Assembly: GCF_900170035.1 (NCBI RefSeq)
Contig: NZ_LT828558.1
Coordinates: 1 to 64,000 of the forward strand
Direction of reading: 5' to 3'
Length of the DNA stretch: 64,000 bases
Source of the DNA: Desulfamplus magnetovallimortis
GTDB lineage: Bacteria; Desulfobacterota; Desulfobacteria; Desulfobacterales; Desulfobacteraceae
A program made the translations under genes and the position numbers. The notes beneath the pieces were generated by a model, which saw nothing but the letters and a program-made list of their open reading frames with translations, did not search any database and was not told the DNA's origin. Numbering within the stretch: the first letter of the stretch is position 1; each line of letters begins with the position of its first letter. Positions 1-64,000 of this stretch are shown here, in pieces.

Positions 1-1
1 C

Positions 2-1369
2 ATCCAAGTATATGAAATAGAGCCGGAAGTAATAAGATGTGACGCGACGACAGTCTCTGCAGATCAGGAAGTAACAGAGGCTGGCCTGGTTCAATTCGGA
101 CACAGCAAAGACAACGCAAAGTTACCACAAATTAAATTGATGTGCGCTTCATTGGATCCCATGGGTATGCCCTTAGCCTCAGATGTTGTTTCCGGGGAGA
201 AAGCGGATGATGGCTTGTATATTCCCGTGATTGATCGTATCAATGAAAGTTTGAAAAAACCTGGATTGTTGTTCTCCGGTGATTGCAAAATGAGCTCGCT
301 GGGAATCCGGTACCATTTGGTCTCTACCGGACATCACTATTTGTGTCCATTACCTTTGACTGGCAAGACAGCAGACGAAATGGAACAGTGGATTACCCAA
401 GGCATTGAAAAAAATGAAGGGGACATTTTGACTTCCGTCTTCAGAGAAAACGATAAGGGAGAGCAGCTTCTTACCGCCAATGGGTACGAATTGGATCGTT
501 TGCAGCTATTTGAAAAAGACGGTAAGGAAATACAATGGGAAGAGCGTGTTTTGGTCATTCACTCTCCCGCCCATGCCGACAGACAATCAGCAGGACTTGA
601 AACACGTCTTGGCAAAGCCAAAACTAAAATTGAAGCATTGACGCCCCAGCGAGGTCGTGGCAAAAGACAGATAACGAATGAAACAGATCTTTTGCAGGCG
701 ATTACCAAAGTTCTAAAAGAATACCGGGTCGAGGATTTTTTGCATGTTGAATATGAAAAGCAGGTCGAGAGCACAACAAAGTTTGTTGGTAAAGGCCGGG
801 GCTCAAATGATCGAGAGAAAAGGGTTCAAGAGAAGATTCGGTACCAGATAATCGCGGTTGTGAGAGATGAAGAAAAAATCGATGGGCAAAAAAAGAGATT
901 CGGATGGAAAGCTTTCGTAACTGATTTATCAGCAGACAAACTCAGTTTAGAAGATGCGGTGTTATCCTATAGAAATGAATATCGGGTTGAGCGGATTTTC
1001 AACCGACTAAAAAGCAGATTCAATATTGCTCCGCTGTTTGTCAGAAAAGATGATCAGATTAAAGGGTTGACTTATTTGTTGACCCTGGGGGTCAGGGTGT
1101 TGACTTTGATTGAGTTTGTCATTCACCGGTCATTGAAACAGGACAATACCGGATTGGCTGGTATGCACCCAGAGAACCGTAGAAAGCTTGCAAGCAAACC
1201 TTCTGCAGAGAGGATTCTGAAAGCCTTTTCGAAAATCAATCTAACAATCATTCGAGATATGGCCGGGAACGTTATCCTCCGTTCTTTAACACCTCTCACC
1301 TCTTTACAAGAAGAGATCATGCAAAGGTTGAAAATCCATCCATCTGTTTATCATCAACTTGAAAATTAA
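2..1369 (+). CDS. IS1634-like transposase (5' end outside window)
   Basis: This is a DDE transposase of the IS4/IS1634 group. The reading frame is open to the left edge, so the gene begins before the window; the TTG/ATG codons near 137-140 are internal. Visible landmarks are the first catalytic Asp in DATTVSAD (about 53), the GHSKD stretch typical of IS1634 proteins, the second Asp in LLFSGDCKM, and near 970-1020 the segment YRNEYRVERIFNRLKSRF, which fits the Y-(2)-R-(3)-E-(6)-K signature carrying the catalytic Glu. The frame is intact to its TAA, so the element could be active if its upstream half is complete. I could not identify the right terminal inverted repeat in the 100 bases after the stop. 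The neighbouring sialic-acid cassette starts only about 100 bp further on, so the element may mark an edge of a transferred region (inference). Confidence 0.9.
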   Translation: MQVYEIEPEVIRCDATTVSADQEVTEAGLVQFGHSKDNAKLPQIKLMCASLDPMGMPLASDVVSGEKADDGLYIPVIDRINESLKKPGLLFSGDCKMSSLGIRYHLVSTGHHYLCPLPLTGKTADEMEQWITQGIEKNEGDILTSVFRENDKGEQLLTANGYELDRLQLFEKDGKEIQWEERVLVIHSPAHADRQSAGLETRLGKAKTKIEALTPQRGRGKRQITNETDLLQAITKVLKEYRVEDFLHVEYEKQVESTTKFVGKGRGSNDREKRVQEKIRYQIIAVVRDEEKIDGQKKRFGWKAFVTDLSADKLSLEDAVLSYRNEYRVERIFNRLKSRFNIAPLFVRKDDQIKGLTYLLTLGVRVLTLIEFVIHRSLKQDNTGLAGMHPENRRKLASKPSAERILKAFSKINLTIIRDMAGNVILRSLTPLTSLQEEIMQRLKIHPSVYHQLEN

Positions 1370-1475
1370 AAATACTCTATCAAAAATGAGCGAATGGAGA
1401 GTTTTATCTAAATAAAATTCGGAATTTCTTTTTAATGTTTCAAAATCCTGTGTTCCGATGGGAAATTTCTTTCTC

Positions 1476-2657
1476 TCAGCCATGGATGGAGTTCCAAAAG
1501 ATTAGTGAATTAGCCTTTTCCCTGCGGGAATTGTAAACAATATCATGAAGGGTTTTATTGAAAAAATGAGAAACAGCATCCTGTGTTAACAGATTGGACT
1601 GACGCCCTGGAAAATCAGAGTCCGAGCTTTCAAGAAGATCTGAATATGCCCTTGTAAAATGCTGAATGAGTTTTTTTCCATTCCAATTATCAAGTATCCA
1701 CATTCGTCCAGCATTGCCAATGTCTCTGCATGTCTCTGGGTTGTCAAGTAGCCACGTAAGTACCTTCTCAGCATCTTCAAGGCGTACATTTATAAAAGGG
1801 CAATGATCTGAGCCGGAAATATACCTTAAAAGCTGTAACGATCTTTGATCCAGGAAACTGAGAACCGCCTTGCCCTGGGAAAGCCCTTCAAGACCCGTAA
1901 GGTGGTAACTGCCTGTTACAAGGTCATCCACTACAATATTTGATTGTTGTTTATGCTTTAGTACGTCACCAAGGGGTTTCCCCGTTACGGTGGTGCAGGT
2001 GCATCCTGTTTTTTCCACAACTCTTTCAAGAATTGCAATGGTTTCTGGAGCACCCTTGGTATCCCACCTTCTCTCAAAGGCTCCTACTGTTTTTGTATAG
2101 CTAAAAAAAATATCACAGTTTTCTTTTCTTGTAATATTTTTTACTTTGTCCATCTTAACATTTGAACCACCATCATGATTTTCTGAACCTGTATGGTAAG
2201 CAGGAAGATATAGCATGTCTGAATGGGGAATCAAGTTTGGAACCACCCTTGAATTTATGAAAAAACGCTCCGGATACTGGGCAATGACAAGGGAGGGCAG
2301 GGTACAGGCACAAAGCTCATCTTCTGATATGCCCATCACTTCAGCAATCCAGTCCGGTGTTGAATGGAAGTGGCGTACAATACGTTTTCCCTTTTTACGC
2401 AGTGTGGCAAAATCAATGGGATGAAACTGGGTTGAATTACAATCAAGGTAGTTGTGAAGATGGATAATATCTGATTCTTCTGCAAGATCCTTTGCCAGAT
2501 CAGGTGTTTCTGAAAAAACCACATCGTGATCATAAAGATCATAACGATTAAGATCCACAAGTCTTGCATTGATTGAGGTTAAACGGTTCAAAGCCTGCAC
2601 AAGGCGAATGGGTGCCCCCGCAAGGGGGGTTATGGAAAAGTGAATGACTTTTATCAT
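1476..2657 (-). CDS. Glycosyltransferase, GT-B type
   Basis: A 393-residue protein with the look of a GT-B (GT1/GT4-like) sugar transferase. It has an N-terminal Rossmann half opening MIKVIHFSITPLAGAPIRL, which resembles the donor/acceptor glycine-rich start of these enzymes. A HLHNYLD segment and a RHFHSTPDW segment match the usual placement of acceptor-side His residues. The C-terminal half has GLEGLSQGKAVLSF, corresponding to the conserved E-x7-E-like nucleotide-sugar site (the second acidic residue is not clear). It is the last gene of a minus-strand run with the NeuB-like synthase, sialidase and AlbA_2 gene, so a role in placing a nonulosonic or related sugar on a surface glycan is plausible. 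Donor and acceptor cannot be read from the sequence. Confidence 0.75.
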   Translation of the reverse strand: MIKVIHFSITPLAGAPIRLVQALNRLTSINARLVDLNRYDLYDHDVVFSETPDLAKDLAEESDIIHLHNYLDCNSTQFHPIDFATLRKKGKRIVRHFHSTPDWIAEVMGISEDELCACTLPSLVIAQYPERFFINSRVVPNLIPHSDMLYLPAYHTGSENHDGGSNVKMDKVKNITRKENCDIFFSYTKTVGAFERRWDTKGAPETIAILERVVEKTGCTCTTVTGKPLGDVLKHKQQSNIVVDDLVTGSYHLTGLEGLSQGKAVLSFLDQRSLQLLRYISGSDHCPFINVRLEDAEKVLTWLLDNPETCRDIGNAGRMWILDNWNGKKLIQHFTRAYSDLLESSDSDFPGRQSNLLTQDAVSHFFNKTLHDIVYNSRREKANSLIFWNSIHG

Positions 2658-2680
2658 TATTTCATGAGGAACAATTTTGT

Positions 2681-3856
2681 TTATGCTTCAGCTTTGAGTT
2701 TATGATATCTTTGAAAGATAACTCTAAACTCTTCGCTTGAAGTGTCATTGATCAGATCAACGTCGGGGCACAGCTTGACAATTCTGTCGATTCCGGTACC
2801 AAAGCCACTGTAATTTAGAACAAATGGTGCCAGAGAGTGAAATACAGGGTTGCGGGCGATGGATAAGCCGTTTTTTATCTTGTCCACTGTCAGGGAGTTG
2901 GCAAGTTTGCCCGGGTTTATGATTTCCACACGATCGGAATGGATCATGATTTTTATTGGGGCGTTTATGTAGTAATCTCTGTGTATCAATGCGTTTATTA
3001 TGGCTTCTTCAAGTGCAGGGGGCGGAATTTCAAGGGTACCTGGTGTGTTAAATGTTTCCTTGTCCTGTCTGGTTAAAAGACTGGATTGCAGAAACATCAT
3101 TGCCTGTTCATAAAGTGCCCGGAGATTGCCTGAAAAATATTTTTTGTTAATATAGCCTGACGTTGTGGTGTCGGTTCCGGAGGAGTGCAATGCCTGAAGC
3201 GTAAAAATTGGATAAAACTTCTGGGGATTGAAAGCAAAAAACATAATTCCGGCAAGGGTAAGGTACCCATCTGCATAAAGATTCATATTTTCAAGAACTG
3301 TGGTTAGATCAAGTCCGGTTTCTGCAAAATCCCTGTTTTTTTTATTAAGAAAGAAACGGTGGAACTCTCCCTGATCCAAATCCTTTATCGAGCTTTTGGT
3401 ATGTATTATCTCATCTGGTGATAAAGCAGCACTTTCAGCAAAAAGTCTTCTAAGCTCTTCAGGGGATACCTTTCTTTTATCTGCACCTGATTTAGTAATA
3501 TAAATACCTGAACTTGTAGCATATGGTTTGTTAAATCCCTTTTTGACATGAACCAGCATCACCTCTTTGTCATAGATGGTACTCACTTCAACCAGAGGAT
3601 AAACAGGTGGTTTTACATTGTCATTGGCAGTATTGGATACAAGCTGGTTTAATCTGCCGATATCTTTCCTTGAAAGTCCGGAAACAGACCCGTCATCCCT
3701 CACTCCTATGATAAGTGTACCACCGTCTGCGTTGGAGAAAGCCACAAGCTCCTCTGCCAGTTTTTTAGAATCAAAGATGTTCTCTTTGAACTGGGTGTAG
3801 CTGTCTTCCCCATTTATTATGCGTTCTTCTATTTCAAGTAGTTGATTTCTTTTCAT
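2681..3856 (-). CDS. AlbA_2 (Schlafen-like) ATP-binding regulator
   Basis: The protein has an N-terminal AlbA_2/Schlafen domain, seen as FKENIFDSKKLAEELVAFSN followed by GGTLIIGVRDDGSVSGL (residues about 20-60). A C-terminal GHKL/HATPase_c_4-like region follows with EEAIINALIHRDYYINAPI and VEIINPGKL. Proteins of this build are usually annotated as putative transcriptional regulators or RecG-like ATP-binding proteins; their biochemical role is poorly defined. I place the start at the ATG at 3856, eight bases after the sialidase stop, because the protein then begins as family members usually do. An ATG at 3889 would give a 25-base overlap with the sialidase gene. It is co-oriented with the sialic-acid genes, suggesting it is part of the cassette. 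Confidence 0.8.
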   Translation of the reverse strand: MKRNQLLEIEERIINGEDSYTQFKENIFDSKKLAEELVAFSNADGGTLIIGVRDDGSVSGLSRKDIGRLNQLVSNTANDNVKPPVYPLVEVSTIYDKEVMLVHVKKGFNKPYATSSGIYITKSGADKRKVSPEELRRLFAESAALSPDEIIHTKSSIKDLDQGEFHRFFLNKKNRDFAETGLDLTTVLENMNLYADGYLTLAGIMFFAFNPQKFYPIFTLQALHSSGTDTTTSGYINKKYFSGNLRALYEQAMMFLQSSLLTRQDKETFNTPGTLEIPPPALEEAIINALIHRDYYINAPIKIMIHSDRVEIINPGKLANSLTVDKIKNGLSIARNPVFHSLAPFVLNYSGFGTGIDRIVKLCPDVDLINDTSSEEFRVIFQRYHKLKAEA

Positions 3857-3864
3857 GCTGGGTT

Positions 3865-4971
3865 TTAAGAATTGTTTTCCATGAGCCATCCAAGGTCAAA
3901 CCTTGCAATTGCCATGGAGCAGCATTCATCTGAAGAGTTGGGAATTCCTTCCATGGAAGGAGTTGTTTTGTACATAAGTAAAATCGTTCCATCATTTGCA
4001 ACGGTCATGGAAGAGTAATCAAACCACTGGCCATAATCTGTTACTGCCCTTGAATATTTCCATGTTTCTCCACCATCAATACTTAAACGTACAACTCCAT
4101 GCTCCCTGTTTGAGCCTTCTGTGTCAGGGTTGGCAAATAAAACAATGTCATTGCTTGGTATCCCATGGTTTGTATCCATGTTCAATAAATGCTGGGGATA
4201 ACGTATCATTGAAGCATTGCAACCTTGAGGCACTTCTCTTAACTCTACATCCTCTGGTGCTTCCATAAAAGAGGTTCCCCCATCATGACTTAAAGCAACC
4301 CTTCGTTTCCCATCATTATAGTAGGCACGGGCATTAAAATATATATCACCGTTTATCCTTTCAATTAAGCAAGCCTCGCCTGTGCCTTGATGGAAAGAAT
4401 TGGATCTGTATAGATTTTGGCCATGGTCATCGCTATAGATAACTGTGCTGTAGCACTTTTCACGGCGATCAGATATGCTTTTGTCATTGTATCCACTATC
4501 TGATATTATTATTCTTGCAGGCCAGACAAGACGATTTTTGTGTTTGCCATATTGAAGCTGAATGCCTGGAGTGCTGCCATGGGTACTCCCTATACCGTAT
4601 TTAACACCTTCTGTTGTTTTATCTGCATGAAGGGCTGGTTTCCAGTCAAGCCAGGTATCGCCATTGTCAATGCTTTGCAGCCATCCACCGCCGCACATGA
4701 GAAGCACTTTACCCTCTGCCATGTCTGTGATGGCACTGCCCATATGCCATTTGGCTCCATCTTTTCTGCGAAGTTCTTGCATAGGAGACCAGGTTTTGCC
4801 ATGGTCGATGCTTTTTGTCATAACAATGTGACACTCTCCCACGTCATCACATGGAGATTGCCATCTTTGCTCACAAAATGCCAGTATGGAACCATCAGGA
4901 GCTGTCACAATTGAGGGAATGTGGTAAAAAGAATTTTCCCTCTGGTTTATTATAATTGAACGTTTAAACAT
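3865..4971 (-). CDS. Exo-alpha-sialidase, BNR/Asp-box protein
   Basis: A 368-residue six-bladed beta-propeller glycosidase-like protein. At least four Asp-box motifs (S-x-D-x-G-x-T-W) are visible: SIDHGKTW, SIDNGDTW, SHDGGTSF and SIDGGETW, with a degenerate SDDHGQN. Near the N terminus IIINQRENSFYHIPSIVTA and FCEQRWQSPCDDVG resemble the Arg-containing RIP-like region and acidic residues of sialidases, though the canonical RIP tripeptide is not present as such. No signal peptide is obvious, so the enzyme may act in the cytoplasm. It lies directly downstream of a NeuB-like synthase gene; an intracellular sialidase next to a synthase is unusual and could serve recycling or editing (inference). 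Sialidase superfamily membership is well supported; true sialidase activity is not proved. Confidence 0.82.
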   Translation of the reverse strand: MFKRSIIINQRENSFYHIPSIVTAPDGSILAFCEQRWQSPCDDVGECHIVMTKSIDHGKTWSPMQELRRKDGAKWHMGSAITDMAEGKVLLMCGGGWLQSIDNGDTWLDWKPALHADKTTEGVKYGIGSTHGSTPGIQLQYGKHKNRLVWPARIIISDSGYNDKSISDRREKCYSTVIYSDDHGQNLYRSNSFHQGTGEACLIERINGDIYFNARAYYNDGKRRVALSHDGGTSFMEAPEDVELREVPQGCNASMIRYPQHLLNMDTNHGIPSNDIVLFANPDTEGSNREHGVVRLSIDGGETWKYSRAVTDYGQWFDYSSMTVANDGTILLMYKTTPSMEGIPNSSDECCSMAIARFDLGWLMENNS

Positions 4972-4987
4972 TTTTTTGATTTTTTGC

Positions 4988-6859
4988 CTATTTTATATAT
5001 TGGGCGAGAATTGAGATGGCTTTTAAAAATCCACGGCCATTGTTAAGATGACCCCTCCAGATTTCCGGAACCCATGAGCCCCTGTAGCTTGAGAAAACCG
5101 GCATAACTTTGTCAAGATCAATATCCCCCTCTCCAAACTGAACTCCTTCACCGTCAAGGCCGTAGGCATCGGCAAGGTGAAGATGGCGTGTAAAGGGAAG
5201 AACGGTTTCAATATACTTATAAAGATCCAGATCCTTGGCATTGCAGTACATGGCAGCGTGTGAGAGATCAAAAACAATATTAAGCCCTGTCTCTTTGCAT
5301 ATTGATACAATTTCTTCAGCGGCCATGAAATAGTTTCCCTTCCATTCTCCGCCAAAAAACCAAGGGTAGGGGGGCATATTTTCCAGGAGAAGTTCAACAC
5401 CGTTGTGATCTATTTCAGAGACAGATTTTAAAAGAGCTTCCCTAAGCTGGGATTTGTTGAGCTTTTCCTTCATACTCATGGCACCAGGGTGAGCAACAAT
5501 TTTGGGAGTTCCTTTAAAAAATGGTGCAAGTTCCCTTGCAAGTATTATGGTCTCTTGAACCAGGGCCACAGATTTTTTTCTGAGATCTTCATCAAAGGAG
5601 CATAGATTCATCAATTCTTCATGGATATACTCAGGTGCATGTACTATGAGTTCCTGCTCATATTTTTTTGTGGGAATGAATTTTGTTCCAAAATCTTTTT
5701 CCGCAAGGTGAATCTCTATAATTTCAGGATCATAGGCAATTATATCTTCAAAGTCTGAGAAACGAGTAATAAGCCCCCATTTACTTTTAAAGGATAATCT
5801 TGATGGCTCAAGAAGTTCATCATTTTGATCTTCTTCAAGATCATCTTCATAGAACAATGAATTTTTATGGATATGGCGATTTGCCCTTTTTCCAACCAGT
5901 TCATCCTGCCTTGAAGTGGGAAGTCCCTTGCCAGGGCCTCTTATTGCTATTTTGTCTTCTGTAATCACAGAGCCTTTGGGGATATCCTCTGATGCTGCAA
6001 GGCTTTTTCCAAAAACTTCACGATTGACAACCTCTCCTCTTAAGAGAAAGCGTTTCTCATGCCCCATGGCCTGGTCTGCAATCTCAATATCCCGTACAAG
6101 GCGTTTAAAGGAATATGGGTCAAGGCTTATTTTATGGTCAGTTCCCTCCATTGTGGGATCAAGGGTAAGGTGTTTTTCAATTATACATGCTCCCATGGAT
6201 GCTGCCACAAGGGGAATGATAAGTCCTATATCATGGCCTGAATAACCCACAGGTTTGTTGAATTGTTTCAACCAGTTGATCATTTTAAGATTCACATCCC
6301 TTGGCCACACAGGATATGCACTTCTACAGTGAAGTATGGCAAATTCTGCTCTTCGTTCATTCAGGAAATGGACAGTTTTTTTAATCTCATCCTTATATGA
6401 CATTCCTGTGGAGATTATTATGGGTAGATCCTTTGAGGCTACAAAGTCAAGTAGAGGGTAGTTTGTAAGGTCTGCCGAGGCTATTTTAAAGGCGTGAATT
6501 CCTGCTTCATATATAAGCTTGGCACTTTTGATATCAAAGGGGGTACATATGAAATCTATGGGTTTTTCTTCTGCATATGCCCGAAGGTTAACATAATCCT
6601 CTTCTGAAAGTTCAAATCGCTGAAGCAGAGGAAGCATATATTGAAAACTCTGCTCATACTTTTCAGGATGAAGGAGCATATCTTCAGGGTAAAGGCTTGG
6701 GAGGTCTCTTTTTTGAAATTTTACGGCATGTGCCCCTGCATCTACGGCTGCATCCACAAGTTTTTTTGCCAGATCCAGGGAGCCGTTGTGATTAATACCA
6801 GCCTCTGCAATCACATAGGTGGAAAAGCTCTCTCCAATATTCCTGTTTCCGATTTTCAT
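4988..6859 (-). CDS. NeuB-family nonulosonate synthase fused to an AP-endonuclease-2-like TIM barrel
   Basis: The N-terminal part is a NeuB-type synthase, which condenses phosphoenolpyruvate with an N-acyl hexosamine to make a sialic-acid-like sugar. It opens MKIGNRNIGESFSTYVIAEA, then has AGINHNGSLDLAKKL, GAHAVKFQKRD, FICTPFD, KIASADLTN, IISTGMS and the VGYSGHDIG and EKHLTLD segments. A SAF (antifreeze-like) domain follows (SLAASEDIPKGSVI). The C-terminal roughly 250 residues are a separate TIM barrel of the xylose-isomerase/AP endonuclease 2 fold, with VELLLENMPPYPW, NIVFDLSHAAMY, HLHLADAYG and WVPEIWRG as candidate metal ligands. Stand-alone NeuB is about 350 residues, so this is a true fusion. 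I chose the ATG at 6859; a TTG at 6925 would add 22 residues unlike the family start. Confidence 0.88.
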   Translation of the reverse strand: MKIGNRNIGESFSTYVIAEAGINHNGSLDLAKKLVDAAVDAGAHAVKFQKRDLPSLYPEDMLLHPEKYEQSFQYMLPLLQRFELSEEDYVNLRAYAEEKPIDFICTPFDIKSAKLIYEAGIHAFKIASADLTNYPLLDFVASKDLPIIISTGMSYKDEIKKTVHFLNERRAEFAILHCRSAYPVWPRDVNLKMINWLKQFNKPVGYSGHDIGLIIPLVAASMGACIIEKHLTLDPTMEGTDHKISLDPYSFKRLVRDIEIADQAMGHEKRFLLRGEVVNREVFGKSLAASEDIPKGSVITEDKIAIRGPGKGLPTSRQDELVGKRANRHIHKNSLFYEDDLEEDQNDELLEPSRLSFKSKWGLITRFSDFEDIIAYDPEIIEIHLAEKDFGTKFIPTKKYEQELIVHAPEYIHEELMNLCSFDEDLRKKSVALVQETIILARELAPFFKGTPKIVAHPGAMSMKEKLNKSQLREALLKSVSEIDHNGVELLLENMPPYPWFFGGEWKGNYFMAAEEIVSICKETGLNIVFDLSHAAMYCNAKDLDLYKYIETVLPFTRHLHLADAYGLDGEGVQFGEGDIDLDKVMPVFSSYRGSWVPEIWRGHLNNGRGFLKAISILAQYIK

Positions 6860-6936
6860 TTTCTTGATCTTTACCTGTGGTGTATGAATAGGACAATTCG
6901 GTTTATTATAAAAAACTGAATTCAATTAATTGGCTC

Positions 6937-7563
6937 TCATATGTTGGCAAGTTTAAGGATTTTGATATCCGGAGAACCGAGTTTTTCAATGTTTTCGTGA
7001 ATTTCGTTTTGGCGGGCAAATGATGTGATCAGAACTGCGTCAGGTGCTATGTGGGAAAGGTTTTCAGGCGATTGTATGATGGTTCCATTGTTAAAAAGCT
7101 GCCCCTGTTTGGCAGGGTCACTGTCTATAACGCCTATTACAACAAGTCTTGTCTGCTGGATTGCAGCATTCACAATTTCAGCTGTATCAGATGCTCCGTA
7201 AAGCACAAGGGTACGAATGCCCCTGGATTCAAACTGCTTTAAAAGCCTTGTTATCTCTCTTTTTACAGAGGCATAAATCTGAACTGTTTCTGCAGAAAAA
7301 GCCAGAAAGTGTTTGTAGAGATATTTATTGCCCTTTTCAGTCAGATGATAGGAAATAGTTCTGTTTGAATTGCCGGAAACAGTAAGAAGTTCTTCTTCTG
7401 TCATCTCTCGAATATAGACGTTCACCATTGAGCTGCTTAGGTGGCTTCTGTCTGCAAGGGTATGTTGACTGATATTTGAGTTCTCTTTTATCTGAAGAAG
7501 AAGAGAAAGTCTTCGGAATTCTTTGCTAGGAGAAAGATATTTTGCGTTGTAGGGTTCAATCAA
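6937..7563 (-). CDS. Winged-helix regulator with C-terminal Rossmann-like sensor domain
   Basis: A 208-residue protein whose first about 80 residues look like a MarR/ArsR-type winged helix: NISQHTLADRSHLSSSMVNV is a helix-turn-helix and LLTVSGNSNRTISYHLTEKG is the wing. Residues about 115-208 form a nucleotide-binding-like Rossmann segment with TLVLYGASDTAEIV, VIGVIDSDPAKQG and PDAVLITSFARQNEI. These resemble the N-terminal domain of PglD-type sugar acyltransferases and the C-terminal domain of some sugar methyltransferases. The apparent start is TTG. It is the first gene of the minus-strand sialic-acid run and probably controls it, perhaps by sensing a sugar-nucleotide or cofactor (inference). 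I do not recognise a characterised homologue. Confidence 0.7.
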   Translation of the reverse strand: MIEPYNAKYLSPSKEFRRLSLLLQIKENSNISQHTLADRSHLSSSMVNVYIREMTEEELLTVSGNSNRTISYHLTEKGNKYLYKHFLAFSAETVQIYASVKREITRLLKQFESRGIRTLVLYGASDTAEIVNAAIQQTRLVVIGVIDSDPAKQGQLFNNGTIIQSPENLSHIAPDAVLITSFARQNEIHENIEKLGSPDIKILKLANI

Positions 7564-7892
7564 GAGGGCATAGCTCCGCTCCTTGGATTACATTGGGAGA
7601 CTTTTGATATAACATAATAGTTGTTTGTCTCTTTGCCTTTTTCCATGAAACCTCTTTTGGGATGTTCATGGTGAATGGTGGTCTGCGAAAAACCATGTCT
7701 GTTTATACTGTTATTTTTCCTTATCGTCAACAACTATCCATACATTAAATGGTTTTTTCTTTTTTTAAAAAAATATTTATTACAAGTTAGTTAATCTGTA
7801 AAAACAACAGCTCAAAACAAAGATGTATGTCTCTGTTATTACTGATAATTATCGTAATAATAATTAATATGGTGCTTAGAAGAATTAAAAAA
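7564..7892 (+). other. Intergenic region upstream of the sialic-acid cassette
   Basis: About 330 bases without a credible gene, between two minus-strand genes. It is very AT-rich between 7740 and 7890, with a T/A run near 7760-7775. This is the natural place for the promoter of the regulator/NeuB cassette and for the end of the NagZ transcript, but I could not single out a convincing -35/-10 pair or terminator hairpin. Confidence 0.5.
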
Positions 7893-9017
7893 TCAATGTA
7901 GATATTTTTTTTTCAAGGAGTAGATTCTTTGCCATGATTCAGTTGCTTTTTCCAGAAGAAGTTCATTTTTTGATATCAACTTCTTAATTAACATAAAGGC
8001 CTTTTCTATGTCCGGGCCTTTGTGGCAGATAAGGGCAAGATCCACCTCTGCATCAAGAATCTGGGTTATGCTGGTTCTGATGTCACACTTGATGGCTTTC
8101 ATATCGAGATCATCGGTCATTACAAGGCCGTTGTATCCAAGTTCATCCCTTAAAAGCTTTTTGGCAATCTTTCTGGATAGGCTTGCCGGCCATTTTGGGT
8201 CAATTTTCGAATACAGGATATGGGAGAGCATTATGCCGGATACACCAGCTTTGACGGCTGTCTTAAACGGAATTATATCCGAGGATGCCAGAAGTTCCGG
8301 TGCAGCATCAAGTACTGGAAGATCAAGATGGGAATCCAGGGTGGTTCTGCCAATGCCTGGAAAATGTTTGGCAACAGCCATTACCCCATTATTCTGCAGA
8401 GTCGTTATAACCTGTGCGCCAAGTTCGCCTACCTGGCGAGGGCTGCCTTTGAATGCCCTCTCTTTCATGATGCTTTCAAAGGGCTTTTTTTCCTGAAGGT
8501 GGTTGAACTTTTTGGTCTCTTCAAATGTTTGTCCCTTGATACAATTCCCTTCTCCATTCTTTTCTCCATTACCTTCATCTTTTTCTCTCTTTATCTCTTC
8601 ATTAAAGCAGGGAATAGAGTCCATGACAGGCGCAAAATCCATATTGATATGTACTTCTTGCAACTCTTGGGCTGTTATTGTGGCAAAATGAATTGCATCA
8701 TCAAGGTTTTTTATATGAGGGTTGCCCGGAAATGATGTGAAATCCGGTGGTTTTAGCCTTGCAACAACGCCTCCCTCCTGATCAACTGCAATAAAAAGAG
8801 GAGGAAGTCCGCATGATGCTGCATAATCCTGTGCATCCCTGCAAAGTTTTTTGACCTGTAAGGCAGATTCTATATTGCCTGCAAAAAGGATGATGCCACC
8901 AACCTTAAGATCATTTATCAGATATTGAAGCTCGGAATTGAACTCTGTTCCATCAAACCCCACCATGAGGCGTTGGCCGGCAAGAATATTTATGTCAGGT
9001 GTTTCCTGTTTTTTCAT
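7893..9017 (-). CDS. nagZ: Beta-N-acetylhexosaminidase, GH3 (NagZ-like)
   Basis: A glycoside hydrolase family 3 enzyme that removes N-acetylglucosamine from muropeptides or other glycans. Diagnostic segments are PPLFIAVDQEGGVVARL, NMDFAPVMD, the NagZ signature AVAKHFPGIGRTTLDSHLDL (with the catalytic His of the mobile loop) and GLVMTDDLDMKAI with the nucleophile Asp. There is no signal peptide, consistent with a cytosolic recycling enzyme. A lysine/glutamate-rich insert of about 45 residues sits between DSIPCF and RAFKGSPRQ, where the family has a short loop. The gene is followed on the same strand by the sialic-acid cassette but separated by 330 bases, so co-transcription is uncertain. Confidence 0.9.
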   Translation of the reverse strand: MKKQETPDINILAGQRLMVGFDGTEFNSELQYLINDLKVGGIILFAGNIESALQVKKLCRDAQDYAASCGLPPLFIAVDQEGGVVARLKPPDFTSFPGNPHIKNLDDAIHFATITAQELQEVHINMDFAPVMDSIPCFNEEIKREKDEGNGEKNGEGNCIKGQTFEETKKFNHLQEKKPFESIMKERAFKGSPRQVGELGAQVITTLQNNGVMAVAKHFPGIGRTTLDSHLDLPVLDAAPELLASSDIIPFKTAVKAGVSGIMLSHILYSKIDPKWPASLSRKIAKKLLRDELGYNGLVMTDDLDMKAIKCDIRTSITQILDAEVDLALICHKGPDIEKAFMLIKKLISKNELLLEKATESWQRIYSLKKKYLH

Positions 9018-9048
9018 GGAGATATTTTTAAACCTTTAAACTAATGTT

Positions 9049-10260
9049 TTAATAAAGTTCATATTTGGCAAGTTTGCCATCCAGCCCGCCTGCCTTAATG
9101 GGTATTTTCCAGGATGCCTTAAGCCCCATATGTTTGGAGTACTCAGGATCACCAAAATATATATAGGCTGTTGAGCCCTGGCATCTCTGCTTGAGAAAAT
9201 CTCCAAGATTTTTATGGAACAGATTTAAATCCATGTTTTTGCCGATTCTTATACCATAGGGAGGATTTGCAACAATTACGCTGTTTTCAATGGCTGGAAT
9301 ATCCTGAAAATCAATCTGTTTTACTGTGACCTGGGCACCGTGATGCAGCCCCATTAGGTTGGTTTTTGCAGCATCAACAGATTCCTTTGATATGTCGCTT
9401 CCTGAGATTAATCCTGAATCAAGTTCCATTATGTTTGAGTCTGCCTCTTTTTTTACCTGTGCCCAAATTTCCGGATTGTAATCAGGAAGCATCTCAAACC
9501 CAAATTTTTCCCTGAAAACAGCAGCAGGGATGCGGCATTGCAGCATTAGCGCCTCGCACAAAAGTGTTCCTGAACCGCACATTGGGTCATAAAGGGGAAC
9601 CTTACCGTTCCACTCTGAGAATTTTATTATGGCAGCAGCAACCGTCTCCTGCATGGGAGCTGTAACGGACTCTTCACGATACCCTCTTTTATGAAGCGCA
9701 CCACCTGATGCATCAACACTGATATCTGCCAGGTTTTCACGGATATGAAGATTTATGATAATGTCAGGATTGAGGGTATCAACATTTGGGCGCTTGCCTG
9801 TTCTCTCCCTGAAGTAATCCACAATTGCATCTTTTACGCGTAACCCTGCAAACTGGGAGTGGTCGATATCGCTGTCAGAGACATTGGATACAATGCTAAA
9901 GGTCTCTTTGATACTCATCAGGTTAGCCCAGTTTATTTTTTTTGAAAACTTATATAGAGTATCTCCATCCTGACAGGGAAACGATTCAAGGGGAGCAAGT
10001 ACCCTTGATATAACTCTTGTCATATAATTTATTTTGTAAAATACTGGTTTTTCTGCATTAAAATATATCCCACTATGTGATGGCTCTATGCATGTGGCTC
10101 CAAGTGACTGCAGTTCTTCTATGCCCTGATCACGGAGATTTTCTGCAATCTGGGCAAAATATCGGCTCTCCTTCTGATATCTGAATCCTGAAGCATATCG
10201 TTTGTGTTCACCGGCTTTTTTCCGTATAACCCTTTGATGGGTATTGTCTCGGTTGTTCAT
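9049..10260 (-). CDS. THUMP-domain class I methyltransferase, RlmL-like
   Basis: A 403-residue RNA guanine-N2 methyltransferase of the RlmL/YpsC group. The N-terminal half contains a ferredoxin-like/THUMP module (through about residue 165). The UPF0020 methyltransferase follows with PLYDPMCGSGTLLCEALML (SAM-binding motif I), SGSDISKESVDAAK, and the catalytic NPPYG motif in VANPPYGIRIG. In E. coli the homologous domain is fused to a second methyltransferase (RlmKL), which is absent here. The start codon overlaps the waaA stop by four bases (ATGA), indicating translational coupling with waaA. The exact rRNA target is inferred from the family. Confidence 0.88.
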   Translation of the reverse strand: MNNRDNTHQRVIRKKAGEHKRYASGFRYQKESRYFAQIAENLRDQGIEELQSLGATCIEPSHSGIYFNAEKPVFYKINYMTRVISRVLAPLESFPCQDGDTLYKFSKKINWANLMSIKETFSIVSNVSDSDIDHSQFAGLRVKDAIVDYFRERTGKRPNVDTLNPDIIINLHIRENLADISVDASGGALHKRGYREESVTAPMQETVAAAIIKFSEWNGKVPLYDPMCGSGTLLCEALMLQCRIPAAVFREKFGFEMLPDYNPEIWAQVKKEADSNIMELDSGLISGSDISKESVDAAKTNLMGLHHGAQVTVKQIDFQDIPAIENSVIVANPPYGIRIGKNMDLNLFHKNLGDFLKQRCQGSTAYIYFGDPEYSKHMGLKASWKIPIKAGGLDGKLAKYELY

Positions 10261-11750
10261 GATTTTCCATTCTTTTGTAGATATGTGTTGATCATTTGAC
10301 AGGCCAATGTGCTGCCACCCTGTTTCTCACGGAGAGATTTGATTCCTTTTCTGATAACAGTATGTCTGTCCATAGGATGTTTTAGGTAATCAAGCATTTT
10401 ATTAATTACTTCATTATTGTTAAAGGCTTTGCATATTATGTTTGTTTCAAAAATTTCATCTCCTGTCCAGGCAAAATCATCCAGAAAACTTCCTGTTACA
10501 GTAGGAACGCCTGAGATAATGGATTCAATGAAATTATGCCCGCCAAGGGGTTTGAGGCTGCCACCTACAAATGCTGCTGTGGCAATAGTATATGCATCTT
10601 TAAGGTCTCCAAACCTGTCCCATAATATAATGGTGCCAGGAGATACCTGTTTTGTGATTTCTGATCTTGGTTCCCATTTGATTTTTTTGTCAGGTCTTCC
10701 AAGGGCTTTTTTCCAGGCATCGTTTCTGTGCATGTGACGCGGAAAAAGAAGAATGACCTGTTCCGGCAATTTTGTTATCATATTCTCCATAATATTGAGA
10801 ATATCTTTCTCTTCTTCCTTGTGGATGGATGCAAATATCGAAATTGGTACATCTAATGGGAGAAATTTGAAATCTTGGGAGATATTTTCCTCGTAAGTGG
10901 TGTTTTTGGCGTTACAGATCTTTTCTTCGTGAGGGGGATTATCATTGCTGGGGGTATCTTCATGTTTTACTGAAGATAAAATTGTGTCAAATTTCATATT
11001 GGGCATGAGGTCAATATGGGCTTCAGGAAAGATAGCTCTGAATTTTTCACAATCATTCGAGCTTGTTGCAAGTATAGCATCAGGGGCAACTGTCCGCCAC
11101 AGCCATTTTGTCAATTTGTAATGTCTGTGGCTTTTTCTTGACAATCGGCCATTTATAATTAATACCCTGCATTGCTTTTTTCGGGCAGCAGCAAGAAGTC
11201 CAGGCCACAGTTCTGTTTCAATCAGTACAATGAGTCGTGGTTTTATACGGTCAATAACCTCTGTCATGAGCCTGGGGATATCAAAAGGAAACCATGCAGT
11301 TTTGATCTGTTCTGAAGAGCAGTAAGCGTTGGGTTGTGATAAAGGTTCTGTGGTTTTTATAAATTCCGGAAGTTTTGACTTCTCCTGCTCAGGCTGCCTC
11401 AACTTCTGCATGGTGTCTGTATTGCTCGGGGGATGAGCGTTTGTAGTGCTGGAAAATTGCATGGAGGTGTTCAGAATGTCAATTCCCTGGGAAGTGGTTG
11501 CAGTAAGAAGTATTTTGCCAGGTAGTTTACCATTGGATTTAACGAGGGCTTTGATAAGTGTTAATGAAAGATATGCTTCCCCTGCAGATGCGCCATGTAT
11601 CCATATGTCACTTTGCTGAAGGTGAGAGCAGGATGTGCGCTGGATGATACCATGACTCAGCCGTGCATTTCTTTTAAGTAAAGGCAGCACAAGCTTCCAG
11701 ACCATGTTGTAAATTTTTAAAAATAAAAATAGTATTGTACTCTGTTTCAT
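10257..11750 (-). CDS. waaA: 3-deoxy-D-manno-octulosonic acid (Kdo) transferase
   Basis: This enzyme transfers Kdo to lipid IVA in the inner membrane during LPS synthesis. It has an N-terminal hydrophobic segment, the SDIWIHGASAGEAYLSLTLI region with the GE pair typical of KdtA, IVLIETELWPGLL, and near the C terminus AAFVGGSLKPLGGHNFIES. Two low-complexity inserts rich in Ser/Pro/Gln/Asn (around residues 110-160 and 260-300) lengthen it to about 497 residues compared with the usual 420. I place the start at the ATG at 11750; an upstream frame extends to 11969 but would run through the msbA coding sequence. It is divergent from msbA, an LPS-transport gene, so the two share a short promoter region of about 50 bases. 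Confidence 0.9.
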   Translation of the reverse strand: MKQSTILFLFLKIYNMVWKLVLPLLKRNARLSHGIIQRTSCSHLQQSDIWIHGASAGEAYLSLTLIKALVKSNGKLPGKILLTATTSQGIDILNTSMQFSSTTNAHPPSNTDTMQKLRQPEQEKSKLPEFIKTTEPLSQPNAYCSSEQIKTAWFPFDIPRLMTEVIDRIKPRLIVLIETELWPGLLAAARKKQCRVLIINGRLSRKSHRHYKLTKWLWRTVAPDAILATSSNDCEKFRAIFPEAHIDLMPNMKFDTILSSVKHEDTPSNDNPPHEEKICNAKNTTYEENISQDFKFLPLDVPISIFASIHKEEEKDILNIMENMITKLPEQVILLFPRHMHRNDAWKKALGRPDKKIKWEPRSEITKQVSPGTIILWDRFGDLKDAYTIATAAFVGGSLKPLGGHNFIESIISGVPTVTGSFLDDFAWTGDEIFETNIICKAFNNNEVINKMLDYLKHPMDRHTVIRKGIKSLREKQGGSTLACQMINTYLQKNGKS

Positions 11751-11802
11751 ATTAAAGTATGGTCTCATATTTTTGGAATATTGACAATACTTGTTGTGGG
11801 GG

Positions 11803-13593
11803 ATGACCATAAAAATTTCAGCTTCGCACCGGGACCTGCTTAAACTTTTGGGGCAACATTGGCAGAGGCTTTTTTTTGCAATGATTTGCATGCTGCTTGT
11901 GGCAGCTACAACTGCTGCATCTGCGTATCTTGTTAAGCCTATGCTTGATGATATTTTTGTAAATCGCAACAGATCCGGTCTTTTAATTATTCCGGTCGCA
12001 GCAATCCTTATATTTTTTATAAAGGGAATTGCTGCTTACGGACAGCAGTACTGGATGAGTTATGTGGGTGAGCAGATTATAAAGGAACTTAGAAATTCCC
12101 TTTATGATCACATTATAGAGCTTCCAATATCATTTTTCCACAAGGAAAAAACAGGTGTATTGATGTCACGTATTACCAATGATGTCAATATTGTCAAAGC
12201 AATGGTCTCCACTGCTGTTACAAGCCTTCTGCTTGACCTTTTTACTGTGGTAGGTTTGACTTGCGTGATTTTTTATATGGACTGGAAGCTTGCAGTGGGT
12301 GCTTTTTTGATTCTTCCTGCTGCATTTTATCCTGTTGTGGCATTTGGCAGGCGTGTGCGCAGATTCAGTACAGGCTGTCAGGAGGCAATGGCTGACCTCA
12401 GCGTTTTTTTGCACGAGACCTTTTCCGGCAGTAAAGTTGTTAAAATATTTACCAGAGAAGCATATGAAAAAGATCGTTTCAGGTGCAAGACCGAAACTCT
12501 TTTTCGTCTTGAGATGAAATCGGTTATATCAAAGTCCCTATCTTCTCCTGTTATGGAGTTTTTTGGAGGTCTTGGTATTGCTTTTATCATCTGGTTCGGG
12601 GGTTCACGCGTTATAAGTGGCGAATCAACAACTGGTACTTTTTTCTCTTTTCTTACTGCTGTGATGATGCTCTATGACCCTGTAAAAAAATTGACAAAAC
12701 TTAACAATACACTTCAGGAAGGGCTTGCTGCTGTTACACGTATTTATGATATAGTGGAACGCGAGTCTGAAATTGTGGATAATGAAGACGCTTGTACGCT
12801 TGAAAATGGGCCTGTTGGTGTAAAGTTTGACAATGTATCCTTTTCATATGATGGGAGAAGAACAGATTGTTCTCTATCTGACAAAGGGGATTCCCTTGTA
12901 CTTCGTGGGATTAATCTTCATGCTAATCCAGGTGAAGTCATTGCACTGGCTGGTATGAGCGGTGGAGGCAAAACATCCCTTGTGAATCTGATACCCAGAT
13001 TTTATGATGTAACAGAAGGGCGTATTGTGATAGAAAAGGGTGGGGTTGAGATTGATATTCGTAATATTTCTCTTCACTCTCTTAGAAGCAATATTTCCAT
13101 TGTAACCCAAGAACCCATTCTTTTTAATGAAACTGTAATGGAAAATATTCGTTACGGAAGAGAGAGTGCTTCAAATGAAGAGGTTGTAGCTGCTGCCAGG
13201 GCAGCATTTGCCCATGATTTTATCATGGGGTTTCCCAAAGGTTATGATACTGTTACAGGGGAGCTTGGCAGTCGCCTTTCCGGAGGAGAAAAGCAGAGAT
13301 TGTGCATTGCAAGGGCACTTATAAAGGATGCCCCAATTCTCATCCTTGATGAGGCAACATCCGCCCTTGATGCCGAGGCTGAAAAAATTGTACAAAAAGC
13401 CCTTGGTAATCTTATGAAGGGAAGAACATCATTTGTAATTGCTCACAGGCTTTCAACCATTCAGCATGCCAACAGGGTTATTCTCATTAATAAAGGCCAA
13501 ATAGTTGAGCAGGGTACCCATGATGAGCTTATGCTGTTAAAGGGTGACTACTTCAAGCTTCAAAATATGCAGCACAATCCTTCTGATGATTGA
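11803..13593 (+). CDS. msbA: Lipid A export ABC transporter MsbA
   Basis: A half-size ABC exporter (about 597 residues) that flips lipid A-core across the inner membrane. The N-terminal ABC_membrane domain has six predicted helices. The nucleotide-binding domain shows Walker A AGMSGGGKTS, the Q-loop ISIVTQEP, the signature SRLSGGEKQRLCIARA, Walker B APILILDEATSALD and the switch His in SFVIAHRLS. A short insert (RRTDCSLSDKGDS) lies just before the A-loop/beta region. The frame also allows TTG at 11791, but ATG at 11803 is preferred, with a G-rich stretch right before it. It is paired divergently with waaA. Confidence 0.93.
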   Translation: MTIKISASHRDLLKLLGQHWQRLFFAMICMLLVAATTAASAYLVKPMLDDIFVNRNRSGLLIIPVAAILIFFIKGIAAYGQQYWMSYVGEQIIKELRNSLYDHIIELPISFFHKEKTGVLMSRITNDVNIVKAMVSTAVTSLLLDLFTVVGLTCVIFYMDWKLAVGAFLILPAAFYPVVAFGRRVRRFSTGCQEAMADLSVFLHETFSGSKVVKIFTREAYEKDRFRCKTETLFRLEMKSVISKSLSSPVMEFFGGLGIAFIIWFGGSRVISGESTTGTFFSFLTAVMMLYDPVKKLTKLNNTLQEGLAAVTRIYDIVERESEIVDNEDACTLENGPVGVKFDNVSFSYDGRRTDCSLSDKGDSLVLRGINLHANPGEVIALAGMSGGGKTSLVNLIPRFYDVTEGRIVIEKGGVEIDIRNISLHSLRSNISIVTQEPILFNETVMENIRYGRESASNEEVVAAARAAFAHDFIMGFPKGYDTVTGELGSRLSGGEKQRLCIARALIKDAPILILDEATSALDAEAEKIVQKALGNLMKGRTSFVIAHRLSTIQHANRVILINKGQIVEQGTHDELMLLKGDYFKLQNMQHNPSDD

Positions 13594-13604
13594 TAAAAAA
13601 TAAA

Positions 13605-13734
13605 CAGGCATGATTGATTACGTATCAATCACCTCTAAATATAAAAATAATGGTCATTGTCACGGTAAACGGGCATGATTGACTACGTATCAACCACGCC
13701 CAAGTATAAAAATGATAGTCATTTCCACGGTAAA
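13605..13734 (+). repeat. Repeat family A, two tandem 65-bp copies
   Basis: Two head-to-tail units (13605-13669 and 13670-13734) begin near GGGCATGATTGA, pass through TACGTATCAA and end in CACGGTAAA. Each carries a small internal palindrome of the form AATGATAGTCATT. The same unit occurs twice in inverted orientation at 36191-36320 and once at 48614-48678. Here it fills the msbA to Trm112-gene gap. Confidence 0.85.
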
Positions 13735-13751
13735 AATAAGGAGAAATCTAA

Positions 13752-13925
13752 ATGTCTGTTTCTCAGGAGCTTCTTGATATTTTGGCATGCCCTAAATGCA
13801 AGGGAGATATCTATCTGAACGAAAAAAAAGATGGTTTGATCTGTGATTCCTGTCAGCTTGAATATGAAATTAGGGATGATATTCCTATTATGCTTATTGA
13901 AGAAGCAAAGCCATTAACAAAATGA
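13752..13925 (+). CDS. Trm112-like zinc-ribbon protein
   Basis: A 57-residue protein of the Trm112/UPF0434 (YcaR) family. It has two Cys pairs (LACPKCKGDI and ICDSCQLEYEI) and the typical tail RDDIPIMLIEEA. In other bacteria such proteins act as small partners or stabilisers of methyltransferases, and they are often found near LPS or kdsB genes. The start ATG at 13752 follows a purine-rich AAGGAGAAAT site, and the stop overlaps the next start as ATGA, so the two genes are coupled. Confidence 0.88.
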   Translation: MSVSQELLDILACPKCKGDIYLNEKKDGLICDSCQLEYEIRDDIPIMLIEEAKPLTK

Positions 13926-14464
13926 GTAAACCCGGAAAACCTGATCCTGCAAAACTTGTTATAAGCCTTTTCATGAACAGCAGGGAAATTTTTGACAAGG
14001 TTGCGCCACTTCTTGAATCTGAGTTTGGTGCTATTTCCATGGTAAGTCCCTGGTTTGATTTTGATTATACAGATTATTACTATCGGGAGATGGGAGCGCC
14101 TTTGTTCCGCCGTGTTGCTGTATTTAAAGAGCTTATAGAGCAAGCTGACCTTGCTCGTATCAAGCTTGTTACCAACGGTATTGAGAAGCATTGGGAAGCT
14201 GATGGAAGAAGGGCAATCAATATAGATCCCGGATATTTATTATTGTCCCGATTTATACTGGCCACTGGAAAGGATTATTCCCACAGAATTTATATTGGCA
14301 ATGGCATTTACGGGGATTTGACGCTCATGTATAAAAAAGGGGGATTTCACTCCCTTGACTGGACATACCCTGACTATGCTTCCGCTGATATGCAGGCTTT
14401 TCTTCAAAAAGTCAGGGATGAATATTCCATGGAATTAAAGCAAGTTAAGTCCAGATTATCATGA
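13922..14464 (+). CDS. DUF4416 family protein
   Basis: A 180-residue protein resembling the DUF4416 family found mostly in Desulfobacterota and related phyla. Recognisable elements are KLVISLFMNSREIFDKV near the start, the aromatic/acidic stretch SPWFDFDYTDYYYREMG, and INIDPGYLLLSRFILATGKD in the middle. Family members are sometimes annotated as GTP-binding, but no P-loop is visible here. The start overlaps the Trm112-like stop by four bases. The function is unknown. Confidence 0.8.
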   Translation: MSKPGKPDPAKLVISLFMNSREIFDKVAPLLESEFGAISMVSPWFDFDYTDYYYREMGAPLFRRVAVFKELIEQADLARIKLVTNGIEKHWEADGRRAINIDPGYLLLSRFILATGKDYSHRIYIGNGIYGDLTLMYKKGGFHSLDWTYPDYASADMQAFLQKVRDEYSMELKQVKSRLS

Positions 14465-14497
14465 ACCAAAACCAGTACACTGGACAGAGAGTTAAGA

Positions 14498-14583
14498 TAT
14501 AACGTACATGGCGGACACCTGCCACAATTGAACGGATGAAAGCCATTATATATCAGCATGTTATGGAGACTTTCTAATAAAAA
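14498..14583 (+). repeat. Repeat family B copy
   Basis: About 85 bp beginning TATAACGTACATGGCGG, with GGCGG/CTGCC-type arms, then GATGAAAG and GGAGACTTTC arms that can pair (GAAAG with CTTTC), and an end like CTAATAAAA. Related copies lie at 19745, 29501, 30778, 31684 and, inverted, 59213. It sits between the DUF4416 gene and yicC. Confidence 0.85.
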
Positions 14584-14608
14584 GAGAGAAGAGAGTAAGA
14601 TATAAATT

Positions 14609-15490
14609 ATGATAAAAAGCATGACAGCTTATTCAGCCGCATCCCATGAAGATGGGGATATCCAGTGTGATGTGGAGATTCGCTCATATAACAGCAGACA
14701 TCTCGATATTGCCCTTTATCTGCCAAGGGCATTCAGTCGCTTTGAAGATAGCATCAAAAAAATTGTTTCAAACAGATTGTCAAGGGGGCGGATAGAAACC
14801 CGCATTGAAATCAGGGATCAATCCCTTGATGCTGTTCAGTTTACGGTTGATATCCCAAGGGCGGAAGCCTACTATAATGCCCTTCTTGAGTTGAAAGAAA
14901 AGTTTGGCTTTGGTTCCGATATAACAATTGAACAACTGCTGGAAGGCAGGGATATGATCAAGGCTTCGGAAAAAGAGCAGAATGACGAGCTTATTCAGGC
15001 AACTATTTCAAAGGCCTTGGACAAAGCCCTTGACGGCCTTGAAGCAATGAGGTCAAGCGAGGGCAGCAACCTGGCAGACGATCTTCTGCAAAGGCTTGAC
15101 TCTATTGAAAACATCATAAGCCTAGTGGAAAAAGATGCAGAATCACTGCCTGCTTTTTACAGGGAGCGCCTTATGGAAAGAATTTCTGTTTTGACATCAG
15201 GTATTGACGGTCTTGATCCTGTAAGACTTTCCCAGGAAGCTGCCTTTCTTGCAGATAAAAGCGATATTTCTGAGGAGATTGTGAGAGCAAGAAGTCATAT
15301 TGCCCTTTTTCGTGAGACCATTGCATCCTCTGAGCCAGGCGGCAGAAAATTAAACTTTCTGCTTCAGGAGTTTAATCGGGAATTTAATACAATGGGCTCC
15401 AAATCGGGAAGGGCTGAGTTGTCACACATGATTGTCTCCCTGAAATCCGAGCTTGAGAAAATAAGAGAACAGATTCAGAATATTGAATAG
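14609..15490 (+). CDS. yicC: YicC/YloC family endoribonuclease
   Basis: A 293-residue protein matching the YicC family. It starts with IKSMTAYSAASHEDG and then EIRSYNSRHLDIALYLPRAF, the conserved N-terminal signature, and ends with GRKLNFLLQEFNREFNTMGS, the conserved C-terminal signature with acidic residues near the active site. YicC-type proteins are RNases linked to stationary phase and small-RNA turnover. The gene is followed by the RemA-like gene and gmk, a common Desulfobacterota and Firmicutes order. A purine-rich AGAGAAGAGAG stretch precedes the start. Confidence 0.93.
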   Translation: MIKSMTAYSAASHEDGDIQCDVEIRSYNSRHLDIALYLPRAFSRFEDSIKKIVSNRLSRGRIETRIEIRDQSLDAVQFTVDIPRAEAYYNALLELKEKFGFGSDITIEQLLEGRDMIKASEKEQNDELIQATISKALDKALDGLEAMRSSEGSNLADDLLQRLDSIENIISLVEKDAESLPAFYRERLMERISVLTSGIDGLDPVRLSQEAAFLADKSDISEEIVRARSHIALFRETIASSEPGGRKLNFLLQEFNREFNTMGSKSGRAELSHMIVSLKSELEKIREQIQNIE

Positions 15491-15549
15491 TGATGCTCTC
15501 TAATACGCTTGAGTATTGTTGATATTGTAATTGAAATGTATTGGATATT

Positions 15550-15816
15550 ATGGAACAGGAACTTCTTAATATAGGCTTTGGTAATACTGTGGTGGCTGAA
15601 AAAGTTGTCACCATTTTGACCCCTAACTCATCACCCATGAAACGCCTCAAGGATGAAGCAAAGGAAGATCGACGTCTTATTGATGCCACACATGGAAGAA
15701 AGACCCGATCAATAATAGTTACAGAGAGCAATCATGTAATTCTATCCGCCATACAGGCTGAAACAATATCCCAGAGATTTGCTGCATTGCCAAAGGAGAA
15801 AAGTGAGGTATCATGA
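15550..15816 (+). CDS. RemA-like (DUF370) regulator
   Basis: An 88-residue protein of the RemA/DUF370 family, recognised by [19 protein letters not shown], then [20 protein letters not shown] and [15 protein letters not shown]. In Bacillus RemA is a DNA-binding regulator of biofilm genes; in proteobacterial genomes it usually lies between yicC and gmk as here. I choose the ATG at 15550, since the homology begins there; TTG at 15541 would add three residues. The stop overlaps the gmk start by four bases. Confidence 0.9.
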
Positions 15817-16394
15817 ATTCATTACATCAAGAGAGAAAGAGGGGAGATATCTTTGTGGTTTCTGCCCCTTCAGGTGCCGGCAAAAGTACTCTCTGCATGA
15901 AAGTACTGGAGACATTTCCTGATATATCGTTCTCTGTATCCCACACCACCAGACCTCCCAGGCTGGGAGAACAGCATGGAGTGGATTATTATTTTATAAG
16001 TGTGGATGAGTTCAGGGAACGCATTAAAAATAATCTTTGGGCAGAATGGGCAGAGGTTCATGGAAATTATTACGGTACTTCATGTGAAGAGATAGAAGAT
16101 AATCTCAACCATGGAAGGCATCTTCTTCTTGATATTGATGTGCAGGGAGCAGAACAGATCATGCGGGCATTTCCCGAAGCTGTAACAATATTTGTTATGC
16201 CGCCTTCAATTGAAATTCTTGAGCAGAGGCTTCGTAAAAGGGGAACAGATTCTGATGACACCATTGCAAAGCGCCTTGAAAATGCAGCAGGAGAGATTGC
16301 ACGTAAGGATTTGTATCAACATGTAATTGTAAATGATAATCTTGAACAGGCTCAAAAAGATTTTTTGGAAATTTTCTCAATCACTCTCAAATGA
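15813..16394 (+). CDS. gmk: Guanylate kinase
   Basis: This enzyme converts GMP to GDP with ATP in nucleotide metabolism. At 193 residues it is of normal length. The P-loop is [12 protein letters not shown], and the GMP-binding region shows [19 protein letters not shown] and [25 protein letters not shown] holds the second conserved acidic site, and the lid follows as [13 protein letters not shown] with [12 protein letters not shown]. It overlaps the RemA-like gene by four bases, so it is translated with it. Confidence 0.96.
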
Positions 16395-16416
16395 CATACA
16401 AAAAAAATATAATTTG

Positions 16417-16606
16417 GGGAATCTTTCATTTGCCAGGTAATAGGGTTTAATTAACTTACCCAAACTCCCCCTCTCCACTCATGGATAGGGGGTGAGGTAA
16501 ACGGGTAAGTTGTTTAAAGCCAGTTCCCAGTTTACATTTTCCTGAACACAATGCCTTTACTGTTCCGGAAAGTATAAAGTACTTTTTGCATGATATGAAG
16601 GATGCC
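16417..16606 (+). repeat. Degenerate family C element with a nested inverted-repeat insertion
   Basis: The segment from about 16520 to 16606 (CCCAGTTTACATTTTCCTG to GATATGAAGGATGCC) matches the right part of the 106-bp family C element. The start GGAATCTTTCATTTGCCAG at about 16418-16437 matches its left end. Between them sits a different inverted repeat: TTAACTTACCC at 16451 pairs with GGGTAAGTTGTTTAA at 16503, with inner CCCCCTCT/AGGGGGTGAGG arms. The simplest reading is one element inserted into another. This fills most of the 250-base gap between gmk and rlmB. Confidence 0.6.
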
Positions 16607-16643
16607 TTATTTGACATCAGATCGATAAAAACAGCAGGGTGGT

Positions 16644-17471
16644 ATGACTTATAAAAAAAGGGTAAAAGAGAAGAGCATGGGCAGGTTGAATTGTGAGATT
16701 TTATGCGGTATTCATCCTGTTCTGGAAGCAGTTAAAGCTGAAAGACGCCTTTTTTTCAAAATATTTGTTTCCCGTCAACATAGTGGAAGAATAATTGAGA
16801 TTGTTGATTTTGCAAAGAATCATGATATTGCTGTTGAATACACATCTGATGAACAGCTTGAAGAGATTTGTCTCGGTGTAAAACATCAGGGGGTTGCTGC
16901 TGAAGTTGGCAGATATCCCCTTGGAAAAGCCTCTGACATTTTTAAAGGAAAGATAAACAAAACGCACACTGCCGGATATGGCAGTGAAGAGGAAGAGATA
17001 TTAGAATCTTCTAAAAAATTTTTTGTTATTCTTGAAGGTCTTCAGGATCCTCATAATCTTGGCGCAATCATACGGACAGCAATTTGTGCAGGGGCAGATC
17101 ATATTGTTCTACCTAAAGACAGGTCTGTGCATCCTTCTCCGGCAGTGTCAAGGGCTTCGGCAGGAGCCATGGAACACGCAGATATTTCAATTGTTACTAA
17201 TATTGCTATGTTTGTAAGAGAGTTGAAAAAAAATGGTGTGTGGATTGCAGGTCTTGATGCCGGAGGAGCAATTTCAATTTTTGATGCTGATTTTTCCGGT
17301 GATATTGCCCTTGTTGTAGGAGGAGAACATACAGGGATAAGGCCCCTTGTAAAAAAAGAGTGTGACTTTATTGTCTCTTTACCAATGGTAAAAGGTGTGA
17401 CATCTCTGAATGCATCTGTGGCAAGTGGTATTGCCATGTATGAGATTCTTCGCCAAAGAATTTTTAAATAA
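16644..17471 (+). CDS. rlmB: 23S rRNA 2'-O-ribose methyltransferase, RlmB/TrmH family
   Basis: A SPOUT-class methyltransferase. The N-terminal substrate-binding domain begins at CGIHPVLEAVKAERR. The catalytic SPOUT domain has LEGLQDPHNLGAIIRTA (motif 1 with the conserved Asn and Arg), ALVVGGEHTGIRPLV (motif 2) and SLPMVKGVTSLNASVASGIA (motif 3 with the knot). A short glycine/glutamate-rich insert (about residues 105-125) separates the two domains. An alternative start is the ATG at 16677. The next gene begins five bases after the stop. Assignment to RlmB rather than another TrmH paralogue is by overall similarity. Confidence 0.88.
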   Translation: MTYKKRVKEKSMGRLNCEILCGIHPVLEAVKAERRLFFKIFVSRQHSGRIIEIVDFAKNHDIAVEYTSDEQLEEICLGVKHQGVAAEVGRYPLGKASDIFKGKINKTHTAGYGSEEEEILESSKKFFVILEGLQDPHNLGAIIRTAICAGADHIVLPKDRSVHPSPAVSRASAGAMEHADISIVTNIAMFVRELKKNGVWIAGLDAGGAISIFDADFSGDIALVVGGEHTGIRPLVKKECDFIVSLPMVKGVTSLNASVASGIAMYEILRQRIFK

Positions 17472-17476
17472 GTCTT

Positions 17477-18301
17477 ATGAAATCCCTGTTGGCTTTTCAA
17501 GATATTATCGGCAATATAGGAGCAGAATTTTTGGATTGCCTGTTTCCGCCCAAATGCCTTAAATGCGGTTTTATCATGTCCGGAAACAAAGCTTTTTCAA
17601 AGCATTTTCAAGCCAAAATTCCTTTCTCCTTTGAATCTGATCTGACTCAGTGGCAATATTTTGTGGATTCCATTAAATCCTGTTTTTGTGACAGATGTCT
17701 TGAATATTTGGGATGTTGTCATCTGTGCCCTGATACGGATTTTTCCCTTTCATCATTTAAAGCTCCTGAGAAGTCAGGTATCAGATATGCCTGGGCAGCT
17801 TCACGTTATCAAGGGATCATCAAAGAGTCTATTCACCTTTTAAAATATGATGATAAAACTGTTTTGGCAAACCGCCTTGGCAAACTTCTCTTTTTTATAT
17901 TTGTAAGAAAATACAGCGGTTATGATATTGACCTGATTGTTCCCATACCTCTTTACCGATGGCGTATGGTTAAGCGTGGCTTTAATCAAAGTTTTCTTCT
18001 TGTGAAAGACTTCCAAAGATGGTGGTTCCAGCAAAAAGGTATTGAGCCAAACTGGTCTGTTAATTACAGATGCCTTGCAAGGAGAAAAAACACAAAATCC
18101 CAGGTTGGCTTTACCAGGGAGGAAAGGAAGTTGAACATGAGCAATGCATTTACTGTAAAAAGACCCGACGATGTTAGAAAGAAAAAGGTTTTGCTGGTTG
18201 ATGATGTGCATACTACAGGTGCAACATCTTCTGAAGCAGCAGTAAGGCTTTATGATGCTGGTGCAGATTGTGTGGATTTGCTGGTACTTGCCAACGCATA
18301 G
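17477..18301 (+). CDS. ComF family phosphoribosyltransferase-like protein
   Basis: A 274-residue ComF/GntX-like protein. The N-terminal zinc-binding region has CLFPPKCLKCGF and later CDRCLEYLGCCHLC. The C-terminal phosphoribosyltransferase fold shows IDLIVPIPLYRWRMVKRGFN, the typical ComF signature, and the PRPP-binding loop VLLVDDVHTTGATSSEA. In naturally competent bacteria ComF takes part in DNA uptake; in others the role is unclear. It is five bases from rlmB and likely co-transcribed. Confidence 0.9.
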   Translation: MKSLLAFQDIIGNIGAEFLDCLFPPKCLKCGFIMSGNKAFSKHFQAKIPFSFESDLTQWQYFVDSIKSCFCDRCLEYLGCCHLCPDTDFSLSSFKAPEKSGIRYAWAASRYQGIIKESIHLLKYDDKTVLANRLGKLLFFIFVRKYSGYDIDLIVPIPLYRWRMVKRGFNQSFLLVKDFQRWWFQQKGIEPNWSVNYRCLARRKNTKSQVGFTREERKLNMSNAFTVKRPDDVRKKKVLLVDDVHTTGATSSEAAVRLYDAGADCVDLLVLANA

Positions 18302-18412
18302 AAGTGTTCTTGCAAGGTTTGATTGTCGGGTATAATACGCTTTGAATATTTGAAATGTCTGAAAAAATGACCCGACTATTTAAACTTGAAGAGGCAGAAG
18401 GATGGTACTAAT

Positions 18413-18898
18413 TTGAAAAAAATTCTTCCATATAATGAAGCCCAAGCTGTTGCTGCAACTTATAAAGCAAGTGGGAGCTCAATTGTTTTTACCAATGGAT
18501 GTTTTGATATCTTGCATGCAGGGCATCTTTCTTATCTTGAAGAGGCCGCTCGTCAAGGAGACATTCTGATGATAGGTTTAAATTCGGATCTCTCTGTACA
18601 AAAAATCAAGGGAGAAAAGAGGCCGATCATTTCGCAGGATCATCGTTCAAGACTTCTTGCTGCCCTTGAATTTGTTGACCATGTTATTCTGTTTGATGAT
18701 GCTGATCCATCGGAGTTGATAAATAAAGTAATGCCTGACGTACTTGTTAAAGGGGCAGACTGGCCTGAAGAGAAAATTGTAGGTGCAGACACCGTTAAAG
18801 CACACGGAGGCAGAGTGGAGCGGATTGATTTGTTACCTGGAATATCCACAACAGCGATCATTGAAAAAATTGTTGCTGTTTATTGCGGTGATCAGTAG
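18413..18898 (+). CDS. hldE: D-glycero-beta-D-manno-heptose 1-phosphate adenylyltransferase
   Basis: A single-domain nucleotidyltransferase equivalent to the C-terminal half of E. coli HldE (RfaE domain II, also called HldC). It adds AMP to heptose-1-phosphate to make ADP-heptose for the LPS inner core. The signatures are VFTNGCFDILHAGHLSYLEE (with the HxGH motif), GLNSDLSVQKIKGEKRPI and the ISTTAII end. The kinase half is not in the window. I place the start at TTG 18413, downstream of an AAGGA-like site; an in-frame TTG at 18386 is possible. Together with waaA and msbA it shows this organism makes LPS. Confidence 0.9.
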   Translation: MKKILPYNEAQAVAATYKASGSSIVFTNGCFDILHAGHLSYLEEAARQGDILMIGLNSDLSVQKIKGEKRPIISQDHRSRLLAALEFVDHVILFDDADPSELINKVMPDVLVKGADWPEEKIVGADTVKAHGGRVERIDLLPGISTTAIIEKIVAVYCGDQ

Positions 18899-18933
18899 TA
18901 ATTATTGATGTAAGCGGGAGTAATCAACAGGAA

Positions 18934-19749
18934 ATGGAAACAGGAAAAACAGAAAAAAGCGCTTTGGATTTGGAATATTATACGTTTGATAATCTTTCCC
19001 GATATAATGGTATATACCAGAGGGTTTTTACACGAAGGGGCGGGGTCAGTTCACATCCTTTTAATGAATTGAATGTAAGTTTATCAACAGGTGATAAAAG
19101 AGAAAATGTGCTGAAGAATCGAGAACTTATTGCTGCCAGCCTCAATGTCACTTCCCATAAAATGATATATCTGAATCAGGTGCATGGTAAGGATTTTTTG
19201 GTCTATCGAAAAGATGATAAAAAATCATCTTCTGTTGATTCATTGTCATCCAATATTGTTGATGCAGACGGAATTGTGACTGATGTGAAAGGCATTTTCC
19301 CAGTCATTCAGGTTGCTGACTGTCAGGCAGTGATTCTTTATGACCCTGTAAAAAATGTTGTTGCCAATATTCATTCTGGCTGGCGTGGCACCGTGATTGA
19401 TATTATTGGCAATGGTGTAGATATAATGACACAGAGCTTTGGAACCAAACCCTCTGATATTTTGGCTGGCATTGCTCCATCCCTTGGGCCATGTTGTTCT
19501 GAATTTAAAAACTACAAAGATGAAATACCTGAAAATTTGTGGAAATATCGTATTGACACAGATTCTTTGGAGACAGGATACAACTTTGATTTTTGGAAAA
19601 TAAGTTTTGATCAATTGACGGAAAAGGGTGTAAAGCCTGAAAATATCGAAATCTCAGGCATTTGTACTGTATGTAATACAGGAGAGTTCTTCTCATACAG
19701 AGGGGAGAACAGAACTGGCCGTTTTGCTGTTGTTGCAGGTATTGTATAA
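18934..19749 (+). CDS. pgeF: Peptidoglycan editing factor / YfiH-type multicopper-oxidase-like protein
   Basis: A 271-residue PgeF (YfiH, DUF152) protein. These enzymes hydrolyse or edit peptidoglycan precursors or act as purine nucleosidases. Visible conserved parts are FTRRGGVSSHPFNELN, YLNQVHGKDFLV with the metal-ligand His, VQVADCQAVILYDP with the catalytic Cys, NIHSGWRGTV with a second His, and SLGPCCSEF. A short Ser/Lys-rich insert (DDKKSSSVDSLSS) precedes the NIVDADG segment. A family B repeat overlaps its final codons. Confidence 0.9.
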   Translation: METGKTEKSALDLEYYTFDNLSRYNGIYQRVFTRRGGVSSHPFNELNVSLSTGDKRENVLKNRELIAASLNVTSHKMIYLNQVHGKDFLVYRKDDKKSSSVDSLSSNIVDADGIVTDVKGIFPVIQVADCQAVILYDPVKNVVANIHSGWRGTVIDIIGNGVDIMTQSFGTKPSDILAGIAPSLGPCCSEFKNYKDEIPENLWKYRIDTDSLETGYNFDFWKISFDQLTEKGVKPENIEISGICTVCNTGEFFSYRGENRTGRFAVVAGIV

Positions 19750-19830
19750 CGTACATGGCGGATGCCCGCCACAATCGAAGGGATGAAAGTCGTTTTTAAA
19801 ACAGCCTGTTACGGAGACTTTCATATAAAA
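19745..19830 (+). repeat. Repeat family B copy
   Basis: It begins TATAACGTACATGGCGG, overlapping the end of pgeF, continues through CCGCCACAATCGAAGGGATG, and ends GGAGACTTTCATATAAAA. It lies directly before a family C element. Confidence 0.88.
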
Positions 19831-19836
19831 TTTTTG

Positions 19837-19942
19837 GGCATCATCCATTTACAGATTTACAGGTTCCGTGACACCATTCCCATTTGTCGGGATTTTTCAA
19901 CAAAAAAGTGTAAAGTACTTTTGGCTGAATATTCAGGATGCC
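19837..19942 (+). repeat. 106-bp MITE-like element (family C) with perfect 8-bp target duplication
   Basis: The element starts GGCATCATCCATTTACAG and ends GAATATTCAGGATGCC, so its ends form the inverted pair GGCATC/GATGCC. It is flanked on both sides by AATTTTTG (19829-19836 and 19943-19950). Internally it has GTGTAAAGTACTTTTGG, shared with the copies at 34094, 16520 and 36152. It encodes no protein. The remaining 230 bases to atpI hold no gene that I can support. Confidence 0.85.
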
Positions 19943-20171
19943 AATTTTTGTCATGCAAAGGCTCTCGCTCGTTTGCAGTTTTGAAATCCATTCGGCCTTA
20001 TGCCCATCATGACCAGATGGTGCTTTTTCAATGTGTAATGCGTATTTTGACATTGACTTGAAATTCATCCTGTGCTAATTCCACTAAAATTGCTAAAACT
20101 GCTGGGACACCGGAAACTTTGTGACAAGACAGACGCACTATTGACTTCCGGCATAAATAACAGATACTCTG

Positions 20172-20438
20172 GTGCCAAACTATTACAAAGATCAGGAGTT
20201 AAGAGAGGCCTTGTCATCAATGGCAAAAAAGAAATTCAGCACAGTGCGTGAACTTGCATATTATAGCAGCCTTGGACTGACTGTTGCCCTGTCAATATTT
20301 ATTGGTCTTTTTCTTGGAGTTTGGTTGGATGGTGTTTTTGATACAAAGCCTGTTTTGACCATGGTTTTTCTCGGCTTTGGCATAGCAGCAGGTTTTAGAA
20401 ATCTTTTGATGGCTGCCAGACGAAGCAGAAATCTTTAG
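20172..20438 (+). CDS. ATP synthase-associated AtpZ/AtpI small membrane protein
   Basis: An 88-residue protein with two predicted membrane helices (SLGLTVALSIFIGLFLGVWL and the region around TMVFLGFGIAAGF), the layout of AtpZ/AtpI proteins encoded at the start of Fo gene clusters. They help c-ring assembly or ion supply. The start is GTG at 20172. It is followed two bases later by the frame of a second AtpI-like gene, then atpB and atpE. Confidence 0.85.
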   Translation: MPNYYKDQELREALSSMAKKKFSTVRELAYYSSLGLTVALSIFIGLFLGVWLDGVFDTKPVLTMVFLGFGIAAGFRNLLMAARRSRNL

Positions 20439-20469
20439 TTTGCTGTTAATTTACAGGAAAATATTTGGT

Positions 20470-20874
20470 ATGGATATTCAACAGAGAATGATCAGTTTTG
20501 TGATAAAGTCAAATTGGTATCTCTTTGTTATTGTAACTCTTCTTGGTTTTATCAACACCCCTTTTAAATTTGCACTTGGAATTCTTTGTGGTGCTCTTCT
20601 TGTAACTATCAATTTTCATTTTTTGAGACATACTCTTTACAGAAGCTTTAAAGCTGAGAATGTACTTTCAGCAGAACCTCGTTCCATATTGAATGTGGTT
20701 CTTGTCAAATATTATATACGGTTTGCGATAAGCGGAATTGTGATATTTGCGCTTATAAACAGGAATATAGTTGAGCCGATTGGACTGCTTCTCGGTCTGT
20801 CGGTTGTGGTTGTCAGTATTATGGTGGCAACTGCGCTTGAATTAACAAGACTTATTTTCAAGGAGGCGGTTTAA
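20470..20874 (+). CDS. ATP synthase subunit I-like membrane protein
   Basis: A roughly 134-residue protein with four predicted transmembrane helices, matching the ATP_synt_I family. It has NWYLFVIVTLLGFINTPFKF, ALGILCGALLVTINFHFL, then two more hydrophobic stretches ending EPIGLLLGLSVVVVSIMV. I choose the ATG at 20470, eight bases after an AGGAAA site; the frame itself opens at a TTG at 20440. Its stop is followed one base later by the atpB start. Confidence 0.85.
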   Translation: MDIQQRMISFVIKSNWYLFVIVTLLGFINTPFKFALGILCGALLVTINFHFLRHTLYRSFKAENVLSAEPRSILNVVLVKYYIRFAISGIVIFALINRNIVEPIGLLLGLSVVVVSIMVATALELTRLIFKEAV

Positions 20875-20875
20875 G

Positions 20876-21565
20876 GTGGAACATCCGTATCTGTTTTTTG
20901 TAAAGCTATTTGAAGCGATAGGTCTGGATCATTTTGCTCATGCAAATGTGCATGTGATCTATATGTGGGTTGTCATGGCAATTTTGATTCTGTTTGGCTG
21001 GCTTGCAGGCAAAAAAACCCAGATGATTCCGGAACCTGTCCAGAATGTTTTTGAAGTACTTGTTTCAGGACTTGAAGAGTTTATGGTTGAGATTACCGGT
21101 GAAGAGGGAAGGTGGCTGTTTCCTCTTGCGGCATCCATATTTCTTTTTGTTTTCATTGGAAACCTCGTAGGGCTTATTCCAGGGTTTTTCCCTCCTACGG
21201 CTAACCTGAATACAACAGGTGCTCTTGCCCTTGTAACCGTGGTATTCACACATGTGATTGGTATTAAATATCATGGTGCAAATTACTATAAACATTTTAT
21301 AGGCCCTGTATGGTGGATGATTCCCATTATTCTTCCCATTGAGCTTATTGGTCACGCGGCAAGAATTCTTTCTCTCTCTTTCCGTCTTTTCGGAAACATG
21401 ATGGGACACGAGCTGGTTCTTGGCATCCTGTTTGCGCTTGCCGGAGCTTTTTTTGCTCCTCTTCCGATCATGGCTCTTGGAATTTTTGTAGCTCTTGTTC
21501 AGGCATTTGTTTTCTTTTTGCTTTCGGTCATGTACTTTACCGGAGCAATGGAACACGCGCATTGA
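20876..21565 (+). CDS. atpB: ATP synthase Fo subunit a
   Basis: A 229-residue polytopic membrane protein forming the ion half-channels next to the c-ring. The essential arginine is in LSLSFRLFGNMMGHELVLG, and the C-terminal helix segment ALVQAFVFFLLSVMYFTGAM is typical. The start is GTG at 20876 with a GGAGG site about eight bases upstream, inside the end of the preceding gene. The Fo genes stand alone here with no F1 genes nearby, an arrangement common in Desulfobacterota. Confidence 0.95.
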   Translation: MEHPYLFFVKLFEAIGLDHFAHANVHVIYMWVVMAILILFGWLAGKKTQMIPEPVQNVFEVLVSGLEEFMVEITGEEGRWLFPLAASIFLFVFIGNLVGLIPGFFPPTANLNTTGALALVTVVFTHVIGIKYHGANYYKHFIGPVWWMIPIILPIELIGHAARILSLSFRLFGNMMGHELVLGILFALAGAFFAPLPIMALGIFVALVQAFVFFLLSVMYFTGAMEHAH

Positions 21566-21716
21566 TTTTGTAACACGTACACTGAAGTTTTATGTTTTAT
21601 GTTTTATGAGTAAGAGTGAATCAGCATTGTGCTGATGGTATATAAATTGCGGGTTTTTGGAAGAAGCCGCAGAGTTATTAATTTATTTCTTATTTTAAGG
21701 TAAAAAGGAGAAAAAA

Positions 21717-21986
21717 ATGGATTTTTTTACCGCATGTGTATGGGCAGCAGGTATTGCAATTGGAATCGCAGCATTTGGTTGTGGTATTGGTCAGGGAATG
21801 GGTCTTAACGGTGCTGTTCAGGGTATTGCAAGAAACCCCGAATCATCAGGTAAAGTTACTGTAACCCTTCTTATCGGTCTCGCCATGATTGAGTCTCTGT
21901 GTATTTATGCACTTGTTGTTGCCTTGATTCTTATCTATGCACATCCCCAGGCAGCAGAGATTATCAAAACTGTAGTTGCTCACTGA
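21717..21986 (+). CDS. atpE: ATP synthase Fo subunit c
   Basis: An 89-residue hairpin protein forming the rotor ring. Helix 1 includes [14 protein letters not shown], the polar loop is [10 protein letters not shown], and helix 2 carries the ion-binding Glu in [19 protein letters not shown]. The Gln in helix 1, the Glu-Ser pair and the Tyr five residues later are all shared with Na+-binding rings. The position of the Thr that completes the Na+ site in Ilyobacter is Leu here, so the coupling ion cannot be decided by eye. An AAAAAGGAG site precedes the ATG. A rho-independent terminator follows at 22111. Confidence 0.95.
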
Positions 21987-22110
21987 TATAGATAAAAAAC
22001 TTGTCCACATATCTAATTGACATTTTTGTCAGTGAGCTTTTTTTGTATGAGATAGGTTTTTTCTTGTATGAGATAGGTTTTTTTGTGGATTAGTCCAGAT
22101 AGAGAGCATT

Positions 22111-22155
22111 AAAGGAGCTTTTAGCCAATGTGGGTTGAAAGCTCCTTTTTTTTAT
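22111..22155 (+). terminator. Rho-independent terminator after atpE
   Basis: AAAGGAGCTTTT pairs with GAAAGCTCCTTT (11 or more base pairs, loop of about 15 bases) and is followed by a T run. It lies between the convergent atpE and the M24 peptidase gene and could serve both strands. Just upstream, at about 22040-22082, a 20-base sequence (TTGTATGAGATAGGTTTTTT) is directly repeated. Confidence 0.85.
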
Positions 22156-22177
22156 ATATTTTTTTGACATGCTTCAT

Positions 22178-23311
22178 TTAAATGATATAATCGTCATAAC
22201 TTATCTTATTAAGTACCTCTGAACCTTCATCTGTAACGCAAATCATATTTTCAAGTCGGATCCCACCCCATTCAGGTATATAAATTCCAGGTTCCACAGT
22301 CACTACCATTCCTGCCTCAAGCAAAGTATCATCAAACTTTGACAATCTTGGTGATTCATGGATTGCAATTCCGACTCCATGTCCAAGGGAGTGTCCAAAT
22401 CTTCCAGTAAATTTTGAATTATCAATATAGTCTCGTGCTACTCTGTCTATTTCACTGCATTTAATTCCGGGTTTTATAGCTTCAACAGCAAATTTCTGGG
22501 CATGAAAAAGAGTATCATAAGCCTCCTTGAATGTGCTGTCAGGCTCTCCAATGACAATGGTTCTTGTTGTGTCACTGCAATATCCTTTTAACTTGGCTCC
22601 AAAATCAAACAGCAAAGGCTCATTGCTGTTAAATTTTCTCTCTCCCGGGATTGCGTGGGGCAGTGCACAATTTTTGCCTGATGCCACAATTGTTGGGAAA
22701 GACAGGCAATCTGCTCCATTTTCACGAATCATTTTTTCCAGAAGCCATGCAGCCTCTTTTTCAGTCATATCTTCATGAATAATGGTACGTAATTTAAGAA
22801 AAGCTTGTTCACTAATGGCAAGACTTTTCTTGATTGCTTCAATTTCATTGTTATCTTTTTTGATCCTCAAGGTTTTCAGAAATTTGTCAGCAGAGGAGGT
22901 TATTATTTCAGGAGACTCTTCTTTGAGTTTGGTCTTGATTTTGTCATAAATCTCAACTGTCAATCTGGATGTCTCCAAACCAACTTTTCTGGAGTTGACA
23001 GATTTAAGTAATAAGGGCAGTTCCTTTGAAATGTTTTCTTTATAGCAAGAAACATTATAAAGGGTTGCTTCCTGGGATGCCTGGGTATCATACCTTGAGT
23101 CTGTGGCAAGCAGTAGATCTGTTGATGTTATTATAAGAACACCTGCGCTTTCATCATAATTTCCATCTGAACCTGTAAAGCCACTGAGATACCTTCTGTT
23201 TTCATCAGAAAAAATTATGACGGTATCCGTATCAGCTTGTTGCATCTCTCTTCTTAAGTTTTCAATTCTCGTTTCAAGGTCAATATTTTTCAATCTTGTG
23301 ATTCCTTTCAT
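22178..23311 (-). CDS. M24 family Xaa-Pro aminopeptidase
   Basis: A 377-residue metallopeptidase that removes residues ahead of proline. The N-terminal creatinase-like domain includes [16 protein letters not shown]. The catalytic domain shows the five M24 metal ligands: [20 protein letters not shown] (two Asp), [18 protein letters not shown] (His), [20 protein letters not shown] (two Glu). No signal peptide is present, so it is cytosolic. It stands alone between the atp terminator and the acidic-repeat gene. Confidence 0.93.
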
Positions 23312-23440
23312 TTTTTTAAAGCCAACATGTTTTTTTTAAAGAATAGTATCCATTTTTATCGTGGATGTCGTAATAGATCACGTTGTGTCAAGACAGGAAC
23401 TTATCATATCATTTTGTTGTGGTTGCATTTGCCGTGTGTG

Positions 23441-26020
23441 TTATAGTAAATATTCAGAAATACAGCGAAAACCTATAATGTTTGATGTGTGTCCTGTTTG
23501 GTATAAAGTTCTTGAGTCAATGCTGTTATTGTCACTTGCATTCCATGCAAATCCTTTTGCCACATGGAATGATTTTACAACATTGTCGGAGTATGGATTG
23601 GGCACTGTGTCGCATGTCCACTCCATTACATTACCTAAAAGATCGACAATATTGAGAGGATTACAGTATTTTTCATATTTGTCAACTGGTGTGGTTTCTC
23701 CAATGGATGAGCTTTCAATATTGCATGCATTTTTTTCCCATTGGTTCCCCCAAGGATATCGAAAAGAGAGATCTGTTCTGGCTGCTGCTTCCCATTCTGC
23801 TTCTGTTGGCAGGCGCCTGCCAATCCAGGACGAAAATGCCAATGCATCTTCAACACTTATCTGTACAACCGGATGATTCCTTTTATTGTGGAGAGAGCTG
23901 CCAGGCCCTTCTGGTTGATACCAACATGCATTTTTTACATTTGTGCTGCCAGAGCCCTGCTGCCATGTGGAGCGGGCTTTACCTTTACGGAATCGACCAT
24001 AAAAAACATTACCAACTCCTTTTTTTTCTGCAGTAGTAACATAACCGGTTTCCTGTATAAATATTTGAAAAAGGGAATTTGTCACAGGGTATTTTCCGAT
24101 ATAAAACTTTTCTATTTCAATTTCCTGCAATTTTAATTTGTTTTTGGCTTTTTTGTTGCTGCCGACAGTGTAATGGCCGGAGGGAACTATTTGATATGTA
24201 TTATATTTTTTATCTGAATCTGCGAGCAGGAGGTCAAAATGAGTAGCAAGCTCTTTTTGCTTTTGAAATTCTCTGAATTCATCAAGCTCATCATCATCAA
24301 TTTCCAGTAAATCATCATCATCAACTTCAACAATATCCTCTTCATCAACTTCTTCGATCTCGGCAAGTTCTTCATCGTCTTCAACTTCAATAATATCATC
24401 TTCATCAACTTCTTCTATGTCATCCAGAAGCTCTTCATCTTCGACATCAATGATATCCTCATCCTCCACTTCTTCTATGTCATCCAGAAGTTCCTCGTCC
24501 TCGACATCAATGATATCCTCATCTTCAACTTCTTCGATATCATCCAGAAGCTCCTCATCTTCGACATCAATGATATCATCTTCCTCCACTTCTTCTATGT
24601 CATCCAGAAGTTCCTCGTCCTCAACATCAATGATATCGTCATCCTCCACTTCTTCTATGTCATCTTGGAGCTCCTCGTCCTCAACATCAATGATATCCTC
24701 ATCTTCTACTTCTTCGATATCATCCAGAAGCTCTTCCTCCTCGACATCAATGATATCCTCAGCCTCCACTTCTTCTATGTCATCCAGAAGTTCCTCGTCC
24801 TCGACATCAATGATATCCTCATCTTCAACTTCTTCGATATCATCCAGAAGCTCCTCATCTTCGACATCAATGACATCCTCATCCTCCACTTCTTCAATAT
24901 CATCTTGAAGCTCTTCCTCCTCGACATCAATGATATCCTCAGCCTCCACTTCTTCTATGTCATCCAGAAGTTCCTCGTCCTCAACATCAATGACATCCTC
25001 ATCTTCAACTTCTTCGACATCAATGATATCATCGTCCTCCACTTCTTCTATCTCATCTTGAAGCTCTTCGTCCTCGACATCAATGACATCCTCATCCTCC
25101 ACTTCTTCAATATCATCCAGAAGCTCTTCATCTTCGATATCAATGATATCGTCATCCTCTATTTCTTCGATATCATCCTGGAGCTCGTCGTCCTCTATTG
25201 CCAGTATTTCTTCTTCATCAAACTCTTCAATTTCAATATCCTCTTCAATTTCAATATCCTCTTCATCTTCAATCTCAACAAGTTCATCTTCTTTTTCAGC
25301 TTCAACAACGCTATCCTGATTTTGATGGAAACCGTCACCATCATTTCCATGACCGGATCTCTCTGAATCATCTCCTGGCTTGAGATTGGACTCATCATCG
25401 CTATCGTCTGCAGTTTTATCATGATCATTTCCGGGCTCGGTTTGAGCTTTTTCCTGGTCACCTGCACCATCTTCCTTTTGATTTGGTATAACGTAATCAG
25501 TAATTGATTTAAGTTTATCTTTTATTAATTCAAGGTTGCTGCTCTGTTTTTCACTGCTGGAAGCATCAATCTCCATATTTGAAATGAGATCGGTAATTGT
25601 AGATAAAATATCTGCAATTTGTCCGAGGTCAAGGTTACCACTCTTTGCAACATCAGAAAAAGAGCTTAATAATTCGCTCTTTGCCTCCTCTGTCATATCA
25701 AAAATATTATCCTGGGTGATGTTGATTTTTTCCGGATTTTCTGTCTCAGGAGATAATTTGGCAAGGTCAGCGTTTATGGATGATCGCAAACTGTAATAAT
25801 TACGCCTTTTTGCTTTGATAATGGCGGGATTGTCATCAGTATTCCATATTTTTTTGATAATTTCATCAGTGTCAATACTTGATATTTGGTCATCAGTATT
25901 ATCATCGGGATAAAATTGTTCAATTGCATGGATTAATTTGTATTTTATTGAACTTGTTTTGTAATTCAGGCTCGATATTGCCTTTTTAATACCTTCTTTT
26001 GTAACTGAAACAGCACCCAC
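23441..26020 (-). CDS. Acidic tandem-repeat protein with C-terminal FGE/sulfatase-modifying-factor-like domain
   Basis: An 859-residue protein in three parts. Residues 1-165 are a helical N-terminal domain I do not recognise. Residues about 165-600 are extremely acidic and contain about 13 copies of a 20-residue repeat of the form DDIEEVEDEDIIDVEDEELL. Residues about 600-859 are a formylglycine-generating-enzyme fold with YIGKYPVTNSLFQIFI, SWIGRRLPTEAEWEAAAR, RYPWGNQW, GNVMEWTCD and the GFRC end. Proteins with this fold include sulfatase activators, EgtB and many of unknown role. Whether the catalytic Cys pair of true FGE is present is unclear. The GTG start has a good AAGGAGAG site. It is divergent from two genes, one of which is also acidic. 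Confidence 0.85.
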   Translation of the reverse strand: MGAVSVTKEGIKKAISSLNYKTSSIKYKLIHAIEQFYPDDNTDDQISSIDTDEIIKKIWNTDDNPAIIKAKRRNYYSLRSSINADLAKLSPETENPEKINITQDNIFDMTEEAKSELLSSFSDVAKSGNLDLGQIADILSTITDLISNMEIDASSSEKQSSNLELIKDKLKSITDYVIPNQKEDGAGDQEKAQTEPGNDHDKTADDSDDESNLKPGDDSERSGHGNDGDGFHQNQDSVVEAEKEDELVEIEDEEDIEIEEDIEIEEFDEEEILAIEDDELQDDIEEIEDDDIIDIEDEELLDDIEEVEDEDVIDVEDEELQDEIEEVEDDDIIDVEEVEDEDVIDVEDEELLDDIEEVEAEDIIDVEEEELQDDIEEVEDEDVIDVEDEELLDDIEEVEDEDIIDVEDEELLDDIEEVEAEDIIDVEEEELLDDIEEVEDEDIIDVEDEELQDDIEEVEDDDIIDVEDEELLDDIEEVEEDDIIDVEDEELLDDIEEVEDEDIIDVEDEELLDDIEEVEDEDIIDVEDEELLDDIEEVDEDDIIEVEDDEELAEIEEVDEEDIVEVDDDDLLEIDDDELDEFREFQKQKELATHFDLLLADSDKKYNTYQIVPSGHYTVGSNKKAKNKLKLQEIEIEKFYIGKYPVTNSLFQIFIQETGYVTTAEKKGVGNVFYGRFRKGKARSTWQQGSGSTNVKNACWYQPEGPGSSLHNKRNHPVVQISVEDALAFSSWIGRRLPTEAEWEAAARTDLSFRYPWGNQWEKNACNIESSSIGETTPVDKYEKYCNPLNIVDLLGNVMEWTCDTVPNPYSDNVVKSFHVAKGFAWNASDNNSIDSRTLYQTGHTSNIIGFRCISEYLL
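24361..25200 (-). repeat. 60-bp coding tandem repeat array
   Basis: About 13 units of 60 bases (20 codons) in tandem inside the acidic protein, in phase over 24421-24960 and with shortened units near 25000-25080. Third-codon differences (for example GAC/GAT, CTC/CTT) alternate between units, giving a higher-order pattern. This implies duplication of two- or three-unit blocks as well as single units. Confidence 0.9.
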
Positions 26021-26279
26021 TGAACTACTCTCCTTGATGAACGAAATGGTATGGTATAATTTGCCATCTTATAAGTGATTTTGCCGGTATTTAATAGCGG
26101 TAATAGCTTTTCTCATGATGCCATAGCTGTTATGTAAACAGCAAAACAAATTATGGATCTTGATGTTTTTATTTTACATGATTGAAAAAAAAATAATTGA
26201 TGATAACGTCATATTCAATCAGAATACTGTTAAAAAAGTACTATAGATTCATCATGGGATAAATGCCGTTGGGTGGTAT
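26021..26279 (+). other. Divergent promoter region
   Basis: About 260 AT-rich bases between the minus-strand acidic-repeat gene and the plus-strand acidic protein gene. It contains an imperfect palindrome GATGATAACGTCATA near 26199, which could be an operator. I cannot single out -35/-10 boxes with confidence. Confidence 0.45.
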
Positions 26280-26822
26280 ATGAAAATTGTAAATTCAGAC
26301 ACAATTGAGTCAAGTGAGAAAGAGTTCATTGATACCATCAATGCTGAGCTTGATTGGGTTTCTATTGAAAAAATGATTCTTGAGAAACATAAACTTAAAC
26401 TTCAGGATGAGGTACTTTATAAACAGGGAGATATTGTTATACATAACAATCAGATAGCCTATCGGCTTGATTTTGATATCATTGTCTCATTGTCTCTGAC
26501 ATTTAACAGGGATGGGGAGTGCCTGAATATTCAAACATCTGATGAGCCTGAAGAGATTGATGAAATTTTCAGTGATGTTGATTCTCAGGCAAATTCTGAC
26601 ACTGATGATTTAGATGCACTGGATTCCGGCGATGAGGAATTAAACCCTGAAATTACCTCTGATGCACAAAGTTATCTTGAAAATGACTCTGAAGTTGCTT
26701 TAAATGAATTTGAACAGTTGGAGATGGACGTTTCTCAGAATCTACCAGAGCAGAAGAATTGGTCAAAAATGGCACCGGAGCTTGCTGAAATGATAAACGA
26801 TATTAATCAGGATAGTAGATGA
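26280..26822 (+). CDS. Uncharacterised acidic protein
   Basis: A 180-residue protein I do not recognise. The first about 90 residues look folded, with alternating hydrophobic strands (DEVLYKQGDIVIHNNQIAYR, DFDIIVSLSLTFNRDGE). The rest is acidic and probably disordered (EEIDEIFSDVDSQ, DTDDLDALDSGDEEL), ending with a helical MAPELAEMINDIN. There is no signal peptide or membrane segment. The stop overlaps the next start, so it is coupled to the coiled-coil/zinc-ribbon gene. The divergent gene also makes an acidic protein, hinting at a shared function (inference). Confidence 0.7.
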   Translation: MKIVNSDTIESSEKEFIDTINAELDWVSIEKMILEKHKLKLQDEVLYKQGDIVIHNNQIAYRLDFDIIVSLSLTFNRDGECLNIQTSDEPEEIDEIFSDVDSQANSDTDDLDALDSGDEELNPEITSDAQSYLENDSEVALNEFEQLEMDVSQNLPEQKNWSKMAPELAEMINDINQDSR

Positions 26823-28423
26823 TGGATAAAATAATACTCGAAGAAAATGAATTGAACCCAACTTTTGTGAGAACCCAGCTGGATGAAATTCTTGCCAGAG
26901 AGATCATCTCACTCATAGAGATTGATTCCGAGTCAGCTCTTTTGACCTATAATCTCTCCACAATATCTGCTATTCTTGTGGCTGTTGAGCGTGACAGGGA
27001 AATTAAAAATGCCAAAGGATTTCCTCCGGAAAGATATACCATTGATTCTCTTACAGATGAGCTTGAAGAGATTGGTTTGACCCATGATGATACTTTGAAT
27101 GACTCCCTTAAAATTATCCTGGATCAGGGTTATCTGACAAAAAATTCACATGGTGAGATCAAGGCAGAGGTCTCGGCATACACCATTGTTGGATTTCTTG
27201 ACAGAATGTTTCCTGGGATGCAGGGAATTCAACTTGTTGCATTTGTCTTGCAGATGGCTGATGAGGTTCTTTCCAAACGTAAATCCCTGGATGATGCAAA
27301 GGAGAGCTTTGCACAGACCCTTAAAAACAGTGGAGTCTCAGTAACAAGGGAAAAAGCTGAAAAAAAGGCCCAGGAGATTGCTTCAAAGCAGTCAGACGGA
27401 CAGATGAGAGAGATGGCCCTGAAGTTGAAGGAGGCAAATATAAAACGTCTTGCCCAGCAGCGCTTCAGGGAAAAAATGCAGATGAATAGAGATGGCGGAA
27501 AACCATCTTTCCATTTTGACGGCGGAAGCCGGTTGGACAGGGTTAAGATCACCTCTGTCTTTGATAACGGCCCTTCAAAAGAGGAACTTGATGCCATAAA
27601 GAAGGCTGAAGAGGAAAAAAAACTTCAGGAAGAACAGATTAGAGTTGCCGCACTTGCTGAAAAAGAGAAGAAACTGAAGGAAGCAGAAGCTGCTGCCATG
27701 GAGCTGGAAAAAAAAGCAGCAGAGCTTGCAGCAAGGGAACAGGAACTTGAAAATGCAAGGCTTGCTGCAATAAAAATTGAGCAGGCAGAAGCTGAATTGA
27801 AGGCAAAACAGGCTGAAATAGCAATGAAAGAGGCCGAGCTTAAACTCAAGGAAGAGCAGATTCGGGCTGAAGCAGAAGAAAAAGCAAGATTGCTGGATGA
27901 AAAATTGAGGCTTCAGCAGCAAAAAGAGGAAGAAGAGGAAGAGAAGCTGAGACTTGAGCAGGAAAAGAAAGCCCAGGAAGCGTTAATTGACAGAGCAAAT
28001 GAAATATCGTCACCTGCACCAGATGACATTGAGGCCAGAATTGCAGCTTTTGAATCAGAACTTGCCACACCATGCCCTGTGTGCCATACAGGCAAGGTGA
28101 AAACTGAAACAACCGACGCCGGAAAGAGATATTATGTCTGCTCTGACAGTAGCTGCCGTTTTGTAAGCTGGTCGCAACCATATCATTTCTCCTGCCCTTT
28201 GTGTAAAAATCCGTTTCTTGTGGATTTTCAGATAAACCCTGTGGAAAAGGGGTTGAAATGCCCAAGAGCCTCCTGCTCCTTTTCCCAGAAGGATCTTGGG
28301 GATCCTGCATTGAAAATTCCCAATCAATCTGCTTCTACCGTCAGTAATGAATCGCATGATGCGGCATCTTCCCCTGCTCCCAAAAAGAAAAGACTTGTGA
28401 GACGAGTAAAAAGGAGGCGTTAA
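26819..28423 (+). CDS. Coiled-coil protein with C-terminal zinc ribbons
   Basis: A 534-residue cytosolic protein. Residues 1-150 form a helical domain without a recognisable family. About 150-250 is a basic helical segment, and about 260-400 is a long charged coiled coil with KKLKEAEAAAMELEKKAAEL-type repeats. The C terminus has at least two four-Cys modules: CPVCHTGKVKTE with CSDSSC, and CPLCKNPFLV with CPRASC, similar to the zinc ribbons of topoisomerase I tails. It ends in a basic tail KKKRLVRRVKRRR. This suggests nucleic-acid contact (inference). It overlaps the preceding acidic gene and is one base from mqnE, yet has no obvious link to menaquinone. Confidence 0.75.
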   Translation: MMDKIILEENELNPTFVRTQLDEILAREIISLIEIDSESALLTYNLSTISAILVAVERDREIKNAKGFPPERYTIDSLTDELEEIGLTHDDTLNDSLKIILDQGYLTKNSHGEIKAEVSAYTIVGFLDRMFPGMQGIQLVAFVLQMADEVLSKRKSLDDAKESFAQTLKNSGVSVTREKAEKKAQEIASKQSDGQMREMALKLKEANIKRLAQQRFREKMQMNRDGGKPSFHFDGGSRLDRVKITSVFDNGPSKEELDAIKKAEEEKKLQEEQIRVAALAEKEKKLKEAEAAAMELEKKAAELAAREQELENARLAAIKIEQAEAELKAKQAEIAMKEAELKLKEEQIRAEAEEKARLLDEKLRLQQQKEEEEEEKLRLEQEKKAQEALIDRANEISSPAPDDIEARIAAFESELATPCPVCHTGKVKTETTDAGKRYYVCSDSSCRFVSWSQPYHFSCPLCKNPFLVDFQINPVEKGLKCPRASCSFSQKDLGDPALKIPNQSASTVSNESHDAASSPAPKKKRLVRRVKRRR

Positions 28424-28424
28424 G

Positions 28425-29540
28425 TTGGAAGTAGCGTTTTTAGATAAACGGCTTGAAAAGCTTTATGAAAAAGTCAAAAAAGGAACCCGTCTTTCAAAGG
28501 AGGACGGGCTTCTTCTTTTTGAAACAGATGATCTTGTATCAGTGGGGATTGTAGCTGATTTTGTTCGTCGCAAAAAGCATGGAAAAAAAGCATTTTATGT
28601 TTATAACCAGCATATTAATTATACCAATATATGTAAAAACAGATGCCTTTTCTGTGCATATGCAGTTGATAAGGGAGATCCTGCTTCATATTCATGGAAC
28701 ATGGAAGATATTGAAAAGCGTTTGATGGATCGTATAGATGAGCCGGTAAAGGAGCTTCATATTGTCGGTGGTCTCAATCCGGATCAAGATTTTTCCTACT
28801 TTACCAATCTTTTAAAAACTGTAAAAAAGATACGCCCCAAGGCTTCAATAAAGGCATTTACAAGTGTGGAGATAGACTATCTTTCAAGGTTGTCCGGTCT
28901 GTCAGTTTCTGAAACTGTGGCCATATTAAAGGATGCAGGACTTGACATGATGCCGGGGGGAGGAGCTGAGGTATTAAGTGACAGAGTAAGAGAAAAGCTG
29001 TTTCCCAAAAAAATGGGTGCTGCAAGATGGCTTGCCATCATGGAAGAGGTTCATATGGCAGGGCTTACATCAAATGCCACAATGCTCTATGGCCACATTG
29101 AAACCATTGAAGAGCGGGTGGAACATCTTATGGCTCTTCGGGAGCTTCAGGATCGTACGGGCGGATTCTCTGCATTTATCCCACTTGCTTTTCACTCCAA
29201 GAACACAAAGCTTCATCATATTCCTCCCACTACAGCCTTTGATGATCTGAAAATGGTTGCAGTATCTCGTCTTATGCTGGATAATTTTGATCATATTAAG
29301 GCTTACTGGGTAATGATAGGGGAGAAACTCGCCCAGGTTGCACTTGCCTATGGGGCAGATGATCTTGATGGTACTATTATTGAGGAGCGCATAACCCATA
29401 CTGCCGGTGCTAAATCTGCCAAAGGTCTTACCAGGGAGGAGATGGAAGATATGATAAAGGGTGCTGGTTTTGTGCCTGTGGAGAGGGACTCTTTTTATAA
29501 TAACGTACATGGCGGATTACCGCCACAATCGAAGGGATGA
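28425..29540 (+). CDS. mqnE: Aminodeoxyfutalosine synthase (radical SAM)
   Basis: MqnE makes aminodeoxyfutalosine from the chorismate-derived enolpyruvyl-benzoate and SAM in the futalosine route to menaquinone. The radical SAM cluster motif is NICKNRCLFCAYA (C-x3-C-x2-C). Other MqnE landmarks are LHIVGGLNPDQDFSYF, KAFTSVEIDYLSRLS, MMPGGGAEVL and FIPLAFHSKNTKL. TTG at 28425 follows an AAGGAGGCG site. The normal end of the family is near VERDSFYN; here the last 12 codons and the stop come from a family B repeat at 29501, giving a tail NVHGGLPPQSKG. Confidence 0.93.
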   Translation: MEVAFLDKRLEKLYEKVKKGTRLSKEDGLLLFETDDLVSVGIVADFVRRKKHGKKAFYVYNQHINYTNICKNRCLFCAYAVDKGDPASYSWNMEDIEKRLMDRIDEPVKELHIVGGLNPDQDFSYFTNLLKTVKKIRPKASIKAFTSVEIDYLSRLSGLSVSETVAILKDAGLDMMPGGGAEVLSDRVREKLFPKKMGAARWLAIMEEVHMAGLTSNATMLYGHIETIEERVEHLMALRELQDRTGGFSAFIPLAFHSKNTKLHHIPPTTAFDDLKMVAVSRLMLDNFDHIKAYWVMIGEKLAQVALAYGADDLDGTIIEERITHTAGAKSAKGLTREEMEDMIKGAGFVPVERDSFYNNVHGGLPPQSKG

Positions 29541-29662
29541 AAGTCTTTATGAAAACAGATATTTGCGGGGACTTTCATATAAAATCCTCATGATTGCGAG
29601 GGCATCACAACGATGGATGAAAGTCTTTATATGTCAGTATGTTATGGAGACTTTCTAATAAA
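29501..29662 (+). repeat. Family B copy plus a related half-element
   Basis: 29501-29584 is a standard copy (TAACGTACATGGCGG to GGACTTTCATATAAAA) that provides the mqnE stop codon. It is followed directly by a variant at 29585-29662 with GCATCACAACGATGGATGAA and GGAGACTTTCTAATAAAG. The two hairpins fill the mqnE-mqnC gap. Confidence 0.85.
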
Positions 29663-29707
29663 GTAGAATCTAACTGATTTGGTATCTGTTGCAGATGCGG
29701 AGTAGAG

Positions 29708-30766
29708 ATGCAAAATATTGACACTGTTATTGAAAAGATTTCAAGAGGAGAGCGCATTGATTCGAATGAAGGGCTTGCTCTCTATCATGGGGCTGAGTTG
29801 CAAAAACTTTCAGCCCTTGCAAACCATAAGCGTTTCAGGCTTAATCCTGACAGAATTATTACCTATGTAATTGACAGAAATATTAATTATACAGATATCT
29901 GTATGTCTGGGTGTCGTTTCTGTGCATTTTACAAAAAGCCGGACAGTGGTGATGGTTATGTGATACCCCGTGAAAGCCTGCATCACAAGATTCGTGAGAC
30001 CATTGATCTTGGTGGTACCCAGATTCTTCTTCAGGGGGGCATGAATCCAAATCTTGATTTCTCTTATTACCTTGATCTTCTGAGGGATATAAAGGAAAAT
30101 TTCAGGATTCATATTCATGGATTCTCACCCCCTGAGATTGCCCATATGGCAAAGATATCATCTATGTCAATCAGAAGTGTCATAACAGAGCTTAAGAAAG
30201 CAGGACTTGATTCAATACCAGGGGGGGGGGCTGAAATACTGTGCGATGATATCAGAAAGAAGGTTTCTCCAAATAAATGCATGGCTGATACCTGGCTTGA
30301 GGTTATGGAGACAGCACATGAACTTGGATTGAAAAGCAGTGCAACCATGATGTTTGGTCATCTTGAATCACCGGAGCATATTTTTGAACATCTGGAAAAA
30401 ATCCGTTCCCTTCAGGAGAGAACCGGCGGCTTTACAGCGTTTATTCCATGGACATTCCAGCCAACAAACACAAAAATCAATAGGAAGAAAACAGGTGCTG
30501 TGGAGTATTTAAGGGTGCTTGCATTAAGTCGTCTTTATCTTGATAATGTCAGAAATATTCAGGCATCCTGGGTTACCCAGGGAGATAAAATTGCACAGCT
30601 TGCACTTTTTTATGGTGCAAATGATATGGGCAGCACAATGATAGAGGAGAATGTTGTTGCATCAGCAGGGGTAAATTTCATGCTGCCTGAAAAAGAGCTT
30701 CGCAGACTTATTAAAAAGGCGGGATTTGAGCCAAGGCAGCGGGACTGTTATTATAATCTGTTGTAA
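29708..30766 (+). CDS. mqnC: Cyclic dehypoxanthinyl futalosine synthase (radical SAM)
   Basis: MqnC cyclises dehypoxanthinyl futalosine, the third step of the futalosine menaquinone route. It is a 352-residue radical SAM enzyme with ICMSGCRFCAFYKKP holding the three cluster Cys. Other MqnC landmarks are ILLQGGMNPNLDFSYYLDLL, HGFSPPEIAHMAKIS, DSIPGGGAEIL and FIPWTFQPTNTKI. A GGAG site precedes the ATG. It is paralogous to MqnE just upstream, and both are expected in the same pathway. The natural end RQRDCYYNLL is intact here, with a family B copy starting 12 bases after the stop. Confidence 0.94.
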   Translation: MQNIDTVIEKISRGERIDSNEGLALYHGAELQKLSALANHKRFRLNPDRIITYVIDRNINYTDICMSGCRFCAFYKKPDSGDGYVIPRESLHHKIRETIDLGGTQILLQGGMNPNLDFSYYLDLLRDIKENFRIHIHGFSPPEIAHMAKISSMSIRSVITELKKAGLDSIPGGGAEILCDDIRKKVSPNKCMADTWLEVMETAHELGLKSSATMMFGHLESPEHIFEHLEKIRSLQERTGGFTAFIPWTFQPTNTKINRKKTGAVEYLRVLALSRLYLDNVRNIQASWVTQGDKIAQLALFYGANDMGSTMIEENVVASAGVNFMLPEKELRRLIKKAGFEPRQRDCYYNLL

Positions 30767-30777
30767 TAATTTTTTTG

Positions 30778-30862
30778 TATAACATACATGGCAGATTTCT
30801 GCCACAATCGAAGGGATGAAAGTCGTTTTAAAAACAGGCTGTTACCGAGACTTTCATATAAG
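30778..30862 (+). repeat. Repeat family B copy
   Basis: It runs TATAACATACATGGCAGA through CCACAATCGAAGGGATGAAA to CCGAGACTTTCATATAAG, just downstream of mqnC. Confidence 0.85.
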
Positions 30863-31129
30863 ACTTCCAGAAAAATATTTTGGCATTCTCAATTCTGAAG
30901 TGCAACCACAAGGGATTGCCCCTAAAGTGCTTGCCAATTTAATTATCTGGAACAGTATATATGAGCCCGTTGATTTAGTCGATTTTTCAAAAAATCACCA
31001 CAATATGATGTGTTTCTTGATTGCTTCAAAATCATTATATTGTGGCAAAATCAAATATGTAAATACTTAATCAACAGAGTCATATATTTGGGACGATATG
31101 AAGAATGCCCTTTTTTATGGTAATAAATA
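30863..31129 (+). other. Intergenic region with a weak family C-like unit
   Basis: About 270 bases between mqnC and the amidohydrolase gene. It contains GGCATTCTCAATTCTG at 30882 and an inverted end GACGATATGAAGAATGCC at 31092-31109, which resemble the ends of family C. The 228-base interior does not match the 106-bp copies, and the flanks are not duplicated. A T-rich stretch follows. No gene is supported. Confidence 0.4.
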
Positions 31130-32629
31130 TTGAAGACTTACGGCTTTTCTAACAGTTCCACTCATCCTTATCATGAGTTCCACAGAGCAGGGTTTATTCT
31201 TGTCTCCCCATGGAGGATCATTGAGAATGGTTATATCAGGGTAAAAAACGGCAAGATTGTTGAGCTGGGGAGATACCGTCCTAAGTGTGCCTTTCCGGTT
31301 GATGTCTCTGGAGATGGTGATGTTCAACACAATGGGGCAGGGAGTGTAAAAGATTACGGATCAGGTGTAATAATACCTGCACTTGTCAATGCTCACACTC
31401 ATTTTGAACTCTCTGCTCTTCGTTCCAGAATTCCTTTTAATTTGGGTTTTAATGGCTGGGTCAGGGAACTTCTTGTGCAGAGGGAAAGGTGTGGGAAAGA
31501 GCTTCTTGAAAGAGAAGCCTGTAAAGCAATGGATGAGAGTGCTGCAACAGGGACAGCATTTGTTGGAGATATCTCAACCCTTGGTATAACAAGAGATATT
31601 CTAACTAATCGTGCATCAGGTATGCCCGGTCATGGTAACCTTGATAGTTGGGAAACAGATGAATCAAAGCTTGATATTCTGAATAAACGGCCATGGCGGC
31701 ATTACCGCCACAATCGAAGAGATGAAAGTCGTTTTAAAACAGCCTGTTATAGAGACTTTCATATAAAACAACAAACAGAGCTTTCAGGCATTTTTTTTCA
31801 GGAATATCTTGGAAATGAAATACCCATAAATGTTTTGAAACCATTTGACTTTTATTCACAATCTTTCATTAACAGAAGAGCCTTTTCATTGGCGGGTCAT
31901 GCGCCACACACCACATCCCCTGGGCTTTTAAGAGCATTAAAAAAACAGACACTGAAACACAATCTCCCATTCTCCATACACCTTGCAGAGTCACATGATG
32001 AAACAGAATTTATAACAAAAGGCAGGGGCAGGTGGGCATCTTTTCTTGAAGAGAGGGGAGTTGATTTCTCTGACTGGCCCCTTCAATCAGGAAGTCCTGT
32101 TAAATATCTTGATGATATCGGGGTTCTGGACAGAGACACTCTTGCTGTACATCTTTTAAATAGTGATGAAACAGATCTTGATCTCATTGCAAAGAGAAAC
32201 GCTATTCCTGTTGTGTGTCCCAGAAGCAACATGAATCTTCATGGCAAACTGCCTGACTTGCCGCTTATGCTCTCATATGCCCAGGGCATATTGAAACCAG
32301 CCCTTGGAACAGACAGTCTTGCCAGCACACAAAGCTTGAACATGTTTGATGAAATGGCTTTTGTTGCAAAGCATTATCCCCAGATTCGTCCCAGTGAAAT
32401 TCTGGCAATGGCAACTGTTAACGGAGCTCAAGCTTTGGGGTATGGGGATGTTGCAGGTACCCTTGAAGTTGGAAAAGATGCTCGTTTTATCTATATCCCG
32501 CTGAAACATTTCAATATTTCAAACAATAAATCTGGGAGAAAATGTCAAAATAGAACATTAGGGTATTCCCATAAAGGCAGTGATATTGAAAATATTATAA
32601 TGGAAATAATAACTTATCATGAATCATAA
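31130..32629 (+). CDS. Amidohydrolase, probable aminodeoxyfutalosine deaminase
   Basis: A 499-residue TIM-barrel metal hydrolase. Its place between mqnC and mqnA suggests it is the MqnX-type deaminase converting aminodeoxyfutalosine to futalosine. Metal ligands visible are VNAHTHFELS (HxH), a later His in FSLAGHAPHTTSPG, another in FSIHLAESHDETEF, and the Asp in KPALGTDSLASTQS. At residues about 185-213 the protein includes a translated family B repeat (RPWRHYRHNRRDESRFKTAC and onward), inside an insert of roughly 50 residues between VGDISTLG and ELSGIFFQEYLG. The frame survives. The start is probably TTG at 31130; no ATG with homology lies nearby. Confidence 0.85.
   Translation: MKTYGFSNSSTHPYHEFHRAGFILVSPWRIIENGYIRVKNGKIVELGRYRPKCAFPVDVSGDGDVQHNGAGSVKDYGSGVIIPALVNAHTHFELSALRSRIPFNLGFNGWVRELLVQRERCGKELLEREACKAMDESAATGTAFVGDISTLGITRDILTNRASGMPGHGNLDSWETDESKLDILNKRPWRHYRHNRRDESRFKTACYRDFHIKQQTELSGIFFQEYLGNEIPINVLKPFDFYSQSFINRRAFSLAGHAPHTTSPGLLRALKKQTLKHNLPFSIHLAESHDETEFITKGRGRWASFLEERGVDFSDWPLQSGSPVKYLDDIGVLDRDTLAVHLLNSDETDLDLIAKRNAIPVVCPRSNMNLHGKLPDLPLMLSYAQGILKPALGTDSLASTQSLNMFDEMAFVAKHYPQIRPSEILAMATVNGAQALGYGDVAGTLEVGKDARFIYIPLKHFNISNNKSGRKCQNRTLGYSHKGSDIENIIMEIITYHES
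31684..31768 (+). repeat. Repeat family B copy inside a coding sequence
   Basis: TAAACGGCCATGGCGGCATT through CCACAATCGAAGAGATGAAA to TAGAGACTTTCATATAAAA, in the same orientation as the gene and read through in frame by the amidohydrolase. The stop codons of the other phases are avoided, and the TAAC start seen in other copies does not fall in the gene's frame. Confidence 0.9.
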
Positions 32630-33455
32630 AAAAATATTGATGGGAAAGATTGACTATATCAATGCTTTTCCTGTTTATTACGGCCTTGATCACGGAATGC
32701 TTCCAAAGTGGATTGAGATGGTACCAGGGCCTCCTGCTGTTTTAAATAAAATGATACAGGAGGAGCTGCTGCATGTGAGTCCTGTATCTGCTGCTTTTTA
32801 CGCAATGAACCACAGAAAATTGCTTGTTTTACCCGATCTTTCAATTTCCTGTTATGGAAAAGTTTTGAGTGTTGTCTTGATGACAAATTTATCACTTGAG
32901 GAACTTCACAGGAAAAAAGTTATTCTTACACATGATTCTGCCACAGCATCAGCGCTTGTAAGACTGGTTTTTTCCCAAAAAGGTATTGAGCCGGTTTTTT
33001 TTACAGGAAAGCTAAGGGAGTTAAATGATGTGCCAGGTGATGTGGATGCAGCAATGATTATTGGAGATGCAGCCATGACAAAACCCTGGGAAGATAGATT
33101 CCTGAATCGAATTGATCTTGGGGAGTTGTGGTATAATATGACTGGTTTGCCTTTTGTGTTTGCATTGTGGGTCTCACCTGAAAACTGTATTGACCGATAC
33201 AGGGATGAGCTGAAGGATGCCCTAACTCTTTTTTATGAGTCCAGAAAAAATGGATATGAGAACATTGACAGTGTCATAGAATCAGGTGCTTCAAGATTGA
33301 ACCTTGATAAGGAGTATGTGCGCAGATATTTTGAACTTCTTCATTGTAACCTTGATATGAGAAAAATTGATGGACTCAAACACTTTTTTTCCCTGCTCCA
33401 TGAGCATGGACTGCTTAAAGAAAAGGTAAATCTAAGACTTCTTGATTATCCATGA
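32619..33455 (+). CDS. mqnA: Chorismate dehydratase
   Basis: MqnA converts chorismate to 3-enolpyruvyl-benzoate, the first committed step of the futalosine menaquinone route. It has a periplasmic-binding-protein-like fold. Landmarks are KIDYINAFPVYYGLD at the start, LLHVSPVSAAFYAMN, LTHDSATASALVRLVF and LWYNMTGLPFVFALWV near the middle. It overlaps the amidohydrolase stop by 11 bases, so it is translated with it; a second ATG at 32640 is possible. A mqnD gene is not in the window. Confidence 0.92.
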   Translation: MNHKKILMGKIDYINAFPVYYGLDHGMLPKWIEMVPGPPAVLNKMIQEELLHVSPVSAAFYAMNHRKLLVLPDLSISCYGKVLSVVLMTNLSLEELHRKKVILTHDSATASALVRLVFSQKGIEPVFFTGKLRELNDVPGDVDAAMIIGDAAMTKPWEDRFLNRIDLGELWYNMTGLPFVFALWVSPENCIDRYRDELKDALTLFYESRKNGYENIDSVIESGASRLNLDKEYVRRYFELLHCNLDMRKIDGLKHFFSLLHEHGLLKEKVNLRLLDYP

Positions 33456-33606
33456 TCGTTTTGTGGAGTAGCTGACCGGCATATTCCTTTTTCATGTTTA
33501 TGATGAGGAAAAGTATTAATATTGGAATGATGAGGAGCATTATCATAGCGGAAAATTTGTGCCATTAATTCGTAAATATAGTGATAACGGTACTTTGTTT
33601 TTGATT
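33456..33606 (+). other. Intergenic, no gene
   Basis: AT-rich sequence between mqnA and the decayed restriction-modification remnants. I see no terminator hairpin or recognisable element. Confidence 0.4.
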
Positions 33607-33819
33607 TTAAATCGGTATTTTTGACTTCTGTAAAATGTTCTTTTCCTGATCGTAAATTTTACCGACACTACCGTTATTATCCCTGATGCGTTTTCGGACA
33701 TTCAACAATAATGAAGCTGAACCACAGGCAAAATCCAATATTTTATCTAATTTGCTTTTTTTACCTGTACCTGGGTCTTGACAGTCAAGGGTGACAATTT
33801 TGTTGTTGTTCGTTTTTTG
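33607..33819 (-). pseudogene. Fragment of a type I restriction methylase gene (hsdM)
   Basis: The minus-strand frame reads NNNKIVTLDCQDPGTGKKSK, LDKILDFACGSASLLLNVRK and IRDNNGSVGKIYDQEKNI before losing homology and stopping. This matches the SAM-binding region of HsdM, where the family has DFACGSGS (the third small residue is Ala here) and GKIYGQEKN. No start codon or further domains are present. It is a remnant of about 70 codons. Confidence 0.8.
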
Positions 33820-33875
33820 TCATAATGTTCACGTTTGTTGTAAAATTAGTGACAATCGAGTTGATTGGCTAATTA

Positions 33876-34370
33876 TTATCGATTCTTTTGTAAATCATCA
33901 GTTATTTTTTTTATTATTTCCGATAAATCATCAATTTTTGTGTCACATACATCATAAATTACTTCAGCGTCAACATCAAAATAGTGATGACAAATGATAT
34001 CTCGCATACCTGTTGCTTTTTTCCAATCGATTTGAGGATAACCAACTAATAAAGATCTGTTTGTAACTTTATCTAAAATTTTTAAAGATTCTCGGCATCC
34101 TTCATATCATACAGAAAGTACTTTACACTTTCCGGTACAGTATCCCCGAAAAACGGACATTCTGTTCGTGAAAGTGTAAACTGGGAAATGAAAGATGCCA
34201 GATTCACCAATAGCTATTAACAGCATACAAATGCTATCAAGTTTTTCGACACCATATTCTGAATCAGTAAAATCACTTACTGTTTTGACAGAGGAAAAAC
34301 GTTTTATAATGGTTAATGTTGCTTGATAAATTTGAGATAAAATATCTATTGCAAGATCTTTGTCATACAT
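33876..34370 (-). pseudogene. hepT: HepT-like HEPN toxin gene, interrupted by a 106-bp element
   Basis: The first part starts at 34370 (MYDKDLAIDILSQIYQATLT, then LDSICMLLIAIGES), and the frame resumes after the inserted element with ESLKILDKVTNRSLLVGYPQ. The active-site motif R-x4-H-x-Y follows as RDIICHHYFDVD, and the gene ends KITDDLQKNR. Without the insertion the gene would encode a normal HEPN ribonuclease of about 135 residues, the toxin of the HepT-MntA (HEPN/MNT, type VII) pair. The insertion at 34094-34199 cuts the frame, so the RX4HXY half is lost from the product. It overlaps the mntA stop by eight bases. Confidence 0.88.
34094..34199 (-). repeat. 106-bp MITE-like element (family C) in hepT
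   Basis: It is bounded by GGCATCCTTCATATC on the left and GGAAATGAAAGATGCC on the right, the same length as the copy at 19837-19942. The flanks are AGATTCTC (34086-34093) and AGATTCAC (34200-34207), an 8-bp target duplication with one mismatch. Internal GAAAGTACTTTACACTTTCC matches other copies on the opposite strand. Confidence 0.88.
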
Positions 34371-34653
34371 ATATTGCCTCTAAATTAATTCTACGTTTTA
34401 ATGCATCATTCATTTTATCTCGATACCTTACGATATCTATTGGCATATTAAATGTGGCTTCTAAATCCTGTTTTATACCAATCATATAAAACAATTCTGG
34501 TTTTTCAAGTTCTACAACTATATCAATATCACTTTGTTCATTCATGCAATCTTTAGATGCTGATCCAAAAATTCCAATTTTTTTAATTTGATATTTATTT
34601 AAGTTTTGTTTTTTATAAAGGCTTAGTTCTTTTATGATCGTTTTTTTATTCAT
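34363..34653 (-). CDS. mntA: MntA-like nucleotidyltransferase antitoxin
   Basis: A 96-residue minimal nucleotidyltransferase. The motif IGIFGSASKDCMNEQSDIDI contains GS followed by D-x-D, which binds nucleotide and metal. In HEPN/MNT pairs this protein AMPylates and silences the HepT toxin. The start is ATG at 34653, with a second ATG at 34659 that overlaps the hsdS remnant's stop. The gene is intact, while its toxin partner is broken. Confidence 0.88.
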   Translation of the reverse strand: MNKKTIIKELSLYKKQNLNKYQIKKIGIFGSASKDCMNEQSDIDIVVELEKPELFYMIGIKQDLEATFNMPIDIVRYRDKMNDALKRRINLEAIYV

Positions 34654-34658
34654 TATCA

Positions 34659-34981
34659 TTATCTTATTTCACCTATATTTTGAAACAATCCCTGCATTAA
34701 ACCTTTTTTATGCTGCTGTAACTGGTTTATTTTTTTCGATTGTGCTGTTATTAACTCATCCAAAGACGAAAGACAGGATGCGATTTTTTGTTGTTCTCCT
34801 GTTTCTTTCTTGGGAAATAAAACAATTTTTTCTTTAAGAATAGAAAAATGTCGTTTGTAATCTTCTTGTTTTACTCCATTATATTGAAGGTATTGGAATC
34901 AATATTCAGTAGTAATTGTGTTTTTAGGCTTTAATATTTTAATACCATCAGAACCTTGAGCAAAGGTCTCCTTTGCCATTT
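34659..34981 (-). pseudogene. Remnant of a type I restriction specificity gene (hsdS)
   Basis: The minus-strand frame reads MAKETFAQGSDGIKILKPKN, then a TGA at 34899-34901 where a Trp is expected. It continues FQYLQYNGVKQEDYKRHFSI, LFPKKETGEQQKIASCLSSL and DELITAQSKKINQLQQHKKG. The last parts are the classic HsdS central/C-terminal conserved region and coiled coil. It covers about 105 codons, and the target-recognition domains are gone. Its stop overlaps mntA, suggesting the toxin-antitoxin pair once sat inside a type I R-M operon. Confidence 0.85.
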
Positions 34982-34999
34982 TTAGTATGTTTTTCACCG

Positions 35000-35257
35000 T
35001 CAAAAATCATCCGGTTCATCCTTTGGTTTAAAGCATATTTGAGGAATAGATTGATCTGCAATCTCCTGGAGTCTGTTGATATAGTCCTCACCACGCAGGA
35101 AATCAACAATACTCCGGTGCAATCTGGAAGCATCAACAGGGGTGGCGTCAATAATCTCTCTCAGCACCTGCACCTTGTTCCATCCTTTGATCTTTGCCTC
35201 TTTTTCAAGCAAATCCCACAGGAAATAAGGCAATTCAAATGATGTTCGTCCTGACAT
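35000..35257 (-). CDS. Small uncharacterised protein downstream of a hicB-like gene
   Basis: An 85-residue protein (MSGRTSFELPYFLWDLLEKE, then IDATPVDASRLHRSIVDFLR) with no family I recognise. The ATG overlaps the hicB-like stop (TAATG), so the pair was translationally coupled. It could be a partner in a small regulatory or toxin-antitoxin unit, but it is not HicA-like: HicA has a conserved His in a dsRBD fold, not seen here. Confidence 0.55.
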   Translation of the reverse strand: MSGRTSFELPYFLWDLLEKEAKIKGWNKVQVLREIIDATPVDASRLHRSIVDFLRGEDYINRLQEIADQSIPQICFKPKDEPDDF

Positions 35258-35529
35258 TATGCCGCCATTGCCTGAGATGCAATCTCTACAAAAGCAAACA
35301 CATCACCGGAATCAGGATCAATTTCATCTGCGTGTTCAATAAAATGCCTTGCAACAGGAAGGGGATCTCCATCTTCAATCATACTTTCAAAATGGAAATC
35401 CAGTGCCTTTCTCATTTTTTCAATGGTTTAATCAACTGTTTTTCCGGTCGCAATACACCTTGGAACATCAGGAGCATAAGCACTGCAATTATTTCCACCT
35501 GTTTCAATAATAATAAGAAAACGTTCCAT
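35257..35529 (-). pseudogene. HicB-family antitoxin-like gene with a premature stop
   Basis: Read through, the 90-codon frame gives MERFLIIIETGGNNCSAYAP, then DVPRCIATGKTVD, a TAA (35428-35430), and TIEKMRKALDFHFESMIEDG with PLPVARHFIEHADEIDP. This is the HicB partial RNase H-like fold with the usual AYxPDxPxCxxxG pattern and the EExxxxxxEAIxxHxE helix; the stop replaces what is probably a Glu codon of that helix. An excellent GGAGGAGAAC site precedes the ATG. A sequencing or assembly error at that single base is possible. Confidence 0.75.
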
Positions 35530-35573
35530 GTTCTCCTCCATAATACTCCCTTTTGAGTAGGTATAATATCCCT

Positions 35574-36068
35574 TTAGATGCCTAACCACCCTAAAACACC
35601 GTTAATCAAGCCGGCCGGCTTGTTACTTTCAGCTTCAGAATCATCTGATGTCATGCTTTTGAGCCGTGTAGTCATCAATTCGATAAGTTTATCTTTTATG
35701 ATATCGCGAATTTTAGGTGGCAATTCCTGGAGCGAGTTACTACTCAACTGCATTACCATCACATCACTACATGCTGTTACATTGGCAGAACGTGGCTTTC
35801 CGGTAAGATAACTCATCTCTCCGAAAATATCTCCGGGGTTTAAAATGGTTACGATTTCATCGGGTGAGTTATTAAATGTGACTTTTGCTGTACCTTTGAT
35901 TAAAATGAAAAAAGAAGTACTTGCAGAACCTTCTTTGATAAGAATGTCATCTTCTCCAAAATAATCAAAAATATAATCTATACGACTTGAAAGATAACTC
36001 ATATCTGATCTGGATAGAGTTGCAAACAATGGAATAGAGGAAAATAACTCATCAAGAAAATATCCCAT
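35574..36068 (-). CDS. Cyclic nucleotide-binding domain protein
   Basis: A 164-residue protein that is essentially one Crp-type cNMP-binding domain without a DNA-binding helix-turn-helix. It has LFATLSRSDMSYLSSRIDYI, GDILIKEGSASTSFFILIKG-like beta strands, and the phosphate-binding cassette LNPGDIFGEMSYLTGKPRSA. Such stand-alone domains act as sensors or localisation modules. A GGAGAATC site precedes its ATG. It is in the same orientation as the large block upstream but separated by repeats, so co-transcription is uncertain. Confidence 0.85.
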   Translation of the reverse strand: MGYFLDELFSSIPLFATLSRSDMSYLSSRIDYIFDYFGEDDILIKEGSASTSFFILIKGTAKVTFNNSPDEIVTILNPGDIFGEMSYLTGKPRSANVTACSDVMVMQLSSNSLQELPPKIRDIIKDKLIELMTTRLKSMTSDDSEAESNKPAGLINGVLGWLGI

Positions 36069-36151
36069 GTGATTCTCCTTTAAAAATATTTTGATCGTTT
36101 AGAAAATGATGCTCAGAGTGTTTTTGTTTTTCAGGCGTCTTATTTCGTAAA

Positions 36152-36187
36152 GTGTAAAGTACTTCTGGGATGATATGAAGGATGTCT
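36152..36187 (+). repeat. Partial family C end
   Basis: AAAGTGTAAAGTACTTCTGG followed by GATGATATGAAGGATGTC matches the right end of the 106-bp element. The left half cannot be recognised. Confidence 0.6.
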
Positions 36188-36190
36188 TTT

Positions 36191-36320
36191 TTTACAGTGA
36201 AAATGACGATCATTTTTATGGTTGGGGGTTATTGATACACAATCATGCCCATTTAGCGTGAAAATGACGATCATTTTTATATTTGGGGGTGATTGATACG
36301 CAATCAATCATGCCCGTTTA
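36191..36320 (-). repeat. Repeat family A, two tandem 65-bp copies, inverted
   Basis: Units 36191-36255 and 36256-36320 each read GTGAAAATGACGATCATTTT, then GGGGG(T/G), TTGATAC and CATGCCC(A/G)TTTA. They are the reverse complement of the pair at 13605-13734. Confidence 0.85.
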
Positions 36321-36389
36321 AGGGTAAAGAGATATTATCACTATTATAAACTGAAATCTACTATTCTTGATGAATATCCTGCCCTTTCC

Positions 36390-38366
36390 TCAATACGCAA
36401 GACGGCTAAGTGATTTTAAAATAAGTGCAAAACCCATGGCAAACATGCCGGTAAGCCCCATGCCGCATGAAAATCCAGCTAAAAGCACAGGTGCATATTG
36501 TCGCCATTTTGCTCCATATCTTTTGAGGAAAAAATATCTTCCAAGAAGAGCTCCGATAATCTCAAGTATAATGCCGTGGGGTGTACTTTGTCCTAATCCC
36601 CTGACAACACCGTAGATCAAAAGTATGGGAAGGCCAAAGAAAGAGAGTAGCATGTAGGTGACAACTCCGAATCCCATTCCCGAAAGCACATAAGTTCCAT
36701 TCAAGGCCTGGTAGAAAAGTGAATTCCCTTCAATTGTTGAGGTTTGCATAAGAAGGGTATTGAGTGCCTGAAGATGCCACATCTCTTGGGCATATGGATA
36801 GCTTCCGGAGGGGACAGGGGCAAGTTGCCATATGAACTGTGAAAATAGAAGGCTTGCAATCATGACAACCGGAAAGACAAAGAATTCTGATTTTATTATA
36901 CCTTTGATTGAGGTTCCGGTAAGTTCAATCTGGCGGAACTGGACAGCAGTTTCTCCATAGTTGTGTATGGGGATAGGGGCATACCAGATTTCAATGCCAT
37001 GGTATCCGAAATAACGGGAACCTGCAATAAAACTTGCTTCCCTTACAAGGGGGAGATTTACAAACTGGCCGGCAACTCCCTCCATTCTGGCAGTGATATA
37101 TGAGATAAGAGGGGTGTATATAAAGCCGTAGGCCAGGAAAAATCCCCATGGGAAATTCGGGACAAGCCAGAGACACAGCCCCACATAGGAGAGGGTGGAA
37201 AATATGTATATGGCAATGGATATCCAGAAGCTGAAATCGCCCCTGCCTTCTGGTGGGTTAAACAGATCTTTGAAATTTATACGGTTTTTTCTGCTGTGCT
37301 TTAATGATCTTATGACTGACCATATTCCAATGATTCCAATGGCAAGCCCAAGACCGATTCCAAAGCTCATGTAAAAATCAAAGTTGTTGGCAAAAACAGT
37401 GTCAACAGTGCCCATTCCTTCATGCCAGCGGTGAAGAATACCGTTTTTGTGGAGAATTGGGTTTAAAATAATGGTTATTATAAGCCCTATCAATCCGCCA
37501 ATCACTGCCCAGAATGGCAGCACCATTCCAATGAAAATAAGCCCCATGTCAAGCTGGATTCCTGTTGCAACAGCAGGAAGAATAGACTCTGTGTGACGTG
37601 TCAGCTCCACCCAGGGGATAGGGATCACGCTTACGGGCTCTGTAAATATAAGTCCAGAGATAACCGGCAGAAGCACATAGATTGCCCCGAATGCAAGGCC
37701 TGTCACTCCACCCACGGAAAATACCCGCCATTTCCATCCTGAAGCCTTTTCTTCACGGGATTCGGCAAGTGCCATGGTGCCAAGTGCTCCCACTGGTGCC
37801 ATGGGAAAGGGGAGTTTTTCAAGGTCGGAGGTGATGCGATAGAGTGCATACCCAAGGCCGAAGTGATCAATGCGCTGTATAATCTGGGAACCCACAAGCA
37901 AAAGTATGGGAATCATCCAGTCCCTGTGGTAGAAGGTGCGCTCCAGCATTGATTGCGATTCAGCTCCTGGGGCAACCCATTCCGGAATGAACTCGCTTAA
38001 TCCCAGCATCATTGCAGCATCGGACTGTACAAGATACTGGTTCCACAAAAGCCCCTGAAAAGGTGATGCAAGTGCTGCTCCTGCCATATAATAGAGAAGA
38101 AAAATCTCCTGCTGTTTCAGCTCCTGCTGACTGCGCTTTGCGATTTCCGCAAAGAGAATAATGGTTACCCATCGGGCAGCAGGGCCTATTCCTGCTCCAA
38201 GTACAAGTTGCAGGTACATGCTTCCCGGCATCATGAGGAAACCTATAAAAATGGCGCCTATTATTGTTTTCCAGCCAAAGCCCTCTTCAAATTTTGTGGG
38301 GGGCTGAAGAAGATTTCTATACTCATCCAGCTCTCTATCTTTGTACATAAAAGGTCTGCTCTCCAC
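36390..38366 (-). CDS. Polytopic membrane protein, OPT-like
   Basis: A 658-residue membrane protein with about 14 predicted helices. Helix segments include TIIGAIFIGFLMMPGSMYLQ, MGLIFIGMVLPFWAVIGGLI and VTYMLLSFFGLPILLIYGVV. The general look, with repeated glycine/proline-rich helices and an early PGS motif, recalls the oligopeptide transporter (OPT) superfamily or the related DUF6784/DUF6785 proteins; I cannot place it more precisely. The start is GTG at 38366, or ATG at 38348. It is 15 bases downstream of a second large membrane protein gene, and the two probably work together (inference). The C terminus faces a repeat-rich gap. Confidence 0.7.
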   Translation of the reverse strand: MESRPFMYKDRELDEYRNLLQPPTKFEEGFGWKTIIGAIFIGFLMMPGSMYLQLVLGAGIGPAARWVTIILFAEIAKRSQQELKQQEIFLLYYMAGAALASPFQGLLWNQYLVQSDAAMMLGLSEFIPEWVAPGAESQSMLERTFYHRDWMIPILLLVGSQIIQRIDHFGLGYALYRITSDLEKLPFPMAPVGALGTMALAESREEKASGWKWRVFSVGGVTGLAFGAIYVLLPVISGLIFTEPVSVIPIPWVELTRHTESILPAVATGIQLDMGLIFIGMVLPFWAVIGGLIGLIITIILNPILHKNGILHRWHEGMGTVDTVFANNFDFYMSFGIGLGLAIGIIGIWSVIRSLKHSRKNRINFKDLFNPPEGRGDFSFWISIAIYIFSTLSYVGLCLWLVPNFPWGFFLAYGFIYTPLISYITARMEGVAGQFVNLPLVREASFIAGSRYFGYHGIEIWYAPIPIHNYGETAVQFRQIELTGTSIKGIIKSEFFVFPVVMIASLLFSQFIWQLAPVPSGSYPYAQEMWHLQALNTLLMQTSTIEGNSLFYQALNGTYVLSGMGFGVVTYMLLSFFGLPILLIYGVVRGLGQSTPHGIILEIIGALLGRYFFLKRYGAKWRQYAPVLLAGFSCGMGLTGMFAMGFALILKSLSRLAY

Positions 38367-38381
38367 TTTTGATTGTGATGA

Positions 38382-40694
38382 TCAACCAGGCAATACCTGA
38401 TAGCTGTTATGGCTGAAAAGCCCTGCAAACGCCCATATGCCACCCATCAGAAAATCTCCGATTATTAATCCTATGAAAAAGTAGCGAACTTTCCTGAAAA
38501 TAGTCACACCACCATAACGTATGCAGATGGTGTTGAAAAACCATCCAATAAAAAAGCTCACCCAGAGGATTCTCATTGCGGAACTGTAGGCCGTCAGGTA
38601 TCCAAGAGGGTGCAGTGGCCACCAGTAGAATCTTTTGTAGCATATCACGAGAATCATCATGACAAGGGCACCAGCTATGGAAAATATCACTATCCACTCT
38701 CCGGCCGGGTTTGGATTATCAATAACCTGAAATATTTTTTCATATACTGAAAATGTTGTACGGGCTGCCCACTCCATCTGAAGACCCTGTAGTCCATATT
38801 TGTGGCAAAGTGCAAGCATGGCAGTCAATGATACAATTATAGATACTGGAAGCACAAGAAGGATGCCTGCAATTATTATGCGTCTTGATCTTATCTGTTC
38901 ATGTATCTTTGCAGCATGGAGAAGGGAAGGCATCAAGGATTCTCTGAGGTCAAGAAAGAGCATTTTCTGCATTACCCCTGCAATCAGGATACCTGTTGAT
39001 GTAAAAAATCCAGGGCCGAAAAATGCAATAATACCATCTATTGGAGCCGCAGTAATTGTGAAATAGGCAACTCCTCCCTGGGCAATGATTCTGGTTGATA
39101 CCAGCATTACCATGAAAAAAGCACCCATAACAAGTATGGCTGCTCCCGGGGTCATACCAAACAATATACACCATATTATTAATGCAGCTATACCTGCAAC
39201 TCCTCCCCATGCAGAAAGGGATGCATTGAAAAGTTCCGGATTATCTGTTGCATCCTTTATGGTGGGTGAAGGTTTTGATATATTCACTGATGGAGTTATA
39301 ATGTTCTTTGAAGAGATAAATCTCGATAAGATCCTTGTCAGGAAAGATGTTGATTTAATATTGGAAATGCCCTGTAAAAATGTTCCTTTTATGTGGGTTC
39401 TTGAAAGCCAGATAATAAAAATAAAAAATACTCCATAGGCTCCTATCATCTGTGTCTCTTCAGGCAGTGTTAAAGTTGGTCCGAAGGTTGTTCCAAGTGA
39501 AGAGGAAGGAATATTGTATCCCATTACAGCAAGAAGGCCTGATAGAAGGCCACATAAAAGAAACATGAACCAGAAGCTGAAGGATATCTGGCGGGATGTT
39601 ATAAATGCAAAACCTATGAAAGCAGGATAAAAGTATAACTTTAGTTTGTGAAAGCCTGCAAAAATACCATATTCAGGAAAATATGGTCCTGCCAGCACCA
39701 GGGTGGGAATCTCGGGAACAGATGGAAAATAGAAGTGAAAGCCGTTCAGTGTATGGAGGAAAAACGGAATCATAAGGCCGGCAAGCAGGAATCCGTCTGA
39801 AAAAAAAGAGAATATGGCCTGTCTGTCCAGAGCATCACATAGAGTCCGGGGTACACTAAGAAGGGGAAAGTTCATGTTTTCATTCTGCACCCACTGGCGG
39901 CTCAGAACATTGATCATGCATAGCATCACCCAGTAGCAGAGCATAATAAATATACCCCATAGCATAAGCGGTGTTAGCCATGTGTGCCAGGGGATCTGTT
40001 TGATTACGGAAAGCCAGTTCATATCCTGCCCATGCTTAAGACCGGTATAAAGAAGATTGACCGAGTCCATGGAATCTGGATATAGACTTTTGGGCAAAAG
40101 TGGCTGTAAAATATCTTTCCAACGATTTTCAACAGTTGCAAAACGCAGTGGAACCGTAAGGTTAAAAAAGAATGTTCTTGCAAGTCCGGTGTATGCAATG
40201 CCTGAGCCTGTTACCATTAGTATCCAAGATAGAAAAAGCTCTCTTCCGGTAAAAATAGAGGGCGATTTTTTGTGTGATATCATTTTGCCCAGAAGTGCCG
40301 TAAAAAGGGTAAGCCATATGAAAATAAAAAAAGGTGCAAGGGGAAAATGGCCGCCGCCAAGTGGCGTTGCATTTCTGAAGGCATTGTTGAAAGGGGTTAC
40401 AGCACAGATAACTGCTGAAAAAAAAAGTCCTATAAACACTGCCCGTAATCGTATGGGATGAATTTCTTTACCAGAGGTAGTGTCTGAAGCTTTTATCCCG
40501 TGGGAATAATCCTGTTCATTAACATTTTCAGAAGTGATAGAAGCATTCTCAGAAGTGACAGAAGCATTCCCAGAAGTGATAGAAGCATTCCCAGAAGTGA
40601 CAGAAAGATTTTCAGAAGTGATAGAAACATTCCCAGAAGTGACAGAAACATTTTCAGAAGTGACAGGTGTTGGGCATGAAGGTTTGGTATTCAC
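38382..40694 (-). CDS. Polytopic membrane protein, DUF6785-like
   Basis: A 770-residue protein with a repetitive soluble N terminus (residues about 10-60, seven-residue units such as SVTSENA) and about 14 predicted helices after residue 78. Segments include RLRAVFIGLFFSAVICAVTP, GGHFPLAPFFIFIWLTLFTA and GYNIPSSSLGTTFGPTLTLP. The body resembles DUF6785/DUF6784-type membrane proteins found in several anaerobic phyla, with unknown substrates. Its ATG overlaps the stop of the 1783-residue fusion gene by four bases, so the two are translationally coupled. Confidence 0.72.
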   Translation of the reverse strand: MNTKPSCPTPVTSENVSVTSGNVSITSENLSVTSGNASITSGNASVTSENASITSENVNEQDYSHGIKASDTTSGKEIHPIRLRAVFIGLFFSAVICAVTPFNNAFRNATPLGGGHFPLAPFFIFIWLTLFTALLGKMISHKKSPSIFTGRELFLSWILMVTGSGIAYTGLARTFFFNLTVPLRFATVENRWKDILQPLLPKSLYPDSMDSVNLLYTGLKHGQDMNWLSVIKQIPWHTWLTPLMLWGIFIMLCYWVMLCMINVLSRQWVQNENMNFPLLSVPRTLCDALDRQAIFSFFSDGFLLAGLMIPFFLHTLNGFHFYFPSVPEIPTLVLAGPYFPEYGIFAGFHKLKLYFYPAFIGFAFITSRQISFSFWFMFLLCGLLSGLLAVMGYNIPSSSLGTTFGPTLTLPEETQMIGAYGVFFIFIIWLSRTHIKGTFLQGISNIKSTSFLTRILSRFISSKNIITPSVNISKPSPTIKDATDNPELFNASLSAWGGVAGIAALIIWCILFGMTPGAAILVMGAFFMVMLVSTRIIAQGGVAYFTITAAPIDGIIAFFGPGFFTSTGILIAGVMQKMLFLDLRESLMPSLLHAAKIHEQIRSRRIIIAGILLVLPVSIIVSLTAMLALCHKYGLQGLQMEWAARTTFSVYEKIFQVIDNPNPAGEWIVIFSIAGALVMMILVICYKRFYWWPLHPLGYLTAYSSAMRILWVSFFIGWFFNTICIRYGGVTIFRKVRYFFIGLIIGDFLMGGIWAFAGLFSHNSYQVLPG
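40525..40670 (-). repeat. 21-bp coding tandem repeat
   Basis: About seven units of 21 bases (seven codons, consensus SVTSENA/SITSGNA) encode the low-complexity N terminus of the 770-residue membrane protein. The units differ mainly by G/A changes (TCAGAAGTGA/TCCCAGAAGTGA). Confidence 0.85.
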
Positions 40695-43600
40695 ATATCC
40701 TCCATTTTTGTCGTTGGTTTTGTGATGTCCTGATCTCTTTGCTCATCCTGAGAGCTGCTTGTTTTATGAGATGCCTGAGAGCTGCTTGTTTTATGAGATG
40801 CCTGAGAGCTGCTTGTTCTATGAGATACCTGAGAGCTGCTTGTTTTATGAGAACCCTGCGAGTTGTTTGTTTTATGAGATATGGGATCTGGCAGCGGGGT
40901 TGGAATGTTTCTGTTGCTTTGTTCGTCAAGGGAGCGCCATATGAGAAGCTGCTTACGCAGTTCAAATAGAAATCGTTTGTTCAGACGAAGCCAGATGTCT
41001 GCTTCACCTGATTCTCGTTCTATTTCAGTTTTTATCTGAAGGTATGTTGAATCTGTCATGGATTGAGTAAATGTGATTGTAATCTTCTGCATCATGCCAA
41101 GATCAAAAGGGGCAAGCCATATTCGGCTTACTATTTTTTTATATTTGTGTGCCTCTGTTGAATGTAACCATGAATGTTGATTGGGATAATTTTCAGAACA
41201 GTCATATTTAACTTCTCCTGTTGAAAAAATGCCGTGTGAGTAATCCTGATGCTCTCTAAACCAATTGTATAAAAAAACTGAAATACTTTTGTGTTCATGC
41301 ATTTTGAGTAAAAACGGCAGTGTTATTTCCAGGCAGTTGCCTTTTGGTTCAGGTAGTTTCCAGGTTTTGTTTACATCAGGGATTGCAATTCTTGCAGCCA
41401 TTTTTGAAGGATATATAACAGATATCATGACGACTGCAATTACAAGAATCATTGCCCCTGCCCCTGCTATGGATGAGTAGTTTACAGTTATTCCTTCCCA
41501 CATGGGCGTGTTTGCAAAAAAATGTGCCGAAGCCTGGGCTGCAAGATAGCCAAGCACAACGCTTATGACTGCAAAAGCCATTGCCTCTGCAATGAAAAGA
41601 AACGCTACATGGTTGGGTGCAAGTCCAACAGATGTGTAGATGCCGATTTCCCGTTTTCGTTCATGTACGCTTGATATCATTGTGTTAAGTACAATCATTA
41701 TTGATATAAGAACTGGTACCAAAATATTTGGTACACCGCTGTAGTTTATGCTGTCATTTGCGTTATAGACAAAGGAGCCATCTTCCGTTCCTGTGAAAAG
41801 AACCATTTTAAAACGATCGGTTACTTCCCTTGCAAGTAGCTCAACAGCTTTTGATGAATCAATTGTCTTTGGTGAATCAACAGCTTTTGACGGAAGACTT
41901 TTTTTCTCTGATTGGTCTTTAAATTGCAGGTCAGAACTGGTTTGTTTAACATTGCCGCCTGTAATAGGAGTACCTGTAATAGGAGTACCTGCAAATCCCT
42001 TTAGTTTGCCCCCATATGCAAGAAGGGTTTTAGCAGGTATAATAACGGTTTTTTCAGTTGGAATATGGGTATATCTGCTCTCAAAAGAGGAAATATCCTC
42101 TCCTGACTCCAGAGCTTCCATCTCCACCTCCGTGAGATCCTGTGTTGTTTCATCGGGAAAAATGGCAGGAGTCATTATTTCGCCATCAAGATCTGTAATG
42201 GAATTAAAGATTTTGGGATCAAAAATGCCTTTGACACTGTATGGAGTTCCCCTTATGAGAAGTGTGTCTCCTGTGGCAGCGGAGAGTGAATCTGCCATTG
42301 GAAGGGGAATTATGACAACATTTTTATCATCAGCATCAAACCATCTGCCTTTAACAAGAATACGATCAATGGCAGTTACAAGACTCTCATCAGAGTCAAA
42401 GCCGACTATTGCGCTTGCCTGTGCTGTTTTATTTGTATGATTCCATGAAGTATTAAGTTCTTTTATGACAGATATAAGAGGTGCAGAACTTCTCTTGTGA
42501 TTCTCTAACCAAACCCTTGGCACAATAACAGCTTTTTCTGAAAATGTATTTTTTATGACCCCAAGTGATTCATGGGGAAAATCCTTCCAGTTAAGTTGCT
42601 TCATTAGAAAACCATTGTACCCTGATGCGCTGTCAAGCCTTGTATTGGTGTGCAGTCGTATGGATTTTACAGAGGTAAATCCCATGATTGTAAAGGTCAG
42701 GATAACAAGTGTTGTGCATGTTAATGCCGTTCTTGTGCGTCGCCGTTTAAGGTTGCTTACTCCAAGATGGAAGGCTGCTGTAAATGCCTTTAAACTGCTT
42801 ATTTCCTCCTGGCGCATATGGGAGGTTTTCCTCTGTATCAGAACCATTTCACGTTCAAATCTTAAAAAAAGGATCATGGAAACAACTGTTGACAGGCCAA
42901 TAATAAAGAATGCAAGTATGATTACAATTGGAGAGTAAGCAAGCTGAAATGCAGGATGAACATTATATATAATGGTAATCTGAATTATGAGTATGGTGAT
43001 GAATGAGATGATCCTTTTATATATATTGGCAAAACCAAAGAGAAGTCTCTCCATGCAAAATGCAAATGGAACAAATAGTGCGATATAAAAAAGTACACCA
43101 AACAGCACATCCTTTTGTGTTTTTTCAACATCTTCATAAACCTTTGATGCAAGAGCCCAGGATGCTGTGGCAGCAGCCTGGAATTTGTCATACTTCATTT
43201 GTTCAAGGGCAGACTCTGCCGTCTTTAAATGGAGGGTACCTTTGTTTTGAAGTTTTCTTATGGATGCATTAAAAATGCCGTGACTTTCAAGGGTATCAAC
43301 GCGTGGCGTTATAAGGTTCCACATGTCAGTTGCAACATGAAAGGAAGTGTTATTTATGGCTGGCCATTTTTCTGTAATGTAACCTGTGCCCTGGGGCTTT
43401 TCAGGTGAAGCATTGGTTAGGATAAGCTTTTTTTTTAAAACTGAATCTGAAAGGGTAAGTTTGATAGGGGTTCCAGGTTCTGTGAAGATCGAACATATTG
43501 TTGAGCTTCTTGTATCAATCCTGCTGTACCAGTATTTCAGGGGAAGTGCGTCGCGGCGGCCGTCAAAAATATCAATTTTTGTCATGTAGTTGAAGTTGCC

Positions 43601-46042
43601 GGGTTCCATGAGGTTGAAAATAGTTGTCTGTTCCGCATTGAACATTATGATATCAGTTGACATCTCCTTTCGGTTCATTTTCAGGCGGTAGGCTGATTTT
43701 CCGGTCTGTTTTTTGTCAATTGCAAGCTCCACCCTGCCGTCAGATTCATTGAAACGGTAGCCCTCAATTATCACTTTGTCCAGAACATGTTTTTTGTCTG
43801 CAACTCCTTTTATAGTGAAGCTTCCGGTGGTGTCGGAAATTGCATAGTAGTTGCCCTGGCCCTGGGATGCAAATATTAGGGCATCTGTTGCAGGGTGAAC
43901 AGCAAAAAGCTCTCCGTGAAGCAATCGTTTGCATCTCCCTGTTATTGTGGCAAATCCGTTCCTGGGGTTCTTCATTTCAGGAATCACGGGAATATTGCAA
44001 AGTTCTGCAATGATATGACATATTTCAGAACTTTGGCGTGCTGCATATCTGTTGTTAGTGTTTTCCGGGGTGTCAGAGGGAGTTCCCCAGTTGGAGCGTG
44101 CATCATTGAGGGTTGCAAAGGTAAAACCAGGCATTCCGGCAAGTGCCGTGACTTCTCCACCAAGGGCAGGTCTGTCAGGAAAATAACTTTGCCAGGGTGT
44201 GAGGCGATTGGGTCTTAAAGTCTCCTGGTAGAGATGTGGCAGGCCAGTTGATTTTGCAAGTAACATTGCGCTGTTTTTAAAAATGGAGTTAAGGTAGCGA
44301 TAATCCTGGGAGCGGTTAATTCCTGATTTTAAGGGATAGAGCCACCCTTTATCAAATCCTCCAAAACCTGTTCCATGGCTGGAAAGATGAAGTGATATGG
44401 CTGCCTTTATCTCATATTCATCCATTTGGCTTCTGAATGATAATGCATGTTTTATAAGATTTTTCTGCTGTTTCAGATCTTTTTGCCTCTCTTTGAGATC
44501 GGCAAGGGAAAGTTTTATAATCCTTGAAAGCGCAGTTTTCTCCTCAAAGGAGAGGTTAGTGTAATCAGGTGTCCATTCAAGCTTTCTGAGCATCAGCCTT
44601 TTTTCAGCCACGGACTTGATCTTCTCTTTAATATTTGTACCGTGAAAAAACATTCTGTTTTCATGATCGGGGGTGGCCGAAATCTCATTTGGCCATGAGG
44701 GTTTACTGTGAAGATTGTTTTTTCTATTTTTATTGTCCTCCGGAGCAGGAGTGGACTTGGCGTGAAAATATTCCCCATTATTTTCATTGTCTGGGTTGAT
44801 TGTTGAAATCGGCAATGAAGGTTTAGAATTTTTTTTTATGCGAAGGGTTATTAACTCTCTTGAAAGATCATCAACTTCAGTGGCAATACGTCCCGAAATT
44901 GCCTGATTGAAAATGGTTTTTTCTCTTATGCTTTGAAATGTGGCATCATCATCGTTTTTTTTAGATAAGTGATTGTTTAATAAGTAACTGTTCAGGCAGT
45001 GTATTTTATCCTCTACATCTGAGATCTGCTCCTCAAGTTCACTCTTTATATTTTTAATAACCTTTTTTTTGGTACCAAGGCTCCAGACCATCTCCCGCCA
45101 CCCTGCAAGGGCAAGCTTGTGGCCTTCGGTGGCAATGAGCATGACAGATCGTGAAGGTGGGTTTTTCTGCAAAACCTCTGCAAGATCATAAAGCGTATTG
45201 ATGCTGCAACTCTGATCTGAACCTGAGTCAGGAGGGACAAATGCTTCAACAATAATCATCTCACCGGAAAGTTGAGCATTATTGCCTTTTATTATGGCGT
45301 AGTGATTTTCTGCTGTTTTTTGTTTCCAGGCAGCTTTAGACTTTATGGTTACATGTAGATCGGCAAGGGTCTCTATTTCTACAGACTCAATTGATGCAAT
45401 ACCTAAAAGTTTTTCAAGTCTGTTTTTCTCCATGCGGAACATGGGAAAGTTGAGGGGCGTAACTTCCCTTTTATCCTTAAATGTCCAGCCTATAGAGTCC
45501 CCAGGGTCATAGAAAATAAGTGCAGATGCTCCAAGGTTAGCAGCGTTAAGCCAGTTCTTTCCGGAGTTTATATCCATAAGCACAATGGCTTTTTTGATAT
45601 TCTGGTGGTTGAACATTTTCAGCTCACCATTTCCTGCAAATACAAGATGCCCCTCTATTCCTTCCGGAGGGGTTGATTGGGGAGAAATTGCATTGTAATG
45701 GAAAGGTTCTATGGGAAAGGTTAGGGGGGGGATATTACAGGTTTCGTAAGGGGTAGCTGGTGTTCCGTTGTTTGGAACCCAGGTATTAGGAGCTAGAGTA
45801 TGATGGTGGCGTTGTGTTTTTCTGTGGGGTGTTATTGTTATTGTGGAGTTATCTGTTTCAAGTGCCGGAATTTGAAAGGGATAAGTCTGAACTTCATATA
45901 TACCAGCAAGCATTTTATGGAATGAATTTTTTTCATCTGCATTTGATGTGCTGGTAAAAGCGAATAAAGATAGAAAAATAATTATGAAAATCAGCAGTTC
46001 ATTCTGTACACAATAGATTTTTCTGGTCAATGGGGTTTCCAT
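40691..46042 (-). CDS. Giant fusion: M28-peptidase-like ectodomain + FtsX/MacB-type ABC permease
   Basis: A 1783-residue membrane protein. An N-terminal signal/anchor (residues about 13-30) is followed by a PA-like segment (IVLMDINSGKNWLNAANLGA) and an M28-peptidase-like domain split by a long coiled coil (about 330-530). The second half of the peptidase fold shows HLSSHGTGFGG and GMPGFTFATLNDARSNWGTP. The usual first metal His and the Glu pair are not conserved (IIVEAFVPPDSGSDQ and ATEGHKLALAG), so it is probably a pseudo-enzyme. Several helices at about 1000-1090 precede an FtsX permease core with KRRRTRTALTCTTLVILTFT and ISSVHERKREIGIYTSVGLA, ending IYPSKMAARIAIPDVNKTW. A 220-residue cytosolic tail ends in nine-residue repeats. 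It overlaps the kinase gene by 16 bases. Confidence 0.82.
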   Translation of the reverse strand: METPLTRKIYCVQNELLIFIIIFLSLFAFTSTSNADEKNSFHKMLAGIYEVQTYPFQIPALETDNSTITITPHRKTQRHHHTLAPNTWVPNNGTPATPYETCNIPPLTFPIEPFHYNAISPQSTPPEGIEGHLVFAGNGELKMFNHQNIKKAIVLMDINSGKNWLNAANLGASALIFYDPGDSIGWTFKDKREVTPLNFPMFRMEKNRLEKLLGIASIESVEIETLADLHVTIKSKAAWKQKTAENHYAIIKGNNAQLSGEMIIVEAFVPPDSGSDQSCSINTLYDLAEVLQKNPPSRSVMLIATEGHKLALAGWREMVWSLGTKKKVIKNIKSELEEQISDVEDKIHCLNSYLLNNHLSKKNDDDATFQSIREKTIFNQAISGRIATEVDDLSRELITLRIKKNSKPSLPISTINPDNENNGEYFHAKSTPAPEDNKNRKNNLHSKPSWPNEISATPDHENRMFFHGTNIKEKIKSVAEKRLMLRKLEWTPDYTNLSFEEKTALSRIIKLSLADLKERQKDLKQQKNLIKHALSFRSQMDEYEIKAAISLHLSSHGTGFGGFDKGWLYPLKSGINRSQDYRYLNSIFKNSAMLLAKSTGLPHLYQETLRPNRLTPWQSYFPDRPALGGEVTALAGMPGFTFATLNDARSNWGTPSDTPENTNNRYAARQSSEICHIIAELCNIPVIPEMKNPRNGFATITGRCKRLLHGELFAVHPATDALIFASQGQGNYYAISDTTGSFTIKGVADKKHVLDKVIIEGYRFNESDGRVELAIDKKQTGKSAYRLKMNRKEMSTDIIMFNAEQTTIFNLMEPGNFNYMTKIDIFDGRRDALPLKYWYSRIDTRSSTICSIFTEPGTPIKLTLSDSVLKKKLILTNASPEKPQGTGYITEKWPAINNTSFHVATDMWNLITPRVDTLESHGIFNASIRKLQNKGTLHLKTAESALEQMKYDKFQAAATASWALASKVYEDVEKTQKDVLFGVLFYIALFVPFAFCMERLLFGFANIYKRIISFITILIIQITIIYNVHPAFQLAYSPIVIILAFFIIGLSTVVSMILFLRFEREMVLIQRKTSHMRQEEISSLKAFTAAFHLGVSNLKRRRTRTALTCTTLVILTFTIMGFTSVKSIRLHTNTRLDSASGYNGFLMKQLNWKDFPHESLGVIKNTFSEKAVIVPRVWLENHKRSSAPLISVIKELNTSWNHTNKTAQASAIVGFDSDESLVTAIDRILVKGRWFDADDKNVVIIPLPMADSLSAATGDTLLIRGTPYSVKGIFDPKIFNSITDLDGEIMTPAIFPDETTQDLTEVEMEALESGEDISSFESRYTHIPTEKTVIIPAKTLLAYGGKLKGFAGTPITGTPITGGNVKQTSSDLQFKDQSEKKSLPSKAVDSPKTIDSSKAVELLAREVTDRFKMVLFTGTEDGSFVYNANDSINYSGVPNILVPVLISIMIVLNTMISSVHERKREIGIYTSVGLAPNHVAFLFIAEAMAFAVISVVLGYLAAQASAHFFANTPMWEGITVNYSSIAGAGAMILVIAVVMISVIYPSKMAARIAIPDVNKTWKLPEPKGNCLEITLPFLLKMHEHKSISVFLYNWFREHQDYSHGIFSTGEVKYDCSENYPNQHSWLHSTEAHKYKKIVSRIWLAPFDLGMMQKITITFTQSMTDSTYLQIKTEIERESGEADIWLRLNKRFLFELRKQLLIWRSLDEQSNRNIPTPLPDPISHKTNNSQGSHKTSSSQVSHRTSSSQASHKTSSSQASHKTSSSQDEQRDQDITKPTTKMEDM
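40755..40880 (-). repeat. 27-bp coding tandem repeat
   Basis: Four to five units of 27 bases (nine codons, consensus ASHKTSSSQ) at the C terminus of the 1783-residue fusion. They lie less than 100 bases from the 21-bp repeats of the next gene across the ATGA overlap. Confidence 0.85.
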
Positions 46043-47571
46043 GCAAGCACTTCTGATATTTTTGCAATCGAAAATGGTTTTTTGATATAGGCATCTGCTC
46101 CCTGTTCCAGATAGCCCTGTGCCTCTCCATTAAGTGCATAGCCGCTGCATATTATGATTCTGGCATTGGGTTTTTCATTTTTCAGAAGGGGCAGCAATTT
46201 TTTAGCTGGCATATCCGGAAGAATAAGATCAAGCAGTATAATGTCTATTTGGCCATGGTAGTTTTCTGCAATGTGAATTGCTTCGGTTGCAGTGCCTGCA
46301 CTGAGAACATGATAGCCAAGGATATCAAGAATTGCAAAGTTGACATCCATGACCATTTTTTCATCTTCAATTACAAGAATTGTGCCTTTTCTTCTTTGTG
46401 GATCTCCATGTTCCAGAGATTGTAATGATTTTTGTTCGTCATCAGTAATAGCAAGTGGGAAAAATGTGGTGACGGTTGTACCTTTGTCAGGTTCTGACTC
46501 TATATTGATCCAGCCTTTATGATGCTTCACAATGCCAAAAGCTGCGGCCATTCCCATGCCTCGTCCCTGAAATTTGGTGGAGAAAAAAGGCTCCATTACC
46601 CTGTGCCTTGTCTCTTCATTCATTCCTGTACCATTATCACTTATTTTAAGAGATGCATGTGCCCCGGGCTTAAGTCCTGGGTGGTTGAGAATGTTTGATA
46701 TGGAGACACGGTGAGTATCAAGTGTAATTGTGATTTTGCCATTATCCTTCAGGGCTTCGCAGGCATTGGAGTATATTGCAGAGAAGAGCATCTCCAGTTG
46801 AACCTTGTCCAGATTAACAGAAAGCTCTTCTTCACAGATATTGAAAACAGTATTGCACTCGTTTTGTTTTTCTGGGTCATTCAAGATATTCTGTTGCTGT
46901 TTTTTTAGGAAGTCAGTCAGGGAGATGGGGGAGTTGCGATGTTTTCCACCCCTTGCATAGGTGAGAAGCTGTGTGGTAAGGCGAGTCATTTTTTCAATGG
47001 ATTTTTTTATCTTGCCGGATCTGAGTAGAAGCTTTTCTTCGCCTGAATAGTCCATCTTCAGCAACTCAATGTTGCCAAGTATCTCTGCAAGGGCGTTGTT
47101 AAACTGATGAGCTATACCGCCTGCCATGGTTGAGAGCGCTTCAAATTTATGGAAAATTTTTTCCATGTTATGTACTGCCTGTTCTGTTTTGGCAGCAAGT
47201 TTAAGAGTCTCAAGCTTTTCAAGGCACTTTGCAACACGGGCACACAAAATAGATGGTTCGGCAGGTTTTACAAGAAAATCATCTGCACCAAGACGCATTG
47301 CGTCAACAGCACACGAAAGTTCCCCATGTCCTGTGAGCAGCATGACCATGGTTTCGTTGAAGGTGTGTTTTATTTTTTTAAGAAGTGTCAAGCCGTCAAT
47401 TTTATCCATTACAAGATCTGTAACGACAAGATCAAATGTCTGGTGCTGGATAATTTCAAGGGCTTCTTCGCCGCTGCTGGCGGTTGTGATACTATAACCT
47501 TTTTGTTTGAGCAGAACTGCAATGGCATTTAGAATAATTGGCTCATCATCCACAAGCAATATTTTATTCAT
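46027..47571 (-). CDS. Hybrid histidine kinase: REC-HisKA-HATPase-REC
   Basis: A 514-residue soluble signalling protein. The N-terminal receiver (residues 1-120) has the phospho-Asp in FDLVVTDLVMDKIDG and Lys in DFLVKPAEPS. The kinase core has the H-box MAGGIAHQFNNALAEILGNI, an N-box SNACEALKDNGKI, and G-boxes SDNGTGMNEE and GRGMGMAAAFGI. A second receiver at about 395-514 has IDIILLDLILPDMPAKKL and YIKKPFS. There is no membrane or sensor domain other than the first REC, so its input comes from another phospho-donor. It overlaps the giant fusion gene by 16 bases, tying signalling to the transporter. Confidence 0.9.
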   Translation of the reverse strand: MNKILLVDDEPIILNAIAVLLKQKGYSITTASSGEEALEIIQHQTFDLVVTDLVMDKIDGLTLLKKIKHTFNETMVMLLTGHGELSCAVDAMRLGADDFLVKPAEPSILCARVAKCLEKLETLKLAAKTEQAVHNMEKIFHKFEALSTMAGGIAHQFNNALAEILGNIELLKMDYSGEEKLLLRSGKIKKSIEKMTRLTTQLLTYARGGKHRNSPISLTDFLKKQQQNILNDPEKQNECNTVFNICEEELSVNLDKVQLEMLFSAIYSNACEALKDNGKITITLDTHRVSISNILNHPGLKPGAHASLKISDNGTGMNEETRHRVMEPFFSTKFQGRGMGMAAAFGIVKHHKGWINIESEPDKGTTVTTFFPLAITDDEQKSLQSLEHGDPQRRKGTILVIEDEKMVMDVNFAILDILGYHVLSAGTATEAIHIAENYHGQIDIILLDLILPDMPAKKLLPLLKNEKPNARIIICSGYALNGEAQGYLEQGADAYIKKPFSIAKISEVLAWKPH

Positions 47572-47743
47572 TTTTTATAATGTACCTTTGGGGTAATGTG
47601 TCCAGTGCCCGAGCATGGAGAAGTTGAAATCTTCAACCTTATACGATTATGGAGTAATCATGTTGTATGAGTCATCATATTCGTAAAAATTACCGGATAG
47701 AAGATGTTCCGCCGGACAGGAAAACCAGCTTAAGATACATGCC

Positions 47744-47805
47744 ATGCATTTCCGGTGGTGTCAAGTGCTACATTGGTACAACTTATAATTCCACCGGAAA
47801 TGCAT
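47744..47805. other. Perfect 15-bp inverted repeat between HTH-REC and kinase genes
   Basis: ATGCATTTCCGGTGG (47744-47758) is exactly complementary to CCACCGGAAATGCAT (47791-47805), with a 32-base loop. No T run follows in either direction, so it is not a simple terminator. It could be a regulatory hairpin, operator or mobile-element remnant. Confidence 0.7.
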
Positions 47806-47830
47806 TTTAAATGATATTTATGTAATATAA

Positions 47831-48463
47831 TTATGCTTTAGATGCTGCATAGGCTCTTCTGCGTTTGGCTCTTATGTGATCCTTTATCCAGTGCAGATCC
47901 CTGAGAAGATCTTCTGCCTTCTCAACCAGTTCTTCGTTATCCACCGGTTTTTCCATAAGGTCATCTGCACCGGCATCAAGAATTTCATCTTCATTTTCCT
48001 GTGATGCATGACCTGTGAGAATAAGGATTTTGATATGGGATGTTGAGTCATTTGTTTTGATGAAACGGCATGCCTCAAAGCCATCCATGTTGGGCATCAT
48101 AAGGTCAAGTATAATAAGGTCGGGATTGAACTGTTTGGCCTTTACACCTGCTTCAAAACCATCCTTGGCAGTTTCAACTTCAAATGTATTTTCAAGGAAA
48201 AGTTTCTCAAGACCTTTAACCACAAGCTCATTGTCATCAACAATAAGAACCCTTGCCGGTGCATCAATCTGCCTGATCATCATTTTCATTCCCTGGGCCT
48301 TCAGGGATTTTTCAAGGTCCGACTTAATTATGCGGTGATGTCCACCAGGAGTGACGAAAGAATTTATTTTTCCTGCTTTTACCCAACGCCACATGCTCAT
48401 ACGTGTAACACCACAATATTTTGCTGCCTGGGGAATTGTCAAAATGTCTGGATTTTTACTCAT
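47831..48463 (-). CDS. MerR/excisionase-type HTH fused to a receiver domain
   Basis: A 210-residue response regulator with an unusual order: a DNA-binding domain first (TIPQAAKYCGVTRMSMWRWV and PGGHHRIIKSDLEKSLK, residues 8-55), then a receiver (RVLIVDDNELVVKGLEKLFL, phospho-Asp in DLIILDLMMPNMDG, Lys in DLMEKPVDNEE). A basic C-terminal tail follows. An AGAGGATAATT site precedes the ATG. It lies between the ABC ATPase gene and the hybrid kinase gene and is the likely transcriptional output of the kinase (inference). Confidence 0.88.
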   Translation of the reverse strand: MSKNPDILTIPQAAKYCGVTRMSMWRWVKAGKINSFVTPGGHHRIIKSDLEKSLKAQGMKMMIRQIDAPARVLIVDDNELVVKGLEKLFLENTFEVETAKDGFEAGVKAKQFNPDLIILDLMMPNMDGFEACRFIKTNDSTSHIKILILTGHASQENEDEILDAGADDLMEKPVDNEELVEKAEDLLRDLHWIKDHIRAKRRRAYAASKA

Positions 48464-48613
48464 AATTATCCTCTCTTTTTGTTTTTTTGGTGGTTTAATA
48501 CCACTTTGGTTAAAAAATACTTTTATTTACTATAAGCAACTTGGTTTAATCTGAAAAGTTTGGTTTGATCTGAAAAAGTCAGATCGTGATAATTTTAAGG
48601 AATGAGTACGAAA

Positions 48614-48678
48614 TAAACACTCATGCTTGTGTATCAGTCACCCCCAAATATAAAAATGATAGTCATTTTCACGGTAAA
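48614..48678 (+). repeat. Repeat family A, single copy
   Basis: It runs from TCATGCTTGTGTATCAGTCA to CACGGTAAAA, with AATGATAGTCATTTTC inside. It lies 37 bases from the ABC ATPase stop codon. Confidence 0.82.
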
Positions 48679-48714
48679 AAAATCATTACTTATACCTCAT
48701 TGGTTGTTCATGGT

Positions 48715-49467
48715 TTAGTGTCTATTGCCAATGGAGATCTCTCCAAGTGATATTGAAAGCTCGTCTCTGTTTTCTATCTTATCCACCTGCCCATCCCTTA
48801 TCCAGACTACCTGGTCTGAAACATTGAGCATTTTAAAATCGTGGGTGGCGGAAATAATAGTTATGTTTTTTTCCTGACTTAATTGCTGAAGAAGAGATAT
48901 GATCTCTTCTCCTGTCCTGAGATCCAGGTTTCCAGTAGGTTCATCTGCCAGAATAATACCTGGATCGTTTGCAAGCGCCCTTGCAGCAGCAACCCTTTGT
49001 TGCTGTCCTCCTGAAAGCTCGGAAGGTTTGTGGTTATATCTTGATTCAAGCCCCACCATCTTAAGCAGGGTCATGCCCCTGTCATTTGCATCATCACTGT
49101 TCACTCCTGCAAATGTCATGGGCAAGGTAACATTTTCAAGGGCAGTCATCAGCGGAATCAGGTTGAATGTCTGGAAAATATAGCCGATTTTTCTGCATCT
49201 CAACCATGCAAGTTCATAGGCATCAAGCTGGGCAATGTCCACTTCATCTATGAAAACCTGACCGGATGTTGGTTTGTCCAAGCCGCCTATCATGTTGAAG
49301 AGTGTACTTTTGCCTGAGCCTGAAGGTCCCATGATGGAGATATATCTGCCAGCAGTAATATCAAGATTTATTCCCTTTAATACCTGTACTTCCATTTTAC
49401 CCATATGGAAATTTTTGGTCACATTGGATACGCGTACGATTTTGCTCTCTTCATGATTTTCGGGCAC
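48715..49467 (-). CDS. ABC transporter ATPase, LolD/MacB type
   Basis: A 250-residue nucleotide-binding subunit with Walker A GPSGSGKSTLFN, Q-loop IFQTFNLIPL, signature ELSGGQQQRVAAARALANDP, Walker B GIILADEPTGNLD and the H-loop TIISATHDF. The EPTGNLD wording and short length are typical of LolD/MacB/FtsE-type ATPases, which drive FtsX-family permeases by mechanotransmission. The start is GTG at 49467. It follows the small FtsX permease gene (145 bases) and is expected to serve that and the giant fusion protein. Confidence 0.92.
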   Translation of the reverse strand: MPENHEESKIVRVSNVTKNFHMGKMEVQVLKGINLDITAGRYISIMGPSGSGKSTLFNMIGGLDKPTSGQVFIDEVDIAQLDAYELAWLRCRKIGYIFQTFNLIPLMTALENVTLPMTFAGVNSDDANDRGMTLLKMVGLESRYNHKPSELSGGQQQRVAAARALANDPGIILADEPTGNLDLRTGEEIISLLQQLSQEKNITIISATHDFKMLNVSDQVVWIRDGQVDKIENRDELSISLGEISIGNRH

Positions 49468-49612
49468 TTTCCATATTCCTTACTTGAAAAAAGAGTTGGG
49501 AATGGGGTTTAAATAACGTGACCGTTTATATCCGTGAGCAGTGATTCCCGCCCGCTTTTTTAAATCAAAATGGGGAAGTTATTTTGTACTCATTCCTTAA
49601 ATCGGGAATTCA

Positions 49613-50332
49613 TCAGTTCTCCATTCTCATTGCTTCAACAGGCTCCATACGGGCTGCAACAATAACTGGATAAATCACTCCTGCAAGGCTTAGGATGCAT
49701 CCTGTTATGAAAGCTTTGCCCATTGACAGTAAAATATCCTGAAGCGGAAGTGTATATATTACTGTGGAGCCGTATTGAAAAAACGATGTCAACAGTGCAA
49801 ACAATGCTCCGAAAACTGCACCTGCTGAAGCACCAGCTCCTCCCTCCATCAGCGCCTCCAGCATGAAAAGCCTTACAATAAAATGGTTCAGTGCCCCAAG
49901 GCACTTCATGGTTCCGATCTCCCTGAATCTTTCAGTCACAGCCATCAACTGGGCATTAACAATTCCAACCACACAAACAAGCAGTGAGAGAGAGACAATC
50001 CATTTTTGTTTGGGGCTGTTCTTGATTGCCCATTTATTTGTCTGTGTTGTCTCTTCTTTTGTATCAGGTGCAGGATCATATCCTGCGGCAGTTAGTTTTC
50101 TTTGCAGATCGGCATTTTCAAGGGATGCAAGGCTATTTGCAATATCACTTGTGACCTGTGTAAAACATAAAAAAGAGACAGCAAGTACAAGGCTTATGGT
50201 TGTTATAATGGATCGTAAAAAACGTGCCTTAATGCTTCTGAAAGCAATCCCGACAGATTTTGTAAAAGGCATTACCACATGATGCCGGGTTAATTGTTTT
50301 TTTTGTCTTAAAAAGGATGTATTGTTCTCCAC
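49613..50332 (-). CDS. Compact FtsX-family ABC permease
   Basis: A 239-residue permease with an N-terminal helix at KARFLRSIITTISLVLAVSF, a very short periplasmic loop of about 70 residues in place of the large MacB-type domain, and a C-terminal three-helix block. The conserved coupling region is VTERFREIGTMKCLGALNHF and the last helix ends GVIYPVIVAARMEPVEAMRM. The start is GTG at 50332, about nine bases after GAGG. It pairs with the downstream LolD-type ATPase. The short loop suggests the partner fusion protein supplies the large extracytoplasmic part (inference). Confidence 0.85.
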   Translation of the reverse strand: MENNTSFLRQKKQLTRHHVVMPFTKSVGIAFRSIKARFLRSIITTISLVLAVSFLCFTQVTSDIANSLASLENADLQRKLTAAGYDPAPDTKEETTQTNKWAIKNSPKQKWIVSLSLLVCVVGIVNAQLMAVTERFREIGTMKCLGALNHFIVRLFMLEALMEGGAGASAGAVFGALFALLTSFFQYGSTVIYTLPLQDILLSMGKAFITGCILSLAGVIYPVIVAARMEPVEAMRMEN

Positions 50333-50569
50333 TTTGAAATCCTCTGAAGGAGGTTTCTTCTACAATTATTTTATATAAAAAGCAGATTTTTTTTAGTAAT
50401 AAACAAATTGTGCGAAACAAATAAAGCCAGTTTTATAAGTCTTGATTTGAATATCAAAAGTGCCTGTATAAAACAAGTACAATCATAACTTGACAAGGTC
50501 AGTGATAGCAAAAGAAAAATGTAAAGGCAAGGGTAAAAAGTAATTTTATTCAGAAAAAGTGAAAATTTT

Positions 50570-52222
50570 TTAAATCATGGTTTTAAATGTATTTATAAGG
50601 CCATTCGTTGAGCTGTCATGTGTATCAGTTTTGTGACTATTTTTAATTTCTGGGAGAATTTTTCTGGCAAGCTCCTTTCCAAGCTCAACTCCCCATTGAT
50701 CAAAACTGAAAATATTCCAGATGACTCCCTGTACAAAAATTTTGTGTTCATACATGGCAATGAGGGAACCTAATGTACGTGGTGTAAGTTTTTTGAAGAG
50801 AATGGAATTTGTTGGCCTGTTTCCTTTAAATACTTTATGAGGAGCAACCCTTTTGATCTCATCGTCTGTTTTTCCTTCATTTTTCATAATATCCCTTACT
50901 GTTTCATAATCTCTCCCTTGCATGAGTGCCTCTGTCTGGGCAAGAAAATTGGAAATCAGAATATTGTGGTGATCTCCTGAAGGGTTGTGACTTCTGGCAG
51001 GTGCAAGAAAATCGGCAGGAACAAGTTCTGTGCCCTGATGAATAAGCTGATAAAAGGCATGTTGACCGTTGGTGCCAGGTTCTCCCCATATTACAGGGCC
51101 TGTTGACCAGGATATTTCATTGCCGTTACGGTCAACGCTTTTGCCGTTGCTCTCCATATTTCCCTGCTGGAAGTAGGCCGGAAATCTGTGCATATACTGG
51201 TCATATGGCAGAATAACTTCACTTTTGGCTCCAAAAAAATTTGTGTACCAGATTCCTGTAAGGGCAAGTATCACCGGAATGTTTTTGTCAAAAGAGCTAT
51301 TTCTGAAATGAAGATCCATATCATGGGCACCGGAAAGAAGTTCTCGGAAGTTGTCAAATCCCACTGAACAGCATATGGAAAGTCCTATGGCAGACCAGAG
51401 GGAATATCTGCCTCCTACCCACTCCCAGAACTCAAACATGTTGCTGCTGTCAATTCCAAAATTCTGGACAGCGTCTTTATTTGTAGAGATAGCTGCAAAA
51501 TGGTATTTGACAGCACTTTCATCACCATTTGCATATGCAAGAAGCCACTTGCGCGCGTTGTGAGCGTTTGTCATGGTCTCCTGTGTGGTAAATGTCTTTG
51601 ATGCAATAAGGAAAAGGGTGGTTTCCGGATTCAGGTGTTTTAATGTTTCAACAATATGGGTGGCATCTACATTGGACACAAAGTGGGCAGATAGATTTTT
51701 TTTTGCATAGGGTTTAAGGCACTCTGTAACCATTAAAGGGCCAAGATCTGAGCCACCTATGCCGATGTTGACAATATCTGTTACAGGTTTTCCGGTATAT
51801 CCTTTCCACTTTCCAGAGCCTATGTCATCTGAGAATTTTTTCATTTGTTCGAGCACTAGATTTATTTTTGGCATAATATCTTCACCATCAAAAATGACAG
51901 GGCTGTTTTTTATATTTCTAAGAGCTGTGTGGAGAACTGCTCTGTTTTCTGTGCCATTGATTCTGTCTCCAGTGAACATTTTTTCCATGGCATCAGGAAG
52001 CTCTGTCTCCTTGGCAAGTTCGACAAGATGGCAGATTGTCTCATCGGTGATGATATTTTTTGAATAATCAACAAGTATATCATTGAAACGTATGGAGAAA
52101 CGGCTGAAACGTTCAGGATCTTCTGCAAAAAGTTTTCTCATGTGTATGTTACGCATTTTGTTGTAGTGCTCTGTGAGTTTTTTCCAGCTTTCGGTGTTTT
52201 GGGGATTTATGTTTGCAAGCAT
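50570..52222 (-). CDS. pgi: Glucose-6-phosphate isomerase
   Basis: This enzyme interconverts glucose-6-phosphate and fructose-6-phosphate in glycolysis and gluconeogenesis. It is a full-length 550-residue enzyme, opening [20 protein letters not shown], with [17 protein letters not shown], the signature [24 protein letters not shown], and [19 protein letters not shown], including the catalytic Glu and His region. The start is ATG 52222, just after an AGGAGGTC site; GTG at 52252 is less likely. It is divergent from the ferredoxin gene. Confidence 0.96.
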
Positions 52223-52488
52223 TTTGACCTCCTGAATCATTTTTTTTGCCACAGTTTAATGAAAAATGTCATAGGTATAATTTTTAACTGTTGATAGTAT
52301 AACACCATATTTATCAATTTAAAGTTTTTTACATGTTTATCAAAATAAATTTATAAAAAAATATTGATTTTCCAGGAACAGTTCATTTTGCAATTTAGAT
52401 TTATTGATGGATATTATGAAGGTTGTTCCTTGTTGATTGCTGTTTGAACCAGTAATAAACAGTTGTTTTGCAGTTAAAAAAATAACTT

Positions 52489-52503
52489 TGGTATGTGCTT
52501 TGC
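52489..52503 (+). promoter_or_regulatory. Sigma-54-like (-24/-12) promoter upstream of the ferredoxin gene
   Basis: TGGTATGTGCTTTGC fits the TGGCAC-N5-TTGC consensus, with TGG and TTGC intact and correct spacing (CAC is TAT here). It lies about 80 bases before the ferredoxin ATG. A sigma-54 activator gene is 3 kb downstream. The rest of the 330-base gap to pgi is AT-rich without a gene. Confidence 0.6.
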
Positions 52504-52581
52504 ATATTTTTAGGATTAATTTTTTAATAGTTGAAAAAAGTTTAAAACATCATAAATGTTAATTTGAATTTGGGAGCTGAA

Positions 52582-52959
52582 ATGGGACTTGTTTTTAATA
52601 ATGAAACCTGCTCGGGCTGTAAGGCCTGCGAGCTTGTTTGTACCTTGCAGAACTTAAATGAAATCAATCCTTCAAAAGCAATGTTGCATGTTTATGGGAA
52701 ATTTCCTGAACCTGGAAAATATTTTGTGGATATTTGTGATCAGTGCGGAGCATGTGCAGAGGCTTGTCCTGTAGGTGCAATTGAGCTTAAAGGAAAAACA
52801 TATCGTATAAATAAAGATAAATGCGATAAATGCCTTGCATGTATATCTGCGTGTCCTGTGAATCTTGTGAAAGTTGATGATGACGGATATCCTTACAAAT
52901 GCATAAACTGCAAGCAATGTATAACTATCTGTCCAAGGGATGCATTAACATTTGAATAG
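52582..52959 (+). CDS. 4Fe-4S ferredoxin-type protein (AOR partner)
   Basis: A 125-residue iron-sulfur protein with four Cys motifs: CSGCKACELVC, CDQCGACAEACP, CDKCLACISACP and CINCKQCITICP, enough for up to four [4Fe-4S] clusters. Its size and pattern match the electron-transfer subunits encoded next to aldehyde:ferredoxin oxidoreductases. The start is ATG 52582, right after a GGGAGCTGAA site; the frame opens earlier at a TTG at 52564. It precedes AOR by 460 bases of repeats and would accept electrons from it (inference from context). Confidence 0.88.
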   Translation: MGLVFNNETCSGCKACELVCTLQNLNEINPSKAMLHVYGKFPEPGKYFVDICDQCGACAEACPVGAIELKGKTYRINKDKCDKCLACISACPVNLVKVDDDGYPYKCINCKQCITICPRDALTFE

Positions 52960-53005
52960 GTTCTCAAAATCGACATCTTATTGCTTTTTCAGAAGTTATT
53001 GCATT

Positions 53006-53095
53006 TGTCTGAATCAGGATAACCAGGATGGATAGGATGTTCAGGATAGATAATCCTGCCTTATCCTGTTAATCCTGGGAATCCTGATTCAGACA
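53006..53095. repeat. Repeat family D, 90-bp element with 15-bp terminal inverted repeats
   Basis: It begins TGTCTGAATCAGGAT and ends ATCCTGATTCAGACA, which are perfectly complementary. The interior is built from repeated (A)ATCCTG and CAGGAT words (for example TTATCCTGTTAATCCTG). A second copy is at 57121-57206. Confidence 0.88.
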
Positions 53096-53226
53096 GTGTT
53101 GACAAGGCTTACAAGATCATATGTGTTGACTTTGAGTAGGTTGGCAGCAGGAGATTTCTCTGACTATCAGTGATTTGTGCATGAAAGTCATGATATATCA
53201 GTATTTTATGAATATTTTCTAATATG

Positions 53227-53379
53227 CCCCCATGTTTGCTGACGCATCACAACGAAACGTGAAAGTCGTTGTATATCAGCATGTTGTGGAGACTTTCTAA
53301 TAAACCCCCATGTTTGCTGACGCATCAGAACGAAACATGAAAGTCGTTACATATCATTATGATGTGCAGACTTTCAAAA
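53227..53379 (+). repeat. Two tandem variants related to repeat family B
   Basis: Two units of about 76 bases start CCCCCATGTTTGCTGACGCA, continue CATCA(C/G)AACGAAAC, GAAAGTCGTT, and end GACTTTC. They share the GAAAGTC...GACTTTC arms with family B but not its GCGG/CCGC head. A weaker unit may precede them at about 53150-53226. They fill the gap before the AOR gene. Confidence 0.75.
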
Positions 53380-53418
53380 AAATACTTTTGCCATTTTTAA
53401 TATATTCTGGAGGGAAAG

Positions 53419-55329
53419 ATGCTGTACGGATATGCAGGTAATACATTGAGAATTGATTTGGATAGCCAAAAGACAGAAAAGGAGCCACTTAAAAAGGATT
53501 GGGTGGATGATTTCATTGGCGGTCGAGGCTTTACTGCCAAAATTTTATATGATGAAAACCCACCAAATGTTGATCCCTTTGACGGCGAGAACAGATTCAT
53601 AATTGCCATGGGGCCTTTGAGCGGGCTTTTTGTGCCGGCAAGTGGAAAAACCCATTTTTGTACCAAGTCTCCTGCCACAGGAGGCTATGGAGACAGCAAC
53701 ATGGGTGGGCACTTTGGGGTCAACATGAAGTATGCAGGATATGATGTAACCATCATCAAGGGCAAGGCAAAGGAGCCTTCATATATATTTATTGACAATG
53801 ACAATGTTGAAATAAGACCTGCGGCACATTACTGGGGAAAAGGCTCAACAGAAGTTGAAGAGTTGATGAAAAAGGAGGTGGGGGAAGATTTCCAGATTCT
53901 GACCATTGGAGAAGCTGGTGAAAACCTTGTAAATTTTGCATGTATTTCCCATGATTTTGGCCGTCAGGCCGGTCGAATAGGAATTGGTGCTGTTCTTGGT
54001 TCAAAAAATATTAAGGCCATTGCTGTCAGGGGAAACAAAAGCATTCCTGTATTTGATCCCAAGGGGCTTTTAAAAAAAGGCAAGGAGACCTATGCTGCCT
54101 GCCGTGAGAAACCCGGGTTTAAGGGGTGGACCCCTGAAGGAACAGCCGGAATAACCAACTGGTGCAATGATGTTGGAGCACTGCCCACAAGAAACTTTAA
54201 GACATCCAATTGCGATTATGCTGACAAGATTAACGGAAAGGCCATATTAAAGGAACTTAAAATTACGGACAAGGGCTGCTTTTCCTGTCCCATTCCCTGT
54301 GGAAAATATGGTCATGCCAGAACCAAACTTGGCAATGCATATGTAGAAGGGCCTGAGTATGAGACACTATCTCTTCTGGGGAGCAACTGCGAGCTTGACG
54401 ACATTCATGCAATTGCATATGCAAACTATATCTGCGATGAGTCAGGTATTGACACCTGTTCTGCCGGTGCAGTGGTAAGCTTTGCCCTTGAGTGCTATGA
54501 AAAGGGATATATCTCTAAGGAAGATATGGGAATGGATGTGAAATGGGGAGATCTTGACTCCATTGTTCATATTTTAAAGATCATTAGCAAAAGAGAGGGA
54601 ATAGGAGATGTGCTGGCCCTTGGAGTTCGGGGGGCGGCAGAGAAAATAGGGTATGACAGCCACAGGTTTGCCATACATGTAAAAGGTTTGGAGTGGACAG
54701 GATATGAGTCAAGAAATGCTCCTGGCATGATGTTAGGTTACATGACATCAGACATAGGAGCACACCATGGGAGGTGCTGGGTACTTGGCTCCGATGTGGC
54801 CACGGCAGTGGGTGGTGATAAAAATGCCACTGTGCATGATCTTATCTCTGGAAACTCAAGCTTTGATACCATTCCCAGGGCAGATCACAAGAATGTTGTG
54901 CCTCTTGTACTGAAATCCCAGCATCTGCGGCCAGCTTTTGATATACTTGGTACATGCCGTCTTCAGTATATGGAGATTGGCCTTGAGACCAAATATTATG
55001 AGGAGCTGTACTATTATGCCACCGGTAAAAAGATGGATTTTGAAAAGGATCTTCTGCTTTTGTCAGAAAAAATATGGCATTTGAACCGTATGTTCAATAA
55101 AAGGGAGATTCCTGATTTTGGCAGAAAATATGATTATCCGCCTGCACGATTCCATGAAGAGAAGATACCTAACGGCCCTAACAAGGGCCATGTGATGTCC
55201 CTTGAAGTTATTGAAGAGATGCTTGACACATACTATGAGGCAAGGGGCTGGGACATGAACGGTATCCCCACAAGGGAGACACTTGAAAAACATGGCCTGA
55301 ACCAATGTCTTGAATTTATGGAGCTTTAG
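53419..55329 (+). CDS. Aldehyde:ferredoxin oxidoreductase (tungsten/molybdopterin)
   Basis: A 636-residue AOR-family enzyme that oxidises aldehydes to acids and reduces ferredoxin. The [4Fe-4S] ligands are visible as GCFSCPIPCGKYG (C-x2-C-x3-C) and ILGTCRLQY. The N-terminal pterin-binding part has GYAGNTLRIDLDSQKTEKEP, DFIGGRGFTAKILYDE and GRQAGRIGIGAVLGSKNIKA. A TCTGGAGGGAAAG site precedes the ATG. It is followed three bases later by a MoaD-like gene, the standard AOR partner. The aldehyde substrate is unknown. Confidence 0.95.
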   Translation: MLYGYAGNTLRIDLDSQKTEKEPLKKDWVDDFIGGRGFTAKILYDENPPNVDPFDGENRFIIAMGPLSGLFVPASGKTHFCTKSPATGGYGDSNMGGHFGVNMKYAGYDVTIIKGKAKEPSYIFIDNDNVEIRPAAHYWGKGSTEVEELMKKEVGEDFQILTIGEAGENLVNFACISHDFGRQAGRIGIGAVLGSKNIKAIAVRGNKSIPVFDPKGLLKKGKETYAACREKPGFKGWTPEGTAGITNWCNDVGALPTRNFKTSNCDYADKINGKAILKELKITDKGCFSCPIPCGKYGHARTKLGNAYVEGPEYETLSLLGSNCELDDIHAIAYANYICDESGIDTCSAGAVVSFALECYEKGYISKEDMGMDVKWGDLDSIVHILKIISKREGIGDVLALGVRGAAEKIGYDSHRFAIHVKGLEWTGYESRNAPGMMLGYMTSDIGAHHGRCWVLGSDVATAVGGDKNATVHDLISGNSSFDTIPRADHKNVVPLVLKSQHLRPAFDILGTCRLQYMEIGLETKYYEELYYYATGKKMDFEKDLLLLSEKIWHLNRMFNKREIPDFGRKYDYPPARFHEEKIPNGPNKGHVMSLEVIEEMLDTYYEARGWDMNGIPTRETLEKHGLNQCLEFMEL

Positions 55330-55331
55330 GA

Positions 55332-55580
55332 ATGATTACAGTTACACTAAGGCTCTCTGAAAGTCTCCTGTGCATACTGAAAGATATAAAAAAAACAAAA
55401 CATGAAACATACAATATTCAGGTCAAAAAAGGCACAACCATAAGAGAGGTTCTTTTAAATGAAGGAATCCATCCACTGCTTGCTCCTATGGTGGTTATTG
55501 ATAACACCAGGGTTGACATAAATACTGTGCTTGAAAATGATCAGGTGGTTACCCTTTTTGGCCCATTGTCAGGTGGTTGA
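55332..55580 (+). CDS. MoaD/ThiS-like sulfur-carrier protein
   Basis: An 82-residue ubiquitin-fold protein ending in the required GlyGly (VVTLFGPLSGG). TIREVLLNEGIHPLLAPMVV and NTVLENDQVVTLFGP match small MoaD relatives linked to AOR genes, which help make or insert the tungstopterin cofactor. It starts three bases after the AOR stop. Its last 40 bases overlap the convergent sigma-54 activator gene on the other strand. Confidence 0.88.
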   Translation: MITVTLRLSESLLCILKDIKKTKHETYNIQVKKGTTIREVLLNEGIHPLLAPMVVIDNTRVDINTVLENDQVVTLFGPLSGG

Positions 55581-57052
55581 ACAAAAAAATTTTTTCTGTC
55601 TATATTGTATTTTTTCAGCTTGTAGTGAAATGATTGTGGAGAGATGCCAAGGATTCTTGCAGCTTTTGCTGCATTGCCAAGTGTCTCTTTTAATGCACAA
55701 CATATGCTCTCTTTTTCATTTGCACACTGGGCTTCAGATAGAGTCAATGGCCTCTGCTTTGAGCTTTGGGCTGTTTTTTGCTCTGCCGGGCTTATGGTAC
55801 TATGCAAGGTATCCTGAAAATGCGGAGCAAGGTCAAATCCCCTGGCAACATGTGGAGGAATATGTCTCATGCAGATCTGTTGATCTCCATTTACAAGATT
55901 CATGGCTCCTTCAATGACATGTTCCAGCTCCCGCACATTTCCAGGCCATTGATATTGGTGAAAAAGTCTGTTGACTCTGTCAGAAAGCCCTTTGACCTTT
56001 TCACCAAGGGTTCTGTTAAATTTATGGATAAAGTGGGAGACAAGTTTCGGCATATCATCAATTCTATCCCTCAAGGGAGGAATAAGTATGAATACAACAC
56101 CCATTCTGTAAAACAGATCCCTTCGTAACAGGTCTGAGCTGATAATCTGGTGGGGAGTTTTGCTCACACTGCTTATGATCTTTATATTAAGGTCAATCTC
56201 TTCAAGTGAGCCAAGTCTTCTCACCTTTTTCTCCTGAACTACCCTGAGAACTTTGGCCTGGAGTGCTTTTGGCATTGAATCCAGTTCATCAAGAAAAATC
56301 GTGCCTCGGTTTCCCTGTTCAAACAGGCCTGCCTTGTCTATGGAGCCTGTAAAAGCCCCTTTTGATGTTCCGAAAAGTATGCCTTCCAGAAGGTTTTCCG
56401 GAATTGCAGAACAATTTATTGGAATAAATTTTTCCATTGAAGCTGCTCTGTGATTATGTATGGATTGGGCAAACAGCTCTTTTCCAGTACCTGTTTCACC
56501 GGAAAGCATTATTGGCGATGGAGAGTCTGCTGAAAGTTTTGCAGCATTTACAGCCTGTAAAAGTGCATTGTTGGAACCTATCAGATCATTAAAAACAAAC
56601 CTTGTGCCATTTTCCCTGTTTCTGGGATTCTTTTTAGTTGAATCTGCATTTTTAGAGATCATGCCTTCAAGCATCTGGTAATCTTTTGTGAAACTTATTG
56701 CCCCTGTTACCTCGCCATCTTTTAACAAAGGGAATACATTGCTTATTGTGTTGGCCACTTTACCAAGCTTTGTCTGATATACAATGACATGGTTTCTTAC
56801 GGGCTTGCCGCTTTTCATGCATTGCATGGTGGTGCTGTCATTTTCATCAAGATTGTATATATCTATGATTTTTTTCCCCAAAGCAAAATCAATTTCCACG
56901 TCATCAATTTGTGACTGGGTAGCATTATAAAAAAGTATTGTTCCTTCATTGTCTGCAATCAGTACCCCTTCGTGCATGTCAAAAAGAATTTTTAACATTT
57001 CCATGTCATCAAAAACAGGATGTTTTTTTAATACGTTTTGTTCCCATGTCAT
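55541..57052 (-). CDS. Sigma-54-dependent activator with PAS domain
   Basis: A 503-residue enhancer-binding protein. Residues about 15-125 are a PAS sensor (MLKILFDMHEGVLIADNEGT). The AAA+ domain has Walker A MLSGETGTGKELFAQSI, the sigma-54 contact loop GAFTGS (usually GAFTGA), Walker B GTIFLDELDSMP and YQWPGNVRELEHVIEGAM. The C-terminal Fis-type HTH includes AKAARILGISPQSFHYKLKK. It has no receiver domain, so its signal is probably read directly by PAS. It is convergent with AOR/moaD and is the likely activator of the sigma-54-like promoter at 52489 (inference). Confidence 0.92.
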   Translation of the reverse strand: MTWEQNVLKKHPVFDDMEMLKILFDMHEGVLIADNEGTILFYNATQSQIDDVEIDFALGKKIIDIYNLDENDSTTMQCMKSGKPVRNHVIVYQTKLGKVANTISNVFPLLKDGEVTGAISFTKDYQMLEGMISKNADSTKKNPRNRENGTRFVFNDLIGSNNALLQAVNAAKLSADSPSPIMLSGETGTGKELFAQSIHNHRAASMEKFIPINCSAIPENLLEGILFGTSKGAFTGSIDKAGLFEQGNRGTIFLDELDSMPKALQAKVLRVVQEKKVRRLGSLEEIDLNIKIISSVSKTPHQIISSDLLRRDLFYRMGVVFILIPPLRDRIDDMPKLVSHFIHKFNRTLGEKVKGLSDRVNRLFHQYQWPGNVRELEHVIEGAMNLVNGDQQICMRHIPPHVARGFDLAPHFQDTLHSTISPAEQKTAQSSKQRPLTLSEAQCANEKESICCALKETLGNAAKAARILGISPQSFHYKLKKYNIDRKNFFVQPPDNGPKRVTT

Positions 57053-57120
57053 TTTAATAAGTCCTTGAAATTGATATTATTCAAAGCCGACACCTATCCT
57101 CTTTTGACCCTTGTCACTAC

Positions 57121-57206
57121 TGTTTGAATCAGGATGCCCAATGATATTGATTTACAGGATAAAAATCCTGAGCATCCTGTAAATCCTGGTTATCCTGATT
57201 CAGACA
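57121..57206. repeat. Repeat family D, second copy
   Basis: It runs from TGTTTGAATCAGGAT to ATCCTGATTCAGACA, with the same ATCCTG words inside (one mismatch in the left terminus). With the copy at 53006 it brackets the AOR, moaD and activator genes. Confidence 0.85.
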
Positions 57207-57716
57207 AATTCAATAAATGCCGAGAAAGCCAACAAGATTGAAACTGTAAATCTGGAAATGAAATATGCCTGATTGGAATAGATATATTCAGGTGTGGCAC
57301 AAAAATTGATTTAAAACTTGGTCTGGTATGAAGTTTTTGCGAAACAAATTGTTCTTTTGATTGAAATATAAATGCAGATGCATCTTTTTTCCAGTAATTT
57401 CAAGTAAGATAGAAAAAAATGGTCAGACTCAGGTTTTACAGTATCATGAAATAAATCAAGAAAACAGAGGGAATGAATAAAAATTTTTTTATTCTTCCAC
57501 ATCTTTCATATCAAATCCAAAGTACTATACAATTTTTTGAGAAAGACCCCTTAAAATTAAGTTTGCTTCCCCTTAGATCGTAAAAAGGTAAGGAATGCAC
57601 GCGAAATAACTTTACAATTTTCATTGAAACAAAGAGTACGTGAAATAATTAATAGATATTTTGGCATTTTTGACTTTTTACGAGACCATCACAATTAAAT
57701 GCAAAAGGAGAAATTC
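57207..57716 (+). other. Upstream region of the MttB-family gene
   Basis: About 510 bases with no supported gene. It holds TGGCACAAAAATTGA at 57294-57308, which matches the sigma-54 -24 element perfectly but has GA in place of GC at -12. The distance to the MttB start is about 400 bases. I did not see a cobalamin-riboswitch-like sequence. Confidence 0.4.
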
Positions 57717-59150
57717 ATGGATGATTTAAGATTCACCCCCACAATGAAAACCTTGAATAATGAACAGCTTGATGCCTTGCATTCAGCCACGCTTTCGGTT
57801 TTAGAGCGAACAGGGATTGCCATAAAACATCCTAAAGCTCTTGAAATATTTGATGGAGCTGGTTGTAAGGTAGAGTCAGGCAGGGTACGTTTTCCTCCTG
57901 ATGTTGTTGAAAAAGCCATAGCATCTGCCCCTGAAAGGGTTAGCCTGGGAAACAGGTTCAATAACAGTGAAATTTCGCTGGAAGGAGCAAAAACCTATTT
58001 TGGGGCAACTGTGGATTGTGTTAATTATCTGGATCCAGATACTGGGATGGTCAGTGAGTGTAAAAGCAATCATGTTGAGGTTATGGCAAAACTTTGTGAC
58101 CGTCTTGATAATTATGAATGGACAATGACCTTGGGAATAGCAAGGGATATACCGGAAAATATAGCTGACAGAGTTGTTGCACGTATTGCCATGGAGCATT
58201 GTAGCAAGCCTGTTATTGTGTCGGCAAATGATGCAGAGAGCCTTAAGGAGATGTATGAAATGGCCCTGATGTGTCAGGGGGGCGTTGAAAATTTTATGAA
58301 GGCACCTCTTATGGGCACATTGAATTGTACCATCTCTCCCCTTATGTATGATGATCATCTGGCAGAGAAGGATATTTTTGCAGCCGAGAACTCCATTCCC
58401 ATAGTCCACTATTCAGGTATGCAGCTTGGTGCAAGTTTTCCTGCATCCCTTGCAGGGGGGATTGTGATGGGGAGTGCAGAATCATTAAGCGGACTTGTAT
58501 TACAGCAGGCCATAAAGCCTGGTGCTCCTTTTGTATTTGGTTCATTTATCACTATAATGGATATGAAAACCACAGTATTTTCCTATGGGGCCATTGAAAT
58601 GGCAATGATGGTGGGAGGCATGTCACAGCTTGCCCAGAAGTATAAACTTCCATTTTTCAGCACAGCAGGGTGTACAGACTCCAAAAGTGTTGATGCACAG
58701 GCTGCGGCAGAAGGAAGTCTTCAGGATCTTATTATGGCTTCCATTGGTGGGGGACTTGTACACGATACGCACTGCTGGCTTGATCACGGCAGCATTCTTT
58801 CTCCTGGTCACCTTGTAATGGGACAGCAGATACTTGGTATGGTCAAAAGATTCATGCAGGGGATTGATATTTCAGATGAGACCCTTGCCCTTGACCTCAT
58901 TGACAAGATAGGCCCTGGTGGGGCTTTTCTCATGGAACCCCACACAATGAAACATTTTAAAGAGGTTTTTTATCCGGAGATTTTTAAGAGAACAAAAGCC
59001 CAGGCTCCAGGCACAGTGCTGGATGAAAAATTCAGCGACAGGTTACGGGTTAAAACCCTTGATCTAATTAACGCTGAACCTGTTAATCCCCTTCCAGAAG
59101 AGTTATCCCGTGATTTTGATAACAGGCAAAAAAGGTGGATGGCCATTTAG
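57717..59150 (+). CDS. MttB-family (trimethylamine methyltransferase-like) protein without pyrrolysine
   Basis: A 477-residue COG5598 methyltransferase. It reads through without an in-frame amber codon, so it belongs to the non-pyrrolysine MttB group, which includes glycine betaine:corrinoid methyltransferases. Landmarks are SVLERTGIAIKHPKALEIFD near the start, GATVDCVNYLDPDTGMVSE, the middle MKAPLMGTLNCTISPLMYDD, and the pocket region FFSTAGCTDSKSVDAQAAAE. I chose ATG 57717 because AAAGGAG lies eight bases upstream. No corrinoid-protein gene or other methyltransferase is adjacent, but cobO follows on the opposite strand. The substrate is unknown; a quaternary amine is the best guess. Confidence 0.9.
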   Translation: MDDLRFTPTMKTLNNEQLDALHSATLSVLERTGIAIKHPKALEIFDGAGCKVESGRVRFPPDVVEKAIASAPERVSLGNRFNNSEISLEGAKTYFGATVDCVNYLDPDTGMVSECKSNHVEVMAKLCDRLDNYEWTMTLGIARDIPENIADRVVARIAMEHCSKPVIVSANDAESLKEMYEMALMCQGGVENFMKAPLMGTLNCTISPLMYDDHLAEKDIFAAENSIPIVHYSGMQLGASFPASLAGGIVMGSAESLSGLVLQQAIKPGAPFVFGSFITIMDMKTTVFSYGAIEMAMMVGGMSQLAQKYKLPFFSTAGCTDSKSVDAQAAAEGSLQDLIMASIGGGLVHDTHCWLDHGSILSPGHLVMGQQILGMVKRFMQGIDISDETLALDLIDKIGPGGAFLMEPHTMKHFKEVFYPEIFKRTKAQAPGTVLDEKFSDRLRVKTLDLINAEPVNPLPEELSRDFDNRQKRWMAI

Positions 59151-59212
59151 GGAAAAAAAGCAATTATAGTCTTCCAGATAATTAAATTGATAGTGGAAAG
59201 GTCTAACTATCT

Positions 59213-59298
59213 GTTTATATGAAAGTCTCGGTAACAGCCTGTTTCTAAAACGACTTTCATCCCTTCGATTGTGGCGGTGATCAGCCATGTACGTTATC
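59213..59298 (-). repeat. Repeat family B, inverted copy
   Basis: The reverse complement reads ATAACGTACATGGCTGATCA, then CCGCCACAATCGAAGGGATG, and ends GAGACTTTCATATAAA. It lies between the convergent MttB and cobO genes, and both flanks carry TATCTG, a possible 6-base duplication. Confidence 0.85.
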
Positions 59299-59424
59299 TG
59301 GATTATTTTTTTTGACCAAAAAATAAAATAATTTTCTGGAAAGCTATAGATGTCGATTTTAAGTACTTTGGGGACAGATTTTTTGTGCCTGTCCCCATTT
59401 TGTTTAATTTTGTTGGGTAGCAGA

Positions 59425-59940
59425 TTATTTTTCAATACCTGTTCTTGCCTTTACTCCCATTTGGTAGTAGTGCTTTATTTCGGTCATTTCAGTTACAAGA
59501 TCTGCTCTTTCAATCATGGCAGGAGTGGCTCCTCTTCCTGTTATAACAAGCTCCACATGATCAGCTTTGGTGTCAAAGAGTTTTATCATCTCATCTTCAG
59601 ATATAATATTGAAAAAAACTGCAATGTTTCCTTCGTCCATTACAACAAGATTGTGCTCACCATTTTTGAGTATGCTTGCAATTCGTTCATATCCTTTTCG
59701 GCCGGCTTCAATATCTTCATCTGATGGGTTGCCTCTAACAAATTTTCCAAGCCCGAACTGCTCGATAGTTATCTGCTCCGGAAAACGCTTAAGCATGGTT
59801 ATTTCGGAATAGTCCCCCTGTTTGAGAAACTGTCCCATAAATATTTTTCCTCCGGCACCAAGCTGCCTTAATATTAATCCCAGGGCAGCGGTGGTTTTAC
59901 CCTTTCCGTTGCCAGTATAAATTTGAACGTATCCTTGCAT
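59425..59940 (-). CDS. cobO: Cob(I)yrinic acid a,c-diamide adenosyltransferase
   Basis: A 171-residue CobA/BtuR-type enzyme that adenosylates corrinoids. The P-loop is GYVQIYTGNGKGKTTAALGL; other landmarks are GQFLKQGDYSEITMLKRFP, NLVVMDEGNIAVFF and ELVITGRGATPAMIERADLV. AAGGAGG lies upstream of the ATG. Its location next to an MttB-family methyltransferase fits a corrinoid-dependent methyl-transfer context, though cobO is also needed for general B12 metabolism. Confidence 0.94.
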   Translation of the reverse strand: MQGYVQIYTGNGKGKTTAALGLILRQLGAGGKIFMGQFLKQGDYSEITMLKRFPEQITIEQFGLGKFVRGNPSDEDIEAGRKGYERIASILKNGEHNLVVMDEGNIAVFFNIISEDEMIKLFDTKADHVELVITGRGATPAMIERADLVTEMTEIKHYYQMGVKARTGIEK

Positions 59941-60068
59941 TGGTTTTTTTGCCTCCTTGGAATGTTTGTGTGCTGAAAATGAAGTTTTTTCAAAAAATAT
60001 GATAGCATACTTTCAGAGTTTATTATAAAGAAAAAGGAAACTCAAAAAAGCAGCGAAAGGAAAAAATA

Positions 60069-61667
60069 ATGAACCTTGAAAAATATAATGAAGATCTCTT
60101 CCGATTTCTTAATAGCTCTCCAACTTCTTTTCACGCGGTTTTCAATATGGCAAAATTTCTTTCCGCAAAAGGCTTTGTCCGTCTCAATGAGGGAAAACCG
60201 TGGAAAATTAAAAAGGATTCAAGGTACTATGTGGTTAGAAATGACGGTGGTATAATTGCTTTTTATACAGGTGAAAACCAGCCATGGGAAACTGGCATGA
60301 GGCTGTGCGGGGCACATACAGATAGTCCGGCGCTTAAGGTTAAACCCTTTCCGGAGACAGATGCATCCGGTATCACAAGCCTGGGGGTTGAAGTATATGG
60401 CGGAGCACTTCTTAACAGTTGGTTTGACAGAGGGCTTAATCTTGCAGGTAGGATTACAGCCCTTTGCCTTGATAGTGATCATAAAGATGTTCTATCCACC
60501 TATCTTGTAAATTTTAACAAGCCTCTTGCAGTTATTCCCTCGCTTCCAATACATCTTGACAGGGATGCAAACAATAAAAGACACCTTAACCCCCAGGTGG
60601 ATATGCGGCCTGTTGTCTATATAAATAGCACAGGAAGTAAAATTGTTAATAGAATGGCAGGAAGCTTGGAATTTGATCTACAAAAGAGGGGTGGGAACAT
60701 TAATCAATCTGTGGTGGAAAGCTCCTTGCCTGATCTAAAAGATAGTGAATTATCCCATGCCGGAAAACATTCAGAAATTTCTTCAGTTGCTGCTTTGCCT
60801 GATAGGAATTGCGGTAATGATTTTTCAATGGAGCAGGGGGAACCATCTGCTTCAGATGGCAGTTTTATCGAGTTTCAGGGATCTGTTTATCGAGAAAGAA
60901 CCATTGCACCATGTAAACCATTTAAGAGACTTCTTTTGGAACAGGCAATAATGGAGAATCCCAACAGCCACATAAAGGAAGTTTTGGGTTTTGACATGTT
61001 TTTTACAGATGTGCAGGAACCTTTTTATACAGGTTTCAGACAAGAGATGATTTCAGCACCAAGGCTTGATAATCTTCTCTCATGTCATGCTGGCCTTAAA
61101 AGCATAGTTCGTGCCCAGGGACCTGCATTGAGCATCCTTTTTTGTGCCGATCATGAAGAGGTGGGCAGTGAGACTTTGGGAGGGGCAAGAGGAAGTTTTC
61201 TGAATTCTGTTCTTTCACGTCTTATTCCCGACAGTGAAAAACGTTTCATGGCTTCAGCAAAATCCTTCATGATATCCCTTGATAATGCCCATGCCCATCA
61301 TCCAGCCCATGGAGAGCGCTACGATTCATTGCACCCTGTGCAGCTTAATCAGGGGCCTGTCCTTAAAACAAATGCTTCCATGCGTTATGCATCAGACAGC
61401 GAATCATCGGCTTTTTTCAAGCACCTTTGCAACAGAGCAGGCATTGCGTACCAGACCTTTGTGATGCGAAGTGACATGCCCTGCGGCAGTACCATTGGCC
61501 CCGCTGTTTCATCATCCACAGGCATCAGGACAGTTGATGTCGGAGCACCCACATTGGGCATGCATGCCATACGCGAGATTACAGGAACAGAAGACCCTTT
61601 CATGCTCTTTTTGATGCTCAATGAGTTGTTTTCAATGGCAGACCAACCGCTTTTATCCTTGACATAA
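60069..61667 (+). CDS. M18 family aminopeptidase
   Basis: A 532-residue zinc aminopeptidase (ApeB/aspartyl aminopeptidase group). Metal ligands are seen in MRLCGAHTDSPALKVKP (His/Asp), LFCADHEEVGSETLGGARGS (Asp and Glu pair) and ISLDNAHAHHPAHGERYDSL. Near the end, MRSDMPCGSTIGPAVSSSTG and VGAPTLGMHAIREI are also conserved. It is about 100 residues longer than usual, with a low-complexity Ser/Asp-rich insert around residues 215-285. An AAAGGAA site precedes the ATG. Confidence 0.92.
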   Translation: MNLEKYNEDLFRFLNSSPTSFHAVFNMAKFLSAKGFVRLNEGKPWKIKKDSRYYVVRNDGGIIAFYTGENQPWETGMRLCGAHTDSPALKVKPFPETDASGITSLGVEVYGGALLNSWFDRGLNLAGRITALCLDSDHKDVLSTYLVNFNKPLAVIPSLPIHLDRDANNKRHLNPQVDMRPVVYINSTGSKIVNRMAGSLEFDLQKRGGNINQSVVESSLPDLKDSELSHAGKHSEISSVAALPDRNCGNDFSMEQGEPSASDGSFIEFQGSVYRERTIAPCKPFKRLLLEQAIMENPNSHIKEVLGFDMFFTDVQEPFYTGFRQEMISAPRLDNLLSCHAGLKSIVRAQGPALSILFCADHEEVGSETLGGARGSFLNSVLSRLIPDSEKRFMASAKSFMISLDNAHAHHPAHGERYDSLHPVQLNQGPVLKTNASMRYASDSESSAFFKHLCNRAGIAYQTFVMRSDMPCGSTIGPAVSSSTGIRTVDVGAPTLGMHAIREITGTEDPFMLFLMLNELFSMADQPLLSLT

Positions 61668-61762
61668 AATGGCAGTATGGTTATATCGCTTAAGTTAACA
61701 GAAGAGCAAAGTGCTGTTTTTTACGTGATTCTCTTTTTTAAATCTTCAATTTTTTGTGGGGA

Positions 61763-62344
61763 ATGAAATATCTGATGGAAATTGACAAGCAGCTTGACCA
61801 GGCAAGAGAAATAATTCTAAACAAATGGTTTGATGCCACTATCCACTCATATCCCCAGGATACAGCAAGGATATTTGCTAAGTCCAGTAACCGCTTTGAT
61901 AATCCAGTGGGTAGTGCAACAAGACAGAGCCTTGATGCAGCTCTGGGCTTGATTGTTGATTCCCTATCAACATATAGAGAATTGTTGCAGAAAAATGGTT
62001 CAGCTTTACCTGAAATTGATGAAAATGCTTTGGAAGAGGCACTTGACTCTGTCATCCGCATCCGTGCTGTACAAAGCTTTTCAGCATCTATGGCTGTTGA
62101 ATTTGTATTTGAATTGAAAACCATTTTAAAATCCGTACTGGAAAATCCTGTGAATGAGGTTATCTACAATCTTGTTGACAAGGTTGCACTTGCGGCATTT
62201 AACAGGTTTATGAAATGTAGGGAAGATATATTCCTTTTAAGGGCAAATGAAGCCAAACGGCGTATTCACAGAGCCTTTGAAAGGGCAGGTTTAGTAACAG
62301 AGCTGGCTGAAGAGGAACTCTCTCCGGCTCGAACAAATCTTTAA
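61763..62344 (+). CDS. RsbRD_N-like protein upstream of dsrMK
   Basis: A roughly 193-residue helical protein (EIDKQLDQAREIILNKWFDA, RFDNPVGSATRQSLDAALGL) resembling the RsbRD N-terminal domain proteins found next to dsrMKJOP in sulfate reducers. In Bacillus such domains belong to the stressosome; here the role is unknown and may be regulatory. The start is ambiguous: ATG 61763 or 61775 (an upstream TTG at 61754 also opens the frame). The gap to dsrM is about 90 bases, consistent with co-transcription. Confidence 0.8.
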   Translation: MKYLMEIDKQLDQAREIILNKWFDATIHSYPQDTARIFAKSSNRFDNPVGSATRQSLDAALGLIVDSLSTYRELLQKNGSALPEIDENALEEALDSVIRIRAVQSFSASMAVEFVFELKTILKSVLENPVNEVIYNLVDKVALAAFNRFMKCREDIFLLRANEAKRRIHRAFERAGLVTELAEEELSPARTNL

Positions 62345-62435
62345 TCAGGTCACGTTGCTGAAAACTCTGACTGCAAGTAATCATTGGTGGATTGAGTACT
62401 CAGTGGTGGCCTAAAACGTGTGAGGTGGTTGGAAT

Positions 62436-63443
62436 ATGAATCAAAAGTACATGTTACCCCTGGCAGGAGTATTCCTGCTGTTTCTGCTGGCATATGCAGG
62501 GGTCGAGGGAGCCGGACTTCAATGGTTCTTCGGGATTGTGATTCCCTATCTCGCGGTAATTGCCTTTATATGGGGCTTTGTGAACCGCGTCATGGGATGG
62601 GCAGCCTCGGCCGTTCCCTTCAGGATTCCCACAACCTGCGGACAGCAGAAATCGCTTCCGTGGATCAAACAGAACTGCATTGACAACCCTGACAAAGCAT
62701 CAGGTGTTTTCATCCGCATGCTTCTGGAAATTTTCCTTTTCAGATCCCTGTTCAGGAATACAAAGGCTGCTTTCAACAGGAATGAAAAGAACAAGCTTAC
62801 ATACTCATGGGAAATTTTCCTCTGGGTTGGAGCTTTGGCATTCCATTATGCCTTTCTTGTGGTGATTGTAAGGCATCTGAGGTTTTTCCTTGAACCTGTG
62901 CCAGCATGTCTGACATTTCTGGAGTTCATGGACGGTATTGTTCAGATCGGCTTGCCGGGTATATTTATTTCAGGGATTGTTCTGCTTTTTGCAGCTCTCT
63001 TTCTTCTTGCCAGAAGAATATTTGATGCCAAGGTCAGCTACATCTCCCTTGCAGCAGACTATTTTCCCCTTTTTCTTATCATCGGTATTGCCGTAACAGG
63101 CATTGCAATGAGATATTTTACAAAGGTGGATATCGTAGGCATCAAGGAGTTTACCATGGGGCTTGTCACATTCCATCCGGTTATTCCTGCAGGGGTTGGC
63201 GGACTCTTTTATGCCCATGTTTTCATGGTCAGCCTACTTTTTGCCTATTTTCCAATGAGCAAGCTGATGCACATGGGCGGCATATTTCTGAGCCCCACAA
63301 GAAACATGGCCAACAATACCCGGGCAAAGAGACATGTGAACCCCTGGAACTATGCAGTGGATGTTCATACCTATGAACACTATGAGGATCACTTCAGAGA
63401 AAAAATGATCGAAGCTGGACTTCCAGTGGACAAGAAGGAGTAA
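62436..63443 (+). CDS. dsrM: Sulfite-reduction-associated membrane cytochrome b subunit DsrM
   Basis: A 335-residue integral membrane protein related to NarI, with six predicted helices. It is the menaquinol-oxidising cytochrome b subunit of the DsrMKJOP complex of sulfate reducers. Landmarks are VMGWAASAVPFRIPTTCGQQ, EIFLWVGALAFHYAFLVVIV and FYAHVFMVSLLFAYFPMSKL, which carry candidate haem b His ligands, and the cytoplasmic end HVNPWNYAVDVHTYEHYEDH. dsrK starts four bases after the stop. Confidence 0.93.
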   Translation: MNQKYMLPLAGVFLLFLLAYAGVEGAGLQWFFGIVIPYLAVIAFIWGFVNRVMGWAASAVPFRIPTTCGQQKSLPWIKQNCIDNPDKASGVFIRMLLEIFLFRSLFRNTKAAFNRNEKNKLTYSWEIFLWVGALAFHYAFLVVIVRHLRFFLEPVPACLTFLEFMDGIVQIGLPGIFISGIVLLFAALFLLARRIFDAKVSYISLAADYFPLFLIIGIAVTGIAMRYFTKVDIVGIKEFTMGLVTFHPVIPAGVGGLFYAHVFMVSLLFAYFPMSKLMHMGGIFLSPTRNMANNTRAKRHVNPWNYAVDVHTYEHYEDHFREKMIEAGLPVDKKE

Positions 63444-63446
63444 TCA

Positions 63447-64000
63447 ATGTCTGACGAACTTAAACCCGATGAACTATTGGACAAGATAGATCATACCCCT
63501 TCCGGCGGAGACTGGATGGACTCAACCGTCCAGATAAGACCCGGAATGTACTGCTATGCTGCCAAACCAGAAAGTGTGCAGACACTGGGACTGCCCAATG
63601 CCAGGGCATGGAACCCGGTTGAAGATGACTGGAAACTGCCTGAAAACTGGCAGGAGATCATCCATAACGGTATCAAGGAAAGACTTGAAAGATTCAGAAC
63701 CTTCAAGATTTTTATGGATATCTGCGTAAGGTGTGGTGCATGCGCTGACAAGTGCCACTTTTTCCTTGGTACAGGTGACCCGAAAAATATGCCTGTACTG
63801 AGAGCTGAGCTTTTGAGATCTGTTTACAGAAATGATTTTACAGCAGCGGCAAGACTTCTTAAGTTTCTCCCAGGCGGTGACCGCCTTGCAGGTGGCCGAC
63901 CAATGACTCTTGATGTGCTAAAAGAGTGGTGGTACTACTTTTTTCAGTGTACAGAGTGCCGTCGTTGTTCTGTGTTTTGCCCATATGGTATTGATACTGC
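63447..64000 (+). CDS. dsrK: DsrK, iron-sulfur subunit of DsrMKJOP (3' end outside window)
   Basis: The first about 185 residues of an HdrD-like protein. It opens MSDELKPDELLDKIDHTPSG. The first [4Fe-4S] motif is CVRCGACADKCHFF and the second begins CTECRRCSVFCPYG, the spacing expected for DsrK. The C-terminal CCG domain lies beyond the window. It takes electrons from DsrM and passes them on in sulfite reduction, probably via DsrC. A GAAGGAG site precedes the ATG, and the gene is contiguous with dsrM. Confidence 0.93.
   Translation, partial: MSDELKPDELLDKIDHTPSGGDWMDSTVQIRPGMYCYAAKPESVQTLGLPNARAWNPVEDDWKLPENWQEIIHNGIKERLERFRTFKIFMDICVRCGACADKCHFFLGTGDPKNMPVLRAELLRSVYRNDFTAAARLLKFLPGGDRLAGGRPMTLDVLKEWWYYFFQCTECRRCSVFCPYGIDT

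Follow-up and report, generated by a model that had tools for sequence, protein, structure and literature searches.

A conserved five-gene set encoding a proposed, apparently undescribed cell-envelope machine in Desulfamplus magnetovallimortis and its relatives

Introduction

Type VII ABC systems serve in cell division control, lipoprotein sorting and efflux. According to a review, all type VII members known to its authors carry a Porter-type periplasmic domain between TM1 and TM2 (PMC5985334). The locus reported here resembles LolCDE in possessing one LolD-type ATPase and two FtsX-type permease subunits, but its proteins score below the equivalog cut-offs and the set includes two additional polytopic proteins. 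A pseudo-M28 head is fused to one of its permeases, giving a protein of 1783 aa, and the other permease lacks a periplasmic domain of MacB size. It resembles MacB, YbbAP-TesA and FtsEX in the C-terminal FtsX domain and MacB-like periplasmic core domain of the fusion and in the coupling motif of both permease halves; in contrast to those systems, Pfam reveals no protein of MacA, TesA or EnvC type among the five core genes.

Here we describe these five genes, found together again in many relatives, as an apparently undescribed, conserved cell-envelope machine. Our literature searches found nothing on DUF6785/DUF6784, on an FtsX-M28 fusion or on uncharacterized FtsX proteins of Desulfobacterota; for FtsX with an oligopeptide transporter in sulfate reducers they listed one paper, which concerns biofilm methylation. 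A type VII ABC system combined with OPT-fold and TM658 proteins (TM658 being the 658-aa membrane protein of the locus) was not met among the papers found. A type VII ABC system with a dead-peptidase receptor fused to its permease would widen the known building parts of this class.

Results

Gene content and layout

The DNA analyzed, hereafter the window, is the whole stretch of 64,000 nucleotides at positions 1 to 64,000 of contig NZ_LT828558.1 of D. magnetovallimortis (GCF_900170035.1). All eight open reading frames of the locus are present in the window on the minus strand, and both their coordinates and the domains found by Pfam agree with those given in a preliminary description made from the sequence (Table 1). 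Five of the genes, encoding the small FtsX, the LolD-type ATPase, the 1783-aa fusion, the DUF6785/DUF6784 protein and TM658, constitute the core.

Table 1. Features of the locus in the window
Feature	Coordinates	Strand	Size and evidence
Small FtsX-type permease, core gene 1	49613..50332	-	239 aa; Pfam FtsX PF02687, 2.4e-15, 57.1 bits
LolD/MacB-type ABC ATPase, core gene 2	48715..49467	-	250 aa; Pfam ABC_tran
HTH_17-REC regulator, bystander	47831..48463	-	Pfam HTH_17 and REC
REC-HisKA-HATPase-REC hybrid kinase, bystander	46027..47571	-	Pfam domains
Fusion, core gene 3	40691..46042	-	1783 aa; Pfam MacB_PCD and C-terminal FtsX
Pseudo-M28 head of fusion, about residues 100-690 (our delineation)	43973..45745	-	Profile matches, alignment
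FtsX/MacB permease half of fusion, about residues 1105-1553	41384..42730	-	Pfam MacB_PCD, FtsX
DUF6785/DUF6784 membrane protein, core gene 4	38382..40694	-	Pfam 2.1e-153 and 6.4e-36
TM658, core gene 5	36390..38366	-	658-aa membrane protein; possible start 38348
cNMP-binding protein	35574..36068	-	Pfam cNMP_binding

As first described, and as follows from the coordinates, the kinase gene overlaps the fusion gene by 16 bases, the fusion gene overlaps the DUF6785 gene by 4, and 15 bases separate the DUF6785 and TM658 genes. The last figure may have to be corrected to 33 bases, because the Met at residue 7 of the window's TM658 is the exact start in eight of 13 TM658 relatives (starts chosen by script). 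On the upstream side of the kinase the genes are loosely spaced, 145, 251 and 259 bases apart. The overlap of the fusion stop and DUF6785 start reads GTGA and is preceded by GGAGGA; across 80 distinct loci, with ORFs taken at their longest start, the median gap at this junction is also -4.

Recurrence of the core genes

Long relatives of the fusion are present in 20 of 297 genomes of the phylum, the window counted, and the DUF6785 protein (scoring over its cut-off) and TM658 occur in the identical 20 genomes with one copy each. All five genes stand in one order in 14 of these carriers. Counted over 102 distinct loci, many of which are cut by contig ends, 61 show this arrangement. The named loci came from a TM658 scan of named genomes and comprise the best 80 of 242 relatives, the other 162 of which may include other phyla; the same order of all five genes is found in 47 of the 53 named loci that have 8.6 kb or more of sequence upstream of TM658. 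Three such loci have DUF6785 and TM658 without a fusion nearby and one has TM658 alone. A scan of the named genomes with the fusion as query gave no match. The ATPase adjoins the fusion in all 19 other carriers, and the small FtsX adjoins the ATPase in 17 of them and was not found there in two. Fusion and TM658 are separated in four of the 20 carriers (G254, G295, G106 and G073). The preliminary description had named scattered homologues as a refutation of its proposed system; the genes do occur together in other genomes.

Two other readings were considered and set aside. As to a mobile element, tblastn found no match of the fusion, DUF6785 or TM658 in plasmids, nor of the fusion in phages, and no TM658 relatives were found in viral contigs. 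As to horizontal gain in the window's genus, a quick tree set the window fusion outside its family, but a tree grouping it with that family scored higher and was not rejected (p-AU 0.664).

The giant fusion

From its N-terminus the fusion comprises a signal/TM segment, a periplasmic head of PA and pseudo-M28 parts, three TM segments, a MacB/FtsX permease half and a conserved tail that topology predicts to be cytoplasmic. An assembly join of two genes, the other refutation named at the outset, is rejected, since the 20 carriers have open frames whose lengths run from 1587 to 1822 aa (that of G135 is cut by a contig end) and the fusion is a single ORF in other genomes.

The profile similarity of the head to M28 aminopeptidases with a PA domain is significant: the fusion profile matches 2ek8 at 4.3e-16 over positions 25-315 and YwaD at 4.6e-12, and Pfam M28 was found in 15 of 19 fusion rows, the window's row not among them. 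The first His, the Glu of the Glu-Glu pair and the last His of M28 enzymes are what we take to be the zinc ligands. In the register of the alignment between the fusion profile and the M28 structures, the HxD His, the Glu-Glu Glu and the His before TPxDT are kept in none of the 19 aligned fusion rows and have been replaced in all of them; every row retains the bridging-motif Asp. The window fusion is also devoid of the DRSTG and YD stretches that its relatives retain. The initial guess of a pseudo-peptidase was correct and applies to every one of the 19 aligned members, and we propose that the head may be a catalytically dead M28-plus-PA receptor.

In the permease half, FtsX PF02687 scores 52 bits, over its cut-off, and is present in all 19 fusion rows; MacB_PCD appears in seven of the 19 at E 0.01, the window included. 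A coupling motif, ERKREI, lies at fusion residue 1461, and comparison of this half with the small FtsX profile gave an hhalign probability of 94.5.

The small FtsX and the ATPase

A hydropathy scan of the small FtsX gives four hydrophobic segments, and because only about 50 residues lie between the first two, the protein has no periplasmic domain of MacB size. Its profile matches LolF/YtrF/MacB chains, and ERxREI is retained by both permease halves. The ATPase carries a Walker A motif and an LSGGQ signature. Best scores are to LolD for the ATPase (236.3 bits, below the NCBIfam equivalog cut-off of 307.75) and to LolC/E for the small FtsX (46.1 bits, below 362.45). Two features by which type VII ABC systems are recognized are present, namely an FtsX C-terminal domain in both permeases and an ATPase of MacB/LolD type that carries the Walker A and signature motifs. 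As to a Porter-type domain between TM1 and TM2, MacB_PCD appears in the seven fusion rows mentioned above, and the small FtsX has only about 50 residues at that place. From proximity and family logic we infer that the small FtsX pairs with the FtsX half of the fusion.

The two polytopic membrane proteins

An AF2 model of DUF6785 residues 67-770 (pLDDT 88, pTM 0.89) aligns with 7wsr, the OPT transporter Yellow stripe 1 of barley, with Z 22.8 over 554 residues and rmsd 4.2, the next unrelated row in the search standing at Z 5.6. The modeled DUF6785 protein thus has an OPT-type fold, but it differs from OPT transporters in sequence, with 10% identity to Yellow stripe 1 and no Pfam OPT (PF03169) row among 32 members scanned at E 0.5. 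The gene also contains N-terminal 21-bp tandem repeats.

TM658 of the window has no Pfam match at E 0.1. It is 69-83% identical to its aligned relatives and about as conserved as the ATPase, yet without a Pfam family, and therefore appears to have a tightly constrained, unnamed function. Structure prediction gave no usable model (pLDDT 37). The member from G073 aligns with OPT positions 506-620 at 7.9e-4, a score under the cut-off, and hhalign comparison of TM658 with OPT gave E 0.034; no Pfam OPT row was found among 25 members scanned, that of G073 included. Kinship of TM658 with DUF6785 is not shown: the hhalign probability of 12.6% (E 0.0023) obtained from initial alignments fell to 0.3% (E 0.2) when deeper ones were used. 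Of the two OPT/DUF6785-like transporters of 14 helices each that had been suggested, the DUF6785 protein is upheld by its fold, but TM658 is not shown to be OPT-like, and a crude hydropathy scan gives 10 segments in each protein.

A second block and other neighbors

We also recognize a second block, either adjacent to the core or at another chromosomal site, which consists of an MsbA-like exporter with an ATPase domain split by a large insert, a cNMP protein and a 206-aa protein, and to which a 295-aa protein and a PqqD-like protein are sometimes added. The 206-aa family, secreted-type with a signal-like N-terminus, occurs in 17 of 297 genomes, all of them core carriers, and was not found in three of the 20 carriers. 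In the D. magnetovallimortis genome its gene stands with the MsbA-like exporter and cNMP genes on another contig, outside the window. The 295-aa family occurs in nine of the 297 genomes, all within the 20 carriers; the 295-aa and PqqD genes were not found in 11 of these. At near-core loci the exporter gene lies on the opposite strand in 16 of 29 and the cNMP gene in 17 of 26. Because of their strict co-occurrence, the families DUF6785, TM658, 206-aa and 295-aa can be addressed by a single testable question.

Recurrent upstream neighbors include a glycosyltransferase cluster (28 of 106 loci) and a polysaccharide-deacetylase cluster (25 of 106), the name of each cluster being based on a scan of one or two of its members. 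Further glycosyltransferases, PMT, MatE and SurA/PpiC are neighbors in single loci. The glycan-gene clusters are missing beside most of the 106 loci, the window included.

Discussion

We favor, at a probability of roughly 45%, the reading that the core is a type VII ABC machine with heterodimeric permeases that exports an envelope compound or assembles one, with pairing, direction and substrate each inferred. The five core genes would then encode one inner-membrane machine, a mechanotransmitter akin to MacB or LolCDE with a single periplasmic head. Its small FtsX would pair unequally with the FtsX half of the giant protein, and two LolD-type ATPase copies would drive the pair. Nicastrin and the transferrin receptor use dead M28 folds, and by analogy the dead M28-plus-PA head may bind a periplasmic substrate or partner without cleaving it. 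ATP-driven closure of the stalk would pass the substrate onward, the OPT-fold DUF6785 protein and TM658 would be the membrane transporters responsible for its supply or uptake, and the second block, whose 206-aa member is found in 17 of the 20 carriers, would perform a second step. The compound thus exported or assembled, the most likely task of the machine, would plausibly be a glycoconjugate. More tentatively still, Desulfobacterota may possess a two-part envelope machine in which the unequal type VII pair with its dead-peptidase head is coupled directly to the OPT-fold transporter and TM658 and, together with the second, split-ATPase ABC exporter, moves one compound across the envelope.

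In an uptake system, the dead M28 head would catch peptides or metal chelates in the periplasm for import through the OPT-fold protein and TM658, and the ABC part would be a sensor or gate. Such a system would suit the nearest solved fold of DUF6785, since barley Yellow stripe 1 was solved with an Fe(III) chelate, and M28 folds do bind peptides. However, fold likeness gives no transport direction, the second block includes an exporter-type ABC protein and glycan genes are among the recurrent upstream neighbors. MacB-type systems, moreover, spend ATP on periplasmic work (PMC5985334, PMC12646458), and we regard uptake as unlikely.

To about the same degree we doubt that the core extracts lipoproteins or lipids as LolCDE or YbbAP-TesA do, a reading in which the giant head would serve as the receptor and both polytopic proteins would be accessory flippases. 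The best scores of the ATPase and small FtsX, to LolD and LolC/E, point in this direction, and YbbAP-TesA is itself a type VII system for which the presentation of hydrophobic molecules to a hydrolase has been proposed (PMC12646458). Against it, both scores fall under the curated cut-offs, the small FtsX lacks a periplasmic domain of MacB size and the ligand motifs of the head are lost.

We prefer the five-gene export or assembly machine also to the seven-gene, signaling-linked system proposed in the preliminary description, of which the five core genes do recur together elsewhere but the HTH-REC regulator and hybrid kinase are not part. The gap from ATPase to fusion is 2672 bp in the window and at most 287 bp in the other 68 loci, so that room for both signaling genes exists in one of 69 loci, the window itself; among the 17 loci of the family to which the window belongs, 13 extend as far as the ATPase, and it adjoins the fusion in all 13. 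A two-component-regulated system with these two genes as functional parts, in favor of which stands the 16-base overlap of kinase and fusion genes in the window, is thus largely refuted as a general rule and very improbable, the more so as a 63% relative of the kinase exists in a congener (G299, 72% complete) where no full-length fusion was found. Among the loci examined the two genes are a local insertion and bystanders. The cNMP gene of the window was likewise rejected as the cNMP partner of the system: it scores 39 bits to that family's profile, whereas the cNMP gene of contig C3 reaches 147, and its product is apparently not an orthologue of that partner.

Co-occurrence and gene order of the core

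Eight genes of the window proved to have the places, strands and domains that the preliminary description gave them, and the gene coordinates reproduce its linkage figures: overlaps of 16 bases and 4 bases, and a 15-base gap. Spacing is loose 5' of the kinase (145, 251 and 259 bases), and 8 of 13 relatives suggest a start six codons downstream for TM658, the 658-residue membrane protein.

Coordinates of the features discussed
Feature	Location	Strand
TM658	window 36390-38366	-
DUF6785 protein	window 38382-40694	-
Fusion (1783 aa)	window 40691-46042	-
Kinase	window 46027-47571	-
HTH-REC regulator	window 47831-48463	-
Other ABC protein	window 11791-13593	+
Dispersed repeat in fusion	window 44590-44790	-
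27 bp x 5 array, fusion C-terminus	window 40747-40880	
21 bp x 7 array, DUF6785 N-terminus	window 40521-40666	
MsbA-like exporter	L143:9306-12275	
MsbA-like exporter	L057:12039-14615	
MsbA-like exporter	L144:10728-13286	

Among 297 genomes sampled across the phylum, 20 genomes, the window's included, carry a long relative of the fusion and are called carriers here; by the tool's numbering they fall into 12 families. TM658 and, above the Pfam cut-off, DUF6785 are each found in 20/297 genomes, and the three lists are identical, so the check on co-occurrence across Desulfobacterota that had been suggested comes out positive for these three proteins; a twenty-first genome has a DUF6785 match below the cut-off. 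The surveyed genomes are related to one another, and co-occurrence is stated as counts without a probability. Nevertheless, three families (f2, f24 and f49) each mix carriers and non-carriers, which argues that co-occurrence does not reflect shared ancestry alone.

The core genes also lie together in other genomes, as the preliminary description had supposed: the order small FtsX, LolD-type ATPase, fusion, DUF6785 protein, TM658 is complete in 14 of the 20 carriers. Of 102 distinct loci, many of which end at contig edges, 61 show it in full, and so do 47 of the 53 named loci whose sequence upstream of TM658 runs to 8.6 kb or more. Two of the six exceptions lack only a detected FtsX, three have DUF6785 and TM658 alone, and one has TM658 alone. 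Median gaps in gene order are 37, 6, -4 and 54 bases. Against a single system, the fusion and TM658 lie apart in four genomes (G254, G295, G106 and G073), no FtsX was detected at 2 of 19 loci, and at one locus (L040) SurA/PpiC- and MatE-type genes separate the fusion from DUF6785. We put the probability that the five core genes act as one system at roughly 85%.

At loci L077, L096, L134 and L136, arginase-like and BamA-like genes, not the fusion, precede DUF6785 and TM658 (domains scanned in L096 only).

The signalling genes

The preliminary description had tied the system to signalling through the HTH-REC regulator and the kinase, and this was not supported. The two genes fill a gap of 2672 bases between ATPase and fusion in the window, whereas that gap is at most 287 bases in each of the other 68 loci; with room for both in 1 of 69 loci, they are rejected as general parts of the system. 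Within the window's family, ATPase adjoins fusion in all 13 loci (of 17) whose flank reaches the ATPase. Kinase matches of some sort occur in 86/86 genomes of this family, and the only close relative (63% identical) is in G299, a 72% complete genome in which a full-length fusion was not found.

The fusion gene and its distribution

An assembly join is ruled out by long single open frames (1587 to 1822 aa) in the 20 carriers, one frame being cut by a contig end, and the fusion is genuine. Some match to it occurs in 217/297 genomes, mostly the common FtsX domain alone; the worst long relative scores E 6.5e-130 and the next best match 1.3e-14. In the window's family it is present in 18/86 genomes, the window counted, a few copies being partial or split; among the nine remaining members of the genus (seven below 90% completeness) it was found in none. 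For the named relatives found with TM658 (best 80 of 242), titles almost always give Desulfobacterota, a Desulfo- genus or Deltaproteobacteria; examples are Desulfatibacillum alkenivorans DSM 16219, Desulforhopalus singaporensis and Desulfogranum marinum.

Architecture of the fusion and the polytopic proteins

The N-terminal part of the fusion matches profiles of PA-bearing M28 aminopeptidases; 15 of 19 fusion rows reach Pfam M28, the window's not among them. When the zinc-ligand motifs were placed by alignment to M28 aminopeptidases, the HxD His, both Glu-Glu residues and the His before TPxDT were missing in 19/19 rows, in keeping with the proposed pseudo-peptidase; one Asp is retained in 19/19. 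Two further stretches, DRSTG and YD, are gone from the window's fusion. Beyond the M28 part lie three hydrophobic segments, then a MacB-like domain and the FtsX permease half, and last a conserved tail, which topology would place in the cytoplasm. The small FtsX profile matches the permease half and both retain ERxREI; we lean towards the two forming a pair.

An in-frame dispersed repeat of about 75-82 bp (residues about 434-470) has 43 matches in the window's genome, itself included, and 0/18 aligned relatives carry a comparable insert at this site. Both tandem arrays are in frame, and that of the fusion is absent from 18 aligned relatives.

The two polytopic proteins had been called OPT/DUF6785-like, which stands for the DUF6785 protein: its confident predicted fold (pLDDT 88, pTM 0.89) matches barley Yellow stripe 1 with Z 22.8 across 554 residues (next row 5.6) and a Foldseek E of 4.8e-7. 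For TM658, hints of OPT kinship are weak, and a scan of 25 members gave none. Its relatives are 69-83% identical, with best-segment identities (69-82%) resembling those of the ATPase (69-81%).

Possible mechanism and cargo

In MacB-type transporters, according to one source (PMC5985334), ATP binding zips the stalk and shifts the periplasmic domains, and the substrate bypasses the ABC protein. For YbbAP-TesA, another (PMC12646458) reports a proposed feeding of a periplasmic hydrolase. In the core system the enzyme-like domain is fused to the permease and dead, so the head would likely bind rather than cut.

That the core gene run also encodes an OPT-fold protein suggests that the cargo is soluble and either peptide- or chelate-sized or of glycan type. 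Upstream glycosyltransferase and polysaccharide-deacetylase clusters (28 and 25 of 106 loci, respectively) and, at single loci, PMT, MatE and further glycosyltransferase genes point to an envelope glycoconjugate. However, such neighbours are absent at most loci, the window included, and a glycoconjugate cargo is a tentative reading, somewhat on the improbable side.

Each part of the core is of an already-known kind. Within the literature searched, the composition and strict co-occurrence appear new: no paper was found naming DUF6785 or DUF6784 or, within the terms tried, linking FtsX with M28.

A second block downstream

Clustering of flanking ORFs over 106 loci revealed families recurrent downstream of the core: 206-aa and 295-aa families (48 loci each), PqqD-like proteins (45 loci), an MsbA-like ABC exporter (29) and a cNMP-binding protein (26). 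The 206-aa genes share the core's strand in 49/49 ORFs, the exporter in only 13/29 and the cNMP gene in only 9/26. Whole-genome searches placed the 206-aa family in 17/297 genomes and the 295-aa family in 9/297, all core carriers; the PqqD-like family, searched across the 20 carriers, occurs in the same nine.

The window's genome has its exporter, cNMP and 206-aa genes grouped on another contig, where they score 1113, 147 and 229 bits, respectively, against their family profiles; no 295-aa or PqqD gene was found in it. The window itself has another ABC protein, which scores 270 bits to the exporter family, far under the 1113 of the other contig's gene, and by this measure is probably not the exporter partner.

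Walker A and signature are usually about 100 residues apart. In the three exporters inspected the distance is 383 to 495 residues, indicating that a large insert splits the ATPase domain.
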